Shown here: positions 1 to 64,000 of the stretch, one piece after another
How positions within the stretch are numbered: position 1 is the stretch's first letter
Layout of the letters: every line of letters starts with the position of its first letter
NCBI RefSeq assembly: GCF_020381325.1
Contig: NZ_JAGSPI010000010.1
Location: 62,001 to 126,000, forward strand
Direction: 5' to 3'
Length of the DNA stretch: 64,000 nucleotides
Origin: Providencia vermicola
Lineage (GTDB): Bacteria > Pseudomonadota > Gammaproteobacteria > Enterobacterales > Enterobacteriaceae
Notes under the pieces: generated by a model
Seen by the model: the letters and a program-made list of their open reading frames with translations, nothing else
Databases searched by the model: none
What the model was told of the DNA's origin: nothing
Translations under genes and position numbers: made by a program

Positions 1-1132
1 ACAATCACTGATAGAATTTATTCGAGACACATACAAAACTAATGATTTTATCCCCCTTCATGCCCCGACATTTACGGGTAATGAAAAAAATTATGTTGTA
101 GAGACCATCGACAGTACATTTGTCTCTAGCGTTGGGAAATTCGTCGACGAATTCGAAAGAAAAATGGAAGCCTTTACTGGCACCCCTCGTGCAGTTGCTA
201 CCGTTAATGGAACCGCAGCATTACATACCGCACTTTATATGGCCGGTGTTCGTGCGAACGATTTAGTGATTACTCAAGCATTAACCTTTGTTGCCACTTG
301 TAATGCACTCTATCATATGGGTGCCCAACCTATTTTTGTCGACGTATCCCCTATCAGTTTAAGCCTATGTCCTAAAGCGGTAGAACAATACCTAGAGAAA
401 CATGCTGAACTCACTGAAGATGGCTGCTTTCATAAACAAACAAAGCAAGCAATTAAAGCCGTCGTCCCAATGCATACTTTTGGTCATCCCGCTGAACTCG
501 ATGAACTACTTATCGTGTGTAAAAAATGGGGCTTACCTCTAGTAGAAGATGCAGCTGAGAGCTTAGGTTCTTTCTATAAAGGCAAACATACTGGCACACT
601 TGGTGAATTTGCCGCACTGAGCTTTAATGGTAATAAAATTATTACCACAGGCGGCGGCGGAATGGTTCTCTGTTCCACAGAGGACGCGGGAAAACATACA
701 AAACACGTCACCACGACAGCCAAAATTCCTCACCCATATGAATTTTTCCACGATGAACCAGGCTTTAATTATCGCCTGCCAAATTTAAACGCAGCTTTAG
801 GTTGTGCTCAAATGGAGCATTTACCTTTATTTTTAGAACAAAAGCGCAAGTTAGCGAACCAATACCAAAACTTCTTTGCAGGTAGTGATTATCAATTTGT
901 TGTTGAACCGTCTTATGCGCAATCCAACTATTGGTTAAATGCGGTAATTTGTGCAGATGCCAAATTACGCGATGAACTACTAGAAAAAACCAATGCAGCA
1001 GGAGTGATGACTCGCCCTATTTGGAAACTGATGCACCGTTTACCTATGTTTAAAGATGCTTTACGCGGTGACCTGCAACAATCCGAGTTTATCGAAGCGC
1101 ACTTGATTAACTTGCCTAGTACTCCATTATGA
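1..1132 (+). CDS. legC: LegC-like PLP aminotransferase of nonulosonic acid synthesis (5' partial)
   Basis: DegT/DnrJ/EryC1/StrS-fold aminotransferase, open at the left window edge: the reading frame continues upstream of the first internal ATG (164) to base 2 without a stop, and the upstream residues (NDFIPLHAPTFTGNE) are typical of LegC-type proteins. Visible motifs are the cofactor-binding EDAAESLGS and the PLP-lysine region FNGNKIITTGGGG. In the family, LegC aminates a 4-keto-6-deoxy UDP- or GDP-HexNAc at C4. The stop overlaps the next ATG (ATGA), so it is translationally coupled with the acyltransferase that follows. The neighbouring NeuB, NeuC, NeuA and PtmE homologues make a legionaminic-type pathway the best reading, with a pseudaminic or other isomer possible. 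Confidence 0.85.
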   Translation, partial: QSLIEFIRDTYKTNDFIPLHAPTFTGNEKNYVVETIDSTFVSSVGKFVDEFERKMEAFTGTPRAVATVNGTAALHTALYMAGVRANDLVITQALTFVATCNALYHMGAQPIFVDVSPISLSLCPKAVEQYLEKHAELTEDGCFHKQTKQAIKAVVPMHTFGHPAELDELLIVCKKWGLPLVEDAAESLGSFYKGKHTGTLGEFAALSFNGNKIITTGGGGMVLCSTEDAGKHTKHVTTTAKIPHPYEFFHDEPGFNYRLPNLNAALGCAQMEHLPLFLEQKRKLANQYQNFFAGSDYQFVVEPSYAQSNYWLNAVICADAKLRDELLEKTNAAGVMTRPIWKLMHRLPMFKDALRGDLQQSEFIEAHLINLPSTPL

Positions 1133-2130
1133 TGAGTTTTAGTATAGAAGACTTGCTTTCAGATAGTTACTATCAACGAGAATACAGTGCATTGTATGAA
1201 ACTGGTGGTGAGTATTTTGAATTTCGATATACTGAACAACAATATTTTGTGCTGTTTAGTGCCTTGAAGAAAAAGATTGAAACTGTCGGCCAAATTGAAA
1301 TTACTGAAGAACTGTATGATTTAGAAACAGCTTATGGTTATGGTGGGCCAATCACCAATTCAAATGATACTGAATTTCTAAAACGCGCCGTTTCTGCCTA
1401 TCGAGAATATTGCGTTAAACACAAAATTGTTTGTGAATTCATCCGTTTTCACCCATTCAATTCACTAAGCTCATGTAAGACCTTATTTGATATGCATTTC
1501 CAAGAAAGGCAGGTGGTGATTGTCGATCTTGAAAAAACCAGTGATGAACGAAGAAGTCTGTATTCAAAAACGACTCGAAATATTATAAAAAAAGCCTCAA
1601 ACAAACTGACAATTGAATACGAAAATATTCAATTACACGCTTTCATATCGCTATATTATGAAACAATGAAAAAAAATGAGGCCAGTGATTTTTTTTATTT
1701 TACTGAAAAATATTTCAATGAGTTAAACAAAATCACCAATATCAGTTTGATCGGCGTTAAATTAGAAGATCAATATGCATCAATTGGCTTTTTTATGTTC
1801 GGAAACAAACTCGCGCACTACCATTTATCTGCAAATAATCAGGATTTACACAAAGAAAATGGTAATTACCTGTTATTAGATGCTGCTTTTGAACTAGCTA
1901 AATCAAAAGGCTGCCGCTATATGATGTTAGGTGGAGGAAGAAGTGCCTCTCCCGATGATAGCTTATTTAAATTTAAGCAAAAATTTTCGCCATTAACACA
2001 GCCTTTTTATATCGCAGGTATTGATTTTTTACCCGAAAAAAGAAAATGGCTAAATAGTTTATGGCACAAACAACAAGACAACCCGCAGGTCCCCTCATTA
2101 TTTCAGTTATATCGAGCGAGCTTAAAATAA
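1129..2130 (+). CDS. FemAB/GNAT-like acyltransferase in nonulosonic acid cluster
   Basis: A 333-residue protein whose C-terminal half resembles the GNAT fold of FemAB/BioF2-type acyltransferases. Around residues 215-285 there is a beta-strand-rich core (SIGFFMFGNKLAHYHLSA), then GNYLLLDAAFELAKSKGCRYMMLGGG and a final FKFKQKFSP, the usual end of these domains. The N-terminal half has no motif I recognise. ATGA overlap with the aminotransferase upstream and 1 base before NeuB downstream place it inside the pathway. The normal N-acetyltransferase of legionaminic acid synthesis (LegH/PglD) is a left-handed beta-helix protein, and none is in view. I infer that this protein acylates an amino group of the sugar intermediate or product, but the acyl group is unknown. 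Confidence 0.65.
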   Translation: MMSFSIEDLLSDSYYQREYSALYETGGEYFEFRYTEQQYFVLFSALKKKIETVGQIEITEELYDLETAYGYGGPITNSNDTEFLKRAVSAYREYCVKHKIVCEFIRFHPFNSLSSCKTLFDMHFQERQVVIVDLEKTSDERRSLYSKTTRNIIKKASNKLTIEYENIQLHAFISLYYETMKKNEASDFFYFTEKYFNELNKITNISLIGVKLEDQYASIGFFMFGNKLAHYHLSANNQDLHKENGNYLLLDAAFELAKSKGCRYMMLGGGRSASPDDSLFKFKQKFSPLTQPFYIAGIDFLPEKRKWLNSLWHKQQDNPQVPSLFQLYRASLK

Positions 2131-2131
2131 A

Positions 2132-3133
2132 ATGACAAACAATGTATTTATTATTGCTGAAGCAGGTGTCAACCATAATGGTAATTTTGAACTTGCTAAA
2201 CAATTGATTGATGCTGCTGTTGATGCAGGTGTTGATGCTGTAAAGTTTCAAACGTGGAAAACCGAACTTTTAGTCACAAAAGATGCTCAAATGGCTGAGT
2301 ACCAAATAGAAAATACAAAAGTCGAAGAAACACAATTTGAAATGCTAAAGCGTTTAGAGCTGAGTTACGACGATTTCATCGAACTAAAAGAATATTGTGT
2401 CGAAAAACACATCATATTTATGTCAACACCCGATGAAGAACAAAGTGCAAACTTTCTAAATAGCTTACAAGATGTTTTTAAAATTGGGTCAGGTGAATTA
2501 ACAAATACACCTTTTTTGCGCCATATCGCTAATTTTGGTAAGCCCGTCATTTTATCTACAGGAATGGGGTATTTATCTGAAATCGAGCATGCTATTTTTA
2601 CTTTACTCAATGCTGGGTTATCACTACAACAAATCACCGTTCTTCACGCGACAACCGATTACCCAACATCTCCGGAAGATGTTAATTTACTCGCCATGAC
2701 GACGATTAAAAACGCATTTCCAGGTATCACAATCGGCTATTCCGACCATACTTTAGGTATCGAAATTCCTATTGCTGCTGTTGCACTTGGCGCTAAAGTC
2801 ATCGAGAAACATTTCACTTTAGATAAAAATATGGATGGCCCAGATCATAAGGCCAGCTTAGAACCCATTGAACTATCAAATATGGTTAAAGCTATTCGTA
2901 ATATTGAACACGCCCTTGGTACGGGTTGGAAAGTCCCCACAGAAACTGAAAAGCTAAACAGAGATATTGTTAGAAAAAGCATTATCGCTAAAAAAGTAAT
3001 CCCTCTCGGTGCTCACATCACAGAAGATATGCTTGAAATAAAACGCCCAGGAAATGGGATTCCGCCGACAAGATGGGATGAAGTTATTGGCTCGATTGCT
3101 AAAAAAGATTACCAAATCGGGGAGCTTATCTAG
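2132..3133 (+). CDS. legI: NeuB-family nonulosonic acid synthase
   Basis: A 333-residue member of the NeuB family, which condenses phosphoenolpyruvate with a 6-carbon amino sugar to form a nine-carbon nonulosonic acid. It has the N-terminal TIM-barrel signature FIIAEAGVNHNGN (residues 5-17), a VKFQTWK segment, STPDEEQSANFL, and the conserved EKHFTLDKNMDGPDH metal/PEP region near 230-245. It ends in a SAF (antifreeze-like) domain with KKVIPLGAHITEDMLEIKRPGNGI. Length is normal for the family. The start ATG lies 1 base after the upstream stop, and the TAG stop overlaps the GTG start of neuC/legG by one base. Legionaminate versus sialate specificity cannot be settled by eye; the PtmE and LegC homologues nearby favour legionaminate. 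Confidence 0.88.
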   Translation: MTNNVFIIAEAGVNHNGNFELAKQLIDAAVDAGVDAVKFQTWKTELLVTKDAQMAEYQIENTKVEETQFEMLKRLELSYDDFIELKEYCVEKHIIFMSTPDEEQSANFLNSLQDVFKIGSGELTNTPFLRHIANFGKPVILSTGMGYLSEIEHAIFTLLNAGLSLQQITVLHATTDYPTSPEDVNLLAMTTIKNAFPGITIGYSDHTLGIEIPIAAVALGAKVIEKHFTLDKNMDGPDHKASLEPIELSNMVKAIRNIEHALGTGWKVPTETEKLNRDIVRKSIIAKKVIPLGAHITEDMLEIKRPGNGIPPTRWDEVIGSIAKKDYQIGELI

Positions 3134-4305
3134 TGCGTAAAATCTGTGTAGTGACTGCAACACGAGCCGAATATGGGTTATTACGATGTCTATTAGAAGA
3201 TATACAAAATGATCCTCAGTTAGAATTGCAACTGATATCGACCGGCACACACTTATCCCCTGAATTTGATTTCACTCACAAACAGATTCTCGATGATGGC
3301 TTTAGCGTTAATAAAAAAATTGAGATCTTATTATCATCAGACTCAGCAGTTGGTGTTAGCAAAAGTATGGGGCTTGCACTCATTAGTTTTGCAGAAGCCT
3401 TTGACGAGCTAAAGCCTGATATTGTTGTCGTGCTAGGTGATAGATATGAATTAATTCCAATTGTCTCCGCAGCAAATATAGCTAAAATTCCTGTCGCTCA
3501 TCTAAGTGGTGGCGAAATAACCGAAGGTGCGATAGATGAATTAGTTCGCCACTCGATTACAAAGCTATCTCAGTTACATTTCACTGCGATGGAAGAATAC
3601 ACACATCGAGTCATACAGATGGGGGAACAACCCGAACGCGTCTTTACGGTTGGTGAAATAGGTTTAGATAACTTATTACGCATGAAATTAATGTCGCAAG
3701 TAGAGTTTGAGTCATCTATTAACTGCAAATTACTAGAGAAAAATATTCTTTTTACTTACCACCCAGAAACAACGCAAGATATCGCCGAAACAAAAAGAGA
3801 TTTTACTGAAATCTTAAACGGGTTAAGTCAGTTAGATAAAACGCTCATTATTTTTACAAAAGCCAATGCTGATGTAGGGGGAAGGCTAATCAATAAAATG
3901 ATTGATGAGTTTGTGGCTGAACACCCCAATAATGCCATTGCATTCACCTCATTAGGGCAGTTGAGATACTTATCAGCACTACAATATGTCGATGCTGTTG
4001 TTGGTAATTCATCAAGTGGCATCGTTGAAGCTCCTTCATTTAAATTAGCAACAATTAATATAGGTAACCGCCAAAGAGGTAGAGTCAGGGCACAAAGCGT
4101 CATTGATGTAAGGCCAGATACCGAACAGCTCCTCTTCGCTATAAATAAAGCCTATTCCCCCGAGTTTCACGCTATGTTGAACAATATTTGTAATCCTTAC
4201 GGACAAGGTAATAGTGCTAAACAAGTCGTAGAAATACTAAAACAAATTGACTTAAAATCACTAAAGACGAAACCATTTTATGACATCCCCTTTTGTGAAA
4301 AATAA
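3133..4305 (+). CDS. legG: NeuC/LegG-type UDP-sugar 2-epimerase (hydrolysing)
   Basis: A 390-residue protein of the hydrolysing UDP-GlcNAc 2-epimerase family. It starts with GTG (RKICVVTATRAEYGLL), the NeuC signature. It shows VVVLGDRYELIP near residue 95, the AHLSGGEITEGAIDE catalytic stretch near 120, HPET near 210, and VVGNSSSGIVEAPSF near 290, the nucleotide-binding end. NeuC makes ManNAc, while the LegG branch hydrolyses and epimerises UDP-2,4-diacetamido-trideoxyhexose to feed NeuB/LegI. The gene overlaps the NeuB stop by one base and the following ORF by 26 bases, so the unit is tightly coupled. Confidence 0.88.
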   Translation: MRKICVVTATRAEYGLLRCLLEDIQNDPQLELQLISTGTHLSPEFDFTHKQILDDGFSVNKKIEILLSSDSAVGVSKSMGLALISFAEAFDELKPDIVVVLGDRYELIPIVSAANIAKIPVAHLSGGEITEGAIDELVRHSITKLSQLHFTAMEEYTHRVIQMGEQPERVFTVGEIGLDNLLRMKLMSQVEFESSINCKLLEKNILFTYHPETTQDIAETKRDFTEILNGLSQLDKTLIIFTKANADVGGRLINKMIDEFVAEHPNNAIAFTSLGQLRYLSALQYVDAVVGNSSSGIVEAPSFKLATINIGNRQRGRVRAQSVIDVRPDTEQLLFAINKAYSPEFHAMLNNICNPYGQGNSAKQVVEILKQIDLKSLKTKPFYDIPFCEK

Positions 4306-5269
4306 ACCTATTGGTGGTGAACAAGAATTCCTTAATGATGGCTACTTTTATGGCGTAACCAATAGTGGCCGTTCATCATTGCGTTGGATAATAGAATCTA
4401 TGCAATTGCAAGGAAAAAGGGTGCTTGTTCCTGATTTTATTTGCCAAGTAGTGATTGATATTCTGAGAGAGTACAACATAGAAGCCGTCTTCTATAAAAT
4501 AAACGATAATTTTGAGTTCACTGAGCCTCCTATATCAAGGCCTATCGATGCCATTTATATTATTAGATATTTTGGGCATGACTCCGCCTCATTCCAGTCC
4601 ATTCTCACGAATTCAACATTGCCCATCATTATTGACGATGTATTTGGCACAGAAGTTCCACAAATCAAATCTGCTACTAAATGGTGCTATTTTAATAGCT
4701 TACGAAAAATATCTGCGGTTTCAGCGTTTAGTCAAACGGTATCAAATAACCCTTTACTTGATATACCAAAAGGCACGTTGCCTGCATTTTCAGATTTAAA
4801 ATATCAAGCAAAAGAAGCCAAAGCCAAATTTATTCATTCATGGGAAGGTAATGAACGCCAATACCTGACAACCTTTTCAGACGCAGAGAACTTATTAGAT
4901 AATTCAGTAGGTATATTTAGTGCTGATGATAAAAGTATTTATTTGGCCAATCAGTTCTATCGAAATTTAGCTCATACAAAAACCATTCATAAAAAGAACC
5001 TAGCGGCTGCTAAAGGCAGCTTAAGTCAGCATCAATTTGTTGATATCACACCTGAATACCCAACCTTTTTACCTCTAAGATTAAAAAATCGGGACAAAGT
5101 CCGATTAGCCTTGATGGAGCACGCTATTTACTTAGCTGTTCACTGGCCTGAAATAAAAGAAACGTCAAATGAGGTTTCGCCAAAAATACTTTCTTTACCT
5201 TTAGATGCCCGTTATACCCCTGAAGATATTCAACACTTTTGTAAGTTAATACAGAAATTTGATCAATAA
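4280..5269 (+). CDS. Divergent DegT/DnrJ-like PLP-fold protein
   Basis: A 329-residue protein with the outline of a fold-type I DegT/DnrJ/EryC1 enzyme. It has a substrate-end segment TNSGRSSLRWIIE (about residue 27), VLVPDFICQVVIDIL, IIIDDVFG where the family usually carries an EDxA motif, and YFNSLRKISAVSAF where the Schiff-base lysine is expected. The glycine-rich sequence that normally follows that lysine is missing, and the protein is shorter than canonical members (about 370-400). It overlaps the legG end by 26 bases. It may be a second, diverged aminotransferase for a modified nonulosonic acid, or a non-catalytic relative. The function is not recognised with confidence. Confidence 0.55.
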   Translation: MTSPFVKNKPIGGEQEFLNDGYFYGVTNSGRSSLRWIIESMQLQGKRVLVPDFICQVVIDILREYNIEAVFYKINDNFEFTEPPISRPIDAIYIIRYFGHDSASFQSILTNSTLPIIIDDVFGTEVPQIKSATKWCYFNSLRKISAVSAFSQTVSNNPLLDIPKGTLPAFSDLKYQAKEAKAKFIHSWEGNERQYLTTFSDAENLLDNSVGIFSADDKSIYLANQFYRNLAHTKTIHKKNLAAAKGSLSQHQFVDITPEYPTFLPLRLKNRDKVRLALMEHAIYLAVHWPEIKETSNEVSPKILSLPLDARYTPEDIQHFCKLIQKFDQ

Positions 5270-5420
5270 CCGATAATAAATATCTGATGAATAAAAGTAG
5301 TTAAACATAAAAATAGAATATATAGAAATTAAAGCAAAGTTAATCAATAAGTTATTTGGTATTTATACTATCTAAGATGACTGCACTATCACAGCTAACG
5401 ATATGTTTATGGTGAAAAGA

Positions 5421-6482
5421 ATGAGTTCTAAATGGAAAAATATTTTACTCCCCTCTTCTGCAACAATTTTAGATGCACTCGAGGTTATTAATAGAGAAGG
5501 TCTACGTATCGCTTTGGTAGCCGATGAAAATCATGGCTTAATCGGAGTAGTCGCTGATGGTGATATTCGAAGGGGTCTACTAAGTAACCTTGCCCTCACC
5601 GATTGCGTTACAAAGGTCATGAACACTAACCCGATAACAGCTGAAATCGACGCATCGAAAGAGGAATTGGCAGAATTAATGAGAACGAAGGAAATTCTTT
5701 CAATTCCTTTACTTCAAAACGGAAAAATCGTTGGTTTAGAAATATTGCAAAATGCATTAAGTAAACCTAAATATCAAAACCCCGTTTTTATCATGGCGGG
5801 TGGATTTGGGACTCGATTAAAACCACTCACCAATTCGTGCCCTAAACCAATGTTAAAAATTGGTAATAAGCCAATGTTAGAAACAATCATTCGTCATTTT
5901 ATCAAAGCGGGCTTTTCTAATTTTTATATTTCAACACATTATATGCCTGAAGTGATTCAAAATTATTTTGGTGATGGTGAAAAGTTAGGTATAAAAATTC
6001 AATATGTTTATGAAGATAAACCATTAGGTACTGGTGGAGCACTTGGCCTATTACCTGAAAATCTCCCACAAGATCTCCCGTTAATTATGATTAATGGTGA
6101 TATATTGACGACAATTGATTATCATAAACTCTTGAAATTTCATAACGATAACCAAGCTGATGCCACTATGTGTGTGCGGGAGTATTCATACCAGATACCC
6201 TATGGTGTGGTGAATAGTGAAGGGCACAAAATTACATCAATGGTAGAAAAACCAAACTATCAATACCATGTAAATGCTGGCATTTATGTGGTATCCCCAC
6301 AAGTGATTAAATCGGTAGTAAAAAACAATTATATCGACATGCCAACATTATTGAGCCAACATATTGAAAATAAGAAAAAAATTCTTATGTATCCAATTTA
6401 TGAATACTGGCTAGATATTGGTCGTTTAGATGATTTCAATAAAGCGCAAATTGATATCTATAATTTGGGTATAGGATCATGA
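5421..6482 (+). CDS. ptmE: PtmE-like CBS-domain sugar-1-phosphate nucleotidyltransferase
   Basis: Two N-terminal CBS repeats (residues about 5-115, with DGDIRRGLL and ILSIPLLQNGKIVG) are joined to an NTP-transferase domain beginning FIMAGGFGTRLKPLT near residue 127. The nucleotide-binding GGFGTRL and metal-site residues (MINGDILT) are intact. PtmE of Campylobacter, with this architecture, makes GDP-GlcNAc for the GDP-linked legionaminic acid route; its presence supports that route here. In-frame ATGs lie at 5403, 5409 and 5421. I chose 5421 because a GGTG-type ribosome-binding sequence precedes it and the protein then starts near the usual WKxIL. It overlaps the next gene by 4 bases. A gap of about 130 bases upstream may hold an internal promoter. 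Confidence 0.8.
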   Translation: MSSKWKNILLPSSATILDALEVINREGLRIALVADENHGLIGVVADGDIRRGLLSNLALTDCVTKVMNTNPITAEIDASKEELAELMRTKEILSIPLLQNGKIVGLEILQNALSKPKYQNPVFIMAGGFGTRLKPLTNSCPKPMLKIGNKPMLETIIRHFIKAGFSNFYISTHYMPEVIQNYFGDGEKLGIKIQYVYEDKPLGTGGALGLLPENLPQDLPLIMINGDILTTIDYHKLLKFHNDNQADATMCVREYSYQIPYGVVNSEGHKITSMVEKPNYQYHVNAGIYVVSPQVIKSVVKNNYIDMPTLLSQHIENKKKILMYPIYEYWLDIGRLDDFNKAQIDIYNLGIGS

Positions 6483-7177
6483 TAAATAATAAAAGAGTAA
6501 TGGCTTTCATTCCTGCCAGAGGGGGAAGCAAGCGCCTACCCCATAAAAATATTTTACCTTTAGCAGGGCAACCTTTAATTTCATGGTCAATTGAAGCGGC
6601 TCAAAAGAGCCAATATGTTGATGACATCTTTGTCAGCACAGATGACCCTGAAATTGCAAAAGTCAGCGCTGACTACAATGTAGACATCCCCGAATTAAGA
6701 CCCACATATTTAGCTACCGATGAAGCCTCAACAGATAGTGTGTTGACTTATACCTTAGATAAATTCGGTAAAGATGTTGATATCATTGTATTATTACAAC
6801 CAACATCACCATTAAGAAATGCACAACATATTGATAAAGCGTTAGAAATGTTCATCGAGAAAAATGCTTTTTCTGTCGTTTCCGTAACGCCTTGTGACCA
6901 CTCCCCATTGTGGGCCAACACACTGCCAATGAACAATTCAATGGGTGATTTTATTCGCCCTGACGCACTCAAGCGCTCACAAGACCTAAGCACATACTAC
7001 CGCATCAATGGCGCAATCTATATTTTTGATGCAAAAAAGCTAATTGAGTATGGCGAAATTCGCTATACCAATGAATCATATGCTTTTGTTATGGAGCAAA
7101 TACATTCGGTCGATATCGACCAATCTCTTGACTTCAGCTTTGCAGAGTTACTCATCAAAGAGAACAAGCATCTTTAG
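6479..7177 (+). CDS. legF: CMP-nonulosonic acid (legionaminate/sialate) cytidylyltransferase
   Basis: A 232-residue NeuA/LegF-type CMP-sugar synthetase. The mononucleotide-binding signature AFIPARGGSKRLPHKNI sits at residues 9-25, with ISWSIEAAQKS, a VSTDDPEIA segment near 50 and LLQPTSPLRNAQHI near 100. It activates the free nonulosonic acid with CTP for transfer to glycan or protein. The 4-base ATGA overlap with the ptmE-like gene makes it the last gene of the unit, and a strong terminator follows 35 bases after the stop. No glycosyltransferase that would use CMP-legionaminate lies between this gene and the next operon. Confidence 0.88.
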   Translation: MINNKRVMAFIPARGGSKRLPHKNILPLAGQPLISWSIEAAQKSQYVDDIFVSTDDPEIAKVSADYNVDIPELRPTYLATDEASTDSVLTYTLDKFGKDVDIIVLLQPTSPLRNAQHIDKALEMFIEKNAFSVVSVTPCDHSPLWANTLPMNNSMGDFIRPDALKRSQDLSTYYRINGAIYIFDAKKLIEYGEIRYTNESYAFVMEQIHSVDIDQSLDFSFAELLIKENKHL

Positions 7178-7211
7178 GGTAGCTGCCATCGCAGACGATA
7201 CTCAATGGAAT

Positions 7212-7248
7212 AAAAAAGAGATTATGTGTAAGCATAATCTCTTTTTTT
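7212..7248 (+). terminator. Rho-independent terminator after the nonulosonic acid unit
   Basis: A perfect stem of about 15 base pairs (core AGAGATTATG paired with CATAATCTCT) closes on a 6-base loop, TGTAAG, and runs into seven T residues. It lies 35 bases after the legF stop and separates this operon from the O-antigen operon. Confidence 0.9.
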
Positions 7249-7721
7249 GCCAATTTGTTTCTATTTTGCTGCAAAACATATCTGGCTAAAAAATAAACGT
7301 AAAAATTGCGTAAATTAATATTATCAATCACGTATATTATTAATCGATTTCAACGCTAAATTCGCGTAAAAAAAGGTGTATTTTATTTTTGAGTCATACA
7401 TACCCACATTAAATCTAATGATATAAAAGACTTAACTTAAGCAAAATATTTAATCACGGCACACGCGTATAATAAGAATTATAACCTGATAATTTAAAAT
7501 AACTTATTCATTTAATACTCCTATTAGGACTATTCTCTAAGACAATTGCAGTGATAGTCACTACCTAGGTTTGGTGGTATTATTAAGCGCTTTTGCTTGA
7601 CCCGATTCGCCATGAGGCATACCCTTTGGGCGGCAAAAAACAATAAGCCATGCTTATCAATTGAACGCGATAGCAAAAAATGTAACGTTTTCAATTAATA
7701 AGTATGCATTTACAATTTCAA
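7249..7721 (+). other. AT-rich intergenic region upstream of the O-antigen operon
   Basis: No convincing gene is visible in this stretch. It is very AT-rich and holds possible promoter elements: TTGACC (7597-7602) and TACCCT (7620-7625) at 17-base spacing, and an isolated TATAAT (7468-7473) without a good -35. The O-antigen operon leader must begin here because the JUMPStart element that follows acts in the untranslated leader. Confidence 0.5.
7597..7625 (+). promoter_or_regulatory. Candidate promoter of the O-antigen operon
   Basis: TTGACC, 17 bases, then TACCCT, about 100 bases before JUMPStart. The -35 matches 5 of 6 consensus positions but the -10 only about half, so this is a weak call. 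A consensus TATAAT at 7468 is the main alternative. Confidence 0.3.
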
Positions 7722-7760
7722 TGGTGCTCTGGGACCCGACAACCCAGTGCGGTAGCTATG
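7722..7760 (+). promoter_or_regulatory. JUMPStart element with ops site (RfaH recruitment)
   Basis: The sequence reads TGGTGCTCTGGGACCCGACA, continuing with AACCCAGTGCGGTAGCTATG. It aligns with the JUMPStart consensus: GTGCTCTGG at the start, AACCCAG in the middle and GCGGTAGC, the ops core, at 7749-7756. In enterobacteria, RNA polymerase pauses at ops in the non-template strand and recruits RfaH, which suppresses termination across long surface-polysaccharide operons. It lies 27 bases upstream of the first gene, as expected. The two bases after GCGGTAGC differ from E. coli ops. Confidence 0.85.
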
Positions 7761-7786
7761 GGTTGTTAACAATAATTGAACCTAAA

Positions 7787-8776
7787 ATGAAAAAAGAAAA
7801 TATACTCATTATTGGTGGCGGTAATGTTGGTCATTCACTAGCATATTGTTTATCTGATAAAGCTAATATAAGCCTGCTTGTTCGCGATAAAAAGGAATGG
7901 CATACAACGTTAAAATTCAATTTAAACGAATCTCATTCATTTAATATCTTGACTTGGGATGAAAAAATAGAAATAAATCCAAGTATAATCTTCTTAACAT
8001 TACCATTATTATATAGAGAAGATGCATTAAATAAGTTACTAAAATTACGAATTCAAAGTAGTACTATAATAGCTATTCCTGGCTATGGTGATTTTGAAGG
8101 GTTAATCTCCAGTATTAGTGGTTATGAGAAATTTAACTACGGCTCACTTCAGAGAGTCCCATATATTTGTAGAATCAAAAGATATGGAAAAGAAATTGAA
8201 ATAACTGGTTATAAAGAGAGTTTATATTTGTATATTAAAGATAAAAATAATGGACTATTAGAAAAATTATCTTATCTTTTTGGTACACCTACATACTATT
8301 TAGAGTCCCATTTACAAAATACTCTATCAAACTCTAACCCTCTTCTTCACACATCAAGACTATACTCAATCTTTGAACATGGATTAGAAAAGAAAGAAAA
8401 GATATTATTTTATGAAGAATGGGATGACCAATCGTCACACCTATTAATCAACATGGATAAAGAACTCAAGGAAATTTATAAAGCTAATAATATAGATAAT
8501 TTACATACAGATATTTTAAGCCATTATGGTGTAAGCACAGCAATAGAGTTAACAAATAAAATCAAAAGTATTAATGCATTTAAGAAAATAGAAACACCAA
8601 TGATTGAAAAAAATAAAAATCTCTATATTGCTGACCTACAATCAAGATATTTTACTGAAGATTTTGGAATTGGACTAAAGTGCATAGATAATATTGCTAT
8701 TGAATCTGGTCTAAAATTAAAATTTATACCTACTGTTTTAGGTTGGTATAATTCAATTATGAAAAAAGAGGCATAA
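7787..8776 (+). CDS. Opine (octopine/nopaline-type) dehydrogenase family protein
   Basis: A 329-residue NAD(P)-dependent enzyme with an N-terminal Rossmann motif IIGGGNVGHSLA (residues 8-19). Its C-terminal half carries the octopine-dehydrogenase-domain hallmarks SNPLLHTSRLYSIF near residue 180 and YFTEDFGIGLKCIDNIA near 290. The family reductively joins the amino group of an amino acid or amine to a 2-keto acid such as pyruvate, giving N-(1-carboxyethyl) compounds. An upstream in-frame TTG (7661) would read through JUMPStart, so the ATG at 7787 is the start. It is the first gene of the RfaH-type operon, 2 bases before the cytidylyltransferase fusion. Its amine substrate is not evident. Phosphoethanolamine, ethanolamine, lysine or alanine would each fit known Proteeae O-antigen substituents. 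The composition is AT-rich. Confidence 0.75.
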   Translation: MKKENILIIGGGNVGHSLAYCLSDKANISLLVRDKKEWHTTLKFNLNESHSFNILTWDEKIEINPSIIFLTLPLLYREDALNKLLKLRIQSSTIIAIPGYGDFEGLISSISGYEKFNYGSLQRVPYICRIKRYGKEIEITGYKESLYLYIKDKNNGLLEKLSYLFGTPTYYLESHLQNTLSNSNPLLHTSRLYSIFEHGLEKKEKILFYEEWDDQSSHLLINMDKELKEIYKANNIDNLHTDILSHYGVSTAIELTNKIKSINAFKKIETPMIEKNKNLYIADLQSRYFTEDFGIGLKCIDNIAIESGLKLKFIPTVLGWYNSIMKKEA

Positions 8777-8778
8777 TT

Positions 8779-10587
8779 ATGCAAGTTGTCATACCTGCTG
8801 CAGGAATGGGAAATAGACTCGGAAAATACACCAGTGATAAAACAAAATGTATGGTCGAGGTCCATGGTATTACACTAATTGAACGTTGTTTATCAACTCT
8901 TTCTAAATATGATGTTTCAAGAATTATACTAATAGTTGGATATCACAAGGACAAATTAAAAAAACTTTTAGGTGATAATTATAACGGCATAGAGATAGTA
9001 TACATCGATAATGATATATATGATAAGACAAATAATATATACTCAATATATCTAGCTAAAGATGAATTAATAAAAGATGATACCATTCTATTAGAAAGCG
9101 ACCTAATTTTTGAAGAAAAAATCATAGAAAACCTAGTGTCAAATCAATTTCCAAATATAGCAGTAGTTGATAAATACCAACCATGGATGGATGGTACAGT
9201 AGTTGAAATTAATAATCATTTTGATATTGTCAACTTTGTTCCGAAAAAAGACTTTGAATTTAGTAAAAGTGATTCATATTATAAAACAGTCAATATTTAT
9301 AAATTCTCTAAAAATTTTCTGAAGAATACATACGTTCCTTTTTTAGAGGCATATTCAAAAGCATTAGGTCAAAACGAGTACTATGAACAGGTATTACGTG
9401 TTATTACTCTACTAGAAACCCAAGAGCTTAAAGCGTTACCATTACAAGGTGAAAAATGGTATGAAATAGATGATGCTCAAGACCTTGATAATGCAAATGT
9501 TATTTTTGCCTCAAAAGACGAAAAATTAAACCTTCTAACTCGCCGTTATGGTGGTTATTGGCGTTATAGTGATATTATTGATTTTTGCTATCTAGTAAAT
9601 CCTTATTTCCCTAACAAAACATTTATGGGGGAGATGAAAAATTCATTTGATACGTTAGTAAGAGAGTACCCATCAGGAGCTAACGTACAATCACTTCTCG
9701 CTGCTAAAATGTTTAAATGCCACCCTGAGCAGATCGCTGTAGGTAATGGAGCAGCAGAACTAATTGATATATTAGCCCAATATAAAAATGAGAAACTAGG
9801 TTTGTTTATTCCAACGTTTGAGGAATATTCATCAAGATTTAAATCTGTAACACTTAAAAAGCTTAATAAACAAAATTTCTCCTATGATAAAAACGACATT
9901 ATTAATTTAGCTCAAGAAAATGATGGGGTTATCCTTATTAATCCTGATAACCCATCTGGAAATTTTATTCCATATCAAGATTTGTTAGAGCTAATTGATT
10001 GGTTTAAAGTAAATAAAAAAACATTTATTGTAGATGAAAGCTTTGTGGATTTCGCTGAGAATGGCTTAGACTCGACACTGATGAAAGAAGAAATTCTTAA
10101 TCTATACTCGGGATTAATTGTCATAAAAAGTATCAGTAAAAGTTATGGAGTTCCTGGAATTCGTTTAGGTGTTATAGCAAGCTCAAACATTGAATTAATT
10201 TCATTAATTAAAAAAGCAATTCCAGTATGGAATATAAATTCTTTAGGTGAGTTTTTCTTTCAAATTATTGGGAAATATGAAAAGACATATGCCAGCGCTT
10301 GTAGTCAGATAATTACTGAAAGAAACTCACTGTTTAATGCATTATCAAAAAATAAATTACTATCTCCTATTAAATCTCAAGCCAACTATATTCTATGTAA
10401 CGTTAATCTGATTCAATCTAAAGAACTTATTGAAATACTTTGTAATGAATACAATATCTTAGCAAAAGATTGTTCAGAGAAAAAAGGGTTCGATGGCCAG
10501 TCATATGTAAGGCTTGCGGTTAGAGATAGCATTGATAATCAATATTTGATCGATAGTTTACTTGAAATAGAGTCTAAGGTTGCATAA
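8779..10587 (+). CDS. Fusion: LicC-like cytidylyltransferase plus CobD/HisC-like PLP enzyme
   Basis: A 602-residue two-domain protein. Residues 1 to about 235 form a LicC/PntC-type nucleotidyltransferase: PAAGMGNRLGKYTSDKTK at 6-23 and TNNIYSIYLA, the segment typical of phosphocholine- and aminoethylphosphonate-cytidylyltransferases. Residues about 250-602 form a fold-type I PLP domain closest in motif to CobD/HisC: NPDNPSGNF, VDESFVDF (D419), SISKSYGVPGIRLG with the Schiff-base Lys454, and YVRLAVRD near the end. CobD decarboxylates phosphothreonine, while HisC-like relatives transaminate phosphorylated substrates. I infer that the PLP half makes a phospho-amine (phosphoethanolamine or serinol phosphate) and the front half converts it to a CDP derivative. 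The same architecture is known for aminoethylphosphonate activation, but no pepM or phosphonopyruvate decarboxylase gene is present. Confidence 0.75.
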   Translation: MQVVIPAAGMGNRLGKYTSDKTKCMVEVHGITLIERCLSTLSKYDVSRIILIVGYHKDKLKKLLGDNYNGIEIVYIDNDIYDKTNNIYSIYLAKDELIKDDTILLESDLIFEEKIIENLVSNQFPNIAVVDKYQPWMDGTVVEINNHFDIVNFVPKKDFEFSKSDSYYKTVNIYKFSKNFLKNTYVPFLEAYSKALGQNEYYEQVLRVITLLETQELKALPLQGEKWYEIDDAQDLDNANVIFASKDEKLNLLTRRYGGYWRYSDIIDFCYLVNPYFPNKTFMGEMKNSFDTLVREYPSGANVQSLLAAKMFKCHPEQIAVGNGAAELIDILAQYKNEKLGLFIPTFEEYSSRFKSVTLKKLNKQNFSYDKNDIINLAQENDGVILINPDNPSGNFIPYQDLLELIDWFKVNKKTFIVDESFVDFAENGLDSTLMKEEILNLYSGLIVIKSISKSYGVPGIRLGVIASSNIELISLIKKAIPVWNINSLGEFFFQIIGKYEKTYASACSQIITERNSLFNALSKNKLLSPIKSQANYILCNVNLIQSKELIEILCNEYNILAKDCSEKKGFDGQSYVRLAVRDSIDNQYLIDSLLEIESKVA

Positions 10588-10977
10588 GTGTACCGTCTAG
10601 AATTAGTTAACATTGAAAAAATTCAGATTACTGAAGAGCATATACCAGATCGTGTTGAATGGCTTGTAGAAAAAATAAAAACTGAGGCACTCTGGAGAGT
10701 GCCTTTACTTCTAGAAGAAAATTCATACGCTATTATGGATGGACACCATCGATTTGAAGTTGCAAAACTTTTGGGCTTAAAACGAATACCTTCTGTTATC
10801 CTAAGCTATGATTCTCCCTTAGTTAAGGTTGTATCTTGGCGTGATGATTTTGAAATTAACAAGAAAATAGTACAAGATTATATAAAACAGAAAAAAGTCT
10901 TTCCTCATAAAACCACCAAACACATCATTGAACCTTATCCTGATGAAATATCAATTCCTATATCATTTCTATACTAA
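10588..10977 (+). CDS. ParB/SerK/SbnI-like protein, putative free L-serine kinase
   Basis: A 129-residue single-domain protein of the ParB/sulfiredoxin fold with the nucleotide-binding motif DGHHRFEVAKLLGLKRIPSV (DGHHR at residues 51-55). Glu33 stands where SerK/SbnI carry a catalytic glutamate. SbnI of Staphylococcus and archaeal SerK are stand-alone ParB-like proteins that phosphorylate free L-serine. There is no helix-turn-helix and no CTPase-type partition context, so chromosome partitioning is unlikely. The GTG start directly follows the TAA of the fusion gene, so the two are coupled. The placement next to a CobD-like decarboxylase candidate supports a role making O-phosphoserine. This is inference from fold and context, since the family also contains other activities. 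Confidence 0.6.
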   Translation: MYRLELVNIEKIQITEEHIPDRVEWLVEKIKTEALWRVPLLLEENSYAIMDGHHRFEVAKLLGLKRIPSVILSYDSPLVKVVSWRDDFEINKKIVQDYIKQKKVFPHKTTKHIIEPYPDEISIPISFLY

Positions 10978-11001
10978 AACTCGATCCTTAAAGGTAGACA
11001 A

Positions 11002-11640
11002 GTGATTATCCAATATTTAAAAAAAATAAAAAGAAGCTTGTATTTTTACAAAAGAGCAAGAGTATTAAATAAACAAAAAAAACAGATGTTAGATAAAATT
11101 CATTTTTTTTTCAATGAAAAAAAACTAACTTACTGGCTAGAATATGGAACATTATTAGGGGCTGTAAGAAATAATAAGATTATTCCATACGATTATGATG
11201 TCGACTTAAGCCTCCTTCAATCTGAGTGGGATATTGAAATACGAAATGAATTAAGAAAATTAGGCTTCCAATTTATTAGAGAAATAGCTGTCAATAAAGT
11301 TATTTACGAAGAGTCATATAATTATAATGGAATAACAATTGATTTATTTTATTGCTCTATAGAGGATAACATAGTAAACACACCTGTATTTCGACCTTTT
11401 AAAAATATGACTTGGGATGAGTCTTTAGTACAAAAAGGGGGATTTGAACTTTATTTATTTAAAAACCCATATAATGGTGTACACGAAATACTATTTGAAA
11501 ACAAACAGTGGTATATACCTAAAAATGCTAACCTACACCTTATAAGTTATTACGGTAATAATTATATGATTCCAGAAAAAAACTGGAAGGGTGAGAATGC
11601 TGCTATTGCAATGGGCTTCGTTGGTAAAGTTAATTATTAA
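11002..11640 (+). CDS. LicD-family phosphotransferase
   Basis: A 212-residue LicD/fukutin-type protein. The signature YGTLLGAVRNNKIIPYDYDV falls at residues 48-67 (consensus GTLLGxxRxxxxIPxDxDxD), followed by ITIDLFYC near 113. LicD proteins move phosphocholine or a related phospho-group from a CDP donor to a sugar, forming a phosphodiester. It starts with GTG, preceded by an AAAGG ribosome-binding site 24 bases after the upstream gene. It is about 50 residues shorter than typical LicD, the C-terminal half is divergent, and it has a basic N-terminal helix (KKIKRSLYFYKRARVLNKQKK). It is the natural transferase for the CDP-activated product predicted for the preceding genes. Confidence 0.78.
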   Translation: MIIQYLKKIKRSLYFYKRARVLNKQKKQMLDKIHFFFNEKKLTYWLEYGTLLGAVRNNKIIPYDYDVDLSLLQSEWDIEIRNELRKLGFQFIREIAVNKVIYEESYNYNGITIDLFYCSIEDNIVNTPVFRPFKNMTWDESLVQKGGFELYLFKNPYNGVHEILFENKQWYIPKNANLHLISYYGNNYMIPEKNWKGENAAIAMGFVGKVNY

Positions 11641-11667
11641 TTATAATAATAGATATTGAAAATTATA

Positions 11668-12897
11668 ATGTTCAATAAAAAAATCGTTAGTAGTTTTTCT
11701 TATTTATCTTTAATCCAAATAATTACCTTATTAGTTCCATTCATATACTATCCATATTTAATTAGAAAATACAATATTACTGATTATGGATTAGTCATCT
11801 TTATTCAAAGTATTATTATGCTTTTAGCTATTATAGTTGATTTTGGATTTAATATTTCAGGGACTCGTAGCGCATCAGAGAATCGAGATAAAAAAACAAG
11901 ATTAAATATCATATATAGTAGTATTACGTATATAAAAATCATTTTATTCTTTATTTGCTTAATTATCTATCAGATATTTATCTTACTTAATGATAAACTA
12001 AGTGAACATTATTTATTATCCAATTTCTTATTTTTAATTGTTTTAGGAGAAGCACTATTTTCCCAGTGGTTATATTTAGGGTTAGAAAAAATAAAATTTG
12101 CTGCAATTATAAATTTATTTTCTAGGATTATGCTTCTTATCATAATTTTAATTGGAACAAATACAAATCTCGGATTTTTTTCATTTCCTTTAGCTTTAGT
12201 TCTATCATCTCTATTTAATGGTTTTATTTCTATTTATTTTGTAAGAACTAAACTTAAAGTTAAATTTGTCAAAGTATCATTCAATAGAATGAAACGAGAT
12301 CTTGTAGATTCATATTCTTTTTTACTTTCGAGATCCGTGGGTGTTATTATATTAAAATTAAACACTTATCTCATTGGTAATTATATAGGATTAGCACAAG
12401 TTGCCTATTATGATTTAGCAGAAAAACTTATTAACTTAGCATTGATGCCTTTGAATATTTTAAATCAAATTCTATACCCGCATATAGCAAGGACTAAAAA
12501 TTTTCATTTAACATTTAAAGTTATTTTTATCCTCCTCGCTATATATATAGCTATATATCCAATGGTTTTTTTGTTAGGTGAAGACATTATAATTTTATTC
12601 GCTGGTAGTGATATGCGTGAGACATTCCCATATTTACTGATTCTTTATATCATTCCCATTGCCAATATAGTTACCTATTTTTCTGGAAACTGTGCTTTAA
12701 TTTTAATTAATAAAAAGAGAGCATTTAATAATAGTATTTATTTCTCAGCCTTATTCTATTTATTAGCAATACTGTCTTTATTACTTATGGAAAACTTTAA
12801 CATTATAACACTTTGCTGGGCTCTAGTGTTAAATTCAGTGGTTACCTGCTTATATAGAGCAATTTCATGTTTTAAAAATAGAGAACTATTTATTTAA
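11668..12897 (+). CDS. wzx: O-antigen flippase
   Basis: A 409-residue polytopic inner-membrane protein with about 12 predicted hydrophobic helices. Its N-terminus is typical of Wzx/RfbX: FSYLSLIQIITLLVPFIYYP followed by LIRKYNITDYGLVIFIQS, then FGFNISGTRSASENRDKK. Wzx flips the undecaprenyl-linked repeat unit to the periplasm. A TTG at 11656 is in frame, but the ATG at 11668 gives the usual N-terminus; neither has a good ribosome-binding site. Codon use is very AT-rich, as is usual for wzx/wzy. Membership of the Wzx/Wzy pathway is confirmed by the polymerase two genes downstream. Confidence 0.88.
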   Translation: MFNKKIVSSFSYLSLIQIITLLVPFIYYPYLIRKYNITDYGLVIFIQSIIMLLAIIVDFGFNISGTRSASENRDKKTRLNIIYSSITYIKIILFFICLIIYQIFILLNDKLSEHYLLSNFLFLIVLGEALFSQWLYLGLEKIKFAAIINLFSRIMLLIIILIGTNTNLGFFSFPLALVLSSLFNGFISIYFVRTKLKVKFVKVSFNRMKRDLVDSYSFLLSRSVGVIILKLNTYLIGNYIGLAQVAYYDLAEKLINLALMPLNILNQILYPHIARTKNFHLTFKVIFILLAIYIAIYPMVFLLGEDIIILFAGSDMRETFPYLLILYIIPIANIVTYFSGNCALILINKKRAFNNSIYFSALFYLLAILSLLLMENFNIITLCWALVLNSVVTCLYRAISCFKNRELFI

Positions 12898-12925
12898 ATA
12901 ATCAATTTAGAATGGCTGTAAAATT

Positions 12926-13759
12926 ATGAATGAAAGTGAACTAGTTTCAGTTATATTACCTGTATATAATGCTGAAGAATTTCTTTATGAAGCTATTGAC
13001 TCCATCGTCAATCAGACTCATAAAAACTTACAAATAATAATAATTAACGATGGTTCGAGTGATAACTCATTAAATATCATAAATAGTTTTGTTGATGATA
13101 GAATAACTGTAATTAGTCGTGAAAACAAAGGATTAATATATACTTTAAATGAAGGTCTTAAGATAGCTAATGGAAATTATATTGCTCGAATGGATGCGGA
13201 TGATATATCTGCAAAAAACCGGATTGAGAAACAATTATCTTTTTTAAAAAAACATAAAAAGACTGGTGTAGTTGGATCTTATGTAAAAATAATAAACAAA
13301 GAAGGTACAAGGATCGCATTAAGGAAGCCTGCTAGATTTAATTTCATACTAAAAGCCACATGCTTTTTGGGAGCTCCATTTATACATCCTGCTGTCATGT
13401 TCGATAGAATTGTAGTTGGTGAAAATTTGTATTACTCTAATGAATATAAACATGCTGAAGACTATGAGCTATGGACTCGACTAGCTGCTATTAACAATAT
13501 AAAATTCTCTACAATACCCGAATATCTATTATCGTATAGAATATTGGAAACATCTATTAGCAGACAAAATAGTTTAGCTCAAAATACCACAAGGGTTAAA
13601 GCTCAAATACAAAACCTAATGGGTCATAAACATAAAAACACCGAAATAAAAGATACCAATAGTTTATATAGCATACTATTTTTACAAAGAAATAAAAAAT
13701 ACATTCCATTACAACTAATGTTCAAACTAAAATTACTTATAAGAAAAAAAACAAAATGA
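12926..13759 (+). CDS. Glycosyltransferase family 2
   Basis: A 277-residue GT-A fold transferase with the GT2 N-terminus VSVILPVYNAEEFLYEAIDS (residues 7-26), IIINDGSSDNS near 37, and the metal/nucleotide-binding ARMDADD near 88 (DxD type). HAEDYELWTRLA near 178 is the usual catalytic-base region. It would add one sugar to the O-unit on the cytoplasmic face of the membrane. It overlaps wzy by 4 bases. Donor and linkage are not predictable from sequence alone. Confidence 0.82.
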   Translation: MNESELVSVILPVYNAEEFLYEAIDSIVNQTHKNLQIIIINDGSSDNSLNIINSFVDDRITVISRENKGLIYTLNEGLKIANGNYIARMDADDISAKNRIEKQLSFLKKHKKTGVVGSYVKIINKEGTRIALRKPARFNFILKATCFLGAPFIHPAVMFDRIVVGENLYYSNEYKHAEDYELWTRLAAINNIKFSTIPEYLLSYRILETSISRQNSLAQNTTRVKAQIQNLMGHKHKNTEIKDTNSLYSILFLQRNKKYIPLQLMFKLKLLIRKKTK

Positions 13760-15018
13760 TAAAATCCGTAACATATAACATATTATTATTTTTATTTATA
13801 TTTAATATTCCTATCTATTCCTTTATCGGATCAGGGTATGTATCAGCAGCTATTTCATTATTAATTTTAGTAATCGTCCCTGGCTATTTTAAAAACTTGA
13901 TTAAGCTAATGAAAGATAAAGTAGTATTCATGATATTAATCATATATTTGATATTTTTGCTATCTACAATATCCAGCACTACATTCCATAATATTTATGA
14001 TTTTACAATTCAAAAAACCATAATTAATGGGGTGTTATCTTTCATATCATCAGTTATCTTTTCCGCTTTATTTTATTCTTACTTTAAAAATAAAACAATA
14101 GAAAGAAGTTTCTACTTTGTTTTATTAATTCAATCTTTCATAATAATATTGATGTTAGTTTCCCCAGAAATTAGAAATATGATTCAAAGTGCAATACGAT
14201 CTGATGAAGATATCGAAAAAATGGCTATATATGGTGGAGTCAGAGGATTGGGTTTATCTGACTCAGTTGCCTTTGGCTTAGCTGCTACGATGGGCTTACT
14301 TGGCTACATATTCGTTTTCTACTTAAAATCTCTTAAAGCTTTGAGCATTTATAAAATAATAATATTTCTCATGTGCTTTATCGCTGCCCTTTCTGCTGGT
14401 AGAACTTCTTTCTTAGGTTTTGTTCTAGGTATTAGCATACTAATTTTTCAATCCATCACACCAAAAACAATACTTATTTATCTTAAATACTCAATTCTAA
14501 GCACCTTAGTTTGTATTATTACATATTTTATTCTAATTAACCTACCATCCATTGGTTCAACTATACAAAGTTACTCTGCCTACGCATTTCAACCAATTAT
14601 TAATTATATCGAGTATGGAAGCTTCTCTGTATCCTCTACTGAAAGACTACAAAGTATGTATTTTCTTCCAGATAATGCTACCACTATATTTTTTGGCGAT
14701 GGGAAATATACAAATAGCGATGGGACATACTATATGCATACTGACTCTGGTTACATGCGATTTATGCTTTACTTCGGAGTACTAGGGAGCTTAATACCTT
14801 ATACAGCTTTTATATTCTTTTTATATTACACGGTCAGTAGAATAAAGGGTAAAAATAAATCTTTTTTTGTGGGGATAATAATTCTATCTTTTATATATCA
14901 TTATAAAGGTGAAATAGTATTCTTCAATGTTAATTATATGAAAATTATTTTCTTACTTTCTCTTACCTATATATTAATTAATAAAATGAATTATTTTGAA
15001 GAGAAGCGGGAAGTTTAA
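13756..15018 (+). CDS. wzy: O-antigen polymerase
   Basis: A 420-residue, very hydrophobic protein with about 11-12 membrane spans and a large central periplasmic loop (about residues 255-335, including SVSSTERLQSMYF and FFGDGKYTNSDG), the standard Wzy layout. Wzy joins O-units into a chain in the periplasm. There is no strong sequence signature, which is normal for the family. The call rests on topology, the loop motif and position in the wzx-containing operon. Wzx and WaaL in the window are accounted for by better matches. Confidence 0.82.
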   Translation: MIKSVTYNILLFLFIFNIPIYSFIGSGYVSAAISLLILVIVPGYFKNLIKLMKDKVVFMILIIYLIFLLSTISSTTFHNIYDFTIQKTIINGVLSFISSVIFSALFYSYFKNKTIERSFYFVLLIQSFIIILMLVSPEIRNMIQSAIRSDEDIEKMAIYGGVRGLGLSDSVAFGLAATMGLLGYIFVFYLKSLKALSIYKIIIFLMCFIAALSAGRTSFLGFVLGISILIFQSITPKTILIYLKYSILSTLVCIITYFILINLPSIGSTIQSYSAYAFQPIINYIEYGSFSVSSTERLQSMYFLPDNATTIFFGDGKYTNSDGTYYMHTDSGYMRFMLYFGVLGSLIPYTAFIFFLYYTVSRIKGKNKSFFVGIIILSFIYHYKGEIVFFNVNYMKIIFLLSLTYILINKMNYFEEKREV

Positions 15019-15019
15019 A

Positions 15020-15838
15020 ATGAAACTAGACATGTTATATTCCACTTATGAGGATAGAATTTACTCCTTGATTGAAAAGCTACCATTACCAAATAGCTCT
15101 GTTAACATAATAATTGTTCATCAAATGAATATAAATAGTAACTATGACTATATAATAAAACAGTTATTAGAAACGAGAAACGATATAAAATATTATAAGT
15201 CACTCACAAAAGGTGTTACCAAAAGTAGAAATATAGCACTAAAGAACGCCACAGGAGACATTGTTTTATTTTGTGATGACGATGTAACTTATAAAAAAGA
15301 TATTCAAGAAATAATAATTGAGCAATATAGAAAAACCCCCGACATAGGATTCATTACTTTCGCTTATAGCAATCAACTCGACATGCAAAATGCCGCAAAA
15401 AAATTTCATTCTTCCAGTTTCAAGCATAACCTAAAAACAATTTTAAGAGTTGGAACAATAGAAGTAACTGTCCGCAGAGAACCAATTATAAAAAATAACG
15501 TATGTTTCCCTGAAGATATGGGGGCAGGTACAACATATTTTTTATGTGACGAACCTGTTTTTTTATCTAAGTTATTAAAAAACAGTATAAATGGGATATA
15601 TAAACCTTTAATTATTGGTTACCACCCTGCGGAATCTAGCGGCCAAACATTTAGTAGAAAAGAGGCTTTCGCCTCAAGATATTTATGTTTCACTCGAATT
15701 TTTGGGTTATTTTTTGGATTCGGCCTTTATTACCTTTATTTAGTAAAAAATCTAAATAAATTTAAAACTATTAATAACTTCAATGATGCACTTTTTATTA
15801 TGTTTAAAATTAAACATAATAAAAAGTATAAGGACTAA
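15020..15838 (+). CDS. GT-A fold glycosyltransferase (family 2-like)
   Basis: A 272-residue protein. The start at 15020 (MKLDMLYSTYEDRIYSL) is chosen over a TTG at 14996, which would overlap wzy by 23 bases; a GGGAAG ribosome-binding sequence precedes 15020. The N-terminal YSTYEDRIYSL and NIIIVHQMN resemble the first strands of GT2/GT-A enzymes, and KGVTKSRNIALKNATGDIVL is the usual substrate-binding segment. FCDDDVTY supplies the acidic metal motif. The C-terminus has an amphipathic or hydrophobic segment (FGLFFGFGLYYLYLV) that may anchor it to the membrane. It is likely the second O-unit sugar transferase in this operon. Confidence 0.75.
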   Translation: MKLDMLYSTYEDRIYSLIEKLPLPNSSVNIIIVHQMNINSNYDYIIKQLLETRNDIKYYKSLTKGVTKSRNIALKNATGDIVLFCDDDVTYKKDIQEIIIEQYRKTPDIGFITFAYSNQLDMQNAAKKFHSSSFKHNLKTILRVGTIEVTVRREPIIKNNVCFPEDMGAGTTYFLCDEPVFLSKLLKNSINGIYKPLIIGYHPAESSGQTFSRKEAFASRYLCFTRIFGLFFGFGLYYLYLVKNLNKFKTINNFNDALFIMFKIKHNKKYKD

Positions 15839-15841
15839 ACT

Positions 15842-17008
15842 TTGAAAATAGCAATCGCAGGGACTGGCTACGTCGGTCTATCTAACGCCATGTTACTGTC
15901 ACAACACCACGAAGTGGTTGCGGTGGACATCATTCCCGAAAAAGTGGCGATGTTGAACAACCACCAATCACCGATTGTCGACACGGAGATTGAACAGTTT
16001 TTAACGGAAAAAACACTGAATTTCCGCGCCACAGAAGATAAAGTGGACGCTTATACGGGGGCGCAGTACGTGATTGTTGCGACGCCAACAGACTACGACC
16101 CAAAAACCAACTATTTCAATACCAAATCGGTGGAATCGGTTATTCACGATGTGAATGAAATCAACCCAACTGCGACGATTATCGTAAAATCGACCATTCC
16201 TGTTGGGTTTACCGCACGTTTACGAGAAGAATTTGGCTACACTAACGTGATTTTCTCCCCCGAATTTCTACGTGAAGGCCGTGCATTGTGGGATAATCTC
16301 CACCCGTCCCGCATTGTGGTCGGTGAGCGCTCTGAACGCGCGCAAATTTTTGCCGATTTGTTGCTGGAAGGTGCCATCAAAAAAGACGTTCCCGTGTTAT
16401 TCACGGATGGAACTGAAGCCGAAGCCATTAAGTTGTTTGCGAACACTTACTTAGCAATGCGCGTCGCGTATTTTAATGAGCTGGATACTTACGCAGAAAG
16501 CCGTGGTTTAAATGCACGCCAAATTATTGAGGGAGTCTCCTTAGACCCCCGTATTGGCAGCCATTATAACAACCCATCATTCGGTTACGGCGGTTATTGT
16601 TTACCGAAAGATACCAAACAATTGCTCGCCAACTACGATGACGTCCCGAATAACCTGATTAATGCGATTGTTGAATCCAACCGTACCCGTAAGGATTTCA
16701 TTTCGGACGCAATTATTGCTAAAGCGCCACGTAAAGTGGGGGTTTATCGCTTAGTGATGAAAGCGGGTTCAGATAACTTCCGCGCCTCTGCGGTACAGGG
16801 CATCATGAAGCGCATCAAAGCCAAAGGTATTGAAGTGGTGGTGTATGAGCCTGTCATGAAAGAAACCGAGTTTTTCCGCTCAAAAGTGGTCAATGACTTA
16901 GCGGAATTTAAAGCCCAGTGTGACATCATTTTAGCCAACCGTATGGTGCCTGAAATCGAAGATGTGGCCGATAAAGTGTATACTCGGGATTTATTTGGTA
17001 ATGACTAA
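15842..17008 (+). CDS. ugd: UDP-glucose 6-dehydrogenase
   Basis: A 388-residue enzyme that oxidises UDP-glucose to UDP-glucuronate with two NAD. It shows the Rossmann motif [11 protein letters not shown] (residues 4-14), [17 protein letters not shown] near 138, and the catalytic cysteine in [14 protein letters not shown] near 253. It starts with TTG, preceded by AAGGA, as the aligned E. coli protein begins at the same point. Base composition is abruptly less AT-rich than the genes on either side. It provides UDP-GlcA for the O-unit and possibly for Ara4N or uronic acids of the core. Confidence 0.95.
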
Positions 17009-17776
17009 ATGGATATAGATATGGGTAGACCGTTAGTTTCTGTCATTATGCCCTGCTATAATGCAGAGAAAAACATTCTAGAATCAATTCATTCTGTTTT
17101 GAATCAAGATTATAAAACATTAGAGTTGATTATAATTGATGATAACTCAACAGATGATACTGTTGATATAGTAAATGAGATTAATGACCCGCGAATTAGT
17201 CTAATTTTATCCCCAAAAAATAGAGGGGCTGGTTATTCTAGAAATATAGGGATCGAAAGAGCTAAGGGGCGTTTTATTGCCTTTTTAGATAGTGATGATA
17301 TATGGATAGATACTAAACTATCCGAACAAATTACATTTATGCTAGAAAATAACTACTCTTTTACCTTTAGTTATTACCAGCATATAAATCGTAAAGGATT
17401 AAGTAATATCATTACAGCACCTAAGTTTACTACTTATAAAAAATCACTTTATGGAAATGTTATTGGCTGCCTAACAGTAATTTATGATACTGAGCGCTTT
17501 GGAAAGCAATACATGCCATTAATTAGAAAAAGGCAAGATTTTGGATTGTGGTTAACATTGCTTTCTATTGAAAGTAAAGCATACTGTTACCCAAAAGTAC
17601 TTGCATATTATAGAACTGATTCTGGAATGACCCAAAACAAACTTAACGCTGCTAAACATCAATGGCAGTTTTATAGAGAAGTAGTAAAACTTAATAAATT
17701 ACAAACTTTTTGGTATTTTTCTTTCTATAGTTTAAATGGCTTGTTGAAACACAAACTGTCTTCAACATCGTGTTAA
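17009..17776 (+). CDS. Glycosyltransferase family 2
   Basis: A 255-residue GT2 enzyme: PLVSVIMPCYNAEKNILESI (residues 7-26), IIIDDNSTDDT near 39, RGAGYSRNIGIERAKG, and AFLDSDDIW near 91 for metal-nucleotide binding. RKRQDFGLWL near 172 is the catalytic-base region seen in GT2 members such as colanic acid and capsule transferases. The ATG immediately follows the ugd stop; a second ATG lies 12 bases in. AT-rich composition returns after ugd. It is the third glycosyltransferase of the operon, perhaps using UDP-GlcA made by its neighbour. Confidence 0.82.
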   Translation: MDIDMGRPLVSVIMPCYNAEKNILESIHSVLNQDYKTLELIIIDDNSTDDTVDIVNEINDPRISLILSPKNRGAGYSRNIGIERAKGRFIAFLDSDDIWIDTKLSEQITFMLENNYSFTFSYYQHINRKGLSNIITAPKFTTYKKSLYGNVIGCLTVIYDTERFGKQYMPLIRKRQDFGLWLTLLSIESKAYCYPKVLAYYRTDSGMTQNKLNAAKHQWQFYREVVKLNKLQTFWYFSFYSLNGLLKHKLSSTSC

Positions 17777-17841
17777 AAACTAATCCAAAAATAATTTTCT
17801 AATAGAATAAAACAAATACTAACTCAAGGAATAGAACGTTT

Positions 17842-18987
17842 ATGAAGCGTTTTTCTGTTACCATACTTATGCTAACTGCATTAACAGGCTGTACAGTCAC
17901 CCCTGGTGCCTATATGTCAACCTCTGGCAAAAATGTGGTTGATACGGGTGACCGTGATATTACCAAACTGGTTGATATCTACCCAATATCGCCCAAGTTA
18001 CTGGATGATATGTATACTGCACCAACCATTGCCAAACCAAACTCTCAGTTAGAAAAGCAACTGACTAACTATGAGTACCGTGTAGGTGCTGGTGATGTAT
18101 TAACCATTACCGTATGGGATCACCCTGAATTGACTATCCCTGCGGGTTCATATCGTAGTGCGCAAGACTCAGGTAACTGGGTGCATTCAGATGGCACAAT
18201 CTACTACCCGTATATCGGTAAAGTCAAAGTCATCGGTAAAACGGTCACGGAAATCCGTACACTGATTAGTAACCGCTTAGCGACCTATATTGAATCCCCA
18301 CAAGTGGATGTCAGTATTGCCGCATTCCGTTCACAGAAAATGTATGTGTCGGGTGAAGTGGCAAAACCGGGTACATTGCCAATCACTAACGTGCCTTTGA
18401 CTATTTTAGAAGCCTTTAATAATGCAGGTGGTTTAACGGAAAAAGCCGATTGGGATAATGTGGTTCTCACCCGCAATGGCAAAGAAATTAAAGTGTCATT
18501 ACAGGATTTAGTCCAGTATGGGGATTTAACCCAAAACTACTTAATGCTGCCAGGTGATGTGCTGTATGTGCCACGTAATGACTCGCAAAAAGTGTTTGTG
18601 ATGGGTGAAGTCGGTCAGCCAACCACACTGACCATTGACCGTGCGGGGATGAGCATCACTGAAGCACTGAGTAAAGCCAGTGGACTTAACCAAAATACGG
18701 CTAATGCAACGGGTGTCTTTGTTATTCGCCCAATTAAAAACCAGCCTGCCGCAGATAAAGAACTTGAAGCGTTACTGCCGAAAAAAATGGCAGCGGTCTA
18801 TCAGTTAGATTTATCAGATGCAACATCACTCGTAATGGGGACTGAATTTAAACTGCAACCGTATGACTTAGTGTATGTTACCGCAGCCCCTGTGGTGCGT
18901 TGGAATCGCCTGATTACTCAGTTACTGCCAACCATTGCTTCTTATAACCAGTTAACAGAAGGCACCAAACGTATTCACGATTGGTAA
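17842..18987 (+). CDS. wza: Outer-membrane polysaccharide export lipoprotein Wza
   Basis: A 381-residue outer-membrane export protein. The signal peptide ends in the lipobox LTGC with the lipidated Cys17. The polysaccharide-export domain has [20 protein letters not shown] near residue 76, followed by SLBB-type repeats ([18 protein letters not shown] near 165 and [16 protein letters not shown] near 250), and the C-terminal amphipathic helix [15 protein letters not shown] that forms the barrel. It assembles as an octameric channel for high-molecular-weight polysaccharide. A gap of about 65 bases from the previous gene allows an internal promoter. Its presence in a Wzx/Wzy O-antigen locus is notable. 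Confidence 0.93.
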
Positions 18988-18992
18988 TCGAC

Positions 18993-19421
18993 ATGTTTAA
19001 TCATATACTTGTTGTTTGTATGGGTAATATTTGCCGCTCTCCTACGGGGGAGCGTTTATTACAACAATATTTCCCCACCAAAAAAGTCGATTCAGCTGGG
19101 ATTATCGCCAAAAATGATCTCCCAGCCTATGACAGCGCCATCCGTATTGCCGAGCAGCATCAGCTTTCCTTGGAAAACCATCAATCACGCCGATTAACCA
19201 GCGAAATATGCCATAAAGCAGACTTAATCCTAGTGATGGAAAGCGATCATATTGCTAAAATCCACCAGCAGTTTCCTGAAACCCGTGGCAAAGTAATGTT
19301 ATTTGGGCAATGGATTAATAAAACCGAAATCCCTGACCCCCATAAACGCAGTGATGAAATGTTTGAACATGTTTATCAGTTAATGGAAAAAGCCGCCATC
19401 GCTTGGCAAGGAAAAATTTAA
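18993..19421 (+). CDS. wzb: Low-molecular-weight protein tyrosine phosphatase
   Basis: A 142-residue phosphatase with the active-site loop VCMGNICRSPTGE (Cys9 and Arg15 of the CX5R motif) and the general-acid aspartate in IPDPHKRSDEMF near residue 115. It dephosphorylates the Wzc tyrosine tail, resetting export and polymerisation. The ATG at 18993 gives the standard N-terminus MFNHILVVCMGN; an in-frame TTG at 18981 would overlap wza. It sits between wza and wzc as in other group 1-type capsule clusters. Confidence 0.92.
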   Translation: MFNHILVVCMGNICRSPTGERLLQQYFPTKKVDSAGIIAKNDLPAYDSAIRIAEQHQLSLENHQSRRLTSEICHKADLILVMESDHIAKIHQQFPETRGKVMLFGQWINKTEIPDPHKRSDEMFEHVYQLMEKAAIAWQGKI

Positions 19422-19456
19422 TTTTATTTATTGGATGACTTAACATTTAACCTATT

Positions 19457-21535
19457 ATGAACACAACAAAAAATAGCTCCCCAGCCTCAGATGAAATCGA
19501 TCTGCTCGCCCTGTTTAAAGTTTTGAAATCCAACTCGATAAAAATTGGGTTTTTTACCGTTATCTTTGCAGCCATTGCAGTGGCTTATAGCCTACTCGCA
19601 ACGCCAATTTACCAAGCCAATGCCACACTGCAATACGATAAGTTAGGCCAGGTGTCATTACTTGACCAAATGAGTGATGTGATGCCATTTGGTAACAGCA
19701 ATAACCAAGTGGACTCTGAAATTGAAGTGATTAAGTCCCGCATGGTATTAGGTAAAACCGTGACGGATTTAAACCTTGATGCACTGGTTGCACCGACGGG
19801 TTTTGCCAGTAAATTTTTTGGAGAAACAGCACCTTTAGAAATCACTGTGTATCAACTGCCTGAGCACTTAGTAGGGGAGCCCGCAACCCTGACGTTTACC
19901 AGTGAAAAGACCTACTCGCTGAATCTTGATGGTCAAATTTTTGACGGTAATGTTGGCCAAGTCCTTAAGCAAGGCGAAGTTAGTTTACTGGTTGCAAGTT
20001 CATCCGCTAAAGCGGGCGACGAATTTACTCTGGTAAAAAATGCCCGTTACTCTTCCATTGAAGATTTACGTAATACCTTAACCATTGCGGAAGTGGGTAA
20101 AGGGACAGGCATTATCAGTTTAGCCATCAAAGGCGCTGATAAAGTTGAGAATGTCAAAATCCTTAACAGTATTATCCAAAACTACGTTGACCAAAATACC
20201 GAGCGCAAAAAAGAAGTTACCAACAATACCTTGGTTTTCTTAAATGATTATTTACCAACCATTAAAGCAAAGCTGGATAACTACGAAAACCAACTTAATG
20301 CGTTCCGTAAGAAGAATGAATCTATAGACCTTTCTTTAGAAGCTAAAGCCGCATTAGATACTGCGTTGCAAGTGGAAGAAAAACTCAATGAGTTGACCTT
20401 TAAAGAAGTCGAGATCCAGCAGTTATACACCCGTAACCACCCTGCTTATCAGTCCTTGTTAGATAAACGCCAACAGCTGTTACGTGAAAAAGAAAAAATC
20501 AGTAAAAACATTCAAAAGCTGCCGAATACCCAGCAAGAAATTGTGCGCTTAACTCGTGATGTAGAAGCGGAGCAAGCTATTTACACTCAATTAGTGGCTA
20601 AGCAACAGGAGCTAAGTGTACTCAATTCAGGTATTACCGCAGATGTGCGTATTATCGATTCAGCCGAGTCCCAGCCAATCGCCGTCGCACCGAAAAAATC
20701 CCTGATTGTTGTGCTTGCTACAATCCTTGGCTTTATTGTCGGTTGTGCTTATGTAATTGCCCGTGAGTTCTTTAATAATAAAATTAAAAGCACGGAAGAT
20801 ATCGATGCATTGGGTGTCAATGTCTATGCCACTATCCCATTCTCTACCTATGAGAAAAAACTGATTGAGGCAGGTAATAAGAGCCCATTAGCCATTGAAA
20901 ACCCGGCGGATACTGCCGTGGAGGCCATTCGTTCACTGCGCACCAGCGTTTATTTCTCGGTTATGAACCAAGGAAATAACCTAGTGATGGTCACCAGTGC
21001 CTCCCCTGGGGTAGGGAAAAGCTTTGTCACCTCCAATATGGCTGTGGTACTGGCTAACGCAGGTAAAAAAGTATTATTAATCGATACCGACTTACGTAAA
21101 GGCCGCTTACATAAAGCCTTTGGGTTGAGCAATAAAACTGGGTTATCTGAATATTTATCACAATCAACTCTAGAATCACCAACCGTTCATACCAATGTAA
21201 TTGAAAACCTGGATGTGATTTGCCGTGGTAAAAACGTCACTCACTCTTCTGAATTGCTGATGGGTGAACGCTTTAAACAGTTGCTGGATAAAGTGAAAAA
21301 CCAATACGATATCGTGGTGATTGATACCGCACCAATCTTAGCGATTACTGACTCAGCTATTATCGGTAAATATGTCGGTACGTCGTTACTGATCGCGTTC
21401 TATGGCGTGAATACCGTGAAAGACGTGGATTTATCACTCAAACGCTTTAAGCAAAATGATATCGAAATCACGGGTGTGATACTCAACGGTATTGATGCCA
21501 GATCTGACGATTATAACTATCACTACGAATACTAA
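19457..21535 (+). CDS. wzc: Polysaccharide co-polymerase tyrosine autokinase Wzc
   Basis: A 692-residue inner-membrane protein: an N-terminal Wzz-type domain with transmembrane segment about 32-52, a periplasmic coiled-coil region about 250-400, and a second transmembrane segment about 415-435. The cytoplasmic BY-kinase domain carries the Walker A sequence [14 protein letters not shown] near residue 517, Walker A' [11 protein letters not shown] near 545 and Walker B IVVIDTAP near 615. The tyrosine-rich tail DDYNYHYEY closes the protein. Wzc sets chain length and works with Wza and Wzb. There is no separate wzz in the window, so chain-length control of the O-antigen could rest on this protein or on a wzz elsewhere. 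Confidence 0.93.
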
Positions 21536-21552
21536 GAATCAGGGATATATTG

Positions 21553-22575
21553 ATGAACAATCAAGTTCTCGTCACTGGCGGTCTTGGCTACATTGGTAGC
21601 CACACCTGTGTGCAGATGATCCAGCAAGGTATGCAGCCGATTATTTTAGATAACCTGCATAATGCTAGCCTTGAAGTACTTAACCGTATTGAAGCGATTA
21701 CAGGCAAAAAACCCGTATTTTACCAAGGGGATGTGCGTGATAGCCAAATTTTAGACACAATTTTTGCCAATCATCAAATTCATTCAGTGATCCACTTTGC
21801 AGGCCTTAAAGCCGTGGGTGAGTCAGTTGAAAAACCGATTGAATACTATGATGTTAACGTCAATGGCACATTGGTATTAGTAGAAAGCATGAAAAAAGCG
21901 GGCGTAAAAAGCCTGATTTTTAGCTCTTCTGCTACTGTATATGGTGAGCCTGAGCATATTCCATTAACAGAAGATGCTTCGGTGGGGAATACCAATAGCC
22001 CATACGGTACCAGCAAGTATATGGTTGAGCGCATTCTGACTGATTTGAATATTGCCGATAATACATGGTCCATTTCATTATTACGCTATTTTAACCCTGT
22101 TGGCGCTCACAATTCAGGCCTAATGGGGGAAGACCCGAATGGTATTCCAAATAACCTTACCCCGTTTATTGCCCAAGTAGCGGTAGGCCGCCGTAAAGAG
22201 CTCGCGGTGTTTGGTGGAGACTACCCAACTAAAGATGGTACCGGTGTGCGTGATTATATCCATGTGATGGATTTAGCTGATGGCCATATTGCTGCTTTAA
22301 ATAAAGTTAGTCAGCAAGCTGGCCTACATATTTATAATCTAGGAACAGGGACTGGGACAAGTGTCTTGGAAGTCGTTGCTGCTTTTGAAAAAGCAGTTGG
22401 TAAACCCATCCCTTATACTATTTCAGCACGTCGTCCTGGTGACATCGCAGAATATTGGTCAACGCCAGCTAAAGCACAACGTGATTTAGGTTGGACTGCA
22501 AAATACTCCATTCAAGATATGGCTGATGACGTTTGGCGTTGGCAGTCCATGAACCCAAACGGTTATAAAAGCTAA
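21553..22575 (+). CDS. galE: UDP-glucose/UDP-GlcNAc 4-epimerase
   Basis: A 340-residue short-chain epimerase with [15 protein letters not shown] near residue 8 and the catalytic YGTSKYMVE (YxxxK) near 150. HYDV-type residues in [12 protein letters not shown] and [10 protein letters not shown] near 265 complete the sugar-nucleotide fold. It interconverts UDP-Glc and UDP-Gal, and may also act on GlcNAc/GalNAc. The ATG at 21553 has an AGGGA site upstream; a TTG one codon earlier is unlikely. It is the last gene before a strong terminator, and closes the polysaccharide locus. Confidence 0.92.
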
Positions 22576-22598
22576 CCTCAATTAGCAACTTTAAAAGG

Positions 22599-22621
22599 CG
22601 CGCCTCTGTGGCGCGTTTTTT
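22599..22621 (+). terminator. Terminator of the O-antigen operon
   Basis: Stem CGCGCC (22599-22604) pairs with GGCGCG (22610-22615) around a 5-base loop, followed by a run of T interrupted by one G. It lies 24 bases after the galE stop and marks the 3' end of the polysaccharide operon. Confidence 0.88.
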
Positions 22622-22718
22622 GTTTTTGTCGCGCAACTCAAAGTTCCGCATGAAAATAATGCGATTTACGCGTACACTCTTCCCATCATTTTTATCATCA
22701 CAATATCAGTTAAACGCT

Positions 22719-23222
22719 ATGCCACACATTGTTTTATTCGAACCTGAAATACCACCAAACACCGGTAATATTATTCGTCTCTGTGCCAACACGGGCTTTA
22801 GTTTGCACCTTATCCACCCGCTCGGGTTTACGTGGGATGATAAACGCTTGCGCCGTGCTGGGCTGGATTACAGCGAGTTTGCCGATATTAAACATCACCA
22901 TGATTATTATGCCTTTTTAAAAAGTGAAGGGCTAAATCCTGATAATAATCAGTCTGAAAGTGGTGCTCGCGTTTTTGCGTTAACCACCAAAGGTAAGCCA
23001 AGCCACAGTAATGTTAACTACCAAGAAAATGACTATTTGATGTTTGGCCCTGAAACGCGCGGGCTGCCACCTTATGTACTCGACAATATGCCAATAGAGC
23101 AAAAAATTCGCATTCCAATGTTGGCCGATAGCCGCAGTATGAATTTATCGAACTCGGTTGCTGTTGTCGTGTTTGAGGCATGGAGGCAATTGGGTTATGC
23201 AGGGGCTCTACTAAAAGACTAG
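22719..23222 (+). CDS. trmL: tRNA (cytidine/uridine-2'-O-)-methyltransferase TrmL
   Basis: A 167-residue SPOUT methyltransferase (formerly YibK) that modifies the wobble position 34 of leucine tRNAs. The N-terminus [18 protein letters not shown] is diagnostic. The SAM-binding trefoil knot is in [12 protein letters not shown] near residue 107 and [19 protein letters not shown] near 143. It is about 10 residues longer than the E. coli protein because of an insert near [12 protein letters not shown]. The start at 22719 was chosen by homology; upstream codons run through the terminator. It marks the conserved right border of Providencia O-antigen loci. Confidence 0.94.
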
Positions 23223-23297
23223 AATTACTCGATATACCTCAAGCGGTATGAGTGTGGCTTCACGCCAATACCCAAGCTACATACCGCTAGAATTATT
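23219..23297. repeat. Palindromic intergenic element after trmL
   Basis: Outer arms AGCGGTATG (23242-23250) and CATACCGCT (23280-23288) are perfect inverted repeats, with an inner TGGC/GCCA stem. The whole is flanked by direct copies of CTAGAATTA (23219-23227 and 23287-23295). The layout suggests a small mobile or REP-like palindromic unit. Confidence 0.5.
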
Positions 23298-23332
23298 TAG
23301 AGGATAGATCTAAACATAAGCGAGATACATTC

Positions 23333-23503
23333 ATGAAAGAGACAGTGATTAAACAATCTGAGCAACCCACTAATACACCACTGGATAATATCGATGAAAC
23401 CACTTATTTGTTACGTTCACCCGCTAATGCCGAACATTTAAATAAATCGATTACTCAGTTTAAAATGGGAAATGTGTTTAAAAAACATACTATTGAAGAA
23501 TAG
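23333..23503 (+). pseudogene. Orphan C-terminal fragment of a YefM/Phd-type antitoxin
   Basis: A 56-codon open frame whose second half, ETTYLLRSPANAEHLNKSI, matches the C-terminal part of YefM antitoxins (ETAYLLRSPANARRL in E. coli). The N-terminal DNA-binding half of a normal YefM of about 83 residues is missing and replaced by about 20 unrelated residues (MKETVIKQSEQPTNTPLDN). There is no YoeB-like toxin gene beside it. It has an ATG, an intact frame and a terminator-like hairpin directly after the stop, so it may still be expressed as a toxin-binding peptide. I call it a remnant, with a functional mini-antitoxin as the alternative. Confidence 0.65.
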
Positions 23504-23504
23504 C

Positions 23505-23532
23505 AAGGATAGTGAGCAACTCACTACCTTTT
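23505..23532 (+). terminator. Hairpin terminator between the antitoxin remnant and cysE
   Basis: AAGG and TAGTGAG (23505-23516) pair with CTCACTA and CCTT around CAA, followed by TTTT read on the plus strand. It may serve both converging transcripts. Confidence 0.6.
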
Positions 23533-23547
23533 ACGCCTACCTACAAC

Positions 23548-24369
23548 TCAAATCCCATCCCCATTTTCAAAACCCCAAATACTGCCATTAAAGTTTTGAT
23601 CCATTTCTAAGGATGGCTTATCGCTGGTTGGTTTACCAACAATACGTGCAGGCACCCCAGCTACCGTTGTGTGAGGTGGAACGGGATGAAGAACAACCGA
23701 GCCTGCGCCAATTTTGGCACCGCGACCGATTTCAATATTGCCTAAAATTTTTGCCCCTGCCCCAATCATTACCCCTTCCCTAACTTTGGGATGGCGATCG
23801 CCACAGGTTTTACCTGTCCCGCCAAGGGTAACCGACTGTAAAATCGAAACATCATTTTCCACGATAGCGGTTTCACCAATCACAATACCCGTCGCATGGT
23901 CGAGCATGATGCCACAGCCAATACGTGCAGCAGGGTGAATATCCACACCGAAAGATACTGAGATTTGGTTTTGTAGGTAAACCGCGAGTGCTTGGCGGCC
24001 TTCTTTCCACAGCCAATTGCCAATTCGGTAAGCTTGCAGCGCATGAAAGCCTTTCAAGTACAGTAACGGCGTGGAATATTTATCAACGGCAGGGTCGCGC
24101 AGGCGAACAGCGGATAAATCCATCGCAGCGGAGAAAATCATTTGTTCGTCGTTGCGATAGGCTTCTTCAACGATTTCACGAACTTCAAGCGCAGGCATGA
24201 TAGGTGAGCTAAGTTTGTTCGCCAGCATATAGCTGAGCGCACTACCCAAGTTGTCATGCTTTAATAATGTCGCGTTAAAAAAACTGGCTAGGAGTGGTTC
24301 GCAGTCAGCAAGCGACTTCGCTTCTTCTTTAATGAAACCCCAAATTCTATCCAATTCTTCACGCGACAT
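23548..24369 (-). CDS. cysE: Serine O-acetyltransferase
   Basis: A 273-residue left-handed beta-helix acetyltransferase for the first committed step of cysteine synthesis (serine plus acetyl-CoA). It has an N-terminal helical domain (DCEPLLASFFNATLLKHDNL) and hexapeptide repeats from about residue 140, including DIHPAARIGCGIMLDHATGI with the catalytic His and VTLGGTGKTCGDRHPKVREG. The C-terminal tail ends in GI, which binds O-acetylserine sulfhydrylase (CysK). The ATG at 24369 has an AGGTGAG site; a GTG two codons upstream is less likely. It is followed upstream by gpsA and secB on the same strand. Confidence 0.96.
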   Translation of the reverse strand: MSREELDRIWGFIKEEAKSLADCEPLLASFFNATLLKHDNLGSALSYMLANKLSSPIMPALEVREIVEEAYRNDEQMIFSAAMDLSAVRLRDPAVDKYSTPLLYLKGFHALQAYRIGNWLWKEGRQALAVYLQNQISVSFGVDIHPAARIGCGIMLDHATGIVIGETAIVENDVSILQSVTLGGTGKTCGDRHPKVREGVMIGAGAKILGNIEIGRGAKIGAGSVVLHPVPPHTTVAGVPARIVGKPTSDKPSLEMDQNFNGSIWGFENGDGI

Positions 24370-24430
24370 AATCACTCACCTATCTATTTTATATTTACCT
24401 TATTATGTAACTTAACTAGGCTAATTTTTA

Positions 24431-25459
24431 TTAATCATGCAGTTTTGGCATATCTGCAATTTCATCTTTCGTCGCACGGCCTAATAGCGCTTGCGCCGCC
24501 TCTAACACATTTTTATGACAATAGAGGATTTGATAAATTTGCTCAGTGATTGGCATTTCGACACCCGCGCGTTCAGCGAGTGCACGGACTTCTTTGGTAT
24601 TTCTATACCCTTCAACCACTTGACCAATCTCTTTTTCTGCCTCTTCAACCGTCACGCCATCACCTAGCATCATGCCGAAGCGGCGGTTACGGGATTGGTT
24701 ATCGGTACAGGTTAACACTAAGTCACCCAACCCTGCCATCCCCATAAAGGTTGAAGGATCTGCACCCAGCGCAGCACCAAGGCGGCTCATTTCGGCTAAA
24801 CCACGGGTAATCAATGCAGTACGTGCGTTTGCCCCAAACCCCATCCCATCGGAGATCCCAGCACCAATCGCAATCACGTTTTTTACGGCGCCGCCAAGTT
24901 GTACACCAACCATATCAGGGTTTTTGTAGACTCGGAAACTTTTGCCGCAATGAAACAGCTTTTGCAGATCATCACCAAACTGGCTATTACTTGCCGCAAC
25001 TGAAATCGCAGTTGGTAAGCCCGCGGCTAATTCTTTAGCAAAAGTCGGCCCTGATAGCACCGCCAGAGGAATTTCATTACCTAATACCTCACGTGCCACT
25101 TCTTGTAACAAACGCCCCGTATCCCTTTCTAAGCCTTTGGTCGCCCAAATAATACGTGAATCAGCACGTAAGTAAGGTTGGATTTGTTTGAGTACATCAC
25201 CAAAAACATGGCTCGGTACAACTATCAAGATATTGGGACTCGCCTCAACGGCACGTTTTAAGTCCGTTTCGAGAGATAAACTATCAGGGAAAGAAACGCC
25301 GGGCAAAAACGCCTGATTGCTTCGGTCTTGTTCTAATTGATGAATGTGTTTTGGATCATGGCCCCATAACACAACCTGATGCGTATTACGGGCAAGCGTA
25401 ATAGCTAAAGCGGTGCCGTATGAACCGGCACCGATCACTGACATTGAAGCAGTATTCAT
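24431..25459 (-). CDS. gpsA: Glycerol-3-phosphate dehydrogenase [NAD(P)+]
   Basis: A 342-residue enzyme that makes sn-glycerol 3-phosphate from DHAP for phospholipid synthesis. The NAD(P)-binding motif [12 protein letters not shown] is at residues 9-20, [10 protein letters not shown] near 141, and [17 protein letters not shown] with the catalytic lysine near 190-206. Its ATG overlaps the secB stop (TAATG), and cysE follows 61 bases downstream, the same secB-gpsA-cysE order as in E. coli. Confidence 0.96.
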
Positions 25460-25935
25460 TAAGCGTTCTGCTCCGCTTCTGAGTTCTGCGCTTGTTCTCC
25501 TTGTTGCTGCTGTAAGTAATTCATGAACAGAGCATCAAAGTTAACTGGCGCTAAATTCAATTGTGGGAATGTACCACGGCCCACTAAGCTAGTAATTGCT
25601 TCACGCGCATATGGGAACAGAATGTTCGGGCAGTATGCACCTAAGCAATGCGCCATTTGCGTACCATCGATACCTTCGATAGAGAAAACACCTGCTTGTT
25701 GAACTTCACACAGGAATGCGGTTTCTTCACCTAAAGTTGCCGTGGTAGTCACACGTAAAACAACCTCATAAACACCTTCTGATAGTTGGCTTGAAGATGT
25801 GTCTAAGTCTAATTTGATCTCTGGTTGCCACTCTTGTTGGAAGATGTGTGGTGCGTTAGGTGCTTCAAAAGAAACGTCTTTTGCGTAAATACGTTGAATT
25901 TGAAAAACCATTTCTGAGTTGTTTTGTTCTGACAT
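25459..25935 (-). CDS. secB: Protein-export chaperone SecB
   Basis: A 158-residue cytosolic tetrameric chaperone that keeps preproteins unfolded and delivers them to SecA. It shows [20 protein letters not shown] (residues 11-30), the [20 protein letters not shown] dimer-interface region near 108, and a Gln/Glu-rich tail. It normally follows grxC and yibN in enterics; here grxC is missing between yibN and secB. It is translationally coupled to gpsA. Confidence 0.97.
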
Positions 25936-26013
25936 AAGTTAGTACCTTTTAACTTCCATATGAATTTTCCCTGTTATTCTTTGAGCTACAGGGGTGTTCG
26001 CTGCATTGCGCTA

Positions 26014-26045
26014 CTCAAGTTACCTATTGATATAAGCAACTTGAG
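26014..26045. repeat. Inverted repeat in the grxC-less gap between yibN and secB
   Basis: CTCAAGTT (26014-26021) and AACTTGAG (26038-26045) form an 8-bp stem; adjacent bases (ACC/GGT) can extend it out of register. It lies in the 120-base gap where E. coli has grxC. It could be a hairpin terminator without a T-run or a scar of rearrangement. Confidence 0.45.
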
Positions 26046-26055
26046 GTAACGGTAA

Positions 26056-26493
26056 CTACTTCTTACCACGAGCCAGTGGAAGGTTTTCACCTGCCCAGCC
26101 AGCAATCCCTTCTTTCAGGACAAAGACTTTTTCAAAACCGTGTTGCACAAGTTGCTCTGCGGGTTTGTTTGATTCCATGCCACTTGCAGAAACAATAATC
26201 ACAGGTTTCTGTTTGTGTTTGTCTAACTCACCTAAATTATTATCTTTAATTTCAGACGGCGTTAAATTAATAGAATCAATGATGTGGCCTTTACGGAAAT
26301 CGTCACGAGAACGCAAATCCACAATAACCGCTTCTTCTTTATTAATCAGTGTAATCGCTTGTGAGCGAGCAATCACTTTCGTTTTAGAAAAGAGGCTTTT
26401 AAAGGTCATGACGACCACAGCAACTAATAGCGCTATCCAAACCAGACTCAATAACATGTTCCGGCTTACAAATTGCATGATTTCTTGGATCAT
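26056..26493 (-). CDS. yibN: Membrane-anchored rhodanese-like protein YibN
   Basis: A 145-residue protein with one N-terminal transmembrane segment (residues about 12-32, [20 protein letters not shown]) and a cytoplasmic rhodanese domain ([20 protein letters not shown]). In the position of the rhodanese catalytic loop it has SASGMESNK, so the active-site cysteine is absent, as I also recall for the E. coli homologue (GSGMQ). The ATG at 26493 is supported by alignment with E. coli (MxQEIMQFV); a TTG three codons upstream is possible. Recent work connects YibN with membrane insertion, but I treat its role as not settled. Confidence 0.9.
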
Positions 26494-26928
26494 GGGGGGC
26501 AATCACTCCCGTTAGTTAAAATCGAATATCAAAGGGTTCAGAGTATACCTGTGTGTTGAGCTAATTACAGCCAATTCACGCAAACTACTGTGTTTTTTTT
26601 GCGGTAATGTACGCAAAATTAATACCATTTTACTGAAAAATAGAATTTCTTTCTCGAAGCGGTACGCAAATATTTTACCATAAACATGCCTAAACGGGGC
26701 TAACCTGTAGATTAAATAGGCGTTCAATAATAAAAAACCGTTCAAAACTAGCTATACAAAATAAATCAGTGATAATAAAACTATATTATTTGACTTAGTT
26801 ATCCTTTATTTCAGGGCAAAAGTCCGAATTTATAAGTGTTTTCAATACTATTTATTAGAGAGTGCTGGAAACCATCACTTGCAGATGAAATAATCAGTTA
26901 TTGCATTTAATTGAGGTGTTCTATCACA
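26494..26928. other. Intergenic region between divergent yibN and envC
   Basis: About 435 bases without a convincing gene. An open frame on the minus strand (26512-26745) has no recognisable motif, no clear ribosome-binding site and AT-rich random-looking content. In E. coli gpmM occupies the corresponding place between yibN and envC. The region should hold promoters for both flanking genes, but I could not pick one with confidence. Confidence 0.6.
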
Positions 26929-28221
26929 ATGGCCAATACACAATATCGAATGAAAACAACATTTCTTCGTCAGGCTATTACATCCGCCCTACTTGGTTTA
27001 GGGCTCTTTGCGCTTGCCCCTACACACACCGCTTTCGCAAACCAGATCACTGAAAATAAAGGGCAATTGCACGATCTACTCAAAAGTATTGCTGAAAAAG
27101 AAAAAAGTGTTAAAGAACAGCAAACTAAGCGTTCTAACTTACTGGAACAGCTCAAACAGCAGGAGCAAAGCATTTCCGCTGCTGGACGCAGCTTGCATGA
27201 AACACAAAACCAATTAAAACAGCTAGATAAAGAAATCACCTCCTTAAATAGCAATATCAAACAGCTACAAACCAAGAAACAACAACAAGAAAAAATGCTT
27301 GCAGATCAGCTCGATGCCGCTTTTCGTTTAGGCAAACACCAAGGCCTAACCCTGATGTTTAAAGGGGAAGAGGGTCAACGGGAAGAGCGTATTTTGGCGT
27401 ACTATAGTTATTTAAATCAAGCGCGTGAAAACAACATTGTTGCGCTTGAAGAAACAACCAAAGAGCTGCAACAACAAAAGCAATTAGAACAGAAAAAACA
27501 AGCGGAACAAAAAAGTACACTTACCCGCCAACAACAAGAGAAGCGTAAATTAGATAACGCCCGAGCCTCTCGGCAAAAAACCCTGACAGCTCTTGAAAGT
27601 ACCTTAAAAGAAGATCAAAAAAATCTCGCAGTTTTAAAACAAAACGAAGCAAGATTGCGTGACAAAATTGCTCGTGCAGAACGCGAAGCCAAAGCCAGAG
27701 CTGAACGAGAAGCCAAAGAAGCGGCACGTATTCGCGCCCAAGTGGCAGAAAAGGAACGCCAAGCAAAACAGAAAGGAGCGACTTATAAACCTTCTGAAAG
27801 TGAGCGGTCACTTATGTCCCGTACAGGAGGTTTAGGGCGTCCCGCAGGCCAAGCCATATGGCCAGTTCGTGGCTCCCTGCTTCACAATTATGGTGATGTC
27901 ATTTCCAGTGAACTACGTTGGAAAGGCATGGTTATTGCCGCCAATGAAGGCACACAAGTCAAAGCCATTGCAGATGGCCGAGTTTTACTGGCAGACTGGC
28001 TTCAAGGTTATGGCCTTGTTGTGGTCGTTGAGCATGGTAAAGGTGACATGAGCCTGTATGGTTATAACCAGAGTGCCTTAGTCAATGTAGGCCAAGAAGT
28101 TCGTGCTGGCCAGCCAATTGCTCTAGTCGGTAGCAGTGGTGGCCAAGAACGACCATCCCTGTACTTTGAAATTCGCAGGCAAGGTAAAACTGTTAACCCT
28201 CGCCCATGGTTAGGAAGATAA
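26929..28221 (+). CDS. envC: Murein hydrolase activator EnvC
   Basis: A 430-residue periplasmic activator of the amidases AmiA/AmiB at the division septum. It has a signal peptide ending near ALAPTHTAFA, long coiled-coil segments (residues about 30-270, rich in Q, K and E), and a C-terminal LytM/M23-like domain with ADWLQGYGLVVVVEHGKGDM and SLYFEIRRQGKTVNPRPWLG. As in E. coli EnvC, the LytM domain lacks the complete zinc-binding set, so it is an activator rather than an enzyme. The ATG at 26929, with GAGGTG upstream, is preferred over a TTG at 26911. yibQ follows 37 bases later. Confidence 0.95.
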   Translation: MANTQYRMKTTFLRQAITSALLGLGLFALAPTHTAFANQITENKGQLHDLLKSIAEKEKSVKEQQTKRSNLLEQLKQQEQSISAAGRSLHETQNQLKQLDKEITSLNSNIKQLQTKKQQQEKMLADQLDAAFRLGKHQGLTLMFKGEEGQREERILAYYSYLNQARENNIVALEETTKELQQQKQLEQKKQAEQKSTLTRQQQEKRKLDNARASRQKTLTALESTLKEDQKNLAVLKQNEARLRDKIARAEREAKARAEREAKEAARIRAQVAEKERQAKQKGATYKPSESERSLMSRTGGLGRPAGQAIWPVRGSLLHNYGDVISSELRWKGMVIAANEGTQVKAIADGRVLLADWLQGYGLVVVVEHGKGDMSLYGYNQSALVNVGQEVRAGQPIALVGSSGGQERPSLYFEIRRQGKTVNPRPWLGR

Positions 28222-28258
28222 ACCAGTAAACTTAAAATCAAACGATTAGGATGAAATT

Positions 28259-29308
28259 ATGTTGAAGCGCTTACCCTTTAAATTATTCATTAGTTTACCG
28301 CTGTTACTGATGAGCCTGCAGGTGAGCGCCGCAAAACTGGCGATAGTCATTGATGATTTTGGCTATCGCGCTAAAGAAGATAACCAAATTTTAGCACTTT
28401 CCCCCGCGGTCACGATTGCAATTTTACCCAGTTCACCCCATGGCCGTGAAGTCGCTGAAAAAGCCTATCAGCAAGGGCGGGACATCCTGATCCACATGCC
28501 CATGAAACCATTGAGTAAACAACCCTTAGAAAAAGACACTCTTGCCCCCTCAATGAGTGCGGCGGAAATTGACCGTATTATTAAAAATGCCATTTCCCGT
28601 GTACCTCATGCTAAAGGCATGAATAATCATATGGGTAGCGAAATGACATCAAGCCTGTCAGGTATGCGCAATGTGATGCAGAGCCTCTCGCAATCGAATT
28701 TATTTTTTCTCGATAGCGTAACTATCGGCAATACTCAGGCAGGAAATGCCGCAAAAGAATTCGGCGTCCCAACACTGCGCCGTAACATCTTTATTGATAA
28801 CCACCAATCAGAAGAAGAAACACATACCCAGCTAAATAAAGCCGTTGCTTATGCGCGAAAACACGGCAGTGCTGTAGCGATAGGTCACCCGCATCCCTCG
28901 ACTGTACGTGCACTGCAAAAATATTTGCCACAGCTGCCCGCAGATATCGAACTGGTTGCAGTAAGTGCATTGGTTAACCCTCAAGGTACTGCTAAGCAAC
29001 CTGCGACATCACTCAGAATGCTCTCTGAAGAAGCACAGAAAAAACCTGAGCAACCTAAAGAGAAACAGCCTGACAGTGAGCAGCCAAAAGCACCAGAGTC
29101 AACTGAATCGATTGAAACCAAACCAGAAGATGGACTTGTTGTCGAAGAGTTAGGCATTTGTGAGGTCACAATACCTGAAACGAAATTACAAGGTATCGAT
29201 TTAATTATGTCGATTGTCGAAAATATTTATCAAGACAAAACATTACAACCATTACTCACACAAGATGCGCCAACGAAAAAACGCATGCTTTTTAAAACCG
29301 AATCTTAG
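28259..29308 (+). CDS. yibQ: Divergent polysaccharide deacetylase YibQ with C-terminal extension
   Basis: A 349-residue exported protein: signal peptide (cleavage near LQVSAAK), then the divergent polysaccharide deacetylase domain, with AIVIDDFGYR near 28, ILIHMPMKP near 78, GMNNHMGSEMTS near 121 and AIGHPHPSTV near 206. Unlike E. coli YibQ it continues past about residue 245 with a Lys/Glu/Pro/Gln-rich linker (KKPEQPKEKQPDSEQPKAPE) and an extra C-terminal segment of about 70 residues. It is downstream of envC with an AGGATG site. The substrate is unknown. Confidence 0.85.
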   Translation: MLKRLPFKLFISLPLLLMSLQVSAAKLAIVIDDFGYRAKEDNQILALSPAVTIAILPSSPHGREVAEKAYQQGRDILIHMPMKPLSKQPLEKDTLAPSMSAAEIDRIIKNAISRVPHAKGMNNHMGSEMTSSLSGMRNVMQSLSQSNLFFLDSVTIGNTQAGNAAKEFGVPTLRRNIFIDNHQSEEETHTQLNKAVAYARKHGSAVAIGHPHPSTVRALQKYLPQLPADIELVAVSALVNPQGTAKQPATSLRMLSEEAQKKPEQPKEKQPDSEQPKAPESTESIETKPEDGLVVEELGICEVTIPETKLQGIDLIMSIVENIYQDKTLQPLLTQDAPTKKRMLFKTES

Positions 29309-29329
29309 AGGTTAGCTTCCACAGACATC

Positions 29330-29363
29330 ATTCCCTTCTGAAGGTAATTACCTCAGAAGGGAA
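29330..29363. terminator. Large hairpin between converging yibQ and tdh
   Basis: A long inverted repeat: ATTCCCTTCTGA at the left arm, the self-complementary GGTAATTACC in the centre and TCAGAAGGGAAT at the right arm. No strong T-run follows on either side, so it is either a bidirectional factor-assisted terminator or an RNA-stabilising 3' hairpin. Confidence 0.6.
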
Positions 29364-29374
29364 TAACTCGCTAA

Positions 29375-30400
29375 TTAATCCCAGTTTAAAATCACTTTAC
29401 CAGCTTGACCTGAGCGCATAACGTCAAAGCCTTTTTGGAAATCATCAATGGAGAATTGATGAGTGATGATGGGTGATAAATCTAATCCTGATTGGATCAG
29501 TGTCGCCATTTTATACCAAGTTTCGAACATCTCTCGGCCATAAATACCCTTAATAAACAGTCCTTTGAATATTACTTGGCTCCAATCTGTTGCCATTGAG
29601 GCTGGAGGTATCCCTAATAATGCAATACGTCCACCATGGTTCATGGTGTCTAACATAGTTTGAAAAGCCGCAGGCGCCCCCGAAACTTCTAATGCCACAT
29701 CAAACCCTTCTTTCATGCCGAGTTCGTTCATCACATCTTTTAGATTTTCGCGACTCACATTGACTGCACGGGAAACACCCATTTTTTTCGCTAATTCAAG
29801 GCGATAGTCATTCACATCCGTAATAACTACATGACGAGCGCCAACATGACGACAGACCGCAGCAGCCATGATACCAATCGGCCCAGCCCCTGAAACCAGC
29901 ACATCCTCACCCACTAAATCGAATGAAAGCGCTGTGTGCACAGCGTTACCAAATGGGTCAAAAATAGCGGCTATTTCATCGGGAATATTGTCGGGTATTT
30001 TAAATGCGTTGAAAGCTGGGATCACCAAATACTCGGCAAAACAACCTTCTCGATTCACGCCTACACCAATTGTGTTACGACAAAGGTGGGTACGGCCACC
30101 ACGGCAGTTACGACAGTGACCACATGTAATATGCCCTTCCCCTGACACTCGGTCACCAATTTTAAAGCCTTTGACTTCCTGCCCAATCGCAACAATTTCC
30201 CCTATATATTCATGACCGACCACCATCGGGACAGGAATGGTTTTTTGTGACCATTCATCCCAGTTATAGATATGTACATCTGTACCGCAGATAGCGGTTT
30301 TGCGAATTTTGATCATCACATCATTGTGCCCGAGTTCCGGTTTCGGAACGTCTGTCATCCATATACCTGGTTCAGCTTTCAGTTTGGACAGTGCTTTCAT
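29375..30400 (-). CDS. tdh: L-threonine 3-dehydrogenase
   Basis: A 341-residue zinc alcohol-dehydrogenase-type enzyme that oxidises threonine to 2-amino-3-ketobutyrate with NAD. The catalytic zinc site is in [17 protein letters not shown] (Cys38) with GHEYIGEI (His63-Glu64). The structural zinc site is [15 protein letters not shown], and [17 protein letters not shown] is the NAD-binding turn near 175. Kbl completes the pathway to glycine and acetyl-CoA. In E. coli kbl and tdh are almost contiguous; here 203 bases with a palindromic element separate them. An AAGGTC site precedes the ATG. Confidence 0.96.
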
Positions 30401-30495
30401 AAAAGACCTTTTATTTGATTATATTTAAGGGGCGTTGACCTTTACTGATGATTTTTACTGCTTAGATTAATTCAAAGAATGACAATGGCCCTTCG

Positions 30496-30592
30496 GGTTC
30501 GATTAAACGTCTTTTTCTGCGTTGAAAGCCCCTTGCCTAGATTACTAGGCAGCGGGTCTCTCGCCTTGCTAAAAAGACGCTCAATTCGAATG
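30496..30592. repeat. Palindromic element inside the kbl-tdh operon
   Basis: Nested palindromes: terminal arms CGTCTTTTT (30508-30516) and AAAAAGACG (30571-30579) are perfect inverted repeats, extended outward by TTCGA-type sequence on both sides. A central GCCTAG/CTAGGC stem (30535-30550) lies inside. The terminal inverted repeats, length near 100 bases and position in a normally tight operon suggest a MITE-like insertion. The inner sequence has no coding capacity that I trust. Confidence 0.6.
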
Positions 30593-30603
30593 AAAATTGA
30601 CCA

Positions 30604-31803
30604 TCAAAAATCAACAACCCCTAGTTTTTTACCAATGCGGGTGAATGCGTCAACAGCGTGTAAAATATCCTCCTCACTATGTGCGGCAGACATCTGCGTA
30701 CGAATACGCGCCTGATCTTGGGGAACGACTGGGTAGAAAAAGCCCGTGACATAAATACCTTCATCAAGCAGCTCTTTCGCAAAAACTTGAGCAAGCTTTG
30801 CATCCCCTAACATTACAGGGATGATAGCGTGGTCAGCACCTGCCAGCGTAAAACCTGCGGCGGTCATTTTCTCTCTAAATAACACTGCATTACGCCATAG
30901 CTTTTCACGTAACGCTTGGCCTTCACTCATCATATCAATCACTTTGATGGAAGCCGCGACAATGGCAGGCGCAAGAGAATTAGAGAATAAATACGGACGA
31001 GAACGCTGGCGTAACCACTCAACAACCTCTTTTCTGGCTGCAGTATACCCCCCAGAAGCCCCACCAAGCGCTTTACCTAATGTGCCAGTGATAATATCGA
31101 CACGTCCCATTACCTGACAGTATTCGTGGCTACCCCGACCATTTTCGCCGACAAACCCCACTGCGTGGGAGTCATCCACCATCACCAATGCTTGGTATTC
31201 ATCAGCAAGGTCGCAAATAGATTGTAAATCAGCAATCACACCATCCATTGAAAAAACGCCATCAGTAGCAATTAAAATATGGCGAGCACCCGCCGATTTT
31301 GCTTCTTCTAGGCGTTCTTTTAGCTCAACCATATTGTTATTGCTGTAACGGTAGCGTTTAGCTTTACTTAGCCGCACACCATCAATAATTGAAGCATGAT
31401 TTAATGCATCAGAAATAATGGCATCTTCTGGTCCTAACAAGGTTTCGAATAGGCCGCCATTAGCATCAAAGCAAGATGAATACAGGATTGCATCTTCCAT
31501 TCCTAAAAATTCAGCTAGCTTATTTTCCAACACTTTATGGCTATCTTGTGTTCCACAAATAAACCGCACGGAGGACATCCCAAAACCATGGCTGTCCATT
31601 CCCTGTTTTGCCGCTTCAATTAACGCAGGATGGTTTGCCAATCCAAGGTAGTTATTGGCGCAAAAGTTTATTACTCGCTTGCCACCTGCTATCTTAATAT
31701 CTGCATCTTGGGACGTGGTGATAATACGTTCGTGCTTAAATAACCCATCAGATTCAATCTGTACGAGCTGTTCACGAATTTGCTGATAAAATCTCTCTGA
31801 CAT
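30604..31803 (-). CDS. kbl: Glycine C-acetyltransferase (2-amino-3-ketobutyrate CoA ligase)
   Basis: A 399-residue PLP enzyme of the alpha-oxoamine synthase family. It cleaves 2-amino-3-ketobutyrate with CoA to glycine and acetyl-CoA. It has [13 protein letters not shown] near residue 47, [18 protein letters not shown] near 207, and the lysine segment [17 protein letters not shown] near 240. The start [13 protein letters not shown] aligns with E. coli Kbl. It is transcribed toward tdh and is divergent from hldD, with a 230-base intergenic region that should contain both promoters. Confidence 0.96.
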
Positions 31804-32033
31804 ACTGTGTTCCTATCAAGTGGCCATTCATAGAGTTTAATAATAGCCTCTAGAAATGACGATATTCTCAGTACAAAAAAGTTAAGTTTGCAGGCAAGAT
31901 CACGATAATTGACTTGGGCTTGTTCCACTCTCTAGTTCAATTCTCTGCTATCAAGACTACCGTCTCGCCAAAGAGATGTTATTATAGTCACCAATGATTT
32001 CTCTATTTTATTAACCCATTTGAGGTATATCCC

Positions 32034-32972
32034 ATGATCATAGTCACTGGCGGAGCTGGTTTTATCGGCAGCAACATCGTTAAAGCCCTAAACGCAATGG
32101 GCCGCACAGATATCCTAGTTGTGGATAATCTGAAAGATGGCACTAAATTTGCCAACCTTGTTGACCTTGATATTGCGGATTATGCAGACAAAGAAGATTT
32201 TCTTGTTAGCATCCTTTCAGGTGATGACTTTGGCGATGTTGATGCCGTATTCCATGAAGGTGCGTGCTCATCCACTACGGAGTGGGATGGCAAGTATATG
32301 ATGGATAATAACTATCAGTATTCTAAAGAGTTATTACATTACTGCTTAGAACGCGAAATTCCCTTCTTATACGCCTCTTCTGCCGCCACTTACGGTGGCC
32401 GTAGCGACAACTTTATTGAAGAACGTGAGTTCGAAAAGCCATTGAATGTCTATGGTTACTCTAAATTCCAATTTGACCAATATGTCCGTGAAATCCTGCC
32501 AGAAGCGGAATCACAAATTTGTGGCTTCCGTTATTTCAATGTTTATGGCCCAAATGAAGAACACAAAGGTGGCATGGCGAGCGTTGCTTATCATTTAAAT
32601 AAACAAATCAATGAAGGGCAAAACCCGAAATTGTTTGAAGGTAGCGAAACATTCCGCCGTGACTTTATCTATGTTGGCGATGTTGCCGCAGTGAATTTAT
32701 GGTTCTGGGAAAATAACGTTTCAGGTATTTTTAACTGCGGAACAGGGCGCGCAGAGTCTTTCCAAGCTGTTGCCGATGCCGTGACTGAATTCCACAAAGA
32801 CAAAAATGTAGCTGTCGAATATATTGAATTCCCAGAAAAATTAAAAGGCCGCTACCAAAGCTTCACACAAGCTGACCTCACCAAGTTACGTGCTGCTGGT
32901 TACACTGCGCCATTTAAAACGGTTGCCGAAGGTGTCACTGAATACATGCAGTTACTCAATAAAGACGCGTAA
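32034..32972 (+). CDS. hldD: ADP-L-glycero-D-manno-heptose 6-epimerase
   Basis: A 312-residue extended short-chain dehydrogenase that converts ADP-D,D-heptose to the L,D-form for the LPS inner core. Motifs are [13 protein letters not shown] at residues 4-16, [10 protein letters not shown] near 113, and the catalytic YGYSKFQFD near 140. The TGAGGT ribosome-binding site lies before ATG. It leads hldD-waaF-waaC, the same order as E. coli, with 9 bases to waaF. Confidence 0.97.
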
Positions 32973-32981
32973 TTAGTATTT

Positions 32982-34028
32982 ATGAAAATATTGGTGATCG
33001 GCCCTTCGTGGGTAGGGGATATGATGATGTCACAGAGCCTTTATCGCACGATAAAGGCGCTTCATCCTCATGCGCAAATTGATGTGATGGCACCACAATG
33101 GTGCCGTCCTTTATTAGCCAAAATGCCTGAAGTTAGTCAAGCCATTCCGATGCCTTTAGGCCATGGTGTGCTTGAAATCGGTGAACGTCGTCGATTAGGC
33201 ATCAGTTTGCGGGAAAATGGGTACGACCAAGCAATTGTTTTGCCTAACTCATTAAAATCTGCACTTGTTCCGTTCTTTGCTCGTATTGCAAAAAGAACGG
33301 GGTGGCGCGGAGAGATGCGTTATGGGTTACTCAATGATATTCGCCCATTGAATAAAGAAGCGTTTCCACTCATGGTACAACGCTACGTTGCGCTTGCTTA
33401 TGATAAGCAAACTATTCAATCTGCTGCTGATATCCCATCACCAATATTAAAACCCAAACTCGTCACAGTTCCACAAGAAGTCAACGAAACACTACAAACC
33501 TTTGGCATTGATGATTCTCGCCCAATTATTGGTTTTTGCCCAGGCGCAGAGTTCGGCCCTGCAAAACGCTGGCCACACTATCATTACGCCACACTCGCTC
33601 AAGAGCTGATCAGTTTAAAAGGCTACCGAGTCTTATTATTCGGTTCCCAAAAAGACCATCCCGCAGGGGAAGATATTCGCCAAAGCCTAACGGATGACGC
33701 CAAATCGTACTGCTATAATTTTGCAGGGAAAACCTCGCTAGAACAAGCTGTTAACTTAATCGATGCCTGCCATGCCGTTGTCAGTAACGATTCGGGGCTT
33801 ATGCATGTCGCTGCGGCATTAGATAAACCTTTAGTTGCACTTTATGGCCCAAGCAGCCCAGATTTCACACCGCCTTTATCTGATAAAGCAGAAGTGATCC
33901 GCTTAATCGAGGGGTATCATAAAGTTCGTAAAGGGGATGGCGAAAGCGGTTATCACCAAAGCCTGATCGATATCCAGCCAGAAATGGTTTTAGACGCATT
34001 AGCCCGTTTAAATATAGGTATTGAATAA
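32982..34028 (+). CDS. waaF: ADP-heptose:LPS heptosyltransferase II
   Basis: A 348-residue GT9 enzyme that adds the second heptose of the inner core. It has the N-terminal ILVIGPSWVGDMMMSQSLYR (residues 3-22), CPGAEFGPAKRWP near 181, and the donor-site SNDSGLMHVAAALDKPLVALYG near 265, the GT9 hallmark. The TAA stop overlaps the waaC ATG (TAATG). It acts on the cytoplasmic face on Kdo2-lipid A bearing heptose I. Confidence 0.96.
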   Translation: MKILVIGPSWVGDMMMSQSLYRTIKALHPHAQIDVMAPQWCRPLLAKMPEVSQAIPMPLGHGVLEIGERRRLGISLRENGYDQAIVLPNSLKSALVPFFARIAKRTGWRGEMRYGLLNDIRPLNKEAFPLMVQRYVALAYDKQTIQSAADIPSPILKPKLVTVPQEVNETLQTFGIDDSRPIIGFCPGAEFGPAKRWPHYHYATLAQELISLKGYRVLLFGSQKDHPAGEDIRQSLTDDAKSYCYNFAGKTSLEQAVNLIDACHAVVSNDSGLMHVAAALDKPLVALYGPSSPDFTPPLSDKAEVIRLIEGYHKVRKGDGESGYHQSLIDIQPEMVLDALARLNIGIE

Positions 34029-34990
34029 TGCGAGTATTATTAGTCAAAACATCCTCAATGGGCGATGTTTTACATTCCTTACCTGCATTAACCGATGCTC
34101 AGCAAGCTATTCCCAATATTCAATTTGATTGGGTCGTTGAGGAAGGTTTCGCTCAAATTCCAACATGGCACAGTGCGGTCAACCAAGTGATCCCTGTCGC
34201 TATCCGCCGTTGGCGAAAAAACTGGTTTTCTGCGCCGATCAGGGCTGAACGTGCAGCTTTTCGTCAGCAACTGCAAGCAACACAGTATGATGCAATTATT
34301 GATGCTCAAGGCCTACTAAAAAGCGCATTTCTTGTTACGCGCTTGGCACATGGCGATAAACATGGCTATGACCGCCATAGCATTCGTGAACCCCTTGCCA
34401 GTTTTTTCTACGACCACCGTTATGCTATTAGCAAGCAACAACACGCCGTTGAACGCATCCGTCAATTGTTTGCAAAAAGTCTTGGTTATATTTGCCCAGT
34501 ACAGCAAGGCGATTACGCTATTGCGCAGCATTTCCGACAATCTTCAACTCGTCAGGAATGCCCTTACGTGGTTTTCCTACACTCAACCACCCGTGATGAT
34601 AAACACTGGCCTGAAGAAAGTTGGCGAAGTTTAATTGAATTAATGGCAGGAAGTGGCATAAAAATAAAGCTACCGTGGGGAGCGCCACATGAACAGCAAC
34701 GCGCACAGCGGTTAGCAGAAGGTTTTGATTTTGTGGAAGTATTACCAAAGCTCACCCTTGCCGAAGTGGCACAGCAAATTGCCAATGCCAAAGCTGTTGT
34801 CTCTGTTGATACTGGGCTAAGCCATCTAACTGCCGCTCTCGATAAACCGAATTTCACCCTCTTTGGCCCTACGGATCCAGGGTTGATTGGGGGGTATGGG
34901 CAAGAACAGCACGAATTGATATCAACCAACAAGGTTATGGCTGATATCAAAGCAGGTGATGTATATCAACAGATAGCGAGATTAATTTGA
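34028..34990 (+). CDS. waaC: ADP-heptose:LPS heptosyltransferase I
   Basis: A 320-residue GT9 enzyme that attaches the first heptose to Kdo2-lipid A. The start VLLVKTSSMGDVLHSLPALT (residues 3-22) is diagnostic of WaaC, and VSVDTGLSHLTAALDKPNFT near 257 is the donor-binding region. The last 9 bases overlap the convergent GT52-type gene on the other strand. Normal length. Confidence 0.96.
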   Translation: MRVLLVKTSSMGDVLHSLPALTDAQQAIPNIQFDWVVEEGFAQIPTWHSAVNQVIPVAIRRWRKNWFSAPIRAERAAFRQQLQATQYDAIIDAQGLLKSAFLVTRLAHGDKHGYDRHSIREPLASFFYDHRYAISKQQHAVERIRQLFAKSLGYICPVQQGDYAIAQHFRQSSTRQECPYVVFLHSTTRDDKHWPEESWRSLIELMAGSGIKIKLPWGAPHEQQRAQRLAEGFDFVEVLPKLTLAEVAQQIANAKAVVSVDTGLSHLTAALDKPNFTLFGPTDPGLIGGYGQEQHELISTNKVMADIKAGDVYQQIARLI

Positions 34991-35965
34991 TAGGTTTATA
35001 GTCATAAAACCCAATGAATTTTGGATTGTGTCCAATTCTTGGGTTTGAGACGAGTATTCTTCATTCATTCCTGAAAAGCGAAGTGTATAATTCTTAACTG
35101 AACGACTACCACTTAAAATAAATTGAGTAGTGCTGTAAAAACCATATATCTCAACAAAATAGCCTTGAGCTATCAACGCAGATATTTCATCTTCTGCAGA
35201 TAAAGCAGTCTTAATAGTCCTGATGCCTACAATCTCAGTATCGATATCTCTTGGATGCGGAATATAACCTTCAATAGCCCTTTCTTTCGCTAATCTAGAT
35301 AACAAAAATGTAAGGTTTTCTTTTTCTGCTTGCCCCTCGCATATCTCTGAATACACAGATCCTAAAAGGATTGAAATATGCTTTTGAGTGCCACCATTCT
35401 GCTCAGGAACTGAAACTACATCAATATATTCAGTATTATCGATAATATTTTGTACATTTTGAAATATTGTATAATGCTTTACTGACTCGCTTAATACTTT
35501 ATGTGTATGATATTTTCGCCCTGAAAGCGCACGGATAAAAGACTTAAACATATTGATTTTATTCGCTTGGTTAAGTCGTTTTTCTGGTAACAGGTTATAA
35601 AGCCCATCATCAAATGTCATTAACTGCTTAAATTTAAGGCAAGACAGAACATGATGAACCAAAGGCAGCTCAACACAAGCAAGATAAACATTTTGGAAAT
35701 TCGTTGTCGGTAGCTGCTTTATAATACTCTTTGCATACCCACTGCGCCTGACTGTTTTGAAAGGCTTTTCAATAATCACTTTCCTATCATCATACATAAT
35801 ATATTGCCATCTAGGGGCAATTAAATTCGATAGATAGTAGCTGACTTTATCGCTGTTTATATCCCCGATAAATAAGACTAATGCTTGGTCATCTGTCTCA
35901 ATTTTATCTAGTAATCGACTCACAATCTTGATGTGCAATATTGTGGTACAAATAAATAGATTCAT
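34982..35965 (-). CDS. Glycosyltransferase family 52 protein (Lst-type sialyltransferase family)
   Basis: A 327-residue protein with the outline of GT52: an N-terminal LFICTTILHIKIVSRLL, TFDDGLYNL near 117, and GYIPHPRDID near 247 (family HPR motif), with ILSGSRSVKNYTLR near the C-terminus. GT52 contains the LOS alpha-2,3-sialyltransferase Lst of Neisseria and related enzymes of other donors. It replaces waaL/waaB-type genes after waaC in the core locus. A CMP-nonulosonic acid synthetase gene occurs earlier in the window, so a nonulosonic acid donor is conceivable, though Kdo or a hexose is also possible. AT-rich relative to waaC. It converges with waaC with a 9-base overlap. Confidence 0.7.
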   Translation of the reverse strand: MNLFICTTILHIKIVSRLLDKIETDDQALVLFIGDINSDKVSYYLSNLIAPRWQYIMYDDRKVIIEKPFKTVRRSGYAKSIIKQLPTTNFQNVYLACVELPLVHHVLSCLKFKQLMTFDDGLYNLLPEKRLNQANKINMFKSFIRALSGRKYHTHKVLSESVKHYTIFQNVQNIIDNTEYIDVVSVPEQNGGTQKHISILLGSVYSEICEGQAEKENLTFLLSRLAKERAIEGYIPHPRDIDTEIVGIRTIKTALSAEDEISALIAQGYFVEIYGFYSTTQFILSGSRSVKNYTLRFSGMNEEYSSQTQELDTIQNSLGFMTINLSN

Positions 35966-36083
35966 CTTTATTCTGTATTTACTCTTAATTTTTCGCCCAG
36001 ATTAGCATAAAAAGCAAAAAGCCACTTAGATAAAAGCAGCTTTTTACTTAGCTTATTCATTCTATTTATTTTTAAAGCTCTCG

Positions 36084-37544
36084 CTATTTCTGTGGTGCAA
36101 TAAACCCAAAGCACATCGTTTCAGGCGCGGCATCAGGCTCCGAGCGGTATATCACATCTTCTTTTTCGATGGTAAATTGCGGCCAGAACTTACGTACTTT
36201 GGCAAAATTCTCATGGGCACAATCATCGTATTTTTTACCTAACAACAAAGCGCCATGCTGCCGAATTTCTGCTTCCGTAATATCACGATTGTACACATTC
36301 GGTGGCATATGTTTTTCCATCGACCACGGTTGGATCACATGTGGGCGGTCTTTTGCATAAATAATAAACCACTGATACTGGTTATCTTCTCCGCCAACAT
36401 ATTTGACAGGTGTGCCATAACGTTGATACCAGCGCTCTTCCCCTTCAGCTATCAAGGTTTTGACACCAATAAATTTTTGCCCTGCTCCGCGGATATTCGC
36501 CGCTTGCACTGTGATATAGCCGATAACCACTAAAATCCCAAAAATCGCAAAACCAATGAGTGATTTGTTAAACGGTTTTCTTGGCATCACAGTTATTGAG
36601 CCAACAAACAAAGGTGCAATAATCGCCATAAAAGGCTGTAACCATTCTGTAATCCGCCCGCCATCATGGAACGAGAACCAGCCATAAATAACAACTAGAG
36701 GGAATAAAATAATGAAATTTGCCATGCGATTAGGCAAGGCTTTAGGCCACCCAAGTTTCCCGCCACTGCAATAAACAATAATGGCCGCAATTACTAACGG
36801 GTAAAAAACACTAAGTGCCGCTTGAGTTGTATGGAAATTAAAACCAGGGTCAATTTGCGAATCCACCCATTTGAAAGCAGAGAAATCCGTTGCCATCAAC
36901 CAAAAGAAATTAGGCAGAACTAACGCAAACCACAGTGCGATAGCCAAATAAAAGACAGGATAACGATAGCTTTGACGAGCTTGCTTAACAAAAACAGTCA
37001 GTAAAAAAACCGAGCCGACTAAAGCCAATGTTGAGTATTTACCCATAGTTGCCAGCCCAGCAACCAAGGCAAAAGGCAACCACCACGCTGGATTATCATC
37101 CACCGCACGCAAAAAGAAATACAACACCCAAGGCCACAAAGTGACTAAAATATAGTTATCATTATAAGGAATGATATCGAAATTAATGACACCTGATAAA
37201 TTCAGCATCAACATTGCAAACCAAGCGAGATCACGACGCCCAGTTAAACGATAAGCCAGCTTCCAGACACCCAACAGACCAAACGCAATACCAATAAAAT
37301 GGATCAAATACCAATAAAAACTATACGAAATTCCTAAATAGATAGCTGGCCACATCAATACGCCAACAAACCAGGGATTTTTCGGTGAGCCCCATTCCCC
37401 ATTCATTCCCCAATTCACAGCTTCTACCGTGTCATAAGGCACTGTTGGGTCAAAATAAAAGCTCGCTAAGATCCACGCTACGGCATAGCCTATGATCCAT
37501 AAATAAACATATTTATTTGAATTTGGTTGATTGATTGCTGGCAT
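36084..37544 (-). CDS. GT39/ArnT-type polyisoprenyl-phosphate-sugar glycosyltransferase
   Basis: A 486-residue integral membrane protein with about ten hydrophobic segments and a soluble C-terminal region of about 110 residues. The first periplasmic loop contains PYDTVEAVNWGMNGEW, in the position of the acidic motif of the GT39/GT83 (PMT/ArnT) family. Such enzymes use undecaprenyl-phosphate-linked sugars, for example Ara4N or galacturonic acid, on the periplasmic face. In Proteeae, core and lipid A carry Ara4N and uronic acids, so a core-modifying role fits. The acceptor and sugar cannot be named from sequence. It stands alone between GT52 and waaA, both also on the minus strand. Confidence 0.7.
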   Translation of the reverse strand: MPAINQPNSNKYVYLWIIGYAVAWILASFYFDPTVPYDTVEAVNWGMNGEWGSPKNPWFVGVLMWPAIYLGISYSFYWYLIHFIGIAFGLLGVWKLAYRLTGRRDLAWFAMLMLNLSGVINFDIIPYNDNYILVTLWPWVLYFFLRAVDDNPAWWLPFALVAGLATMGKYSTLALVGSVFLLTVFVKQARQSYRYPVFYLAIALWFALVLPNFFWLMATDFSAFKWVDSQIDPGFNFHTTQAALSVFYPLVIAAIIVYCSGGKLGWPKALPNRMANFIILFPLVVIYGWFSFHDGGRITEWLQPFMAIIAPLFVGSITVMPRKPFNKSLIGFAIFGILVVIGYITVQAANIRGAGQKFIGVKTLIAEGEERWYQRYGTPVKYVGGEDNQYQWFIIYAKDRPHVIQPWSMEKHMPPNVYNRDITEAEIRQHGALLLGKKYDDCAHENFAKVRKFWPQFTIEKEDVIYRSEPDAAPETMCFGFIAPQK

Positions 37545-37732
37545 ACTGTCTTAAAATATAAGGAAAAAACCAAGTATTCTATCCATTATTTAAAAAGCAA
37601 AATAGAATACCCCTATAACAAACGGTGCAGTCTACTATAGTTTAAATATAATACTAAGGTGTGGGAGAAAATATTCACTGTTCATTGTTGAAATGTTCAA
37701 GTTAGCCTATCTAAAAAAGACACACTTGATTA

Positions 37733-39013
37733 TTATTGTTCTTTTGGGGGTAAATATGGCTGCAATAATTTGAGTAGCCGTTGCAGAGCCCCTTGGTTTT
37801 CATGTAAAACTTCTGCAGCATGGCGACCATAATATAAACGATAGTCTTCATCAGAAAGCAAGCTCGTTACAGCTTGAGCCATCGATTCACTATCCGTGAC
37901 AGTAATCAGCCCATCTGCCTGCGTTAACTTTCCACAAATATCTTTAAAATTAAAGGTATGCGGTCCCATTAAAACAGGTAATGCATGCGCTGCCGCTTCT
38001 AGAGGGTTATGCCCTCCCGTTTCAACTAAGCTTCCACCAACAAAGGCAATATCTGCAATTCCATACAGAAGCATCAATTCACCCATGGTATCGCCAATAA
38101 CCACTTGAGTATCTACGCTAGGAATAGTATTGGCACTACGACGAATAAACGTTAAGCCCGCTTTTTGAGTTAGCTCTTCAGCTTTCGTAAAACGTTCAGG
38201 ATGGCGAGGGACTAAAATAAGCAATAAATTAGGAAAACGTTTTAATAACTTTTGGTGTGTTTCTAAGACAATCGCTTCTTCACCATCATGAGTACTAGTC
38301 GCAATCCAGACAGGGCGATGAGCAGCCCATTGCCTGCGAAGTGTAATGGCTCGAACGGCTAATTCAGGGGTAACAGAAATATCAAATTTTAAGCTTCCCG
38401 TCACTGTTAACTGCATACGCCTTAACCCTAATTGTACAAAACGCTCACCATCTTCTTGGTGCTGTGCTGCAATCATCGTGACATTACGCAGCATACGCTT
38501 CACAAAGCTGCCTAATTTTTGATAACCCGCAGCGGAACGCTCTGACAATCGCGCATTGGCGATAACTAAAGGAATTTTTTGCTTATGCAATTGATTTATC
38601 ATGTTTGGCCAAAGCTCAGTTTCCATGATAATCACAAGCTTAGGATCAACCTGCTTAAGAAAACGACGCATCGAGCCAGGTAAATCATAGGGTAGGTAAA
38701 CATGGCTAACATCATCACCAAATGCGGACTGTACACGTTCCGACCCTGTTGGCGTCATTGTGGTAACAGTGATGGGCAAAGAAGGATAATGATGACGGAG
38801 TGCCCTGACTAAAGGGACAGCAGCGAGTGTTTCGCCAACTGAAACCGAATGCAGTAAAATACCTTGAGGTTTAACTTTACCCGCACAAAAACCATAGCGC
38901 TCGCCCCAACGTTTACGGTACGCAGGCGCTTTTCGGCTACGCAGTAAAAGGCGAACCCATATAAATGGCTGGATAAGATAAAGAAGTACCTGATATAACC
39001 GCAGCAATAACAT
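37733..39013 (-). CDS. waaA: 3-deoxy-D-manno-octulosonic acid transferase
   Basis: A 426-residue GT30 enzyme that adds two Kdo residues to lipid IVA. The N-terminal membrane anchor LLLRLYQVLLYLIQPFIWVR is followed by RKAPAYRKRWGERYGF, near identical to E. coli WaaA. Further conserved stretches are LHSVSVGETLAAVPLV with the catalytic Glu, METELWPNMI and GGSLVETGGHNPLEAAAHA near 323. The start at 39013 follows alignment with E. coli; the frame is open 18 codons further upstream. In E. coli waaA and coaD are in one operon; here they are divergent. Confidence 0.95.
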   Translation of the reverse strand: MLLLRLYQVLLYLIQPFIWVRLLLRSRKAPAYRKRWGERYGFCAGKVKPQGILLHSVSVGETLAAVPLVRALRHHYPSLPITVTTMTPTGSERVQSAFGDDVSHVYLPYDLPGSMRRFLKQVDPKLVIIMETELWPNMINQLHKQKIPLVIANARLSERSAAGYQKLGSFVKRMLRNVTMIAAQHQEDGERFVQLGLRRMQLTVTGSLKFDISVTPELAVRAITLRRQWAAHRPVWIATSTHDGEEAIVLETHQKLLKRFPNLLLILVPRHPERFTKAEELTQKAGLTFIRRSANTIPSVDTQVVIGDTMGELMLLYGIADIAFVGGSLVETGGHNPLEAAAHALPVLMGPHTFNFKDICGKLTQADGLITVTDSESMAQAVTSLLSDEDYRLYYGRHAAEVLHENQGALQRLLKLLQPYLPPKEQ

Positions 39014-39204
39014 TCGATCTGATTCACTTACCAAAATTGGCGCTATCTTACCATAAACCTTCTGCAAAAGTGTGCAGAATATGCACCTAAAAATTCACAA
39101 AGCCTCGCTAACTCTTGTTGCAACCATGCGAGATAGCCGATAAGGTTAAACGCTCACATCGCTTATTTACGCTAATATTTTGAATAAGCAATAACAAACA
39201 ATGA

Positions 39205-39702
<498 letters not shown>

Positions 39703-39712
39703 CTATTACAGA

Positions 39713-40522
39713 TTACTTTTGGCATTGCGGACAGAAAAAAGTACTACGCTGGCCTTGTTTAATACTTTCAATTGGTGTTCCGCACATTGAACAAGGCTCT
39801 CCCTTTTTACCATACACAAACAGTTCTTGTGCAAAATAACCAGGTTTACCATCTGACTGCAAAAAATCCTTCAGCGTTGTACCACCTTGCTCAATCGATC
39901 GTGTTAACACGAGTTTGATTTGCTTAACCAACTCCGTGATTTCAGCCAATGTTAATGTATTGGTTATTTTTTCAGGGGAAATTTTTGTCGCAAATAAAGC
40001 TTCATTTGCATAAATATTGCCAACGCCAACCACGACTTTGTTATCCATCAGCCAAGGCTTGACCGCCACTTTCTTTTTTTGTGAGAGTTCATAAAGATAT
40101 TGCGGGTTAAATGCATCAGATAGAGGTTCAGGGCCCAAGTGCGCAAGTACCGAACTATTTTCTAAGTCGTCACACCACAACCAAGCGCCAAAACGCCGTG
40201 GGTCGGTATAGCGTAAAACTTTACCGTCACGCATGACTAAATCTACATGGTCATGTTTTTCTTCAGGTAACTCTTGCGTTAAAATACGCACACTGCCTGA
40301 CATCCCTAAGTGAACGATAATCCAGCCCTTTTTCAATTCAATCAACAAATACTTTGCACGGCGTTGTACACTTAAAACAATTTCATCAGATAAACTTTTT
40401 ATTTGTTCGCTGACAGGCCAACGCAAACGGCTGTTTCTTACAACTGCATAAGATATTGTATTACCGACTAAATGTGGTTCAATGCCACGACGGCTGGTCT
40501 CGACTTCTGGTAGTTCTGGCAT
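39713..40522 (-). CDS. mutM: Formamidopyrimidine-DNA glycosylase
   Basis: A 269-residue DNA repair enzyme (Fpg) that removes 8-oxoguanine and formamidopyrimidines. The N-terminal [17 protein letters not shown] supplies the catalytic Pro2 and Glu3. The C-terminal zinc finger is [20 protein letters not shown] with [14 protein letters not shown] near 167 is the helix-two-turn-helix region. It is adjacent to coaD as in E. coli. Confidence 0.97.
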
Positions 40523-40755
40523 GTTTGGTACCTATGTATTCTAAAAGGCTCAATGTCCTTAGAATTCTCTTGTCCGACTTTGTATTTTCTTAAAACACCA
40601 TAAATTACGCTTAGTATACCCCGAATAATGAGAGAAATTACCTCTCTATTCATCAATAAGAGTGATAGATGGAGTGTTTACATTTAAGTATATTTCCCTC
40701 ATTATAACTAGTGATTATTAGTGATGGATTACCATGTTAGGCTAACATAACACCC

Positions 40756-41712
40756 ATGAAAAATATCAGATTATCTATTGTAGTACCTTGTTATAATTCA
40801 GAAAAATTTATTGAAGAATGTATTTCCTCTGTATTGTTTTTTATGGATGAAAACGTTGAATTAATCATTATTAATGATGGTTCAACAGATAACAGCCAAA
40901 AAATAATTAATAATATACTCAGTCAGCACTCCGAAAAAAATATTCAGTGTATTGAACGAGAAAATGGAGGCTTATCTATAGCAAGAAACCACGGTATTTC
41001 TGTTTCATCAGGTGAGTATATCGCTTTTTTAGATGCTGATGATTTTTTAAGTGAAAACTTCTATGCAGAATTAACGCCGATATTATCCACTTCAAGATAT
41101 GATATCATTGAGTTTGACACTCAAAAATTTGAAGACTCAGATAGAAATAAAGTTAAAAATATAAAGACTAGCCACTATATTGGTGAAAAAAAAATCAACA
41201 ACTATCAAGACTTACAGCCTGTTTTCAATAATAAAAAATGGTTTGCATGGTCACGGGTATATCGAAATAGCTTATTTAAATTTGTCGGCATCCATTACCC
41301 TGATAGAGTTTTGTATGAAGATATGCCAACAACGCCTAAGTTATACTTAAAAAGTAAAAATATTTACAGTATAAATAAAGTGTTAATACATTATCGTGTA
41401 AATGAAACGAGTATCACCCAAACCTTCAGACGAAGTGATATTAATAGTTTAATTTATGTCATGGCTGAGCTTTCATTCATTTCTTTGATTTATGGTGAAG
41501 ATGTGACTAAAATGCTAAGTAAAACGATGTCTGAAGCATTCCATTTATTAAAAAAATCCATCTCAAAAAATACGGGTGCACTTCTCAATCATCATGAGAT
41601 CTCTCAAATACAATATGCGGCAAGAATATTTAAAAAACATTTAAAGCGAAAAGAAAGGCTACAACTATTTTTTTTAAAGCTGTATAGCCGTTTCCCAAGA
41701 AAAAACAGGTAA
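40756..41712 (+). CDS. Glycosyltransferase family 2, LPS outer core
   Basis: A 318-residue GT2 enzyme with LSIVVPCYNSEKFIEECISS (residues 6-25), IIINDGSTDNSQKI near 39 and AFLDADDFL near 94 (DxD). ALLNHHEI and a basic C-terminal tail (LKRKERLQLFFLKLYSRFPRK) suggest membrane association. It lies 4 bases before waaL. It probably adds an outer-core sugar or a branch at the O-antigen attachment site. Sugar and linkage are unknown. Confidence 0.75.
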   Translation: MKNIRLSIVVPCYNSEKFIEECISSVLFFMDENVELIIINDGSTDNSQKIINNILSQHSEKNIQCIERENGGLSIARNHGISVSSGEYIAFLDADDFLSENFYAELTPILSTSRYDIIEFDTQKFEDSDRNKVKNIKTSHYIGEKKINNYQDLQPVFNNKKWFAWSRVYRNSLFKFVGIHYPDRVLYEDMPTTPKLYLKSKNIYSINKVLIHYRVNETSITQTFRRSDINSLIYVMAELSFISLIYGEDVTKMLSKTMSEAFHLLKKSISKNTGALLNHHEISQIQYAARIFKKHLKRKERLQLFFLKLYSRFPRKNR

Positions 41713-41716
41713 TACT

Positions 41717-42958
41717 TTGAAAACTAATAACAATATTGTTAAAAAAATTCCTTTTGCTTTACTTTTTCTAGTCACTTTAGGTATGTTTACCAATGATACT
41801 CAGGGTGTTCTGAATGTTTCTGCAGTATTGCTATTGTTATATACCTTATATAGTATTTTTAAAAACAAGATTAGCATCACGAGTGATATTCTTGCTTTAG
41901 TTAAAGCAAGAAAAATACTTTTCTTGTTTGGTATTTGGAGCTTATTTTGTGTTGCATTTTTCACCTATAATGGTTTCGCTCTTTCAGCCTTAAAAGCATT
42001 TTTCAATGACTGGCGTTATATTATAATAATAACGTTATTCTTAATTGTTTTTAAAACCGATTCTACTAAATCACAAAAAACGATCAGTTACGCACTAATT
42101 TTTACATTAGCATTTATTATTTTTGCAATCCCAATTTTAAAACAGTTAAAGGATAATAGTGATTTGCCCTTATATCTACAATTAAGATTTGGGTTTGCCC
42201 ACTATATGACATTACTCTTCCCTTTCACATTTGCTACAATTTTTCTCTCCAAAAATAAAGAACTTAAAATAGCCATATTTATTCTTTCGATTTTAGCATT
42301 TTTATTCCTCCTATATACGGGTAGTCGGGGTGGCGTTCTTGCGGTCGTTATTGAAATAGCTGTTATTTTACTAATACTCTCATCAAATTATAAAAAATGT
42401 ATTATTTCCATGGCTATATCAGCCGTCATAGTGAGTACTATTATTGGCTTATCCTATTTATACATTCCCCAAGTAAAGTCTAAAATTAACCAGTCTATTT
42501 ACTCACAGGATATTACTTCTAAACGCGATAAAATTATTGAAACACGATTTCCTATTTTTATGGAACACATTTCAACTCAATTAACAGGTATAGGGTATGG
42601 TTCCGTTGCCTATAATCAGTTTTTACTAGACCATAATGCCCCAAAAAATCAAGGGGGGATGGGATATTCAGCCAAAAGAAAATCCTACCACTATAATAAT
42701 GATGAGCCTTTTTTCCTGAACATTACCTATAACATTGGCCTTATTGGTTTAATCCTATTTTTATCTGCCTTTTTTATTAATATGAAGGATCTATTTAAAG
42801 ATATCCGGAAAAGGAAAAACATCCTAAATGTAGGGATTTTTGTTTCATCCATAGGGTACTTTTTAATATATTGCTTATTTGAGTTCATATTTATCGATAT
42901 ATTTATACTCTACAATATATTAACTGCAATTTTCATAAAAAAAGCGCTCTCGAAATAA
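41717..42958 (+). CDS. waaL: O-antigen ligase WaaL
   Basis: A 413-residue polytopic membrane protein of the O-antigen ligase family: about 10-12 transmembrane segments and a large periplasmic loop (about residues 255-325). YTGSRGGVLAVVIE near 198 is the conserved arginine-containing stretch, and HYNNDEPFFLNITYNIGLIG near 322 gives the conserved His region. WaaL transfers Wzy-made O-antigen from undecaprenol to lipid A-core. TTG is the apparent start; the next ATG would remove the first membrane helix. A strong terminator follows immediately. Confidence 0.85.
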   Translation: MKTNNNIVKKIPFALLFLVTLGMFTNDTQGVLNVSAVLLLLYTLYSIFKNKISITSDILALVKARKILFLFGIWSLFCVAFFTYNGFALSALKAFFNDWRYIIIITLFLIVFKTDSTKSQKTISYALIFTLAFIIFAIPILKQLKDNSDLPLYLQLRFGFAHYMTLLFPFTFATIFLSKNKELKIAIFILSILAFLFLLYTGSRGGVLAVVIEIAVILLILSSNYKKCIISMAISAVIVSTIIGLSYLYIPQVKSKINQSIYSQDITSKRDKIIETRFPIFMEHISTQLTGIGYGSVAYNQFLLDHNAPKNQGGMGYSAKRKSYHYNNDEPFFLNITYNIGLIGLILFLSAFFINMKDLFKDIRKRKNILNVGIFVSSIGYFLIYCLFEFIFIDIFILYNILTAIFIKKALSK

Positions 42959-42960
42959 AA

Positions 42961-42995
42961 AAAGCCCTGTATAACTAACATAAATACAGGGCTTT
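42961..42995. terminator. Bidirectional terminator between waaL and the GT8 gene
   Basis: AAAGCCCTGTAT (42961-42972) pairs with ATACAGGGCTTT (42984-42995) over an 11-base loop. A-rich and T-rich flanks on both sides allow it to stop both converging transcripts. Confidence 0.88.
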
Positions 42996-43015
42996 ATATC
43001 TCTATTGGAACTAAA

Positions 43016-43990
43016 CTATTTAGCCAATTTCTTTATCAAATATTGTATTGTTGTTAGCGCAAAACCAAGGTAATCACCATTTTTTCTCAAATGTGATTTT
43101 TTACGTGATAACTGCTTGTAACCTTCAGGCTTTAATAAAGGAACATCTTTCCATGGTGAGCTTTGACGTGCTACCTCTAAATAACGATACTCTTCATAGA
43201 AATTTGCCCACTCATGAAATGGCTTAGTTAACCCAACAAAGTGAATAAAAACAACCTCTTTTGGTATTTTACTCAAATGACCTTTACTTGTAATATACCA
43301 GTCTAACGAAAACATATAATTGTAGTTTTCACTAATATTCGTTAGTTTATCGTTGAGTAATACATTTAAAGCGTCTTGATCTGGATGAGTAAAGTTATTT
43401 TTTTCAACTAGCTCAATAACTTTATTCGGGATATTGTTCTCTGCCAAATATTTCAGAGACATATACAAAAAACCAGAATTAAAATATTTATTCATATCAA
43501 TAGATAAACGTTGTTTTTCACTACAAAACTTATCCTTAACTGCATAAACAAACGTATTTTCATCAAATGTTAAGGTTTTTAATTCACTTAAATCACCCTT
43601 ACAAATAATATCGGCATCAAGATATAACAAATTATCGACTGTATTTGATAAATAAGAAATAATCAAAAGTCTAAAATAAATAGCATGGCTCCAAGCTTTT
43701 GATGGTAGCGGAAGCTGTTTAAATTTTTCATTATCAATAAAGTAAATCGTAATTTTATGTTGAGTATCTTCAGCTAGCCCACGGAATAAGTCTTCTCCGG
43801 CTAAATTATCAACAAAAATATGAAAGTGAAAGTTTGTATCTTTATTATTGAGTATCACTGACGCAATTGAGGTACCGACGCCATATAGAAACTTTTCATC
43901 AACGCCATAGCCAATATGAAAGTAGGTACTTTCGCTACTTTCATTATCGTTAATTTTTATCAATGACTTAATCATATCATTGTTTATCAT
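43016..43990 (-). CDS. Glycosyltransferase family 8, LPS core (WaaO/WaaJ-like)
   Basis: A 324-residue GT8 enzyme. It has HIGYGVDEKFLYGVGTSIAS (about residues 26-45), NLLYLDADIICKGDLSEL with the DxD metal motif near 120, YFNSGFLYMSL near 168 and HPDQDALNVLLNDK near 200, closing with the FIHFVGLTKPFHEW lid region. The family adds galactose or glucose from UDP-sugars to the LPS outer core (WaaO, WaaJ, WaaI). It is 72 bases downstream of waaP on the same strand, so probably part of the waaQ-waaG-waaP unit. Confidence 0.82.
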   Translation of the reverse strand: MINNDMIKSLIKINDNESSESTYFHIGYGVDEKFLYGVGTSIASVILNNKDTNFHFHIFVDNLAGEDLFRGLAEDTQHKITIYFIDNEKFKQLPLPSKAWSHAIYFRLLIISYLSNTVDNLLYLDADIICKGDLSELKTLTFDENTFVYAVKDKFCSEKQRLSIDMNKYFNSGFLYMSLKYLAENNIPNKVIELVEKNNFTHPDQDALNVLLNDKLTNISENYNYMFSLDWYITSKGHLSKIPKEVVFIHFVGLTKPFHEWANFYEEYRYLEVARQSSPWKDVPLLKPEGYKQLSRKKSHLRKNGDYLGFALTTIQYLIKKLAK

Positions 43991-44062
43991 GTCGTTACCT
44001 TTTACCCGTTCAAAAGCTCAATGTTTACACTTTTATATGCAATAATAACCGCTTACACTAAA

Positions 44063-44860
44063 TTATAAGCGATACTTTAAACTTCTTTGTCGAATTTTTT
44101 CTGATCTCTGTTCCACTACTCGAACTAATTTTTGCTCTTGCTTCAAAATTTCTTTTAATGGTAAGGAAAAATAAATCTTCATGAAACGAAAAATATCACG
44201 TTGGGTAAGCCCAATATTTAGCGAAGAATAATAGAGACCAATTAAATCTTTGTCGCGCCAACGCATTGGGACTGATTTTCTCAGTTGTGCGCGGTGCAAA
44301 TCAATCACGGATATTTTTAAATCACCTTCATTTTCGGTGAAAGGAAAATGGAGTAGAAAATGGCAAATATAGCAGTCACGATGATTAATACCCGCTTTAT
44401 GCATGCCGCGAACCATTTCAGCCACTCGGCGAATAATCATTTGTTTCGTACGAAATAACGGGGGCTCATTTAACCAATTTGCACAATAATCTTCCAAGCT
44501 AATGGTTGGCGTTAAATCTTCTGTAATAATAAATGAATGGCGACGCAGCGGATTTATCCCTTTTTGCCCAAAGGCACGTCCATTCATCGTATCGACACCC
44601 ACTTGTGTAAGCCGATGAATCGCATTCCATTCTCTATCTGCACCTAAAACGGGCAGCCGAAAAGAGAGCAGATTTTTCAGGACTTCTTTTAAGGTTGTAC
44701 CGTAATGAATTTTGATAAAATAACTGCGACTGTCAACCTCAAAACGTAGCGTTTTTCGGGTCTCTAATGCACGAAAAACCTCACCTTGCAGTTTATCCGC
44801 TTCAATAAATGGATCTTTATTTTTCCAAAGCTCATTAAAAGGTGATTTTAATTCAATCAT
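44063..44860 (-). CDS. waaP: LPS core heptose I kinase
   Basis: A 265-residue kinase-fold enzyme that phosphorylates heptose I of the inner core, needed for outer-membrane stability. It carries [20 protein letters not shown] near 48, the WaaP-typical [12 protein letters not shown], the catalytic [12 protein letters not shown] near 160 and [10 protein letters not shown] near 183 (metal-binding DxH). Its ATG overlaps waaG by 8 bases. Confidence 0.95.
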
Positions 44861-45977
44861 TTTGGCATCCTAAAATAATATCAGCTGCCTTTTGCGGTAG
44901 ACTATATAAGTCTTCCGTATCTGCAAAATTTTGAGCGTTTTTAACCCACGTCATGCGCTTTTCTGTCTCTTCTAAACCATTTTGTAACGCATAATTGAGT
45001 TCTGATTGCTCAAAAGGTTCGTTAATAACGACTCCACATTGTGCTTTTTGAATAAACGAGGCATAACCACACACTTCAGTGACAATAATAGGTAAGCCCG
45101 CAGTAATCGCTTCTAATAAGACAATACCCGCAGCTTCTTGGTACGCAGGGTGCATTAAGATATCGGCCGTAGCCATTAATTCTGCAATATCATTACGCCC
45201 ACTAAAGAAAGATACCTGTTGGCTAATACCTAATGATTGTGCTAACTGCTGGTATTTTGACGGTTTATCTTGGCCTACCACCATCAGCAATGTGTTTTTC
45301 TTGATGTTCTCTGGTAGTGCAGCAAGGGCTCTTAACGTCCGGTCAACACCTTTACGCTTAAAGTCAGAGCCTACTTGCAATAGCAAAAACGCAGATTCTG
45401 GGATTTGGTTCTTTTGCCGATAAATCCGTTTTGCATCGGTAATTTGCTTATCGTATTTACGATCCAAAGCAATCCCAGGTGGCAACATATGGAAACGCCT
45501 ATCTTCAGTTTGGTAGTGCTTTTTGAAATGTTTGATTTGATGTGGTGTTAACATTAATAGTTGTGTGGGTTTGTCCACATCAAAAACGGCTTTTTCGAAT
45601 GCCGCATAATGCTTATAACGTGGTGTCAGTTTATAGAAAAAGCCTTTTTCTTCAGCAACTTTCTGTGCATAACACACGTCTGCAGCATAATAAACATCCA
45701 AACCAGGCATCTTATTAAAGCCAACAATACGGTCAACAGGGTGCTGCTTAATATTTGCGAGTACCCAGTCACAATATTGTGCATTTCGACCATGGTTGGT
45801 GCTTGAAGACACAGGGACAATGACAACCTCAAACCCATCAGGTTTTTCGCCTTCCCATGATTGGGTATACACTCGAATATGATGACCCCGAGATTGGCAT
45901 TCTGTCGCAATGCGCAAAAAATCACGCTGTAAACCACCAAAAGGGAAGTATTTATACAAGCAAAATGCCAATTTCAT
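44853..45977 (-). CDS. waaG: LPS core glucosyltransferase WaaG
   Basis: A 374-residue GT4 enzyme that adds the first outer-core glucose to heptose II. The start [20 protein letters not shown] (residues 3-22) is diagnostic of Waa[21 protein letters not shown] near 110, [20 protein letters not shown] near 199 and the donor-site [20 protein letters not shown] near 277 (EX7E) are all present. It lies 1 base after waaQ and overlaps waaP by 8 bases. Confidence 0.95.
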
Positions 45978-45978
45978 A

Positions 45979-47043
45979 TTAATACCTTGTCATCATGGAG
46001 CGGATATTCATTGGCAACAATTTTTCCGTTGCTTTAATCACATCTGAGGCAGGAATAATTGAAAGATATTTTTTATTTCTATCCAATTCATCCCTCGGTG
46101 GCATTGTTTCGTAATCACCCGCCCAAAATTGTACTGCATTATCCGTCCATGGGCGCCAAAATATGTGATTAGTTGCGCCAAAAAGACACACAATGGGTGT
46201 ATTTACAGCTGCGGCTATATGCATTGGTGCAGAATCAACGCCAATAAATAATGCAGCATGGGCAATCAATGCGCCAAGTTCAGGAAATGTCGTTTTCCCT
46301 GCTAATTCAACAACAGGCTTTGTTTGGCAACCATTCGCAATATTATTCACACATTCAAGGTCTTCCTTACTCGGCCCCGACGTTAACACAACTTGGTAAC
46401 CACGGAGTTGTAGTGCATCAATTACCGCAGAGAATTTCTCATCATCCCAGCACTTAAAAATCTGCCGTGCTGTTGGCTGAATGACCACATAGCTGCTATG
46501 CACGCCTAAGTCTAATAGCCTTTGGTCAATATTTTTCCAATCATCCGCTGTGTAAGACATCGTTAGATGTGTTTTAAGTTCTTTTAATTCTAACGGTTTA
46601 AGCACAGATAAATTATTTAAAACAACATGCTCCCCTTCGGGGATAGTTAAATGCGTGAAGCTGTTACGCCAATATTTAGAATCACGATGGCTAAATTGGT
46701 GCGAAATTTTTGTTCCCGCAGGAATTGCACGCACTAATAAACTTACCATCCACTGATCTGCTAAATTAACAACCAAATCGTATTTATTTTTACGCAGCAC
46801 TAAAAGCAATTTAATAAAATTGCACGCTTTACTTATCCCGCTACTTTTTTTATTTGCCATTCCATATAGCGCATTAATTTCGCTGTTTTCAGATAGGATA
46901 GGGAGCGTATCCTGATAAAGCAAAACATCAATTTCAGCATCAGGATATTGGTGTTTTAATGAACTGATAACTGGCGTTGTCAGCAACATGTCCCCATGAA
47001 ACCGCATCTTGATAACAAGAATTTTTTTAAACTGTTTTTTCAC
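45979..47043 (-). CDS. waaQ: LPS heptosyltransferase III
   Basis: A 354-residue GT9 enzyme that adds the side-branch heptose III. It begins KKILVIKMRFHGDMLLTTPV (residues 6-25), with QPTARQIFKCWDDEKF near 184 and FIGVDSAPMHIAAAVNTPIV near 264, the ADP-heptose-binding region. It is the first gene of the waaQ-waaG-waaP unit. I looked for a JUMPStart/ops element upstream, as in E. coli, and did not find one in the 200 bases before it. Confidence 0.94.
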   Translation of the reverse strand: MKKQFKKILVIKMRFHGDMLLTTPVISSLKHQYPDAEIDVLLYQDTLPILSENSEINALYGMANKKSSGISKACNFIKLLLVLRKNKYDLVVNLADQWMVSLLVRAIPAGTKISHQFSHRDSKYWRNSFTHLTIPEGEHVVLNNLSVLKPLELKELKTHLTMSYTADDWKNIDQRLLDLGVHSSYVVIQPTARQIFKCWDDEKFSAVIDALQLRGYQVVLTSGPSKEDLECVNNIANGCQTKPVVELAGKTTFPELGALIAHAALFIGVDSAPMHIAAAVNTPIVCLFGATNHIFWRPWTDNAVQFWAGDYETMPPRDELDRNKKYLSIIPASDVIKATEKLLPMNIRSMMTRY

Positions 47044-47202
47044 CAGGCACTCTTAGTCAGGTCTATGTATAAAAAGTAAAAGACGATAGATATTCGACAA
47101 TAAATATCATTATTAATTCAATCAATATTCGCTATGTTACTACTTTCAGAATAATGGTCATAGCCTCCTGTGCGCATATCTCTACTCAATCAAAATTTAG
47201 GC

Positions 47203-47232
47203 AAAAAAAAACTCAGCCGAGGCTGAGTTTTT
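47203..47232 (-). terminator. Terminator of the rpmB-rpmG operon
   Basis: AAACTCAGCC pairs with GGCTGAGTTT around a 2-base turn. On the minus strand it runs into a tract of T residues, about 17 bases after the rpmG stop. Confidence 0.9.
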
Positions 47233-47248
47233 AACGCAGAAAGCAAAA

Positions 47249-47419
<171 letters not shown>

Positions 47420-47427
47420 TTAGCTCC

Positions 47428-47685
<258 letters not shown>

Positions 47686-47915
47686 TCAGCTCGAGCTTTT
47701 TTGTTCTGGGTATGGCCGCCTCGTCAGGCTTAGGAGCCCATCTCAGCAAACTTTCATTGACTGAAAAAACCGTTTATACCTAAGTAAAAAATTTACTGAG
47801 ATAGGCCCTTCTCGCCAAACCCAAGATCCTTAAAGGTGGCGTAGTATACGCTTTCAATCGTTTTCACTCAAGCCCAACAACGTAAAAGTTGTCATTTTTT
47901 AGGCAAAAAATGATT

Positions 47916-48581
47916 TTATAGCCACCCTCGTTCTGCAAAGGAGACGCATCGTTTGTGCCCAACAACAAAATGGTCAAGTAATTTCACCCCCATAATGGAA
48001 CAAGCGCTCTGGATCCGTTCAGTGACTTCTCTATCTGCGGCGCTGGGTTCAGGATTACCTGATGGGTGGTTATGCGCTAAAATGATTGAACTTGCATTCA
48101 TTTTTATTGCAAAACGAATAATTTCCCTTGGATGGACTTCAACTCGGTTTAATGTGCCCTTAAACATTTCTTCATAACAAATAATTTGATTTTGAGTATT
48201 TAAAAATAACACAATAAAGACTTCGCGTTCTTGTCCTGCAAACAAATCAAGCAACCTAGACTTTAAGAGATCAGGCCCACTCATTACGTCTTCATAAAGA
48301 AATTGCTCCGAAAAAAAACGACGAGCCAATTCACTAACAGCCTGTAACTGTGTGAACTTACAGCTGCCCATGCCTTTACATTGAGTCAGCTTCGTATAAT
48401 CAGCTTGAATTAATAAATACAAAGAACCAAACTCCTTAATTAGCCGCTCAGCAAGTTTCAAAACTGGCTCTCCTTGACTCCCCGTTCGCAAAAAAATCGC
48501 TAATAATTCGGCATCCGAGAGCGCCGCTGCGCCATAAGCAAGTAGCTTCTCTCTGGGCGGTAAATTTTGGTGTTCATTCAT
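47916..48581 (-). CDS. radC: RadC-family JAMM/MPN+ protein
   Basis: A 221-residue protein. N-terminal helix-hairpin-helix region (LTQCKGMGSCKFTQLQAVSE near 71) and C-terminal JAMM metallohydrolase-like domain with the full motif LAHNHPSGNPEPSAAD near 172 and the upstream Glu. The name RadC is historical: the proposed role in recombination repair is not supported and the biochemical role is unknown. The ATG at 48581 was chosen by alignment with MxxREKLL. It is divergent from coaBC. Confidence 0.93.
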   Translation of the reverse strand: MNEHQNLPPREKLLAYGAAALSDAELLAIFLRTGSQGEPVLKLAERLIKEFGSLYLLIQADYTKLTQCKGMGSCKFTQLQAVSELARRFFSEQFLYEDVMSGPDLLKSRLLDLFAGQEREVFIVLFLNTQNQIICYEEMFKGTLNRVEVHPREIIRFAIKMNASSIILAHNHPSGNPEPSAADREVTERIQSACSIMGVKLLDHFVVGHKRCVSFAERGWL

Positions 48582-48764
48582 GATATTATTCGTCCTTGAA
48601 TTCTCTCTTACCACCTTTATCGAGTTTTCAGTGAATCTCAATTGCGCTCATAAGGCTTTGCGTAGCGCTTCGCAAAAATAATAAGTTGATGCAAAATCGA
48701 GCGCGCCACCTAAACGTGCAATGTGGTAATATGCCGTTCATGTTGAGCAAAGTGGATAAAAATA

Positions 48765-49976
48765 ATGAATCAACTATCACTATTGGGTAAACAGATAGTT
48801 ATTGGTATCAGTGGGGGCATCGCCGCCTATAAAATTCCAGAACTAACACGTCGCTTACGTGACCAAGGCGCGGTTGTACGTGTCGTCATGACTCAAGGTG
48901 CGAAAGCCTTTATTACCCCTCTGACTTTACAGGCAGTCTCTGGCCATCCAGTCGCAGACGATTTATTAGACCCAGCGGCTGAAGCAGCAATGGGTCATAT
49001 TGAATTAGCAAAATGGGCTGACTTGATTATTTTAGCCCCAGCAACTGCTGATTTAATTGCTAGGCTTAATGCAGGTATGGCGAACGATTTACTCACCACA
49101 GTTTGCCTTGCTTCCGCCGCACCTATCGCTGTTGTACCAGCAATGAATCAACAAATGTATCGAGCCCGTGCAACACAAGATAATTTAATCAGATTGAAAC
49201 AACGCCAATGTATGATTTGGGGGCCGGATGATGGCAGTCAAGCTTGTGGTGATATTGGCCCAGGCCGCATGATTGACCCATCCGAAATTGTTCGTTTGGC
49301 TGGTGAATATTTCAATCCTGAGCTAGATTTACAAGGCATCAAGCTGATGATCACTGCGGGCCCAACCCGTGAAGATCTAGACCCAGTGCGTTTTATCAGC
49401 AATCACAGCTCAGGAAAAATGGGGTTTGCTATCGCGCAAGCGGCAAGCCAACGAGGGGCTGATGTGACATTAATTTCAGGGCCAGTTAACCTTCCTACAC
49501 CAATGGGTGTGAATCGAATTAATGTTATTAGTGGGCTAGATATGTATGAGCAGGTTCATCAATCTATCGCTGAGCAAGATATTTTTATTGGTTGCGCTGC
49601 TGTTGCGGATTACCGAGCCAAAACAGTTGCTGAAAATAAAATAAAAAAACAAGGCGATGAGTTCACGATTACACTGGTGAAAAACCCAGACATTGTCGCA
49701 AGTGTTGGGGCTCTTACAAAAAATCGCCCTTATGTTGTGGGATTTGCAGCTGAAACCCAAAATGTGGAAGAATATGCTCGCCAAAAACGACAACAAAAAC
49801 AATTAGATTTAATTTGTGCCAATGATGTTTCCCTTGCAGACAACGGTTTTAATAGCGATAACAACGCATTACACCTATTTGATGCCAACGGTGAGACTCG
49901 GTTGCCACATAGCAGTAAACTTGAATTAAGCCACTATTTACTTGACGAGATACTTCAACGTTATGAAAAAAATTGA
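48765..49976 (+). CDS. coaBC: Bifunctional phosphopantothenoylcysteine decarboxylase/synthetase
   Basis: A 403-residue two-domain enzyme of coenzyme A synthesis. The N-terminal CoaC flavoprotein (about 1-190) has ISGGIAAYK at 14-22, catalytic His in [12 protein letters not shown] and the substrate motif PAMNQQMY near 126. The C-terminal CoaB synthetase (about 191-403) has [20 protein letters not shown] and AAVADYRAK near 276. dut begins 14 bases before its stop, the same overlap type as in E. coli. Confidence 0.96.
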
Positions 49977-50418
49977 CCTAAAAATCCTTGATAGCCGTAT
50001 CGGTAATGAATTTCCTTTACCAACCTATGCAACAACAGGTTCAGCAGGTTTAGACTTGCGCGCTTGTCTTGATGCACCTATTGATTTGGCGCCAGGTCAA
50101 ACAGAATTAATTCCAACAGGTTTAGCGATTCATATCGCTGATGAAAGTCTCGCTGCAGTTATTCTGCCTCGTTCAGGGCTGGGCCATAAACACGGTGTTG
50201 TACTCGGGAACCTGGTCGGGCTTATTGACTCCGATTATCAAGGGCAACTCATGGTTTCTGTTTGGAATCGTGGTGATAAAACCTTTACTGTTGAGCCAGG
50301 CGAGCGCATGGCACAAATGGTTTTTGTCCCTGTGGTTCAAGCTGAATTTAATATTGTTGATGACTTTGATGCAACGGAACGTGGTGCAGGTGGTTTCGGT
50401 CACTCAGGTCGCCAATAA
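49963..50418 (+). CDS. dut: dUTP diphosphatase
   Basis: A 151-residue trimeric dUTPase. All five motifs are visible: [12 protein letters not shown] (motif 1) at about 28-39, [11 protein letters not shown] (2), [15 protein letters not shown] (3), [10 protein letters not shown] (4) and [10 protein letters not shown] (5) near the C-terminus. It removes dUTP to prevent uracil in DNA and supplies dUMP. The start at 49963 aligns with MKKIDxKILD of E. coli. Confidence 0.97.
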
Positions 50419-50445
50419 ATAAAATATTCTGATATTTAATATGCT

Positions 50446-50472
50446 ATATAGAGCCTACTTTAGGTTCTATAT
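50446..50472 (+). terminator. Hairpin after dut
   Basis: ATATAGAGCCTA pairs with TAGGTTCTATAT (one G-U pair) around a 3-base loop. Only a short T-run follows, so it is either a weak terminator or an mRNA 3' hairpin. Confidence 0.5.
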
Positions 50473-50634
50473 TTATGAATCAAAACAATCAGTCGCATAT
50501 TACTAAACAGGAAATTGTTCAAAATTTACTTATACTCTCTACATTTTTAAACCTATTTTGCTCTGTAAGTCTCTTTACTAAGAGCAAAATTTTGGATAGT
50601 TTGTTTTGCTGTTTTAGCAGGGGTCTTATTAGAC

Positions 50635-51234
50635 ATGGCAGAAAAAGCGACAACACAAAAACGTAACAGACGTGACGAGATCTTACAGGCTCTTGCGTTA
50701 ATGTTAGAAAGTAGTGATGGTAGCCAACGCATTACGACTGCAAAACTTGCAGCCACCGTTGGTGTTTCAGAAGCAGCGTTATATCGTCATTTTCCCAGTA
50801 AAATGAAAATGTTTGATAGTCTTATTGGGTTTATTGAAGATTCACTGGTCTCGCGTATCAATCTGATTTTAAATGATGAAAAAGATACCATCATTAGAAT
50901 TAAATTAATGTTAGCGTTAATTTTAGGGTTTTCAGAGAAAAACCCAGGCTTAACACGTATAATGACAGGCCATGCGCTCATGTTTGAGCAAGACAGGCTA
51001 CAAGACCGTATTAACCAATTGTTTGAGCGAATAGAGTCCCAATTGCGCCAAGTGTTAAAAGAGAAAAAAATACGTGATGGTCATGGTTTTATCCATGATG
51101 AGTCGCTACTTGCTTCTCAATTACTTGCTTATTGCGAAGGCATGTTATCGCGCTTCGTACGTTCAGAATTTCGTTACCGACCGACTGTCGAGTTCGAAGC
51201 GCGCTGGCCTTTAATTTTAGCTCAGTTACAATAA
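50635..51234 (+). CDS. slmA: Nucleoid occlusion factor SlmA
   Basis: A 199-residue TetR-family DNA-binding protein that blocks FtsZ ring assembly over the nucleoid. The N-terminal helix-turn-helix has [20 protein letters not shown] near 36, and the C-terminal half holds [10 protein letters not shown] near 178. It is strongly similar to E. coli SlmA over its whole length, with dut upstream and pyrE downstream as in E. coli. About 215 bases of upstream AT-rich sequence have no other convincing gene. Confidence 0.96.
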
Positions 51235-51252
51235 CAGTTATTAGTACTACTC

Positions 51253-51287
51253 ACCCCGCCCGTTTTTTGGGCGAGGGGATTTTTTTA
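51253..51287. terminator. Terminator between slmA and pyrE
   Basis: CCCC and GCCC pair with GGGC and GGGG (one A bulge), with a T-rich loop and seven T residues after it on the plus strand. It ends slmA and overlaps the last bases of converging pyrE. Confidence 0.8.
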
Positions 51288-51926
51288 AATACCGTACTGT
51301 TCTCTATAAGCTTTCATCGCCACTAAGTGTGCTTCCATACCTTCTTGTTCAGAAAGATACGTAATCAAATCACTCATCGTAATGATTGAATAAACCTTGC
51401 AGTTATAGTCACGCTCAACTTCTTGTACAGCTGAGATTTCCCCTTTTCCTTTCTCTTGACGGTCTAAACACAACAAAACACCATTGAGAGTCGCTTTTTG
51501 CTGCTTAATAATTTCCATTGATTCACGAATTGCAGTACCTGCGGTGATCACATCATCAACCACAACAACACGTCCTTGCAGGGGGCTACCCACTAATACA
51601 CCACCTTCACCGTGATCTTTTGCTTCCTTACGATTAAAGCAATATGGCATATCGATATCATGATGCTCAGCCAATGCAACTGCCATTGTAGTTGCAATGG
51701 GAATACCTTTATAGGCTGGCCCAAAAATCACATCACACTCAATTGCACTCTCTTGTAGCGCTTGTGCATAAAAACGACCGACAAGTGCCAGATCACGCCC
51801 AGTATTAAATAACCCTGCATTAAAAAAATAAGGGCTTTTTCGACCTGATTTCAGCGTAAACTCACCAAATTTCAGTACCTGTTTTTTCATGGCAAGTTCA
51901 ATAAAATCGCGCTGATAGGCTTTCAT
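51285..51926 (-). CDS. pyrE: Orotate phosphoribosyltransferase
   Basis: A 213-residue pyrimidine biosynthesis enzyme (orotate plus PRPP to OMP). It has [20 protein letters not shown] at residues 23-42, [18 protein letters not shown] near 68, and the PRPP loop [20 protein letters not shown] near 121. It follows rph on the minus strand by about 120 bases, with an intervening terminator-like attenuator, as in E. coli. Confidence 0.97.
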
Positions 51927-52008
51927 TGGTCATTCTCCTCATTGATGACGATTATGTATATTCAATTTGTTATTTTGCTAATTGCGTTATAGGCCATTTA
52001 GCAGACAT

Positions 52009-52036
52009 AAAAAAGGCGACTTTTCAGCCGCCTATT
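52009..52036 (-). promoter_or_regulatory. Putative pyrE attenuator (intrinsic terminator after rph)
   Basis: On the minus strand GGCGGC pairs with GTCGCC (one G-U pair) over a TGAAAA loop and is followed by TTTTTT. It lies just after the rph stop and about 80 bases before pyrE. In E. coli an attenuator at this place, coupled to translation and sensitive to UTP, controls pyrE. The same control is inferred here. Confidence 0.75.
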
Positions 52037-52047
52037 TAAACATTAAT

Positions 52048-52761
52048 TTATTTCAGCGCTTCTCGCTGAGCTTCAAAAATGGTGTCGAGCCCCGTTTTTG
52101 CTAGTGCTAATAAAGCTAGTAATTCTTCATGGCTAAACGGTTCGCCTTCTGCGGTGCCTTGCACTTCAATCATACGGCCATCATCCATCATCACAACATT
52201 CATGTCCGTTTCTGCTGCAGAGTCTTCAACGTACTCAAGGTCGCAAAGCGCTTCTTGGTTCACAATTCCGACCGAAACTGCAGCAACCATCGACTTCAGA
52301 GGACTTTTTGCAATTTTCCCCTGAGCAACCATATTATTCAGTGCATCCACCAGTGCCACACATGCACCTGAAATCGCCGCTGTACGAGTACCGCCGTCAG
52401 CCTGGATAACATCACAATCTAAAGTGATGGTGAATTCACCCAATTTTTTCAGATCAACAGCTGCACGTAATGAACGGGCAATCAAACGTTGAATTTCCAT
52501 TGTACGGCCAGTTTGTTTACCGCGAGCCGCTTCACGTTGGTTACGTGAATTTGTTGCACGAGGTAACATGCCGTACTCAGCAGTTACCCAACCTTGACCT
52601 TGACCTTTTAAAAAGCGAGGTACACCCTCTTCAACCGTTGCATTGCATAACACCTTCGTGTCGCCAAACTCAATAAGAACAGAGCCTTCTGCGTGTTTTG
52701 TATAATTGCGCGTGATGGTAATCGGGCGCATTTCGTCCGCTTGTCTATCTGCTGGGCGCAT
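52048..52761 (-). CDS. rph: Ribonuclease PH
   Basis: A 237-residue phosphorolytic 3'-exoribonuclease that trims tRNA precursors. It is intact: [20 protein letters not shown] near 18, [20 protein letters not shown] near 84, [20 protein letters not shown] near 114 and [18 protein letters not shown] near 177. Some E. coli K-12 strains carry a frameshift in this gene; none is seen here. It is divergent from yicC with about 120 bases between. Confidence 0.96.
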
Positions 52762-52883
52762 GGTGTTATCTCCGTTATCAACTCAAATTGGGACGCATTA
52801 TACGTCCTTAAAACGATAATGCCTATCCTGTCATCTCTCATAGCGTTATAATCCCATTATCTTATCGATAATAGGAACGAATT

Positions 52884-53747
52884 ATGATCCGTAGTATGAC
52901 CGCTTTTGCCCGCCGTGATATCAAGGGTGAATGGGGGAATGCGGCCTGGGAGCTGCGTTCCGTAAACCAACGTTATTTAGAAACGTATATCCGTTTACCT
53001 GAGCAATTCAGAAGCCTTGAACCCGTTATTCGTGAACGCCTTCGTTCACGCTTAACGCGCGGAAAAGTGGAGTGTAACCTGCGTTTTGAATTAGACGGTG
53101 CAAACCGGGGCGAATTAATTCTCAATGAACAATTAGCCCGCCAATTAATTAGCGCAGCAAATTGGGTCAAAAATTACAGCCACGAAGGTGAAATCAACCC
53201 GCTAGAGATTTTACGTTGGCCAGGTGTGATGTCGGCTGGCGAGCAAGATTTAGATGCCATCAGTGAACAGTTAATGGCGGGTTTAGATGAAACTATCGAT
53301 GCTTTTATCCAAAGCCGAGAAGCGGAAGGTGCTTCATTGCATGCCTTAATTGAACAACGCCTTGATGGTGTTTTAGTTGAAGTGGCAAAAGTTCGTCAAC
53401 ATATGCCAGAAATTCTGCAATGGCAGCGCGATCGCCTTCAAAGTAAGCTCGAAGAAGCGGAAATCCAACTGGATAATAACCGCTTAGAACAGGAGCTCAT
53501 TTTGCTCGCCCAACGTGTTGATGTTGCTGAGGAATTGGATAGATTAGAAGCCCACGTTAAAGAAACGCGTAATATCTTGAAGAAAAAAGAAGCCAATGGC
53601 CGCCGCCTTGACTTTATGATGCAAGAATTTAACCGTGAGTCGAATACGTTAGCCTCAAAATCGATTAATAGCGAAGTCACCACTTCCGCCGTTGAACTGA
53701 AAGTATTAATCGAACAAATGAGAGAACAAATTCAGAATATTGAATAA
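52884..53747 (+). CDS. yicC: YicC-family endoribonuclease
   Basis: A 287-residue YicC-like protein: MIRSMTAFARRDIKGEWGNA at the start, LRSVNQRYLETYIRLPEQFR near 24 and ESNTLASKSINSEVTTSAVE near 253, the conserved C-terminal DUF1732 part. YicC proteins are endoribonucleases linked in E. coli to turnover of the small RNA RyhB. It is divergent from rph, the same layout as E. coli, and a strong terminator follows. Confidence 0.94.
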   Translation: MIRSMTAFARRDIKGEWGNAAWELRSVNQRYLETYIRLPEQFRSLEPVIRERLRSRLTRGKVECNLRFELDGANRGELILNEQLARQLISAANWVKNYSHEGEINPLEILRWPGVMSAGEQDLDAISEQLMAGLDETIDAFIQSREAEGASLHALIEQRLDGVLVEVAKVRQHMPEILQWQRDRLQSKLEEAEIQLDNNRLEQELILLAQRVDVAEELDRLEAHVKETRNILKKKEANGRRLDFMMQEFNRESNTLASKSINSEVTTSAVELKVLIEQMREQIQNIE

Positions 53748-53771
53748 TCTCTCTGACTGTCATTCATGACT

Positions 53772-53810
53772 AAGCCAATTAATGCTCTGTGTAAATTGGC
53801 TTTTTTTTAT
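53772..53810 (+). terminator. Terminator after yicC
   Basis: AAGCCAATT (53772-53780) pairs with AATTGGCTT (53794-53802) around a 13-base loop, followed by a run of T residues. Confidence 0.9.
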
Positions 53811-53989
53811 TTTACTGAAATATCCAAATAACCTGAAATAGGTGGGAAACTCCGCAATTTTGGAATGAAAATCGCATAAACTGCCTTAAAAATCCTATTT
53901 TTTGAAAATCCCTAGGCGCTCAAATAATCTCCACGATAAACTATCTTTCTTCCCCCAAAAAATCACTTACTCAAAAATTGGAGAGTCAA

Positions 53990-54817
53990 ATGGTGCCACA
54001 ACAGCCTTTTGAAGATATTAGAAAAACGGATAATTCGGGAAATGAATACTGGTCAGCAAGAGAACTCGCTCCCTTACTCGATTATAAAGAATGGCGTAAC
54101 TTTCAAAGAGTTCTCAATAAAGCAATGCAAGCTTGTGAAGCTAGTCATCAAGCCCCCTCAGACCATTTTGTTAGCATCAACAAAATGGTCACTTTAGGCT
54201 CTGGAGCACAACGTGAATTAGATGATATTAACCTCTCACGTTACGCCTGCTACCTTGTCGTTCAAAATGGCGATCCTAGTAAACCCGTTATTGCTGCTGG
54301 GCAAACCTATTTTGCACTACAAACAAGACGCCAAGAGCTCAACGATAACGCCTCATTTAAGCAATTGAAAGAGGATGAGAAACGATTATTTTTACGTAAT
54401 GAACTGAAAGAACACAATAAACTACTTGTTGAAACAGCACAACAAGCAGGTGTCTCAACGGGCATTGATTTTGCTGTTTTTCAAAATCATGGTTATCGTG
54501 GGTTGTATGGTGGGCTTGACCAAAAAGGTATTCACCAACAGAAAGGTTTAAAAAAATCGCAAAAAATACTCGACCATATGGGTTCAACAGAACTTGCGGC
54601 CAACTTGTTTAGAGCAACTCAAACAGATGAAAAGCTCAAACGAGATAACATCCAAAGTAAAACAGAAGCGAATCAAACTCACTTTGAAGTGGGCCAAAAA
54701 GTGAGAGAAACCATTAAAGAACTTGGCGGTACCATGCCAGAAAATCTGCCAACCCCAGAAAAAAGCATAAGACAACTCGCTCAAAAAGAGGCGAAAAAAA
54801 AGAAAATTGATAAATAA
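53990..54817 (+). CDS. dinD: DNA damage-inducible protein D (DinD)
   Basis: A 275-residue protein highly similar to E. coli DinD: YWSARELAPLLDYKEWRNFQ near 18 (BRO/Bro-N-like fold), LSRYACYLVVQNGDPSKPVI near 80 and DHMGSTELAANLFRATQTDE near 190. E. coli DinD is LexA-regulated and reported to inhibit RecA strand exchange. Here the upstream 180 bases show no CTGT-N8-ACAG box by eye, so SOS control is uncertain. The ATG at 53990 has a GGAGAG site; a TTG at 53978 is in frame. Next to yicC as in E. coli. Confidence 0.93.
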   Translation: MVPQQPFEDIRKTDNSGNEYWSARELAPLLDYKEWRNFQRVLNKAMQACEASHQAPSDHFVSINKMVTLGSGAQRELDDINLSRYACYLVVQNGDPSKPVIAAGQTYFALQTRRQELNDNASFKQLKEDEKRLFLRNELKEHNKLLVETAQQAGVSTGIDFAVFQNHGYRGLYGGLDQKGIHQQKGLKKSQKILDHMGSTELAANLFRATQTDEKLKRDNIQSKTEANQTHFEVGQKVRETIKELGGTMPENLPTPEKSIRQLAQKEAKKKKIDK

Positions 54818-54824
54818 CGTCTAT

Positions 54825-54862
54825 GTTAAATCTAGAAATACGTCAGCATTTCTAGATTTAAC
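54825..54862. terminator. Perfect 15-bp hairpin after dinD
   Basis: GTTAAATCTAGAAAT (54825-54839) pairs perfectly with ATTTCTAGATTTAAC (54848-54862) around an 8-base loop. The following sequence has no T-run, so function as a classic terminator is uncertain. The rest of the 54863-55028 gap holds no visible gene. Confidence 0.6.
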
Positions 54863-55028
54863 TATTTCCCACGGCAACAAACGCTTAATTTACCCATGCG
54901 CCCTAAAAAACATAGTGCATTGATTAATAACAAATTAATCTTTGATAATTGTTTTATCGAAAAAACATGAGCCCGCTCATAAATCCACCAAATGTTTTGA
55001 TTTCAATCACAGATAACAAAACAGATCT

Positions 55029-55073
55029 TTGACAGGCCAATAACGGGTTATTAACATCCATCTTGTATACAAG
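55029..55073 (+). promoter_or_regulatory. Promoter and GntR-type operator of the transporter operon
   Basis: TTGACA (55029-55034), a 17-base spacer and TAACAT (55052-55057) form a good sigma-70 promoter. A perfect palindrome, CTTGTATACAAG (55062-55073), lies where transcription should start. A near copy precedes the GntR/FCD regulator gene at 58039, so I infer repression by that regulator. Confidence 0.7.
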
Positions 55074-55136
55074 TTGAATTCAATATAAATACAATAAAAT
55101 TAATTACCTCTACAGACCAATAAAAAAGGTAAGACT

Positions 55137-56447
55137 ATGTCATACAAAGACTCTGTGATAGCACCTACAGCAAAAGACACACCAGGGCGTTTACGCTGGG
55201 GTTTAGCAGCAATATTTTTTATTATCGGTTTGATTGCCTATATGGATCGCGCCAATATTTCCATTGTTGCGGAACATATGATGACCGATTTAGGTATGAG
55301 TAAAGTCCAATTTGGTTTTTTAGGCGCATTATTTTCTCTTGGTTATGCATTGGCACAAATTCCAAGTGGAATATTAGCGGAACGCTTTGGTAGTCGGTTA
55401 ATTGCGACAATAAGCTTATATGTTTGGTCCGCATTTACCATTCTAACGGTGGTTGCACCGACTTACCTCTGGTTATGTATCGTTCGTTTTTTCTTTGGTG
55501 TTGGTGAGGCTCCTCTATACCCTTCAAATGCTGTCTTTAATACTTGGTGGTTTCGTCAAAATGAAAAAGCCAGAGCAGCAAGCTTCTTATTGGCAGGCTC
55601 TTATTTTGGCCCAGTCATCGCTCCTACCCTTACTGTTTTCATTATGATTTCTTTCGGTTGGCACGCTGTTTTCTACATCTTTGGAGTCATTGGTATTTTA
55701 ATTGGTTTAATCTGGTACTTCTGCGCTCGCAATAAACCAGAACAGCACCCTAAGATTTCACAAAGCGAAATCGCATTTATACAAAGTGGCCGAACAATCA
55801 GTGAGAATGGCGGTGAAGATGTCAAAGCTCCATGGCGTAAGTTCATGAAAGAGCGTCCATTTTGGGCTGTAGGCTTTCAATACTTTTTTGTCGCCTATAT
55901 GACTACGTTATTTATGATTTGGTTACCAACTTACCTCCAAGAAGCACGCGGATTTTCACTAACTCAAATGGGTGTTGCGGCAAGTTTCCCATGGTTAGCC
56001 ATTTGTATTGCTGTGCTTACCGCGGGTTCAGTATCTGACTGGCTACTCAATAAAGGCTACTCCCAATTAGTGGCAAGGGGCTACATCGCCATTACTGGTT
56101 TTATCCTGTTTATTGTTGGGATTTGTGGTGCTGCTCAAACGGAGAGCGCTGTTGCAAGTGTCGCATGGCTAACCCTTGCCCTTGGTGCTTTAGGCCTGCC
56201 CGTTGTGACGTCGTGGGCAATCGCTGCTGATAAAGGCCGTCAATATGCGGGATCAGTAAGTGGATGGATGAATCTGTGGGGCAATTTGGGTGGTGTTATT
56301 TCTCCAATTTTATGCGGCTGGCTTGCCCAACACTTTGGGTGGACAGTTGCCTTACTTTTCAACGTGATACCGATTAGTTTAGCCATTATTTGCTGGTTCT
56401 TCATTCAACCTGATAAGCCTCTAGCAGCGGCTGTAAACCAAGATTAG
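55137..56447 (+). CDS. MFS transporter, anion:cation symporter (ACS) family
   Basis: A 436-residue, 12-helix permease of the ACS branch that includes GudP/GarP and DgoT. It has LIAYMDRANISIVAEHMMTD near 35, the MFS loop 2-3 motif AERFGSRL near 81, RFFFGVGEAPLYPSNAVFNT near 117 and AWAIAADKGRQYAGSVSGWM near 360. It likely imports an organic anion used by the following enzymes. It is 23 bases or so from the next gene in the same direction, with an AAGG-type site before its ATG. Confidence 0.85.
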   Translation: MSYKDSVIAPTAKDTPGRLRWGLAAIFFIIGLIAYMDRANISIVAEHMMTDLGMSKVQFGFLGALFSLGYALAQIPSGILAERFGSRLIATISLYVWSAFTILTVVAPTYLWLCIVRFFFGVGEAPLYPSNAVFNTWWFRQNEKARAASFLLAGSYFGPVIAPTLTVFIMISFGWHAVFYIFGVIGILIGLIWYFCARNKPEQHPKISQSEIAFIQSGRTISENGGEDVKAPWRKFMKERPFWAVGFQYFFVAYMTTLFMIWLPTYLQEARGFSLTQMGVAASFPWLAICIAVLTAGSVSDWLLNKGYSQLVARGYIAITGFILFIVGICGAAQTESAVASVAWLTLALGALGLPVVTSWAIAADKGRQYAGSVSGWMNLWGNLGGVISPILCGWLAQHFGWTVALLFNVIPISLAIICWFFIQPDKPLAAAVNQD

Positions 56448-56488
56448 TTTTACTCATACACTCTAATATAATGAATAAAAGGTGCCCT

Positions 56489-57136
56489 ATGTTTACGTTA
56501 AATCCTCGAATTACCTGTTTTAGCCAAGAAGTGATCGAAAGCTGCCGCGATGTTTGCCCGTCAACAATTGGCCATATGACCGATTTTGGCTTCATCAAAA
56601 CACTACGCCCGCAAATTGAAAAAAACCAGTTCATTGGCCACGCGGTGACTGTACGAATTCCACATATGGACTCTTCAGCAGTACATAAAGTCTTTGATAT
56701 TGTTCAAGAAGGTGATGTTGTTTGCATTGATATGTCAGGAGATTATGACCGCGCCTGTTGGGGTGAGATGGTGTCCTATATGGCGCGAGCCAAAAAAATC
56801 GCTGGGGCTGTTATCGATGGTTGCGTAACTGATATCAAAGCGCTGCGTGAGATTGGTGTCCCTGTATTTGCTCGCAAAGTCAGCCCGCTAACAACTCGAA
56901 TTCTGGGGATTGAAGGCGCAATCAATGTGCCAATCAGTGTCGATGGCGTCACTATCCACCCAGGCAATTTAATTATTGCAGATGGCGATGGCATTTTAGT
57001 CGCTGATGAAGTGACATTGCAAGAATACCGCCAACACGCACTTAACGCACAACATGCTGAAATTGATGTCAAAAAACGCATTGATGCGGGTGAAACCTTA
57101 GCCGCTATTTCAGGCGCTGCAAAATATTTCGAATAA
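56489..57136 (+). CDS. RraA-fold protein (HMG-aldolase/oxaloacetate decarboxylase family, atypical)
   Basis: A 215-residue RraA-like protein. It shows VCPSTIGHMTDFGFIKTLRP near 22 and GDVVCIDMSGDYDRACWGEM near 75. AGAVIDGCVTDIKALREIGV near 104 stands where active aldolases carry DGxxRD, so the pyruvate-binding arginine is replaced by threonine. Family members are 4-hydroxy-4-methyl-2-oxoglutarate aldolases, oxaloacetate decarboxylases or RNase E inhibitors. Its location with a transporter and an amidase favours a catabolic enzyme, but the missing arginine makes classical aldolase activity doubtful. The ATG at 56489 (AAGGTG upstream) is preferred over 56471. Confidence 0.75.
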   Translation: MFTLNPRITCFSQEVIESCRDVCPSTIGHMTDFGFIKTLRPQIEKNQFIGHAVTVRIPHMDSSAVHKVFDIVQEGDVVCIDMSGDYDRACWGEMVSYMARAKKIAGAVIDGCVTDIKALREIGVPVFARKVSPLTTRILGIEGAINVPISVDGVTIHPGNLIIADGDGILVADEVTLQEYRQHALNAQHAEIDVKKRIDAGETLAAISGAAKYFE

Positions 57137-57145
57137 GGAGCAAAC

Positions 57146-57937
57146 ATGAAAGTTGCAATTGCCCAACTAGCCAGTAGCCCTAATAAAGAACAAAACTTGA
57201 AAAAAGCCTGTGATGCCATACAAAAGGCGGCTCAAGGCGGAGCAGATTTAGTTCTATTACCTGAAATGTTTATGGCATTTGTTCCCGCGGATAGTGGTAT
57301 CAGCTATGCGGATGTCGCAGAAAACGTTGATGGTCCTTTTGTTTCTCAACTAGCCAAAACAGCAAAAGAGTGTGGAATTTATGTGGTTTGTGGTATTTAT
57401 GAACGGGCTGAAAATGAACCTAAACGCGCGTTTAACACCACCATTATGTTAAACCGCCAAGGGGAACTCATTTATCATTACCAAAAAACACATTTATATG
57501 ACGCATTCTCTTATCAAGAGTCACTCAATATCATTCAAAGTCATAATGAATTGAAACCTGTCGAAACCGAATTTGGGAAAATTGGTATTTTAGTATGCTA
57601 TGAGCTGCGTTTCCCAGAAGTCGCCCGTAAATTAGCATTAGCTGGAGCAGACTTACTCTTAGTCCCAACAGCTTGGGTCAGTGGGCCTCTCAAAGAAGAA
57701 CACTACCAAACCCTAGTAAAAGCCCGTGCTCTAGAAAATACCATCCCTGTTTGTGCGTGCGACCAAACCAGTAATATTTTTATTGGACGCAGCTTAATTT
57801 GTGATGCTCTTGGCGTAACAATTGCTTCTGCAGGCTATGATGAAACTGTGTTCTTCGCTGAAATTTCCCCCGAGCACACAGCTGAAACTCGTCAAAAATT
57901 ACCCTGTATGGAAAACCGCCGTCCTGAATTATATTAA
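57146..57937 (+). CDS. Carbon-nitrogen hydrolase (nitrilase superfamily amidase)
   Basis: A 263-residue nitrilase-superfamily hydrolase with the complete Glu-Lys-Cys triad: LLPEMF (Glu40), YQKTHLYD (Lys114) and LVCYELRFPE (Cys151). The layout is closest to the omega-amidase/deaminated glutathione amidase (Nit) branch. It would hydrolyse an amide, possibly a 2-oxo acid amide, to a carboxylate plus ammonia. An AAGGAG site precedes ATG, 9 bases after the RraA-like stop, so it belongs to the MFS operon. The substrate is not evident. Confidence 0.85.
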   Translation: MKVAIAQLASSPNKEQNLKKACDAIQKAAQGGADLVLLPEMFMAFVPADSGISYADVAENVDGPFVSQLAKTAKECGIYVVCGIYERAENEPKRAFNTTIMLNRQGELIYHYQKTHLYDAFSYQESLNIIQSHNELKPVETEFGKIGILVCYELRFPEVARKLALAGADLLLVPTAWVSGPLKEEHYQTLVKARALENTIPVCACDQTSNIFIGRSLICDALGVTIASAGYDETVFFAEISPEHTAETRQKLPCMENRRPELY

Positions 57938-58038
57938 CGCAATCAAAACTGGCATGGATGCTGGTTTATTATCCATATTATCACCAATAATTAACCGTCA
58001 TTTGCTTGTTATCTAAACAATATAAAGTTAGTACTTTA

Positions 58039-58095
58039 CTTGTATACCAATCTATTCCTTTCTATACTCACTGAAATTTCTACTTTTGATACAAG
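58039..58095 (+). promoter_or_regulatory. GntR-type operator sites upstream of the regulator gene
   Basis: CTTGTATACCAA (58039-58050) matches the palindrome CTTGTATACAAG before the transporter gene at 10 of 12 positions. A further half-like site, ATACAAG, ends at 58095, just before the start codon. Together these suggest autoregulation. Confidence 0.6.
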
Positions 58096-58101
58096 ATCCT
58101 G

Positions 58102-58725
58102 ATGAAAGATAAACCACTCAGCCAACAAGCCTATACGGCTATTAAACATAAAATTCTCAGTAAGCAGTTTGGCGAGGAAAGCTATACCTCTGAGAACAGC
58201 TTAGTTGAAGAACTTGGTATGAGCCGAACTCCAATTCGTGAAGCACTATATCAGCTACAAAATGAAGGTTTGGTTAAAATTATTCCACGCAAAGGGGTAT
58301 TTATCCAAAAACTGTCCTTAAAAGAAACACGGGATAATTATGATTTACGCTTAGCCATTGAGTCTCATGCGATTAAACTCGTCCGTGATTATTTAACTGA
58401 GGAACACTTCGCTTGCTTAGATGCGATAATTGAACAGCAAAAAACGCTACTTGCCGAAAATAATTACCAAGGTTGGATTAAAGAAGATGAGCGCTTTCAT
58501 CGGTTCTTTTTAGAGTTACTCGATAACACTGTCTTTTTAGATTTAGCGGATAATATTCGCCAGCGTGTTTATTTTCAGCCAGACCCCATTTATCGTAATG
58601 AATATTACTTTGAGTCTACACGTCAACATCAACAACTTGTCGAACAACTCAAGCAAAAGGCTTTCAGCCAAGCAGAAGAAACTCTGACAGAACATATTCT
58701 TCGAGGTAAGCGTAACTATGTTTAG
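58102..58725 (+). CDS. GntR-family regulator with FCD domain
   Basis: A 207-residue FadR-subfamily regulator. N-terminal winged helix: QAYTAIKHKILSKQFGEESY and ELGMSRTPIREALYQLQNEG (residues 9-60). The C-terminal FCD ligand-binding domain has RLAIESHAIKLVRDYLTEEH near 93 and a metal-binding histidine set (ERFHRFFLELLDN near 137 and STRQHQQLVEQL near 175). It follows the MFS-RraA-amidase operon in the same direction. Palindromes upstream of both units suggest it controls them and itself, with a carboxylate as the probable ligand. Confidence 0.88.
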   Translation: MKDKPLSQQAYTAIKHKILSKQFGEESYTSENSLVEELGMSRTPIREALYQLQNEGLVKIIPRKGVFIQKLSLKETRDNYDLRLAIESHAIKLVRDYLTEEHFACLDAIIEQQKTLLAENNYQGWIKEDERFHRFFLELLDNTVFLDLADNIRQRVYFQPDPIYRNEYYFESTRQHQQLVEQLKQKAFSQAEETLTEHILRGKRNYV

Positions 58726-58743
58726 CGTTGAGTTACGCCAAAA

Positions 58744-58775
58744 AGAAAAAGCCAAATTAATGGCTTTCTCTTTTT
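58744..58775 (+). terminator. Terminator after the GntR-type regulator
   Basis: AAAGCCA pairs with TGGCTTT around AATTAA with imperfect extension on both sides, followed by CTCTTTTT. It probably serves the regulator gene; the converging permease gene stops at 58807. Confidence 0.7.
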
Positions 58776-58806
58776 ACGTTTTGTTCGTTATGTTTAACAG
58801 ATTATC

Positions 58807-60063
58807 TTAGCTAGCTTTGGCTTCCTTCATTGCCGCGTCTTTATCGTGGCTATAATGGAAGGTAAATTGGAAAATAATCGCTAAAACAATTGTGTAAGAC
58901 GAAAAGACCAGCCAAATCATTTGCCAATCTTTAATACCGTCAACAGTATAGTAATCGACAACCAACCCGCTGAGAATGGCACCAAAATAAGCACCGACAC
59001 CATTCACCATGGTCATAAATAACCCTTGGGCACTCGCTCGCATTCGTGTATCGACTTCCCGTTCAATAAATATTGAACCTGAAATATTAAAGAAATCAAA
59101 TGCACAACCATACACAATCATCGACATGATTAAGAACATCAAACCAATCGCTGATGGATCTCCGAAAGCAAAGAAACCAAACCGCAATGTCCATGCAAAC
59201 ATACTTAATAACATAACGGTTTTAATGCCATAACGTTTTAAGAAGAATGGAATTGCTAAAATAAAACACACTTCCGCCATTTGCGAGATAGATAATAATA
59301 TGGAGGGGTATTGCACCACTAAACTATCTTGATACAGCGGATTGAGACCAAAATCGTGTAAGAACGGGTTACCAAATGTATTGGTTATTTGTAAAACCGC
59401 ACCAAGCAACATCGCGAATAAGAAAAATACAGCCATTATTGGCTTCTTAAATAATACTAACGCATCTAAGCCCAACTTACTCATCCAGCTACTTGAAATG
59501 GCTTTTTTATTCACTTCAATTTTAGGTAATGTTAGGGAATATGCGGCTAATAGCAGCGAACATCCCCCTGCTATATATAGTTGCATACTGCTGAGTTCAA
59601 ATTTTAATAAGCTAATACTCCACATGGCGACAATAAACCCGACCGTTCCAAATACACGAATTGGTGGGAAGTTACTGACCGAATCCAATTGGTATTGGCT
59701 TAGTGATGAGTAACTAATGGTATTTGAGAGGGCAATTGTCGGCATAAATGCCATCGCATTTATCAACATCACCCAAAACATCACCGATGAGCTAGTGACT
59801 GTAGCGGCATAAAACAGTGCAGCTGCCCCTATCAAATGGCAGATCATATATAAGCGATTCGCTGGGATATATTTATCCGCAATAATGCCGATAAGCCCTG
59901 GCATTAAAATAGCCGCAATGCCTTTAGAGCTATAAACTAAACCAACTTCAGCCCCTGAGAAACTCAAGGTTTTCATCATGTACGAGCCGAGCGTAACTAA
60001 CCAACTTCCCCAAACAAAATATTGCAGGAAAAGCATGATTTTCAAGCGGGATTTAATGTTCAT
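58807..60063 (-). CDS. xapB: XapB-like nucleoside permease
   Basis: A 418-residue, 12-helix nucleoside:H+ symporter (NHS/NupG family). It is close to E. coli XapB along the whole protein: QYFVWGSWLVTLGSYMMKTL near 14, VYSSKGIAAILMPGLIGIIA near 42 and YGCAFDFFNISGSIFIEREV near 317. It is 4 bases coupled (overlap) with the EamA transporter and lies downstream of a purine nucleoside phosphorylase. It likely imports purine nucleosides for phosphorolysis. Confidence 0.9.
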   Translation of the reverse strand: MNIKSRLKIMLFLQYFVWGSWLVTLGSYMMKTLSFSGAEVGLVYSSKGIAAILMPGLIGIIADKYIPANRLYMICHLIGAAALFYAATVTSSSVMFWVMLINAMAFMPTIALSNTISYSSLSQYQLDSVSNFPPIRVFGTVGFIVAMWSISLLKFELSSMQLYIAGGCSLLLAAYSLTLPKIEVNKKAISSSWMSKLGLDALVLFKKPIMAVFFLFAMLLGAVLQITNTFGNPFLHDFGLNPLYQDSLVVQYPSILLSISQMAEVCFILAIPFFLKRYGIKTVMLLSMFAWTLRFGFFAFGDPSAIGLMFLIMSMIVYGCAFDFFNISGSIFIEREVDTRMRASAQGLFMTMVNGVGAYFGAILSGLVVDYYTVDGIKDWQMIWLVFSSYTIVLAIIFQFTFHYSHDKDAAMKEAKAS

Positions 60064-60977
60064 ACGAAGCTCCGTTTGGAGTTACATGTGTTTATTTTTA
60101 TTTTCAGCTCAGCGATAGCCACCCCCATTAAAATGACGGCAACACCTACAAACTGAATGAATTCGAGGGGTAATTGCAGAACAGTCACTGACAGTAAAAT
60201 AGTAACGGGTAACTGCATTGAGCTCACAATGGTCGCTAAACTTGTACCAATCAGGGGCGTGCCTTTAGCAAACATCCACATACCGAAGAAAGAACCAAAG
60301 AAAGCCAGAGGTAATCCATAAGTAAAAAACAGCGATTGAAACGTTGATACACTAAACAAGAATGTTGGTGGCACTATAATAGAGGTCAAAATTGCGCCTC
60401 CCGTCACCATAATTGCCGAGCGCATCATCGGATCCGTTTTTACAGCCAATGCGCCACTCACATACACCCGTATCGCATTTGATAATGCTGCACATAATCC
60501 TAATAGCACACCTGCCCAATGAAATACGATATCTTGGCTATTTAATAACCCTGTCGCCAGTATGGTACCAATTAAGATCACTATGACAGAAACAATTGTC
60601 ATTAATGGGGGTATTTGGCGGTTTACGACAGCATTAATCGCCACTCCCATCCATGTAAATTGAAGAAATAGCACCACACCTAATGCAGGGGATAAATACT
60701 GCAACGATGCGTAATATAGTAAGCCCGTTAGACCCGTCGTCGTCCCCGTTAACAACATCAAAAGACCTTGTTTCCGAGTTGGCCACATTAAGCGAGCTCT
60801 TTTCACTAATGCGCCGACAACAACAAAAAACCATAACAAAATTGCACCAAGTACCGTTTGGCTACCGATTACATCATTCAGGGAATAACCTGCGCGATAA
60901 GCCAAAACAACTAATGTTGAAAGAATGCCGTAACTACAAGCGCCTAAAGAAACTAAAATCAGACCTTTAAATTTCAT
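60060..60977 (-). CDS. EamA/DMT-superfamily transporter
   Basis: A 305-residue protein with ten predicted helices in two EamA repeats: ILVSLGACSYGILSTLVVLA near 7 and LLGLCAALSNAIRVYVSGAL near 160. These drug/metabolite transporters often export amino acids or small metabolites. The ATG at 60977 has an AGGTGA site; a GTG at 60989 lies within that site. It sits between the phosphorylase and XapB-like permease in one operon, so an export role for a purine-related product is plausible but unproven. Confidence 0.8.
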   Translation of the reverse strand: MKFKGLILVSLGACSYGILSTLVVLAYRAGYSLNDVIGSQTVLGAILLWFFVVVGALVKRARLMWPTRKQGLLMLLTGTTTGLTGLLYYASLQYLSPALGVVLFLQFTWMGVAINAVVNRQIPPLMTIVSVIVILIGTILATGLLNSQDIVFHWAGVLLGLCAALSNAIRVYVSGALAVKTDPMMRSAIMVTGGAILTSIIVPPTFLFSVSTFQSLFFTYGLPLAFFGSFFGMWMFAKGTPLIGTSLATIVSSMQLPVTILLSVTVLQLPLEFIQFVGVAVILMGVAIAELKIKINTCNSKRSFV

Positions 60978-61042
60978 TTCAATATTCACCTTATTAATAA
61001 TTACAGCATCTTTATTTTATTTTGAGAAAAAGAATCTTTAAA

Positions 61043-61861
61043 TTAGAAACGCGCAATCACACCCGTGACAAGTTTCAAGAATGTCGCTTTCACTTTTTCT
61101 GCGGTTTCAATCACTTCATCATGGCTTAATGGTTGTTCCAAAATTCCGCATGCCATATTAGTTAAGCAGGAAATTCCTACGGTTTTAATTTGTGAATGAT
61201 GTGCAACTAATGCTTCTGGTACTGTCGACATACCGACTGCATCAGCACCTAATGTTCTGATCATGCGAATTTCTGCTGGCGTTTCGTAAGTCGGGCCGGT
61301 CCACCATGCGTAAACCCCTTCTCGTACAGAAACACCCTGTTCAGAAGCGACATCTTTGATTGTTTGGCGTAACTCTTTGTTGTATACCTCGCTCACATCC
61401 AAGAAACGAACACCCAACTCAGGGTTATTCGGCCCCATTAATGGATTATTTGCTGTCAGGTTAATGTGATCGGTAATAATCATCAGGTCACCTGGGTTAA
61501 AATCGGTATTTACCGCGCCACAGGCGTTAGTAATAATCAATTTTTCAACACCGAGTGCTTTCATCAAACGCACAGGGAAAGTCACTTGGTCTAATGAAAA
61601 ACCTTCGTAATAGTGAAAACGGCCTTTCATTGCAACCACGGTTTTACCCGCGATCGTACCAATGACTAATTCGTTGGCATGGCCAACCGCTTCAGATTTG
61701 GCAAAATGAGGCACTTCGCTATAAGGGATATGAACCGCATTTTCTAATGTATCTGCAAATGGGCCCAGCCCAGAGCCTAAAATGATCCCGACAGTTGGCT
61801 TTAATTCCGTACGCGACTGAATAAATTTCAGGCTTTCTAAAATATCTTTTGTCTGGTGCAT
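61043..61861 (-). CDS. Purine nucleoside phosphorylase (PunA/PNP-II family)
   Basis: A 272-residue trimeric-type phosphorylase. It carries VGIILGSGLGPFADTLENAV (residues 24-43) for phosphate, VAMKGRFHYYEGFSLDQVTF near 76, TNACGAVNTDFNPGDLMIIT near 111 and GPTYETPAEIRMIRTLGADA near 187 for purine binding. It is closer to Bacillus/actinobacterial PunA than to E. coli XapA. It converts guanosine/inosine plus phosphate to base plus ribose 1-phosphate. The ATG has a GGAGAT site; an in-frame TTG at 61873 falls in that site. It is the first gene of the operon. Confidence 0.88.
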   Translation of the reverse strand: MHQTKDILESLKFIQSRTELKPTVGIILGSGLGPFADTLENAVHIPYSEVPHFAKSEAVGHANELVIGTIAGKTVVAMKGRFHYYEGFSLDQVTFPVRLMKALGVEKLIITNACGAVNTDFNPGDLMIITDHINLTANNPLMGPNNPELGVRFLDVSEVYNKELRQTIKDVASEQGVSVREGVYAWWTGPTYETPAEIRMIRTLGADAVGMSTVPEALVAHHSQIKTVGISCLTNMACGILEQPLSHDEVIETAEKVKATFLKLVTGVIARF

Positions 61862-61874
61862 GGCTATCTCCAAA

Positions 61875-61904
61875 TTAAAATCGAATACAGATTGTTAAAA
61901 TCGA
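61875..61904. promoter_or_regulatory. Direct repeat, candidate operator of the nucleoside operon
   Basis: TTAAAATCGA occurs at 61875-61884 and 61895-61904, spaced exactly 20 bases (two helical turns), just upstream of the phosphorylase start. A weak inverted TTAAA/TTTAA also spans 61895-61920. The divergent ROK regulator is the likely binder. Confidence 0.4.
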
Positions 61905-62050
61905 TCATAGCGTAATTTAAAAACAGAACAGCGATCTTAATCTCATTTTAAGAAAAAGTTTTTAGGTATGATGTGTAGCATAATGCAGAACTTTATATAG
62001 AGATTTGCTAATCTTAAGCCCAATGGTTGGAACGAAAAGGAGTGAGGCGC

Positions 62051-63253
62051 TTGTTACATACATTATTAAATGAATTTCGCACCTCAAAAAATTCAAAAAC
62101 ACAAAAACTGAAAGTGCTTTACCGATTAATTCTCAATCATGGGCCAATTCGAGCCGAGATGCTCGCTACACTCGCGAGTATGAAGCCAGCCACCTGTGCC
62201 AGGCTGCTAGATGAGCTGAGTAAATGCCAATTAATTTCAACCTCTGAGCTGGGTGAATCCACAGGAGGACGTAAGCCCATTTTGTACAGTATCAACCCTG
62301 CGGATGGTTACCTTGTTGGTATTGAAATGAGTGATATCTATTCCACCATTGTTTTACAAAACCTAAAACTTGAAATTCTAGGGATGGTGAAAGTCAAATA
62401 TGAGCACTTAGAAACGGCTGAGAACATGCTTGACCATCTGCTTGGTAAAGTCGATTCACTACTTGCTGAACATCAACTTAGCCTAGAAAATCTGCTCGGT
62501 ATCGGCATTGCTATCGACCATATTTTAGAGCGTGACAAGCTCCCTTATCATCAATACAACTCGCGCATTAAAGGACTCTACGACTACATTACCCAAAAAG
62601 TACCGTGCTTTGTGCTACTGGGAAGCGGGATCAGTTTTGCCGCATTTGCCGAATACCGATTACGTTATACGTCTGATAGCCAACGATTTTTATTTACCAC
62701 TTGCGACACGGACATTCGCAGCTGCACGATCATCAATAATCATTACGCACCCGCACCAATTAGCACTGCGCAGGCATTTGGCCATACAACGATTGATATT
62801 AATGGGCAACGCTGTGAATGTGGCTCGTTTGGCTGTTTAAAGCAGTACAGTTCGTTATCCGCCATAAAATCTCGGGTGATCCAACAGCTCAGATTAGGTA
62901 AAAACTCGGTCATTAATGATCTTGTTAATAATGAAGCCGATATTAACTACCACACAATTTTCCAAGCGCTGACATTAAACGACACCATTTGTCTCGAAGC
63001 TCTTGAAGAAGCAGCTTATTATTATGGAATCGCTATCGCGAATGCTATTTTAACCACTCAAGCAGATGTCGTTGTTTGTGGTGGAACCTTAACACCCAAA
63101 AATCACTTCTTTGAAATGACGAAAAAATCTATTGAAGAAAAATTAGCCGCCTTTCCCCATATCCAAACACGTATTTATGCAGCCAATGACTCTTATGAAA
63201 TTGTCGCACAGGGTGCAGGGGGGATGGTAATGGAAAATTACCTTTCAGATTAA
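62051..63253 (+). CDS. ROK-family transcriptional regulator
   Basis: About 400 residues: an N-terminal winged-helix region (VLYRLILNHGPIRAEMLATL then LLDELSKCQLISTSELGEST) and a ROK domain. The ROK zinc-binding motif is CECGSFGCLKQYSS near 264, and TGGRKPILYSI joins the two parts. The kinase-like glycine residues partly remain. Start: an AAGGAG site (62036-62041) precedes TTG at 62051; a TTG at 62027 is in frame but lies ahead of it. It is divergent from the nucleoside operon by about 190 bases, so it probably regulates it. NagC/Mlc-like sugar or ribose phosphate ligand possible. Confidence 0.82.
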   Translation: MLHTLLNEFRTSKNSKTQKLKVLYRLILNHGPIRAEMLATLASMKPATCARLLDELSKCQLISTSELGESTGGRKPILYSINPADGYLVGIEMSDIYSTIVLQNLKLEILGMVKVKYEHLETAENMLDHLLGKVDSLLAEHQLSLENLLGIGIAIDHILERDKLPYHQYNSRIKGLYDYITQKVPCFVLLGSGISFAAFAEYRLRYTSDSQRFLFTTCDTDIRSCTIINNHYAPAPISTAQAFGHTTIDINGQRCECGSFGCLKQYSSLSAIKSRVIQQLRLGKNSVINDLVNNEADINYHTIFQALTLNDTICLEALEEAAYYYGIAIANAILTTQADVVVCGGTLTPKNHFFEMTKKSIEEKLAAFPHIQTRIYAANDSYEIVAQGAGGMVMENYLSD

Positions 63254-63274
63254 CGACTTCTTTCATTAAAAGGG

Positions 63275-63311
63275 ATAGAGTGTAGAATAAATCCACTATT
63301 TTATACTCTAT
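63275..63311. repeat. Imperfect inverted repeat upstream of thiM
   Basis: ATAGAGTGTA and AATAAAT at the left arm pair with ATTTTATACTCTAT at the right arm with two bulges. It sits between the ROK stop and the thiM start and may end the ROK transcript or act as an operator. It is not a TPP riboswitch. Confidence 0.4.
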
Positions 63312-63330
63312 TATGCAGAATGAGGGGATC

Positions 63331-64000
63331 ATGACCGAATTTGAACATATCAACGATGCTGTAAGATCACAGATATTACAGCAACTTCACAGCACATCCC
63401 CTCTCGTTCACTGCATGACTAATGATGTCGTTCAAACCTTTACCGCAAATGTCCTATTAGCGCTAGGCTGTTCCCCCGCGATGGTCATTGAACTCGAAGA
63501 AGCCGAGCAATTTGCAACTATGGCAAATAGCCTATTAATCAATGTCGGCACACTCACGGCGGATAGGCAACAAGCCATGAAATACGCTGTACACAGTGCA
63601 AATACCGCAGGAACGCCTTGGGTTCTTGACCCTGTTGCCGTTGGTGCTTTAACTTTTCGTACCCATTTTTGCCATGAGCTTCTTGGCCTTAAACCTGCTG
63701 CAATTCGGGGCAATGCATCCGAAATTATGGCATTAGCAGGTAACAGTCTCGGTGGCCGGGGAGTCGACTCTCTAAACTCCACTGATGATGCCCTTCCTGC
63801 AGCACAATCACTAGCCAAACAAGCAAACACGATTGTCGCCATCAGTGGTGAAATTGATTATGTCACTGATGGCAAACGCACCATTGCAATCGAAGGTGGG
63901 GATATTTTAATGACTCGCGTAGTTGGAACGGGATGCGCACTATCCGCTGTCGTTGCCGCTAGCTGTGCGCTATCTGGTGATAGGCTACAACATGTTGCAA
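63331..64000 (+). CDS. thiM: Hydroxyethylthiazole kinase (3' partial)
   Basis: The first 223 codons of ThiM, cut by the window end. It has [20 protein letters not shown] near 28-47, [28 protein letters not shown] near 74, [11 protein letters not shown] near 95, [13 protein letters not shown] near 120 and the nucleotide-binding [14 protein letters not shown] near 199. It phosphorylates 5-(2-hydroxyethyl)-4-methylthiazole for thiamine salvage. A GAGGGG site precedes the ATG. The usual upstream TPP riboswitch of E. coli thiM was not seen in the 78 bases before it. Confidence 0.94.

Follow-up and report, generated by a model that had tools for sequence, protein, structure and literature searches.

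A predicted serine-derived carboxyethyl-ethanolamine phosphate pathway in a surface glycan locus of Providencia vermicola, and two mutually exclusive enzyme families beside related fusion proteins

The window analysed here is a stretch of 64,000 nucleotides from Providencia vermicola (assembly GCF_020381325.1, contig NZ_JAGSPI010000010.1, positions 62,001 to 126,000). It contains four contiguous genes, all on the plus strand, with gaps of 2, 0 and 24 bases in the list of open reading frames, just as the original prediction had described them. The features of the locus are:

7749..7756, plus strand: ops-like element GCGGTAGC, ahead of the first gene of the operon
7787..8776, plus strand: octopine/opine-type dehydrogenase (ODH; Pfam Octopine_DH, PDB 3c7a)
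8779..10587, plus strand: fusion protein, whole open reading frame (Pfam NTP_transf_3 and Aminotran_1_2)
8779..9516, plus strand: N-terminal half of the fusion, LicC-like CTP:phosphoamine cytidylyltransferase (PDB 1jyk, NNxYS motif)
9520..10587, plus strand: C-terminal half of the fusion, PLP enzyme, predicted phosphoserine decarboxylase (PDB 6oux, 1lc5)
10588..10977, plus strand: shortened SerK/SbnI-like (ParB/SerK-like) protein of 129 amino acids with a GTG start (PDB 5x0b)
11002..11640, plus strand: LicD family phosphotransferase (Pfam LicD)

The ODH gene starts at the ATG at 7787; a longer reading frame opening with TTG at 7661 is unnecessary, and the ODH of the nearest related locus (L004) has a methionine at the position matching this ATG. 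The element GCGGTAGC, which we take to be the ops/RfaH core, falls inside a stretch that is 84% identical to L004. The window holds one copy against 0.71 expected by chance and, with a count so near chance, it is only the position before the first gene that argues for an ops-like element. On the 3' side of the four genes, Pfam identifies wzx and glycosyltransferases, and a wzy-like gene, ugd, wza-wzb-wzc, galE, trmL and cysE were recognised by eye from the translations. The genes had been placed at the head of an RfaH-type O-antigen operon, but the product of the locus may also be a capsule, since wza, wzb and wzc are present.

The ODH matches the Pfam Octopine_DH profile in its alpha-helical domain (3.7e-24; 85.9 bits against a cut-off of 30) and its nearest PDB entry by sequence is octopine dehydrogenase 3c7a (2.6e-12). 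In the alignment with 3c7a, H188, R287 and D292 correspond to H212, R324 and D329 of octopine dehydrogenase, presumably the catalytic residues, and all three are invariant in the 41 aligned proteins (the window ODH and 40 ODHs from other loci).

The fusion matches two Pfam families (NTP_transf_3, 5e-9; Aminotran_1_2, 1e-24). By sequence the N-terminal half is nearest to LicC (1jyk, 7.4e-12) and has LicC's NNxYS where the phosphonate enzyme 6pd1 shows GSMGT; N85, N86, I87 and S89 are found in 81 of 81 fusions and Y88 in 80. The nearest PDB entry to the PLP half is 6oux, described as 'threonine phosphate decarboxylase-like' (6e-37), which we take to be SMUL_1544, the phosphoserine decarboxylase of norcobamide synthesis; CobD itself (1lc5) follows at 4e-18. 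K454 aligns with K216, the PLP lysine of CobD, and R578 with CobD R337 (counted by hand), and both are present in all 81 fusions. The PLP half scores under the NCBIfam CobD equivalog cut-off (168.4 against 290.55 bits) and also matches the HisC profile. Judged by sequence, it is related to CobD and is not CobD itself.

The match of the small SerK-like protein to Pfam ParB_N (6.7e-5, 23.3 bits) lies under the cut-off of 26.3, and that to NCBIfam SerK, at 2.8e-19, yet reaches 69.2 bits against a cut-off of 380, with its best stretch at residues 6-88. Its nearest PDB entry is the free serine kinase 5x0b (3.3e-14), the match covering the DGHHR region and the C-terminal KTT.H. E16, D51 and KTT.H align with 5x0b, with E16 and D51 corresponding to E30 and D69 of Thermococcus SerK, presumably active-site residues; the two are invariant in four of four SerK-like proteins and retained in all four of those from loci L120 to L123. 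An AlphaFold2 model built from four sequences has a pLDDT of 41.6. The SerK-like gene adjoins the fusion in the window and in L004, L005 and L006, and also stands, in another context, beside a fusion of 32-33% identity in L120 to L123. Its presence beside the fusion in two unlike contexts gives independent support to the pathway first proposed. A one-sequence search found SerK with three fusions among the best 80 of 428 loci; the gene is a rare and optional partner. PMC5120207 describes TK0378 as a kinase of free serine and Tk-SerK as specific for serine, not threonine.

LicD matches its Pfam profile over a 38-residue stretch (2.4e-12; 47.8 bits against a cut-off of 22.6), and the motif GTLLGAVRNNKIIPYDYDVDLSL and a D-x-D (YDYDVD) can be read in the translation. 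The calls first made for the four genes (opine dehydrogenase, LicC-CobD/HisC-like fusion, SerK-like protein, LicD) hold as far as family and catalytic residues go. Over 7310-10977 the window is 84% identical to L004, and the similarity ends at LicD; the unit common to the two is three genes, and LicD differs. Among the best 80 of 428 loci, LicD lies within 5 kb of the fusion in 47 and the profile has no match in 30, nine of which are stretches shorter than 10.2 kb. Of the four genes in the proposed cassette, LicD falls outside the unit shared with L004 and SerK is optional.

Searched class-wide, the fusion and SerK were each found in one of 369 genomes, the window's own, and a family-wide search found the fusion in five of 392. 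Positions 7787-10974 have no DNA match in E. coli complete genomes. Four partial matches to the PLP half (27-28%) occur among phage records, in unannotated Listeria entries, and distant relatives are found in 26 plasmid records, seven of which were inspected (H1 to H7). Many of the fusion-bearing bacteria come from gut metagenomes.

What is new here is that the fusion has two mutually exclusive partners, ODH and OCD, one repeatedly exchanged for the other. OCD is an ornithine-cyclodeaminase/mu-crystallin protein, of a family unrelated to ODH (its scan against Pfam, NCBIfam and PDB rests on one protein, from L019). All locus counts refer to the best 80 of 428 fusion matches, the 348 weaker matches lying outside them, and the ODH/OCD counts use profiles built from the loci themselves, so that members' E-values are favourable by construction. 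Within 1.6 kb of the fusion, a limit chosen after five ODHs appeared at 1.42-1.47 kb, ODH is present in 44 of these 80 loci, OCD in 23, both in none and neither in 13; 67 of the 80 thus have one or the other. Three loci absent from the neighbour clustering through the choice of reading frames (L056, L069 and L081) are included in this count. All 23 OCD genes lie within 61 bp of the fusion, and a one-sequence search placed ODH within 200 bp in 38 of the same 80. With the distance limit removed, the best 80 of 428 give ODH in 45 loci, OCD in 23 and both in none, one copy each, in 1.46 Mb. Fisher's test of the exclusion gives p = 3e-11, a value that includes the kinship among the loci.

On the tree of the fusions, ODH gives way to OCD, or OCD to ODH, at least 15 times. 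In two pairs of closely similar loci, L051/L056 and L055/L066, all of them MAG contigs, ODH and OCD are swapped singly between alike flanks; for L051/L056 the downstream likeness spans just 1.1 kb, and L056 has no LicD match. In none of the three OCD-bearing genomes searched (L008, L083 and L052) was an ODH present anywhere at an E-value of 1e-10, and in two of five other Bacteroidales genomes the fusion is missing beside a close ODH. Since both families carry out imine or amino-acid redox chemistry, the conserved step is probably the reduction of an imine on the amine product of the fusion. Co-occurrence of the four families in other loci, which the original prediction had raised, is seen among the best 80 of 428 for ODH (44) and LicD (47) but hardly for SerK (3).

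Taking these results together, the gene set is predicted to make an N-(1-carboxyethyl)ethanolamine phosphate tag from serine for a surface glycan, a reading to which we assign a probability of about 0.72. What we see directly are genes, families, conserved residues, linkage and mutual exclusion, and from these we infer every substrate and product. The SerK-like protein would phosphorylate free L-serine to O-phosphoserine, the PLP half would decarboxylate this to ethanolamine phosphate and the LicC-like half would use CTP to convert ethanolamine phosphate to CDP-ethanolamine. ODH would couple the amine to a 2-oxo acid, most probably pyruvate, and its NAD(P)H-dependent reduction of the resulting imine would yield N-(1-carboxyethyl)ethanolamine phosphate; its substrate is probably the imine formed by ethanolamine phosphate or CDP-ethanolamine, as the step could come before or after CDP activation. 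It would have to follow the PLP decarboxylation, however, as a PLP aldimine requires a primary amine. LicD would then move the phospho-amine from its CDP carrier onto a repeat-unit sugar. In other bacteria an OCD/mu-crystallin-type reductase would replace ODH, presumably giving the opposite stereochemistry or using another oxo acid. The series from serine through phosphoserine, phosphoethanolamine and CDP-ethanolamine to a carboxyethylated glycan substituent, as first proposed, remains the best reading, supported by families, catalytic residues and comparative genomics.

The fusion and LicD might instead add plain ethanolamine phosphate to the glycan, with ODH making a separate opine, such as N-(1-carboxyethyl)lysine or alanopine, for attachment to one of its uronic acids or amino sugars. 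Providencia O-antigens do contain such compounds, with N-epsilon-(1-carboxyethyl)-L-lysine in P. rustigianii O14 and alanopine in P. alcalifaciens O35 named in PMC10609480, and the ugd recognised by eye in the locus would supply a uronic acid. No amide-forming gene was recognised among 11656-17776, however (by eye, with three reading frames scanned against Pfam), and a separate opine leaves unexplained the tie of ODH or OCD to the fusion across phyla (44 and 23 of the best 80 of 428 loci, never both); we consider it rather unlikely. The PLP half also matches HisC as well as CobD, and might be an aminotransferase that, as Cj1437 does, turns dihydroxyacetone phosphate into serinol phosphate; or it might decarboxylate threonine phosphate to 1-aminopropan-2-ol phosphate. 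In either case the tag would carry another phospho-amine. The C. jejuni capsule is reported to use both Cj1437 and Cj1436 (PMC11800397). Set against this, a SerK adjoining the fusion points to phosphoserine, the Thermococcus enzyme being specific for serine rather than threonine (PMC5120207), although this argument is weaker for other fusions because SerK accompanies few of them. The best solved relative is 6oux, which we take to be the phosphoserine decarboxylase SMUL_1544, and we regard another phospho-amine as quite improbable.

A phosphonate substrate would take the fusion from phosphonoalanine through aminoethylphosphonate to CMP-aminoethylphosphonate, in the manner of PntC- and FrbH-type enzymes, and FrbH, which acts in FR-900098 synthesis, is itself a cytidylyltransferase/PLP decarboxylase fusion. 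Distant relatives are found in clusters resembling those for phosphonates, in Bradyrhizobium together with aepX and in Priestia beside an additional DXR gene, and PEP-mutase-like reading frames occur in two of the best 80 of 428 loci, L036 and L064, so some relatives may use phosphonates. The fusion, however, has the LicC-type NNxYS and not the GSMGT of 6pd1, and SerK makes a phosphate ester. No PEP-mutase-like reading frame was found within the window. The route was rejected for this genome, where no PEP mutase scored over the cut-off (best 120.9 against 319.55 bits), and it is a highly improbable account of the fusion. E. coli likewise yields a sub-threshold PEP mutase match.

The preferred reading, a carboxyethylated ethanolamine phosphate tag, leads to a compound that exists. 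Proteus mirabilis, in its serotype O14, bears N-[(R)-1-carboxyethyl]ethanolamine phosphate (R-Cet-EtnP), which to our knowledge is known as a structure only. It is named as a glycan constituent in the legend of a figure on P. mirabilis O-polysaccharides and K. pneumoniae capsules (PMC9630907), so that the substituent mentioned in the original prediction is real; it is the predicted product of the pathway in the window. The words ethanolamine, LicD and cytidylyltransferase are absent from the main text of a survey of 60 Proteus O-antigen clusters (PMC5560731), and the available parts of PMC6801904 and PMC8649690 hold nothing on this pathway. The one open-access paper listed that combines opine dehydrogenase with O-antigen concerns a siderophore island. 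The original prediction knew of no described pathway for the substituent, and none was found among the matches listed in the open-access literature, a body of text that most subscription journals stand outside.

These genes offer a complete, testable set for R-Cet-EtnP. They also suggest how bacteria might get from serine to CDP-ethanolamine when building surface glycans, and they bring an opine-type reductive step into glycan decoration. That a non-homologous enzyme has repeatedly taken the place of ODH in otherwise similar loci suggests that the exchange of a single gene may let bacteria change their surface chemistry. Tentatively, the fusion could be a CDP-ethanolamine hub with plug-in N-tailoring enzymes. 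Exchanging ODH for OCD, one gene at a fixed place, would then change the tag from one stereoisomer to the other, (R) or (S), or from one oxo acid to another, so that in Bacteroidota and Gammaproteobacteria two non-homologous enzymes would form an antigenic switch. In distant kin the hub may also take methyl- or formyltransferases and an N-hydroxylase.

Several known systems share parts of this scheme. Phosphocholine decoration by lic1 of Haemophilus and by pneumococcal LicC and LicD likewise combines a LicC-type CTP:phospho-amine cytidylyltransferase with a LicD transferase, but in the window the amine phosphate would come from serine via the PLP half of the fusion, and the set includes a reductase; inspection by eye of the reading frames of 1-24000 showed neither a choline kinase nor an uptake gene. 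SerK of Thermococcus and SbnI of Staphylococcus have the DGHHR core, and SerK also the C-terminal K-T-T-x-H, in common with the window protein, which at 129 amino acids lacks the middle part of these proteins of about 242-256. Opine dehydrogenases, OCD-family ketimine reductases and SbnB carry out reductive N-alkylation or imine reduction; the window ODH has the family profile and H-R-D residues of the octopine/opine dehydrogenases, and the OCD partners of other loci the profile of ketimine reductases and SbnB. Unlike known opine dehydrogenases, the window ODH is predicted to act on ethanolamine phosphate or CDP-ethanolamine, which we know as a substrate of neither family. FrbH resembles the fusion in joining cytidylyltransferase and PLP decarboxylase in one protein and in a later N-modification of the CMP-bound amine, but its substrate is a phosphonate and its product a secreted antibiotic, with no glycan. 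Cj1436 of the C. jejuni HS:2 capsule and SMUL_1544, on which PMC6461909 cites a paper, are PLP enzymes that give ethanolamine phosphate, as predicted for the PLP half. According to PMC11800397, Cj1436 makes it from L-serine-phosphate and, like the predicted pathway, serves a surface polysaccharide. In C. jejuni, however, the ethanolamine phosphate is amide-linked to glucuronate and then dephosphorylated, whereas in the window the same polypeptide would activate it with CDP for transfer as a phosphodiester.

The four contiguous genes of the original prediction are present on one strand, separated by 2, 0 and 24 bases, and the families assigned to them agree with their Pfam matches (Octopine_DH; NTP_transf_3 with Aminotran_1_2; a weak ParB_N; LicD):

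7787–8776, octopine-type dehydrogenase (ODH)
8779–10587, fusion of LicC-like cytidylyltransferase and CobD-like PLP enzyme
10588–10977, SerK-like protein
11002–11640, LicD

The pathway predicted from them, in which serine would be phosphorylated, decarboxylated, CDP-activated, carboxyethylated and transferred to glycan, is probably correct in essence, and comparative data tie its predicted reductive step to the fusion. ODH residues H188, R287 and D292 align with H212, R324 and D329 of octopine dehydrogenase, which have a catalytic role, and are invariant when the window ODH is aligned with 40 locus ODHs. In the fusion, K454 occupies the position of CobD's PLP lysine in the alignment and, like NPDNP, SISKS and W484/N485/N487, is kept in 81 of 81 fusions; in the LicC-like stretch N85, N86 and S89 are likewise found in 81 of 81 and Y88 in 80 of 81. 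The window sequence here, NNIYS, resembles NNFYS of LicC, whereas the phosphonate enzyme 6pd1 has GSMGT. The full-length fusion is single copy in its own 4.24-Mb assembly, which holds two additional weak matches to the PLP half only. The 129-amino acid small protein aligns with archaeal free serine kinase at both ends (the DGHHR region and a C-terminal K-T-T-x-H) but lacks the stretch between, and because it scores 69 bits, far under the SerK cut-off of 380, we call it SerK-like rather than SerK.

The nearest named relative is found in Providencia rettgeri RB151 (locus L004), with identities of 92% (fusion), 81% (ODH) and 91% (small protein). ODH matches occur in 5 of 24 Providencia genomes and are strong in two, the window's own and G398 (81%), whose ODH coordinates agree with L004. 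The window and L004 are 84% identical over 7310–10977, which takes in an ops-like site and the first three of the four genes; the likeness stops at LicD and resumes at wza (17839 onward), L004 having a different LicD placed after wzx. Three members of the proposed cassette are therefore the unit common to both, combined with different LicD proteins. The wzx-like gene after the RB151 cassette (L004 12201–13429) reads as two ORFs. Fusion and SerK-like gene are also found in Photorhabdus akhurstii (L005), with an ornithine cyclodeaminase/mu-crystallin protein (OCD) in place of ODH, and in a Vibrio (L006), with neither. Upstream in the window (164–7177) lie NeuB-like, NeuC-like, CBS-nucleotidyltransferase and CMP-acylneuraminate-synthetase-like genes, several named by eye, a set that would be as for a legionaminic-type nonulosonic acid.

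Amongst the best 80 of 428 encoded fusion relatives from a contig scan, 38 have an ODH within 200 bp of the fusion; in 35 it follows the fusion, in 3 it precedes it, and one ODH is on the opposite strand. Neighbour clustering of 77 of these loci revealed a second family, which in most cases occupies position +1; the one member scanned (L019) matches OCD_Mu_crystall at 1.3e-27, and among its relatives of known structure are an ornithine cyclodeaminase-family protein, pyrroline-2-carboxylate reductase, alanine dehydrogenase, a mu-crystallin homologue and iminosuccinate reductase. With profiles for both families, ODH recurs within 1.6 kb of the fusion in 44 of the best 80 loci, and in 23 OCD is there instead; none has both and 13 have neither, seven of these (L046, L047, L058, L063, L068, L078 and L081) having one or both flanks shorter than 5 kb. 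At any distance, across 1,458,294 bases, ODH is seen in 45 loci (in L075, 5.4 kb from the fusion) and OCD in 23, always single copy and never together (Fisher's test for exclusion, 3.4e-11, ignoring kinship of loci). In a quick LG+G4 tree of 81 fusions, built without bootstrap and with 68 labelled rows, the ODH/OCD label switches at least 15 times; a single ancient split therefore does not account for the exclusion. At a threshold of E 1e-10, a search with the window ODH found no ODH in three whole genomes with an OCD locus (L008, L083 and L052) and one in a genome with an ODH locus (L029).

In pairs of similar loci, one of these two genes stands in place of the other. L051 (OCD) and L056 (ODH) are 93.7–98% identical in DNA over most of 1272–9662, and 97.6% through the fusion; 1 kb without match follows, then 95.7% identity for 1.1 kb (one gene), beyond which the two diverge, L056 showing no LicD. 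L055 (ODH) and L066 (OCD), cut upstream by a contig end, are 88% identical through the fusion and, after one replaced gene, 94.5% over 9 kb, in which LicD and, by eye, a wzx-like gene are found. L050 and L065 behave likewise, with 82–86% identity on the near side and 79–85% on the far one; the gap is ~2 kb long in the ODH locus. As all these pairs are MAG contigs, chimeras are possible in principle; isolate genomes also show ODH (e.g. L017, L029, L049) and OCD (e.g. L008, L052, L083) neighbours. On the simplest reading, both proteins would act on one amine, the fusion's product. The original prediction is strengthened by this comparative evidence for a fusion-tied reductive step and its repeated one-gene exchange.

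In the reverse direction, the window ODH matched 12 of 393 Bacteroidales genomes, one of them (G783) the search centre, containing L029. Five of the other 11 match at E ≤1e-27, three adjoining a fusion (G826, G802 and G1050, the fusion of the last reading as two ORFs) and two not (G1077, and G978 on a 7.2-kb contig); six at 2.6e-17 to 4.4e-13 have no fusion nearby within the stretches examined. A tree built from 61 ODHs puts the window protein, on a long branch of which the program warns, in a starred set whose 11 members are all fusion-associated. In L111 (7503–9453) the fusion reads as two adjacent ORFs ahead of ODH, a split gene or sequencing error.

As to the product, we take P. mirabilis O14 to bear N-[(R)-1-carboxyethyl]ethanolamine phosphate. 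The substituent invoked in the original prediction is a named constituent in the glossary of PMC9630907 and in the legend of its figure showing O-polysaccharides of P. mirabilis together with capsules of K. pneumoniae, but the legend text does not name the bearer polysaccharide. An article surveying the O gene clusters of 60 Proteus serogroups or strains deals with sugar genes, and the words ethanolamine, LicD and cytidylyltransferase are absent from its main text (PMC5560731). The main rival builds on different carboxyethylated amines in the genus Providencia, N-epsilon-(1-carboxyethyl)lysine and alanopine (cited in PMC10609480): the ODH would make an opine of this kind, to be attached to the glycan separately.

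Alternatively, the fusion might act on phosphonates. PEP mutase was not found in the window, and its own genome gives only a sub-threshold match, as does E. coli; yet PEP-mutase-like ORFs lie near the fusion in 2 of the best 80 loci, where the product could instead be a carboxyalkylated aminoethylphosphonate:

L036 10161–11024, PEP-mutase-like (1.7e-37)
L064 12921–14222, PEP-mutase-like (5e-27)

Some distant fusions also sit in phosphonate- or phospholipid-like contexts: Bradyrhizobium has aepX, a CDP-alcohol transferase and the two fusion halves as separate genes, and Erwinia and Rahnella pair a distant fusion with a CDP-alcohol transferase. In another such context, on Priestia megaterium plasmid pBM700 (L125 4240–8638), the distant fusion lies beside ATP-grasp genes, an acetyltransferase of the AAC(3) family and an extra DXR gene; by analogy, this looks like a DXR-inhibitor cluster. 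A Gloeothece plasmid (L126 4977–8439) has a 35% identical fusion, then a SAM methyltransferase and LicD, amid glycosyltransferases, the tag perhaps being methylated ethanolamine or choline phosphate. In Fusobacterium vincentii (L124 2023–7869) a 47% identical fusion lies between a formyltransferase-like gene and DUF1015, with LicD nearby, and in Pseudonocardia a LicD-like gene adjoins. Neither ODH nor OCD was found in the six distant loci profiled (L124–L129). These loci suggest that the fusion may be a hub with variable nitrogen tailoring.

For phosphoserine as substrate, the SerK-like gene adjoins the fusion in the window and L004–L006, and, in a different genus of the window's own family, four genomes encode a 131-amino acid SerK-like protein (1.3e-17 to 2.6e-18) alongside a fusion 32–33% identical to the window's, in a five-gene set:

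L120 4766–10147
L121 7234–12657
L122 7555–12976
L123 5411–10832

The order is MFS exporter, SerK-like protein, FAD monooxygenase-like protein (Lys/Orn-monooxygenase-like; Pfam 3e-4, slightly below cut-off), fusion and formyltransferase, domains being scanned in L123 only; no glycan gene was recognised in these clusters. The set would fit N-formyl-N-hydroxy-aminoethyl phosphate as product, the phosphate analogue of fosmidomycin known as fosfoxacin. Since the two contexts have only kinase and fusion in common, this argues that the kinase feeds the fusion. In C. jejuni, Cj1436 converts L-serine-phosphate to ethanolamine-P for the capsule (PMC11800397), the reaction predicted for the PLP half. Loci with no SerK-like gene could draw their phosphoserine from general serine biosynthesis. 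Because the PLP enzyme requires a primary amine, N-alkylation must follow decarboxylation; ODH would then act on ethanolamine phosphate or CDP-ethanolamine. In FR-900098 synthesis the nitrogen is reportedly modified on the CMP-bound amine made by FrbH, an enzyme of like architecture.
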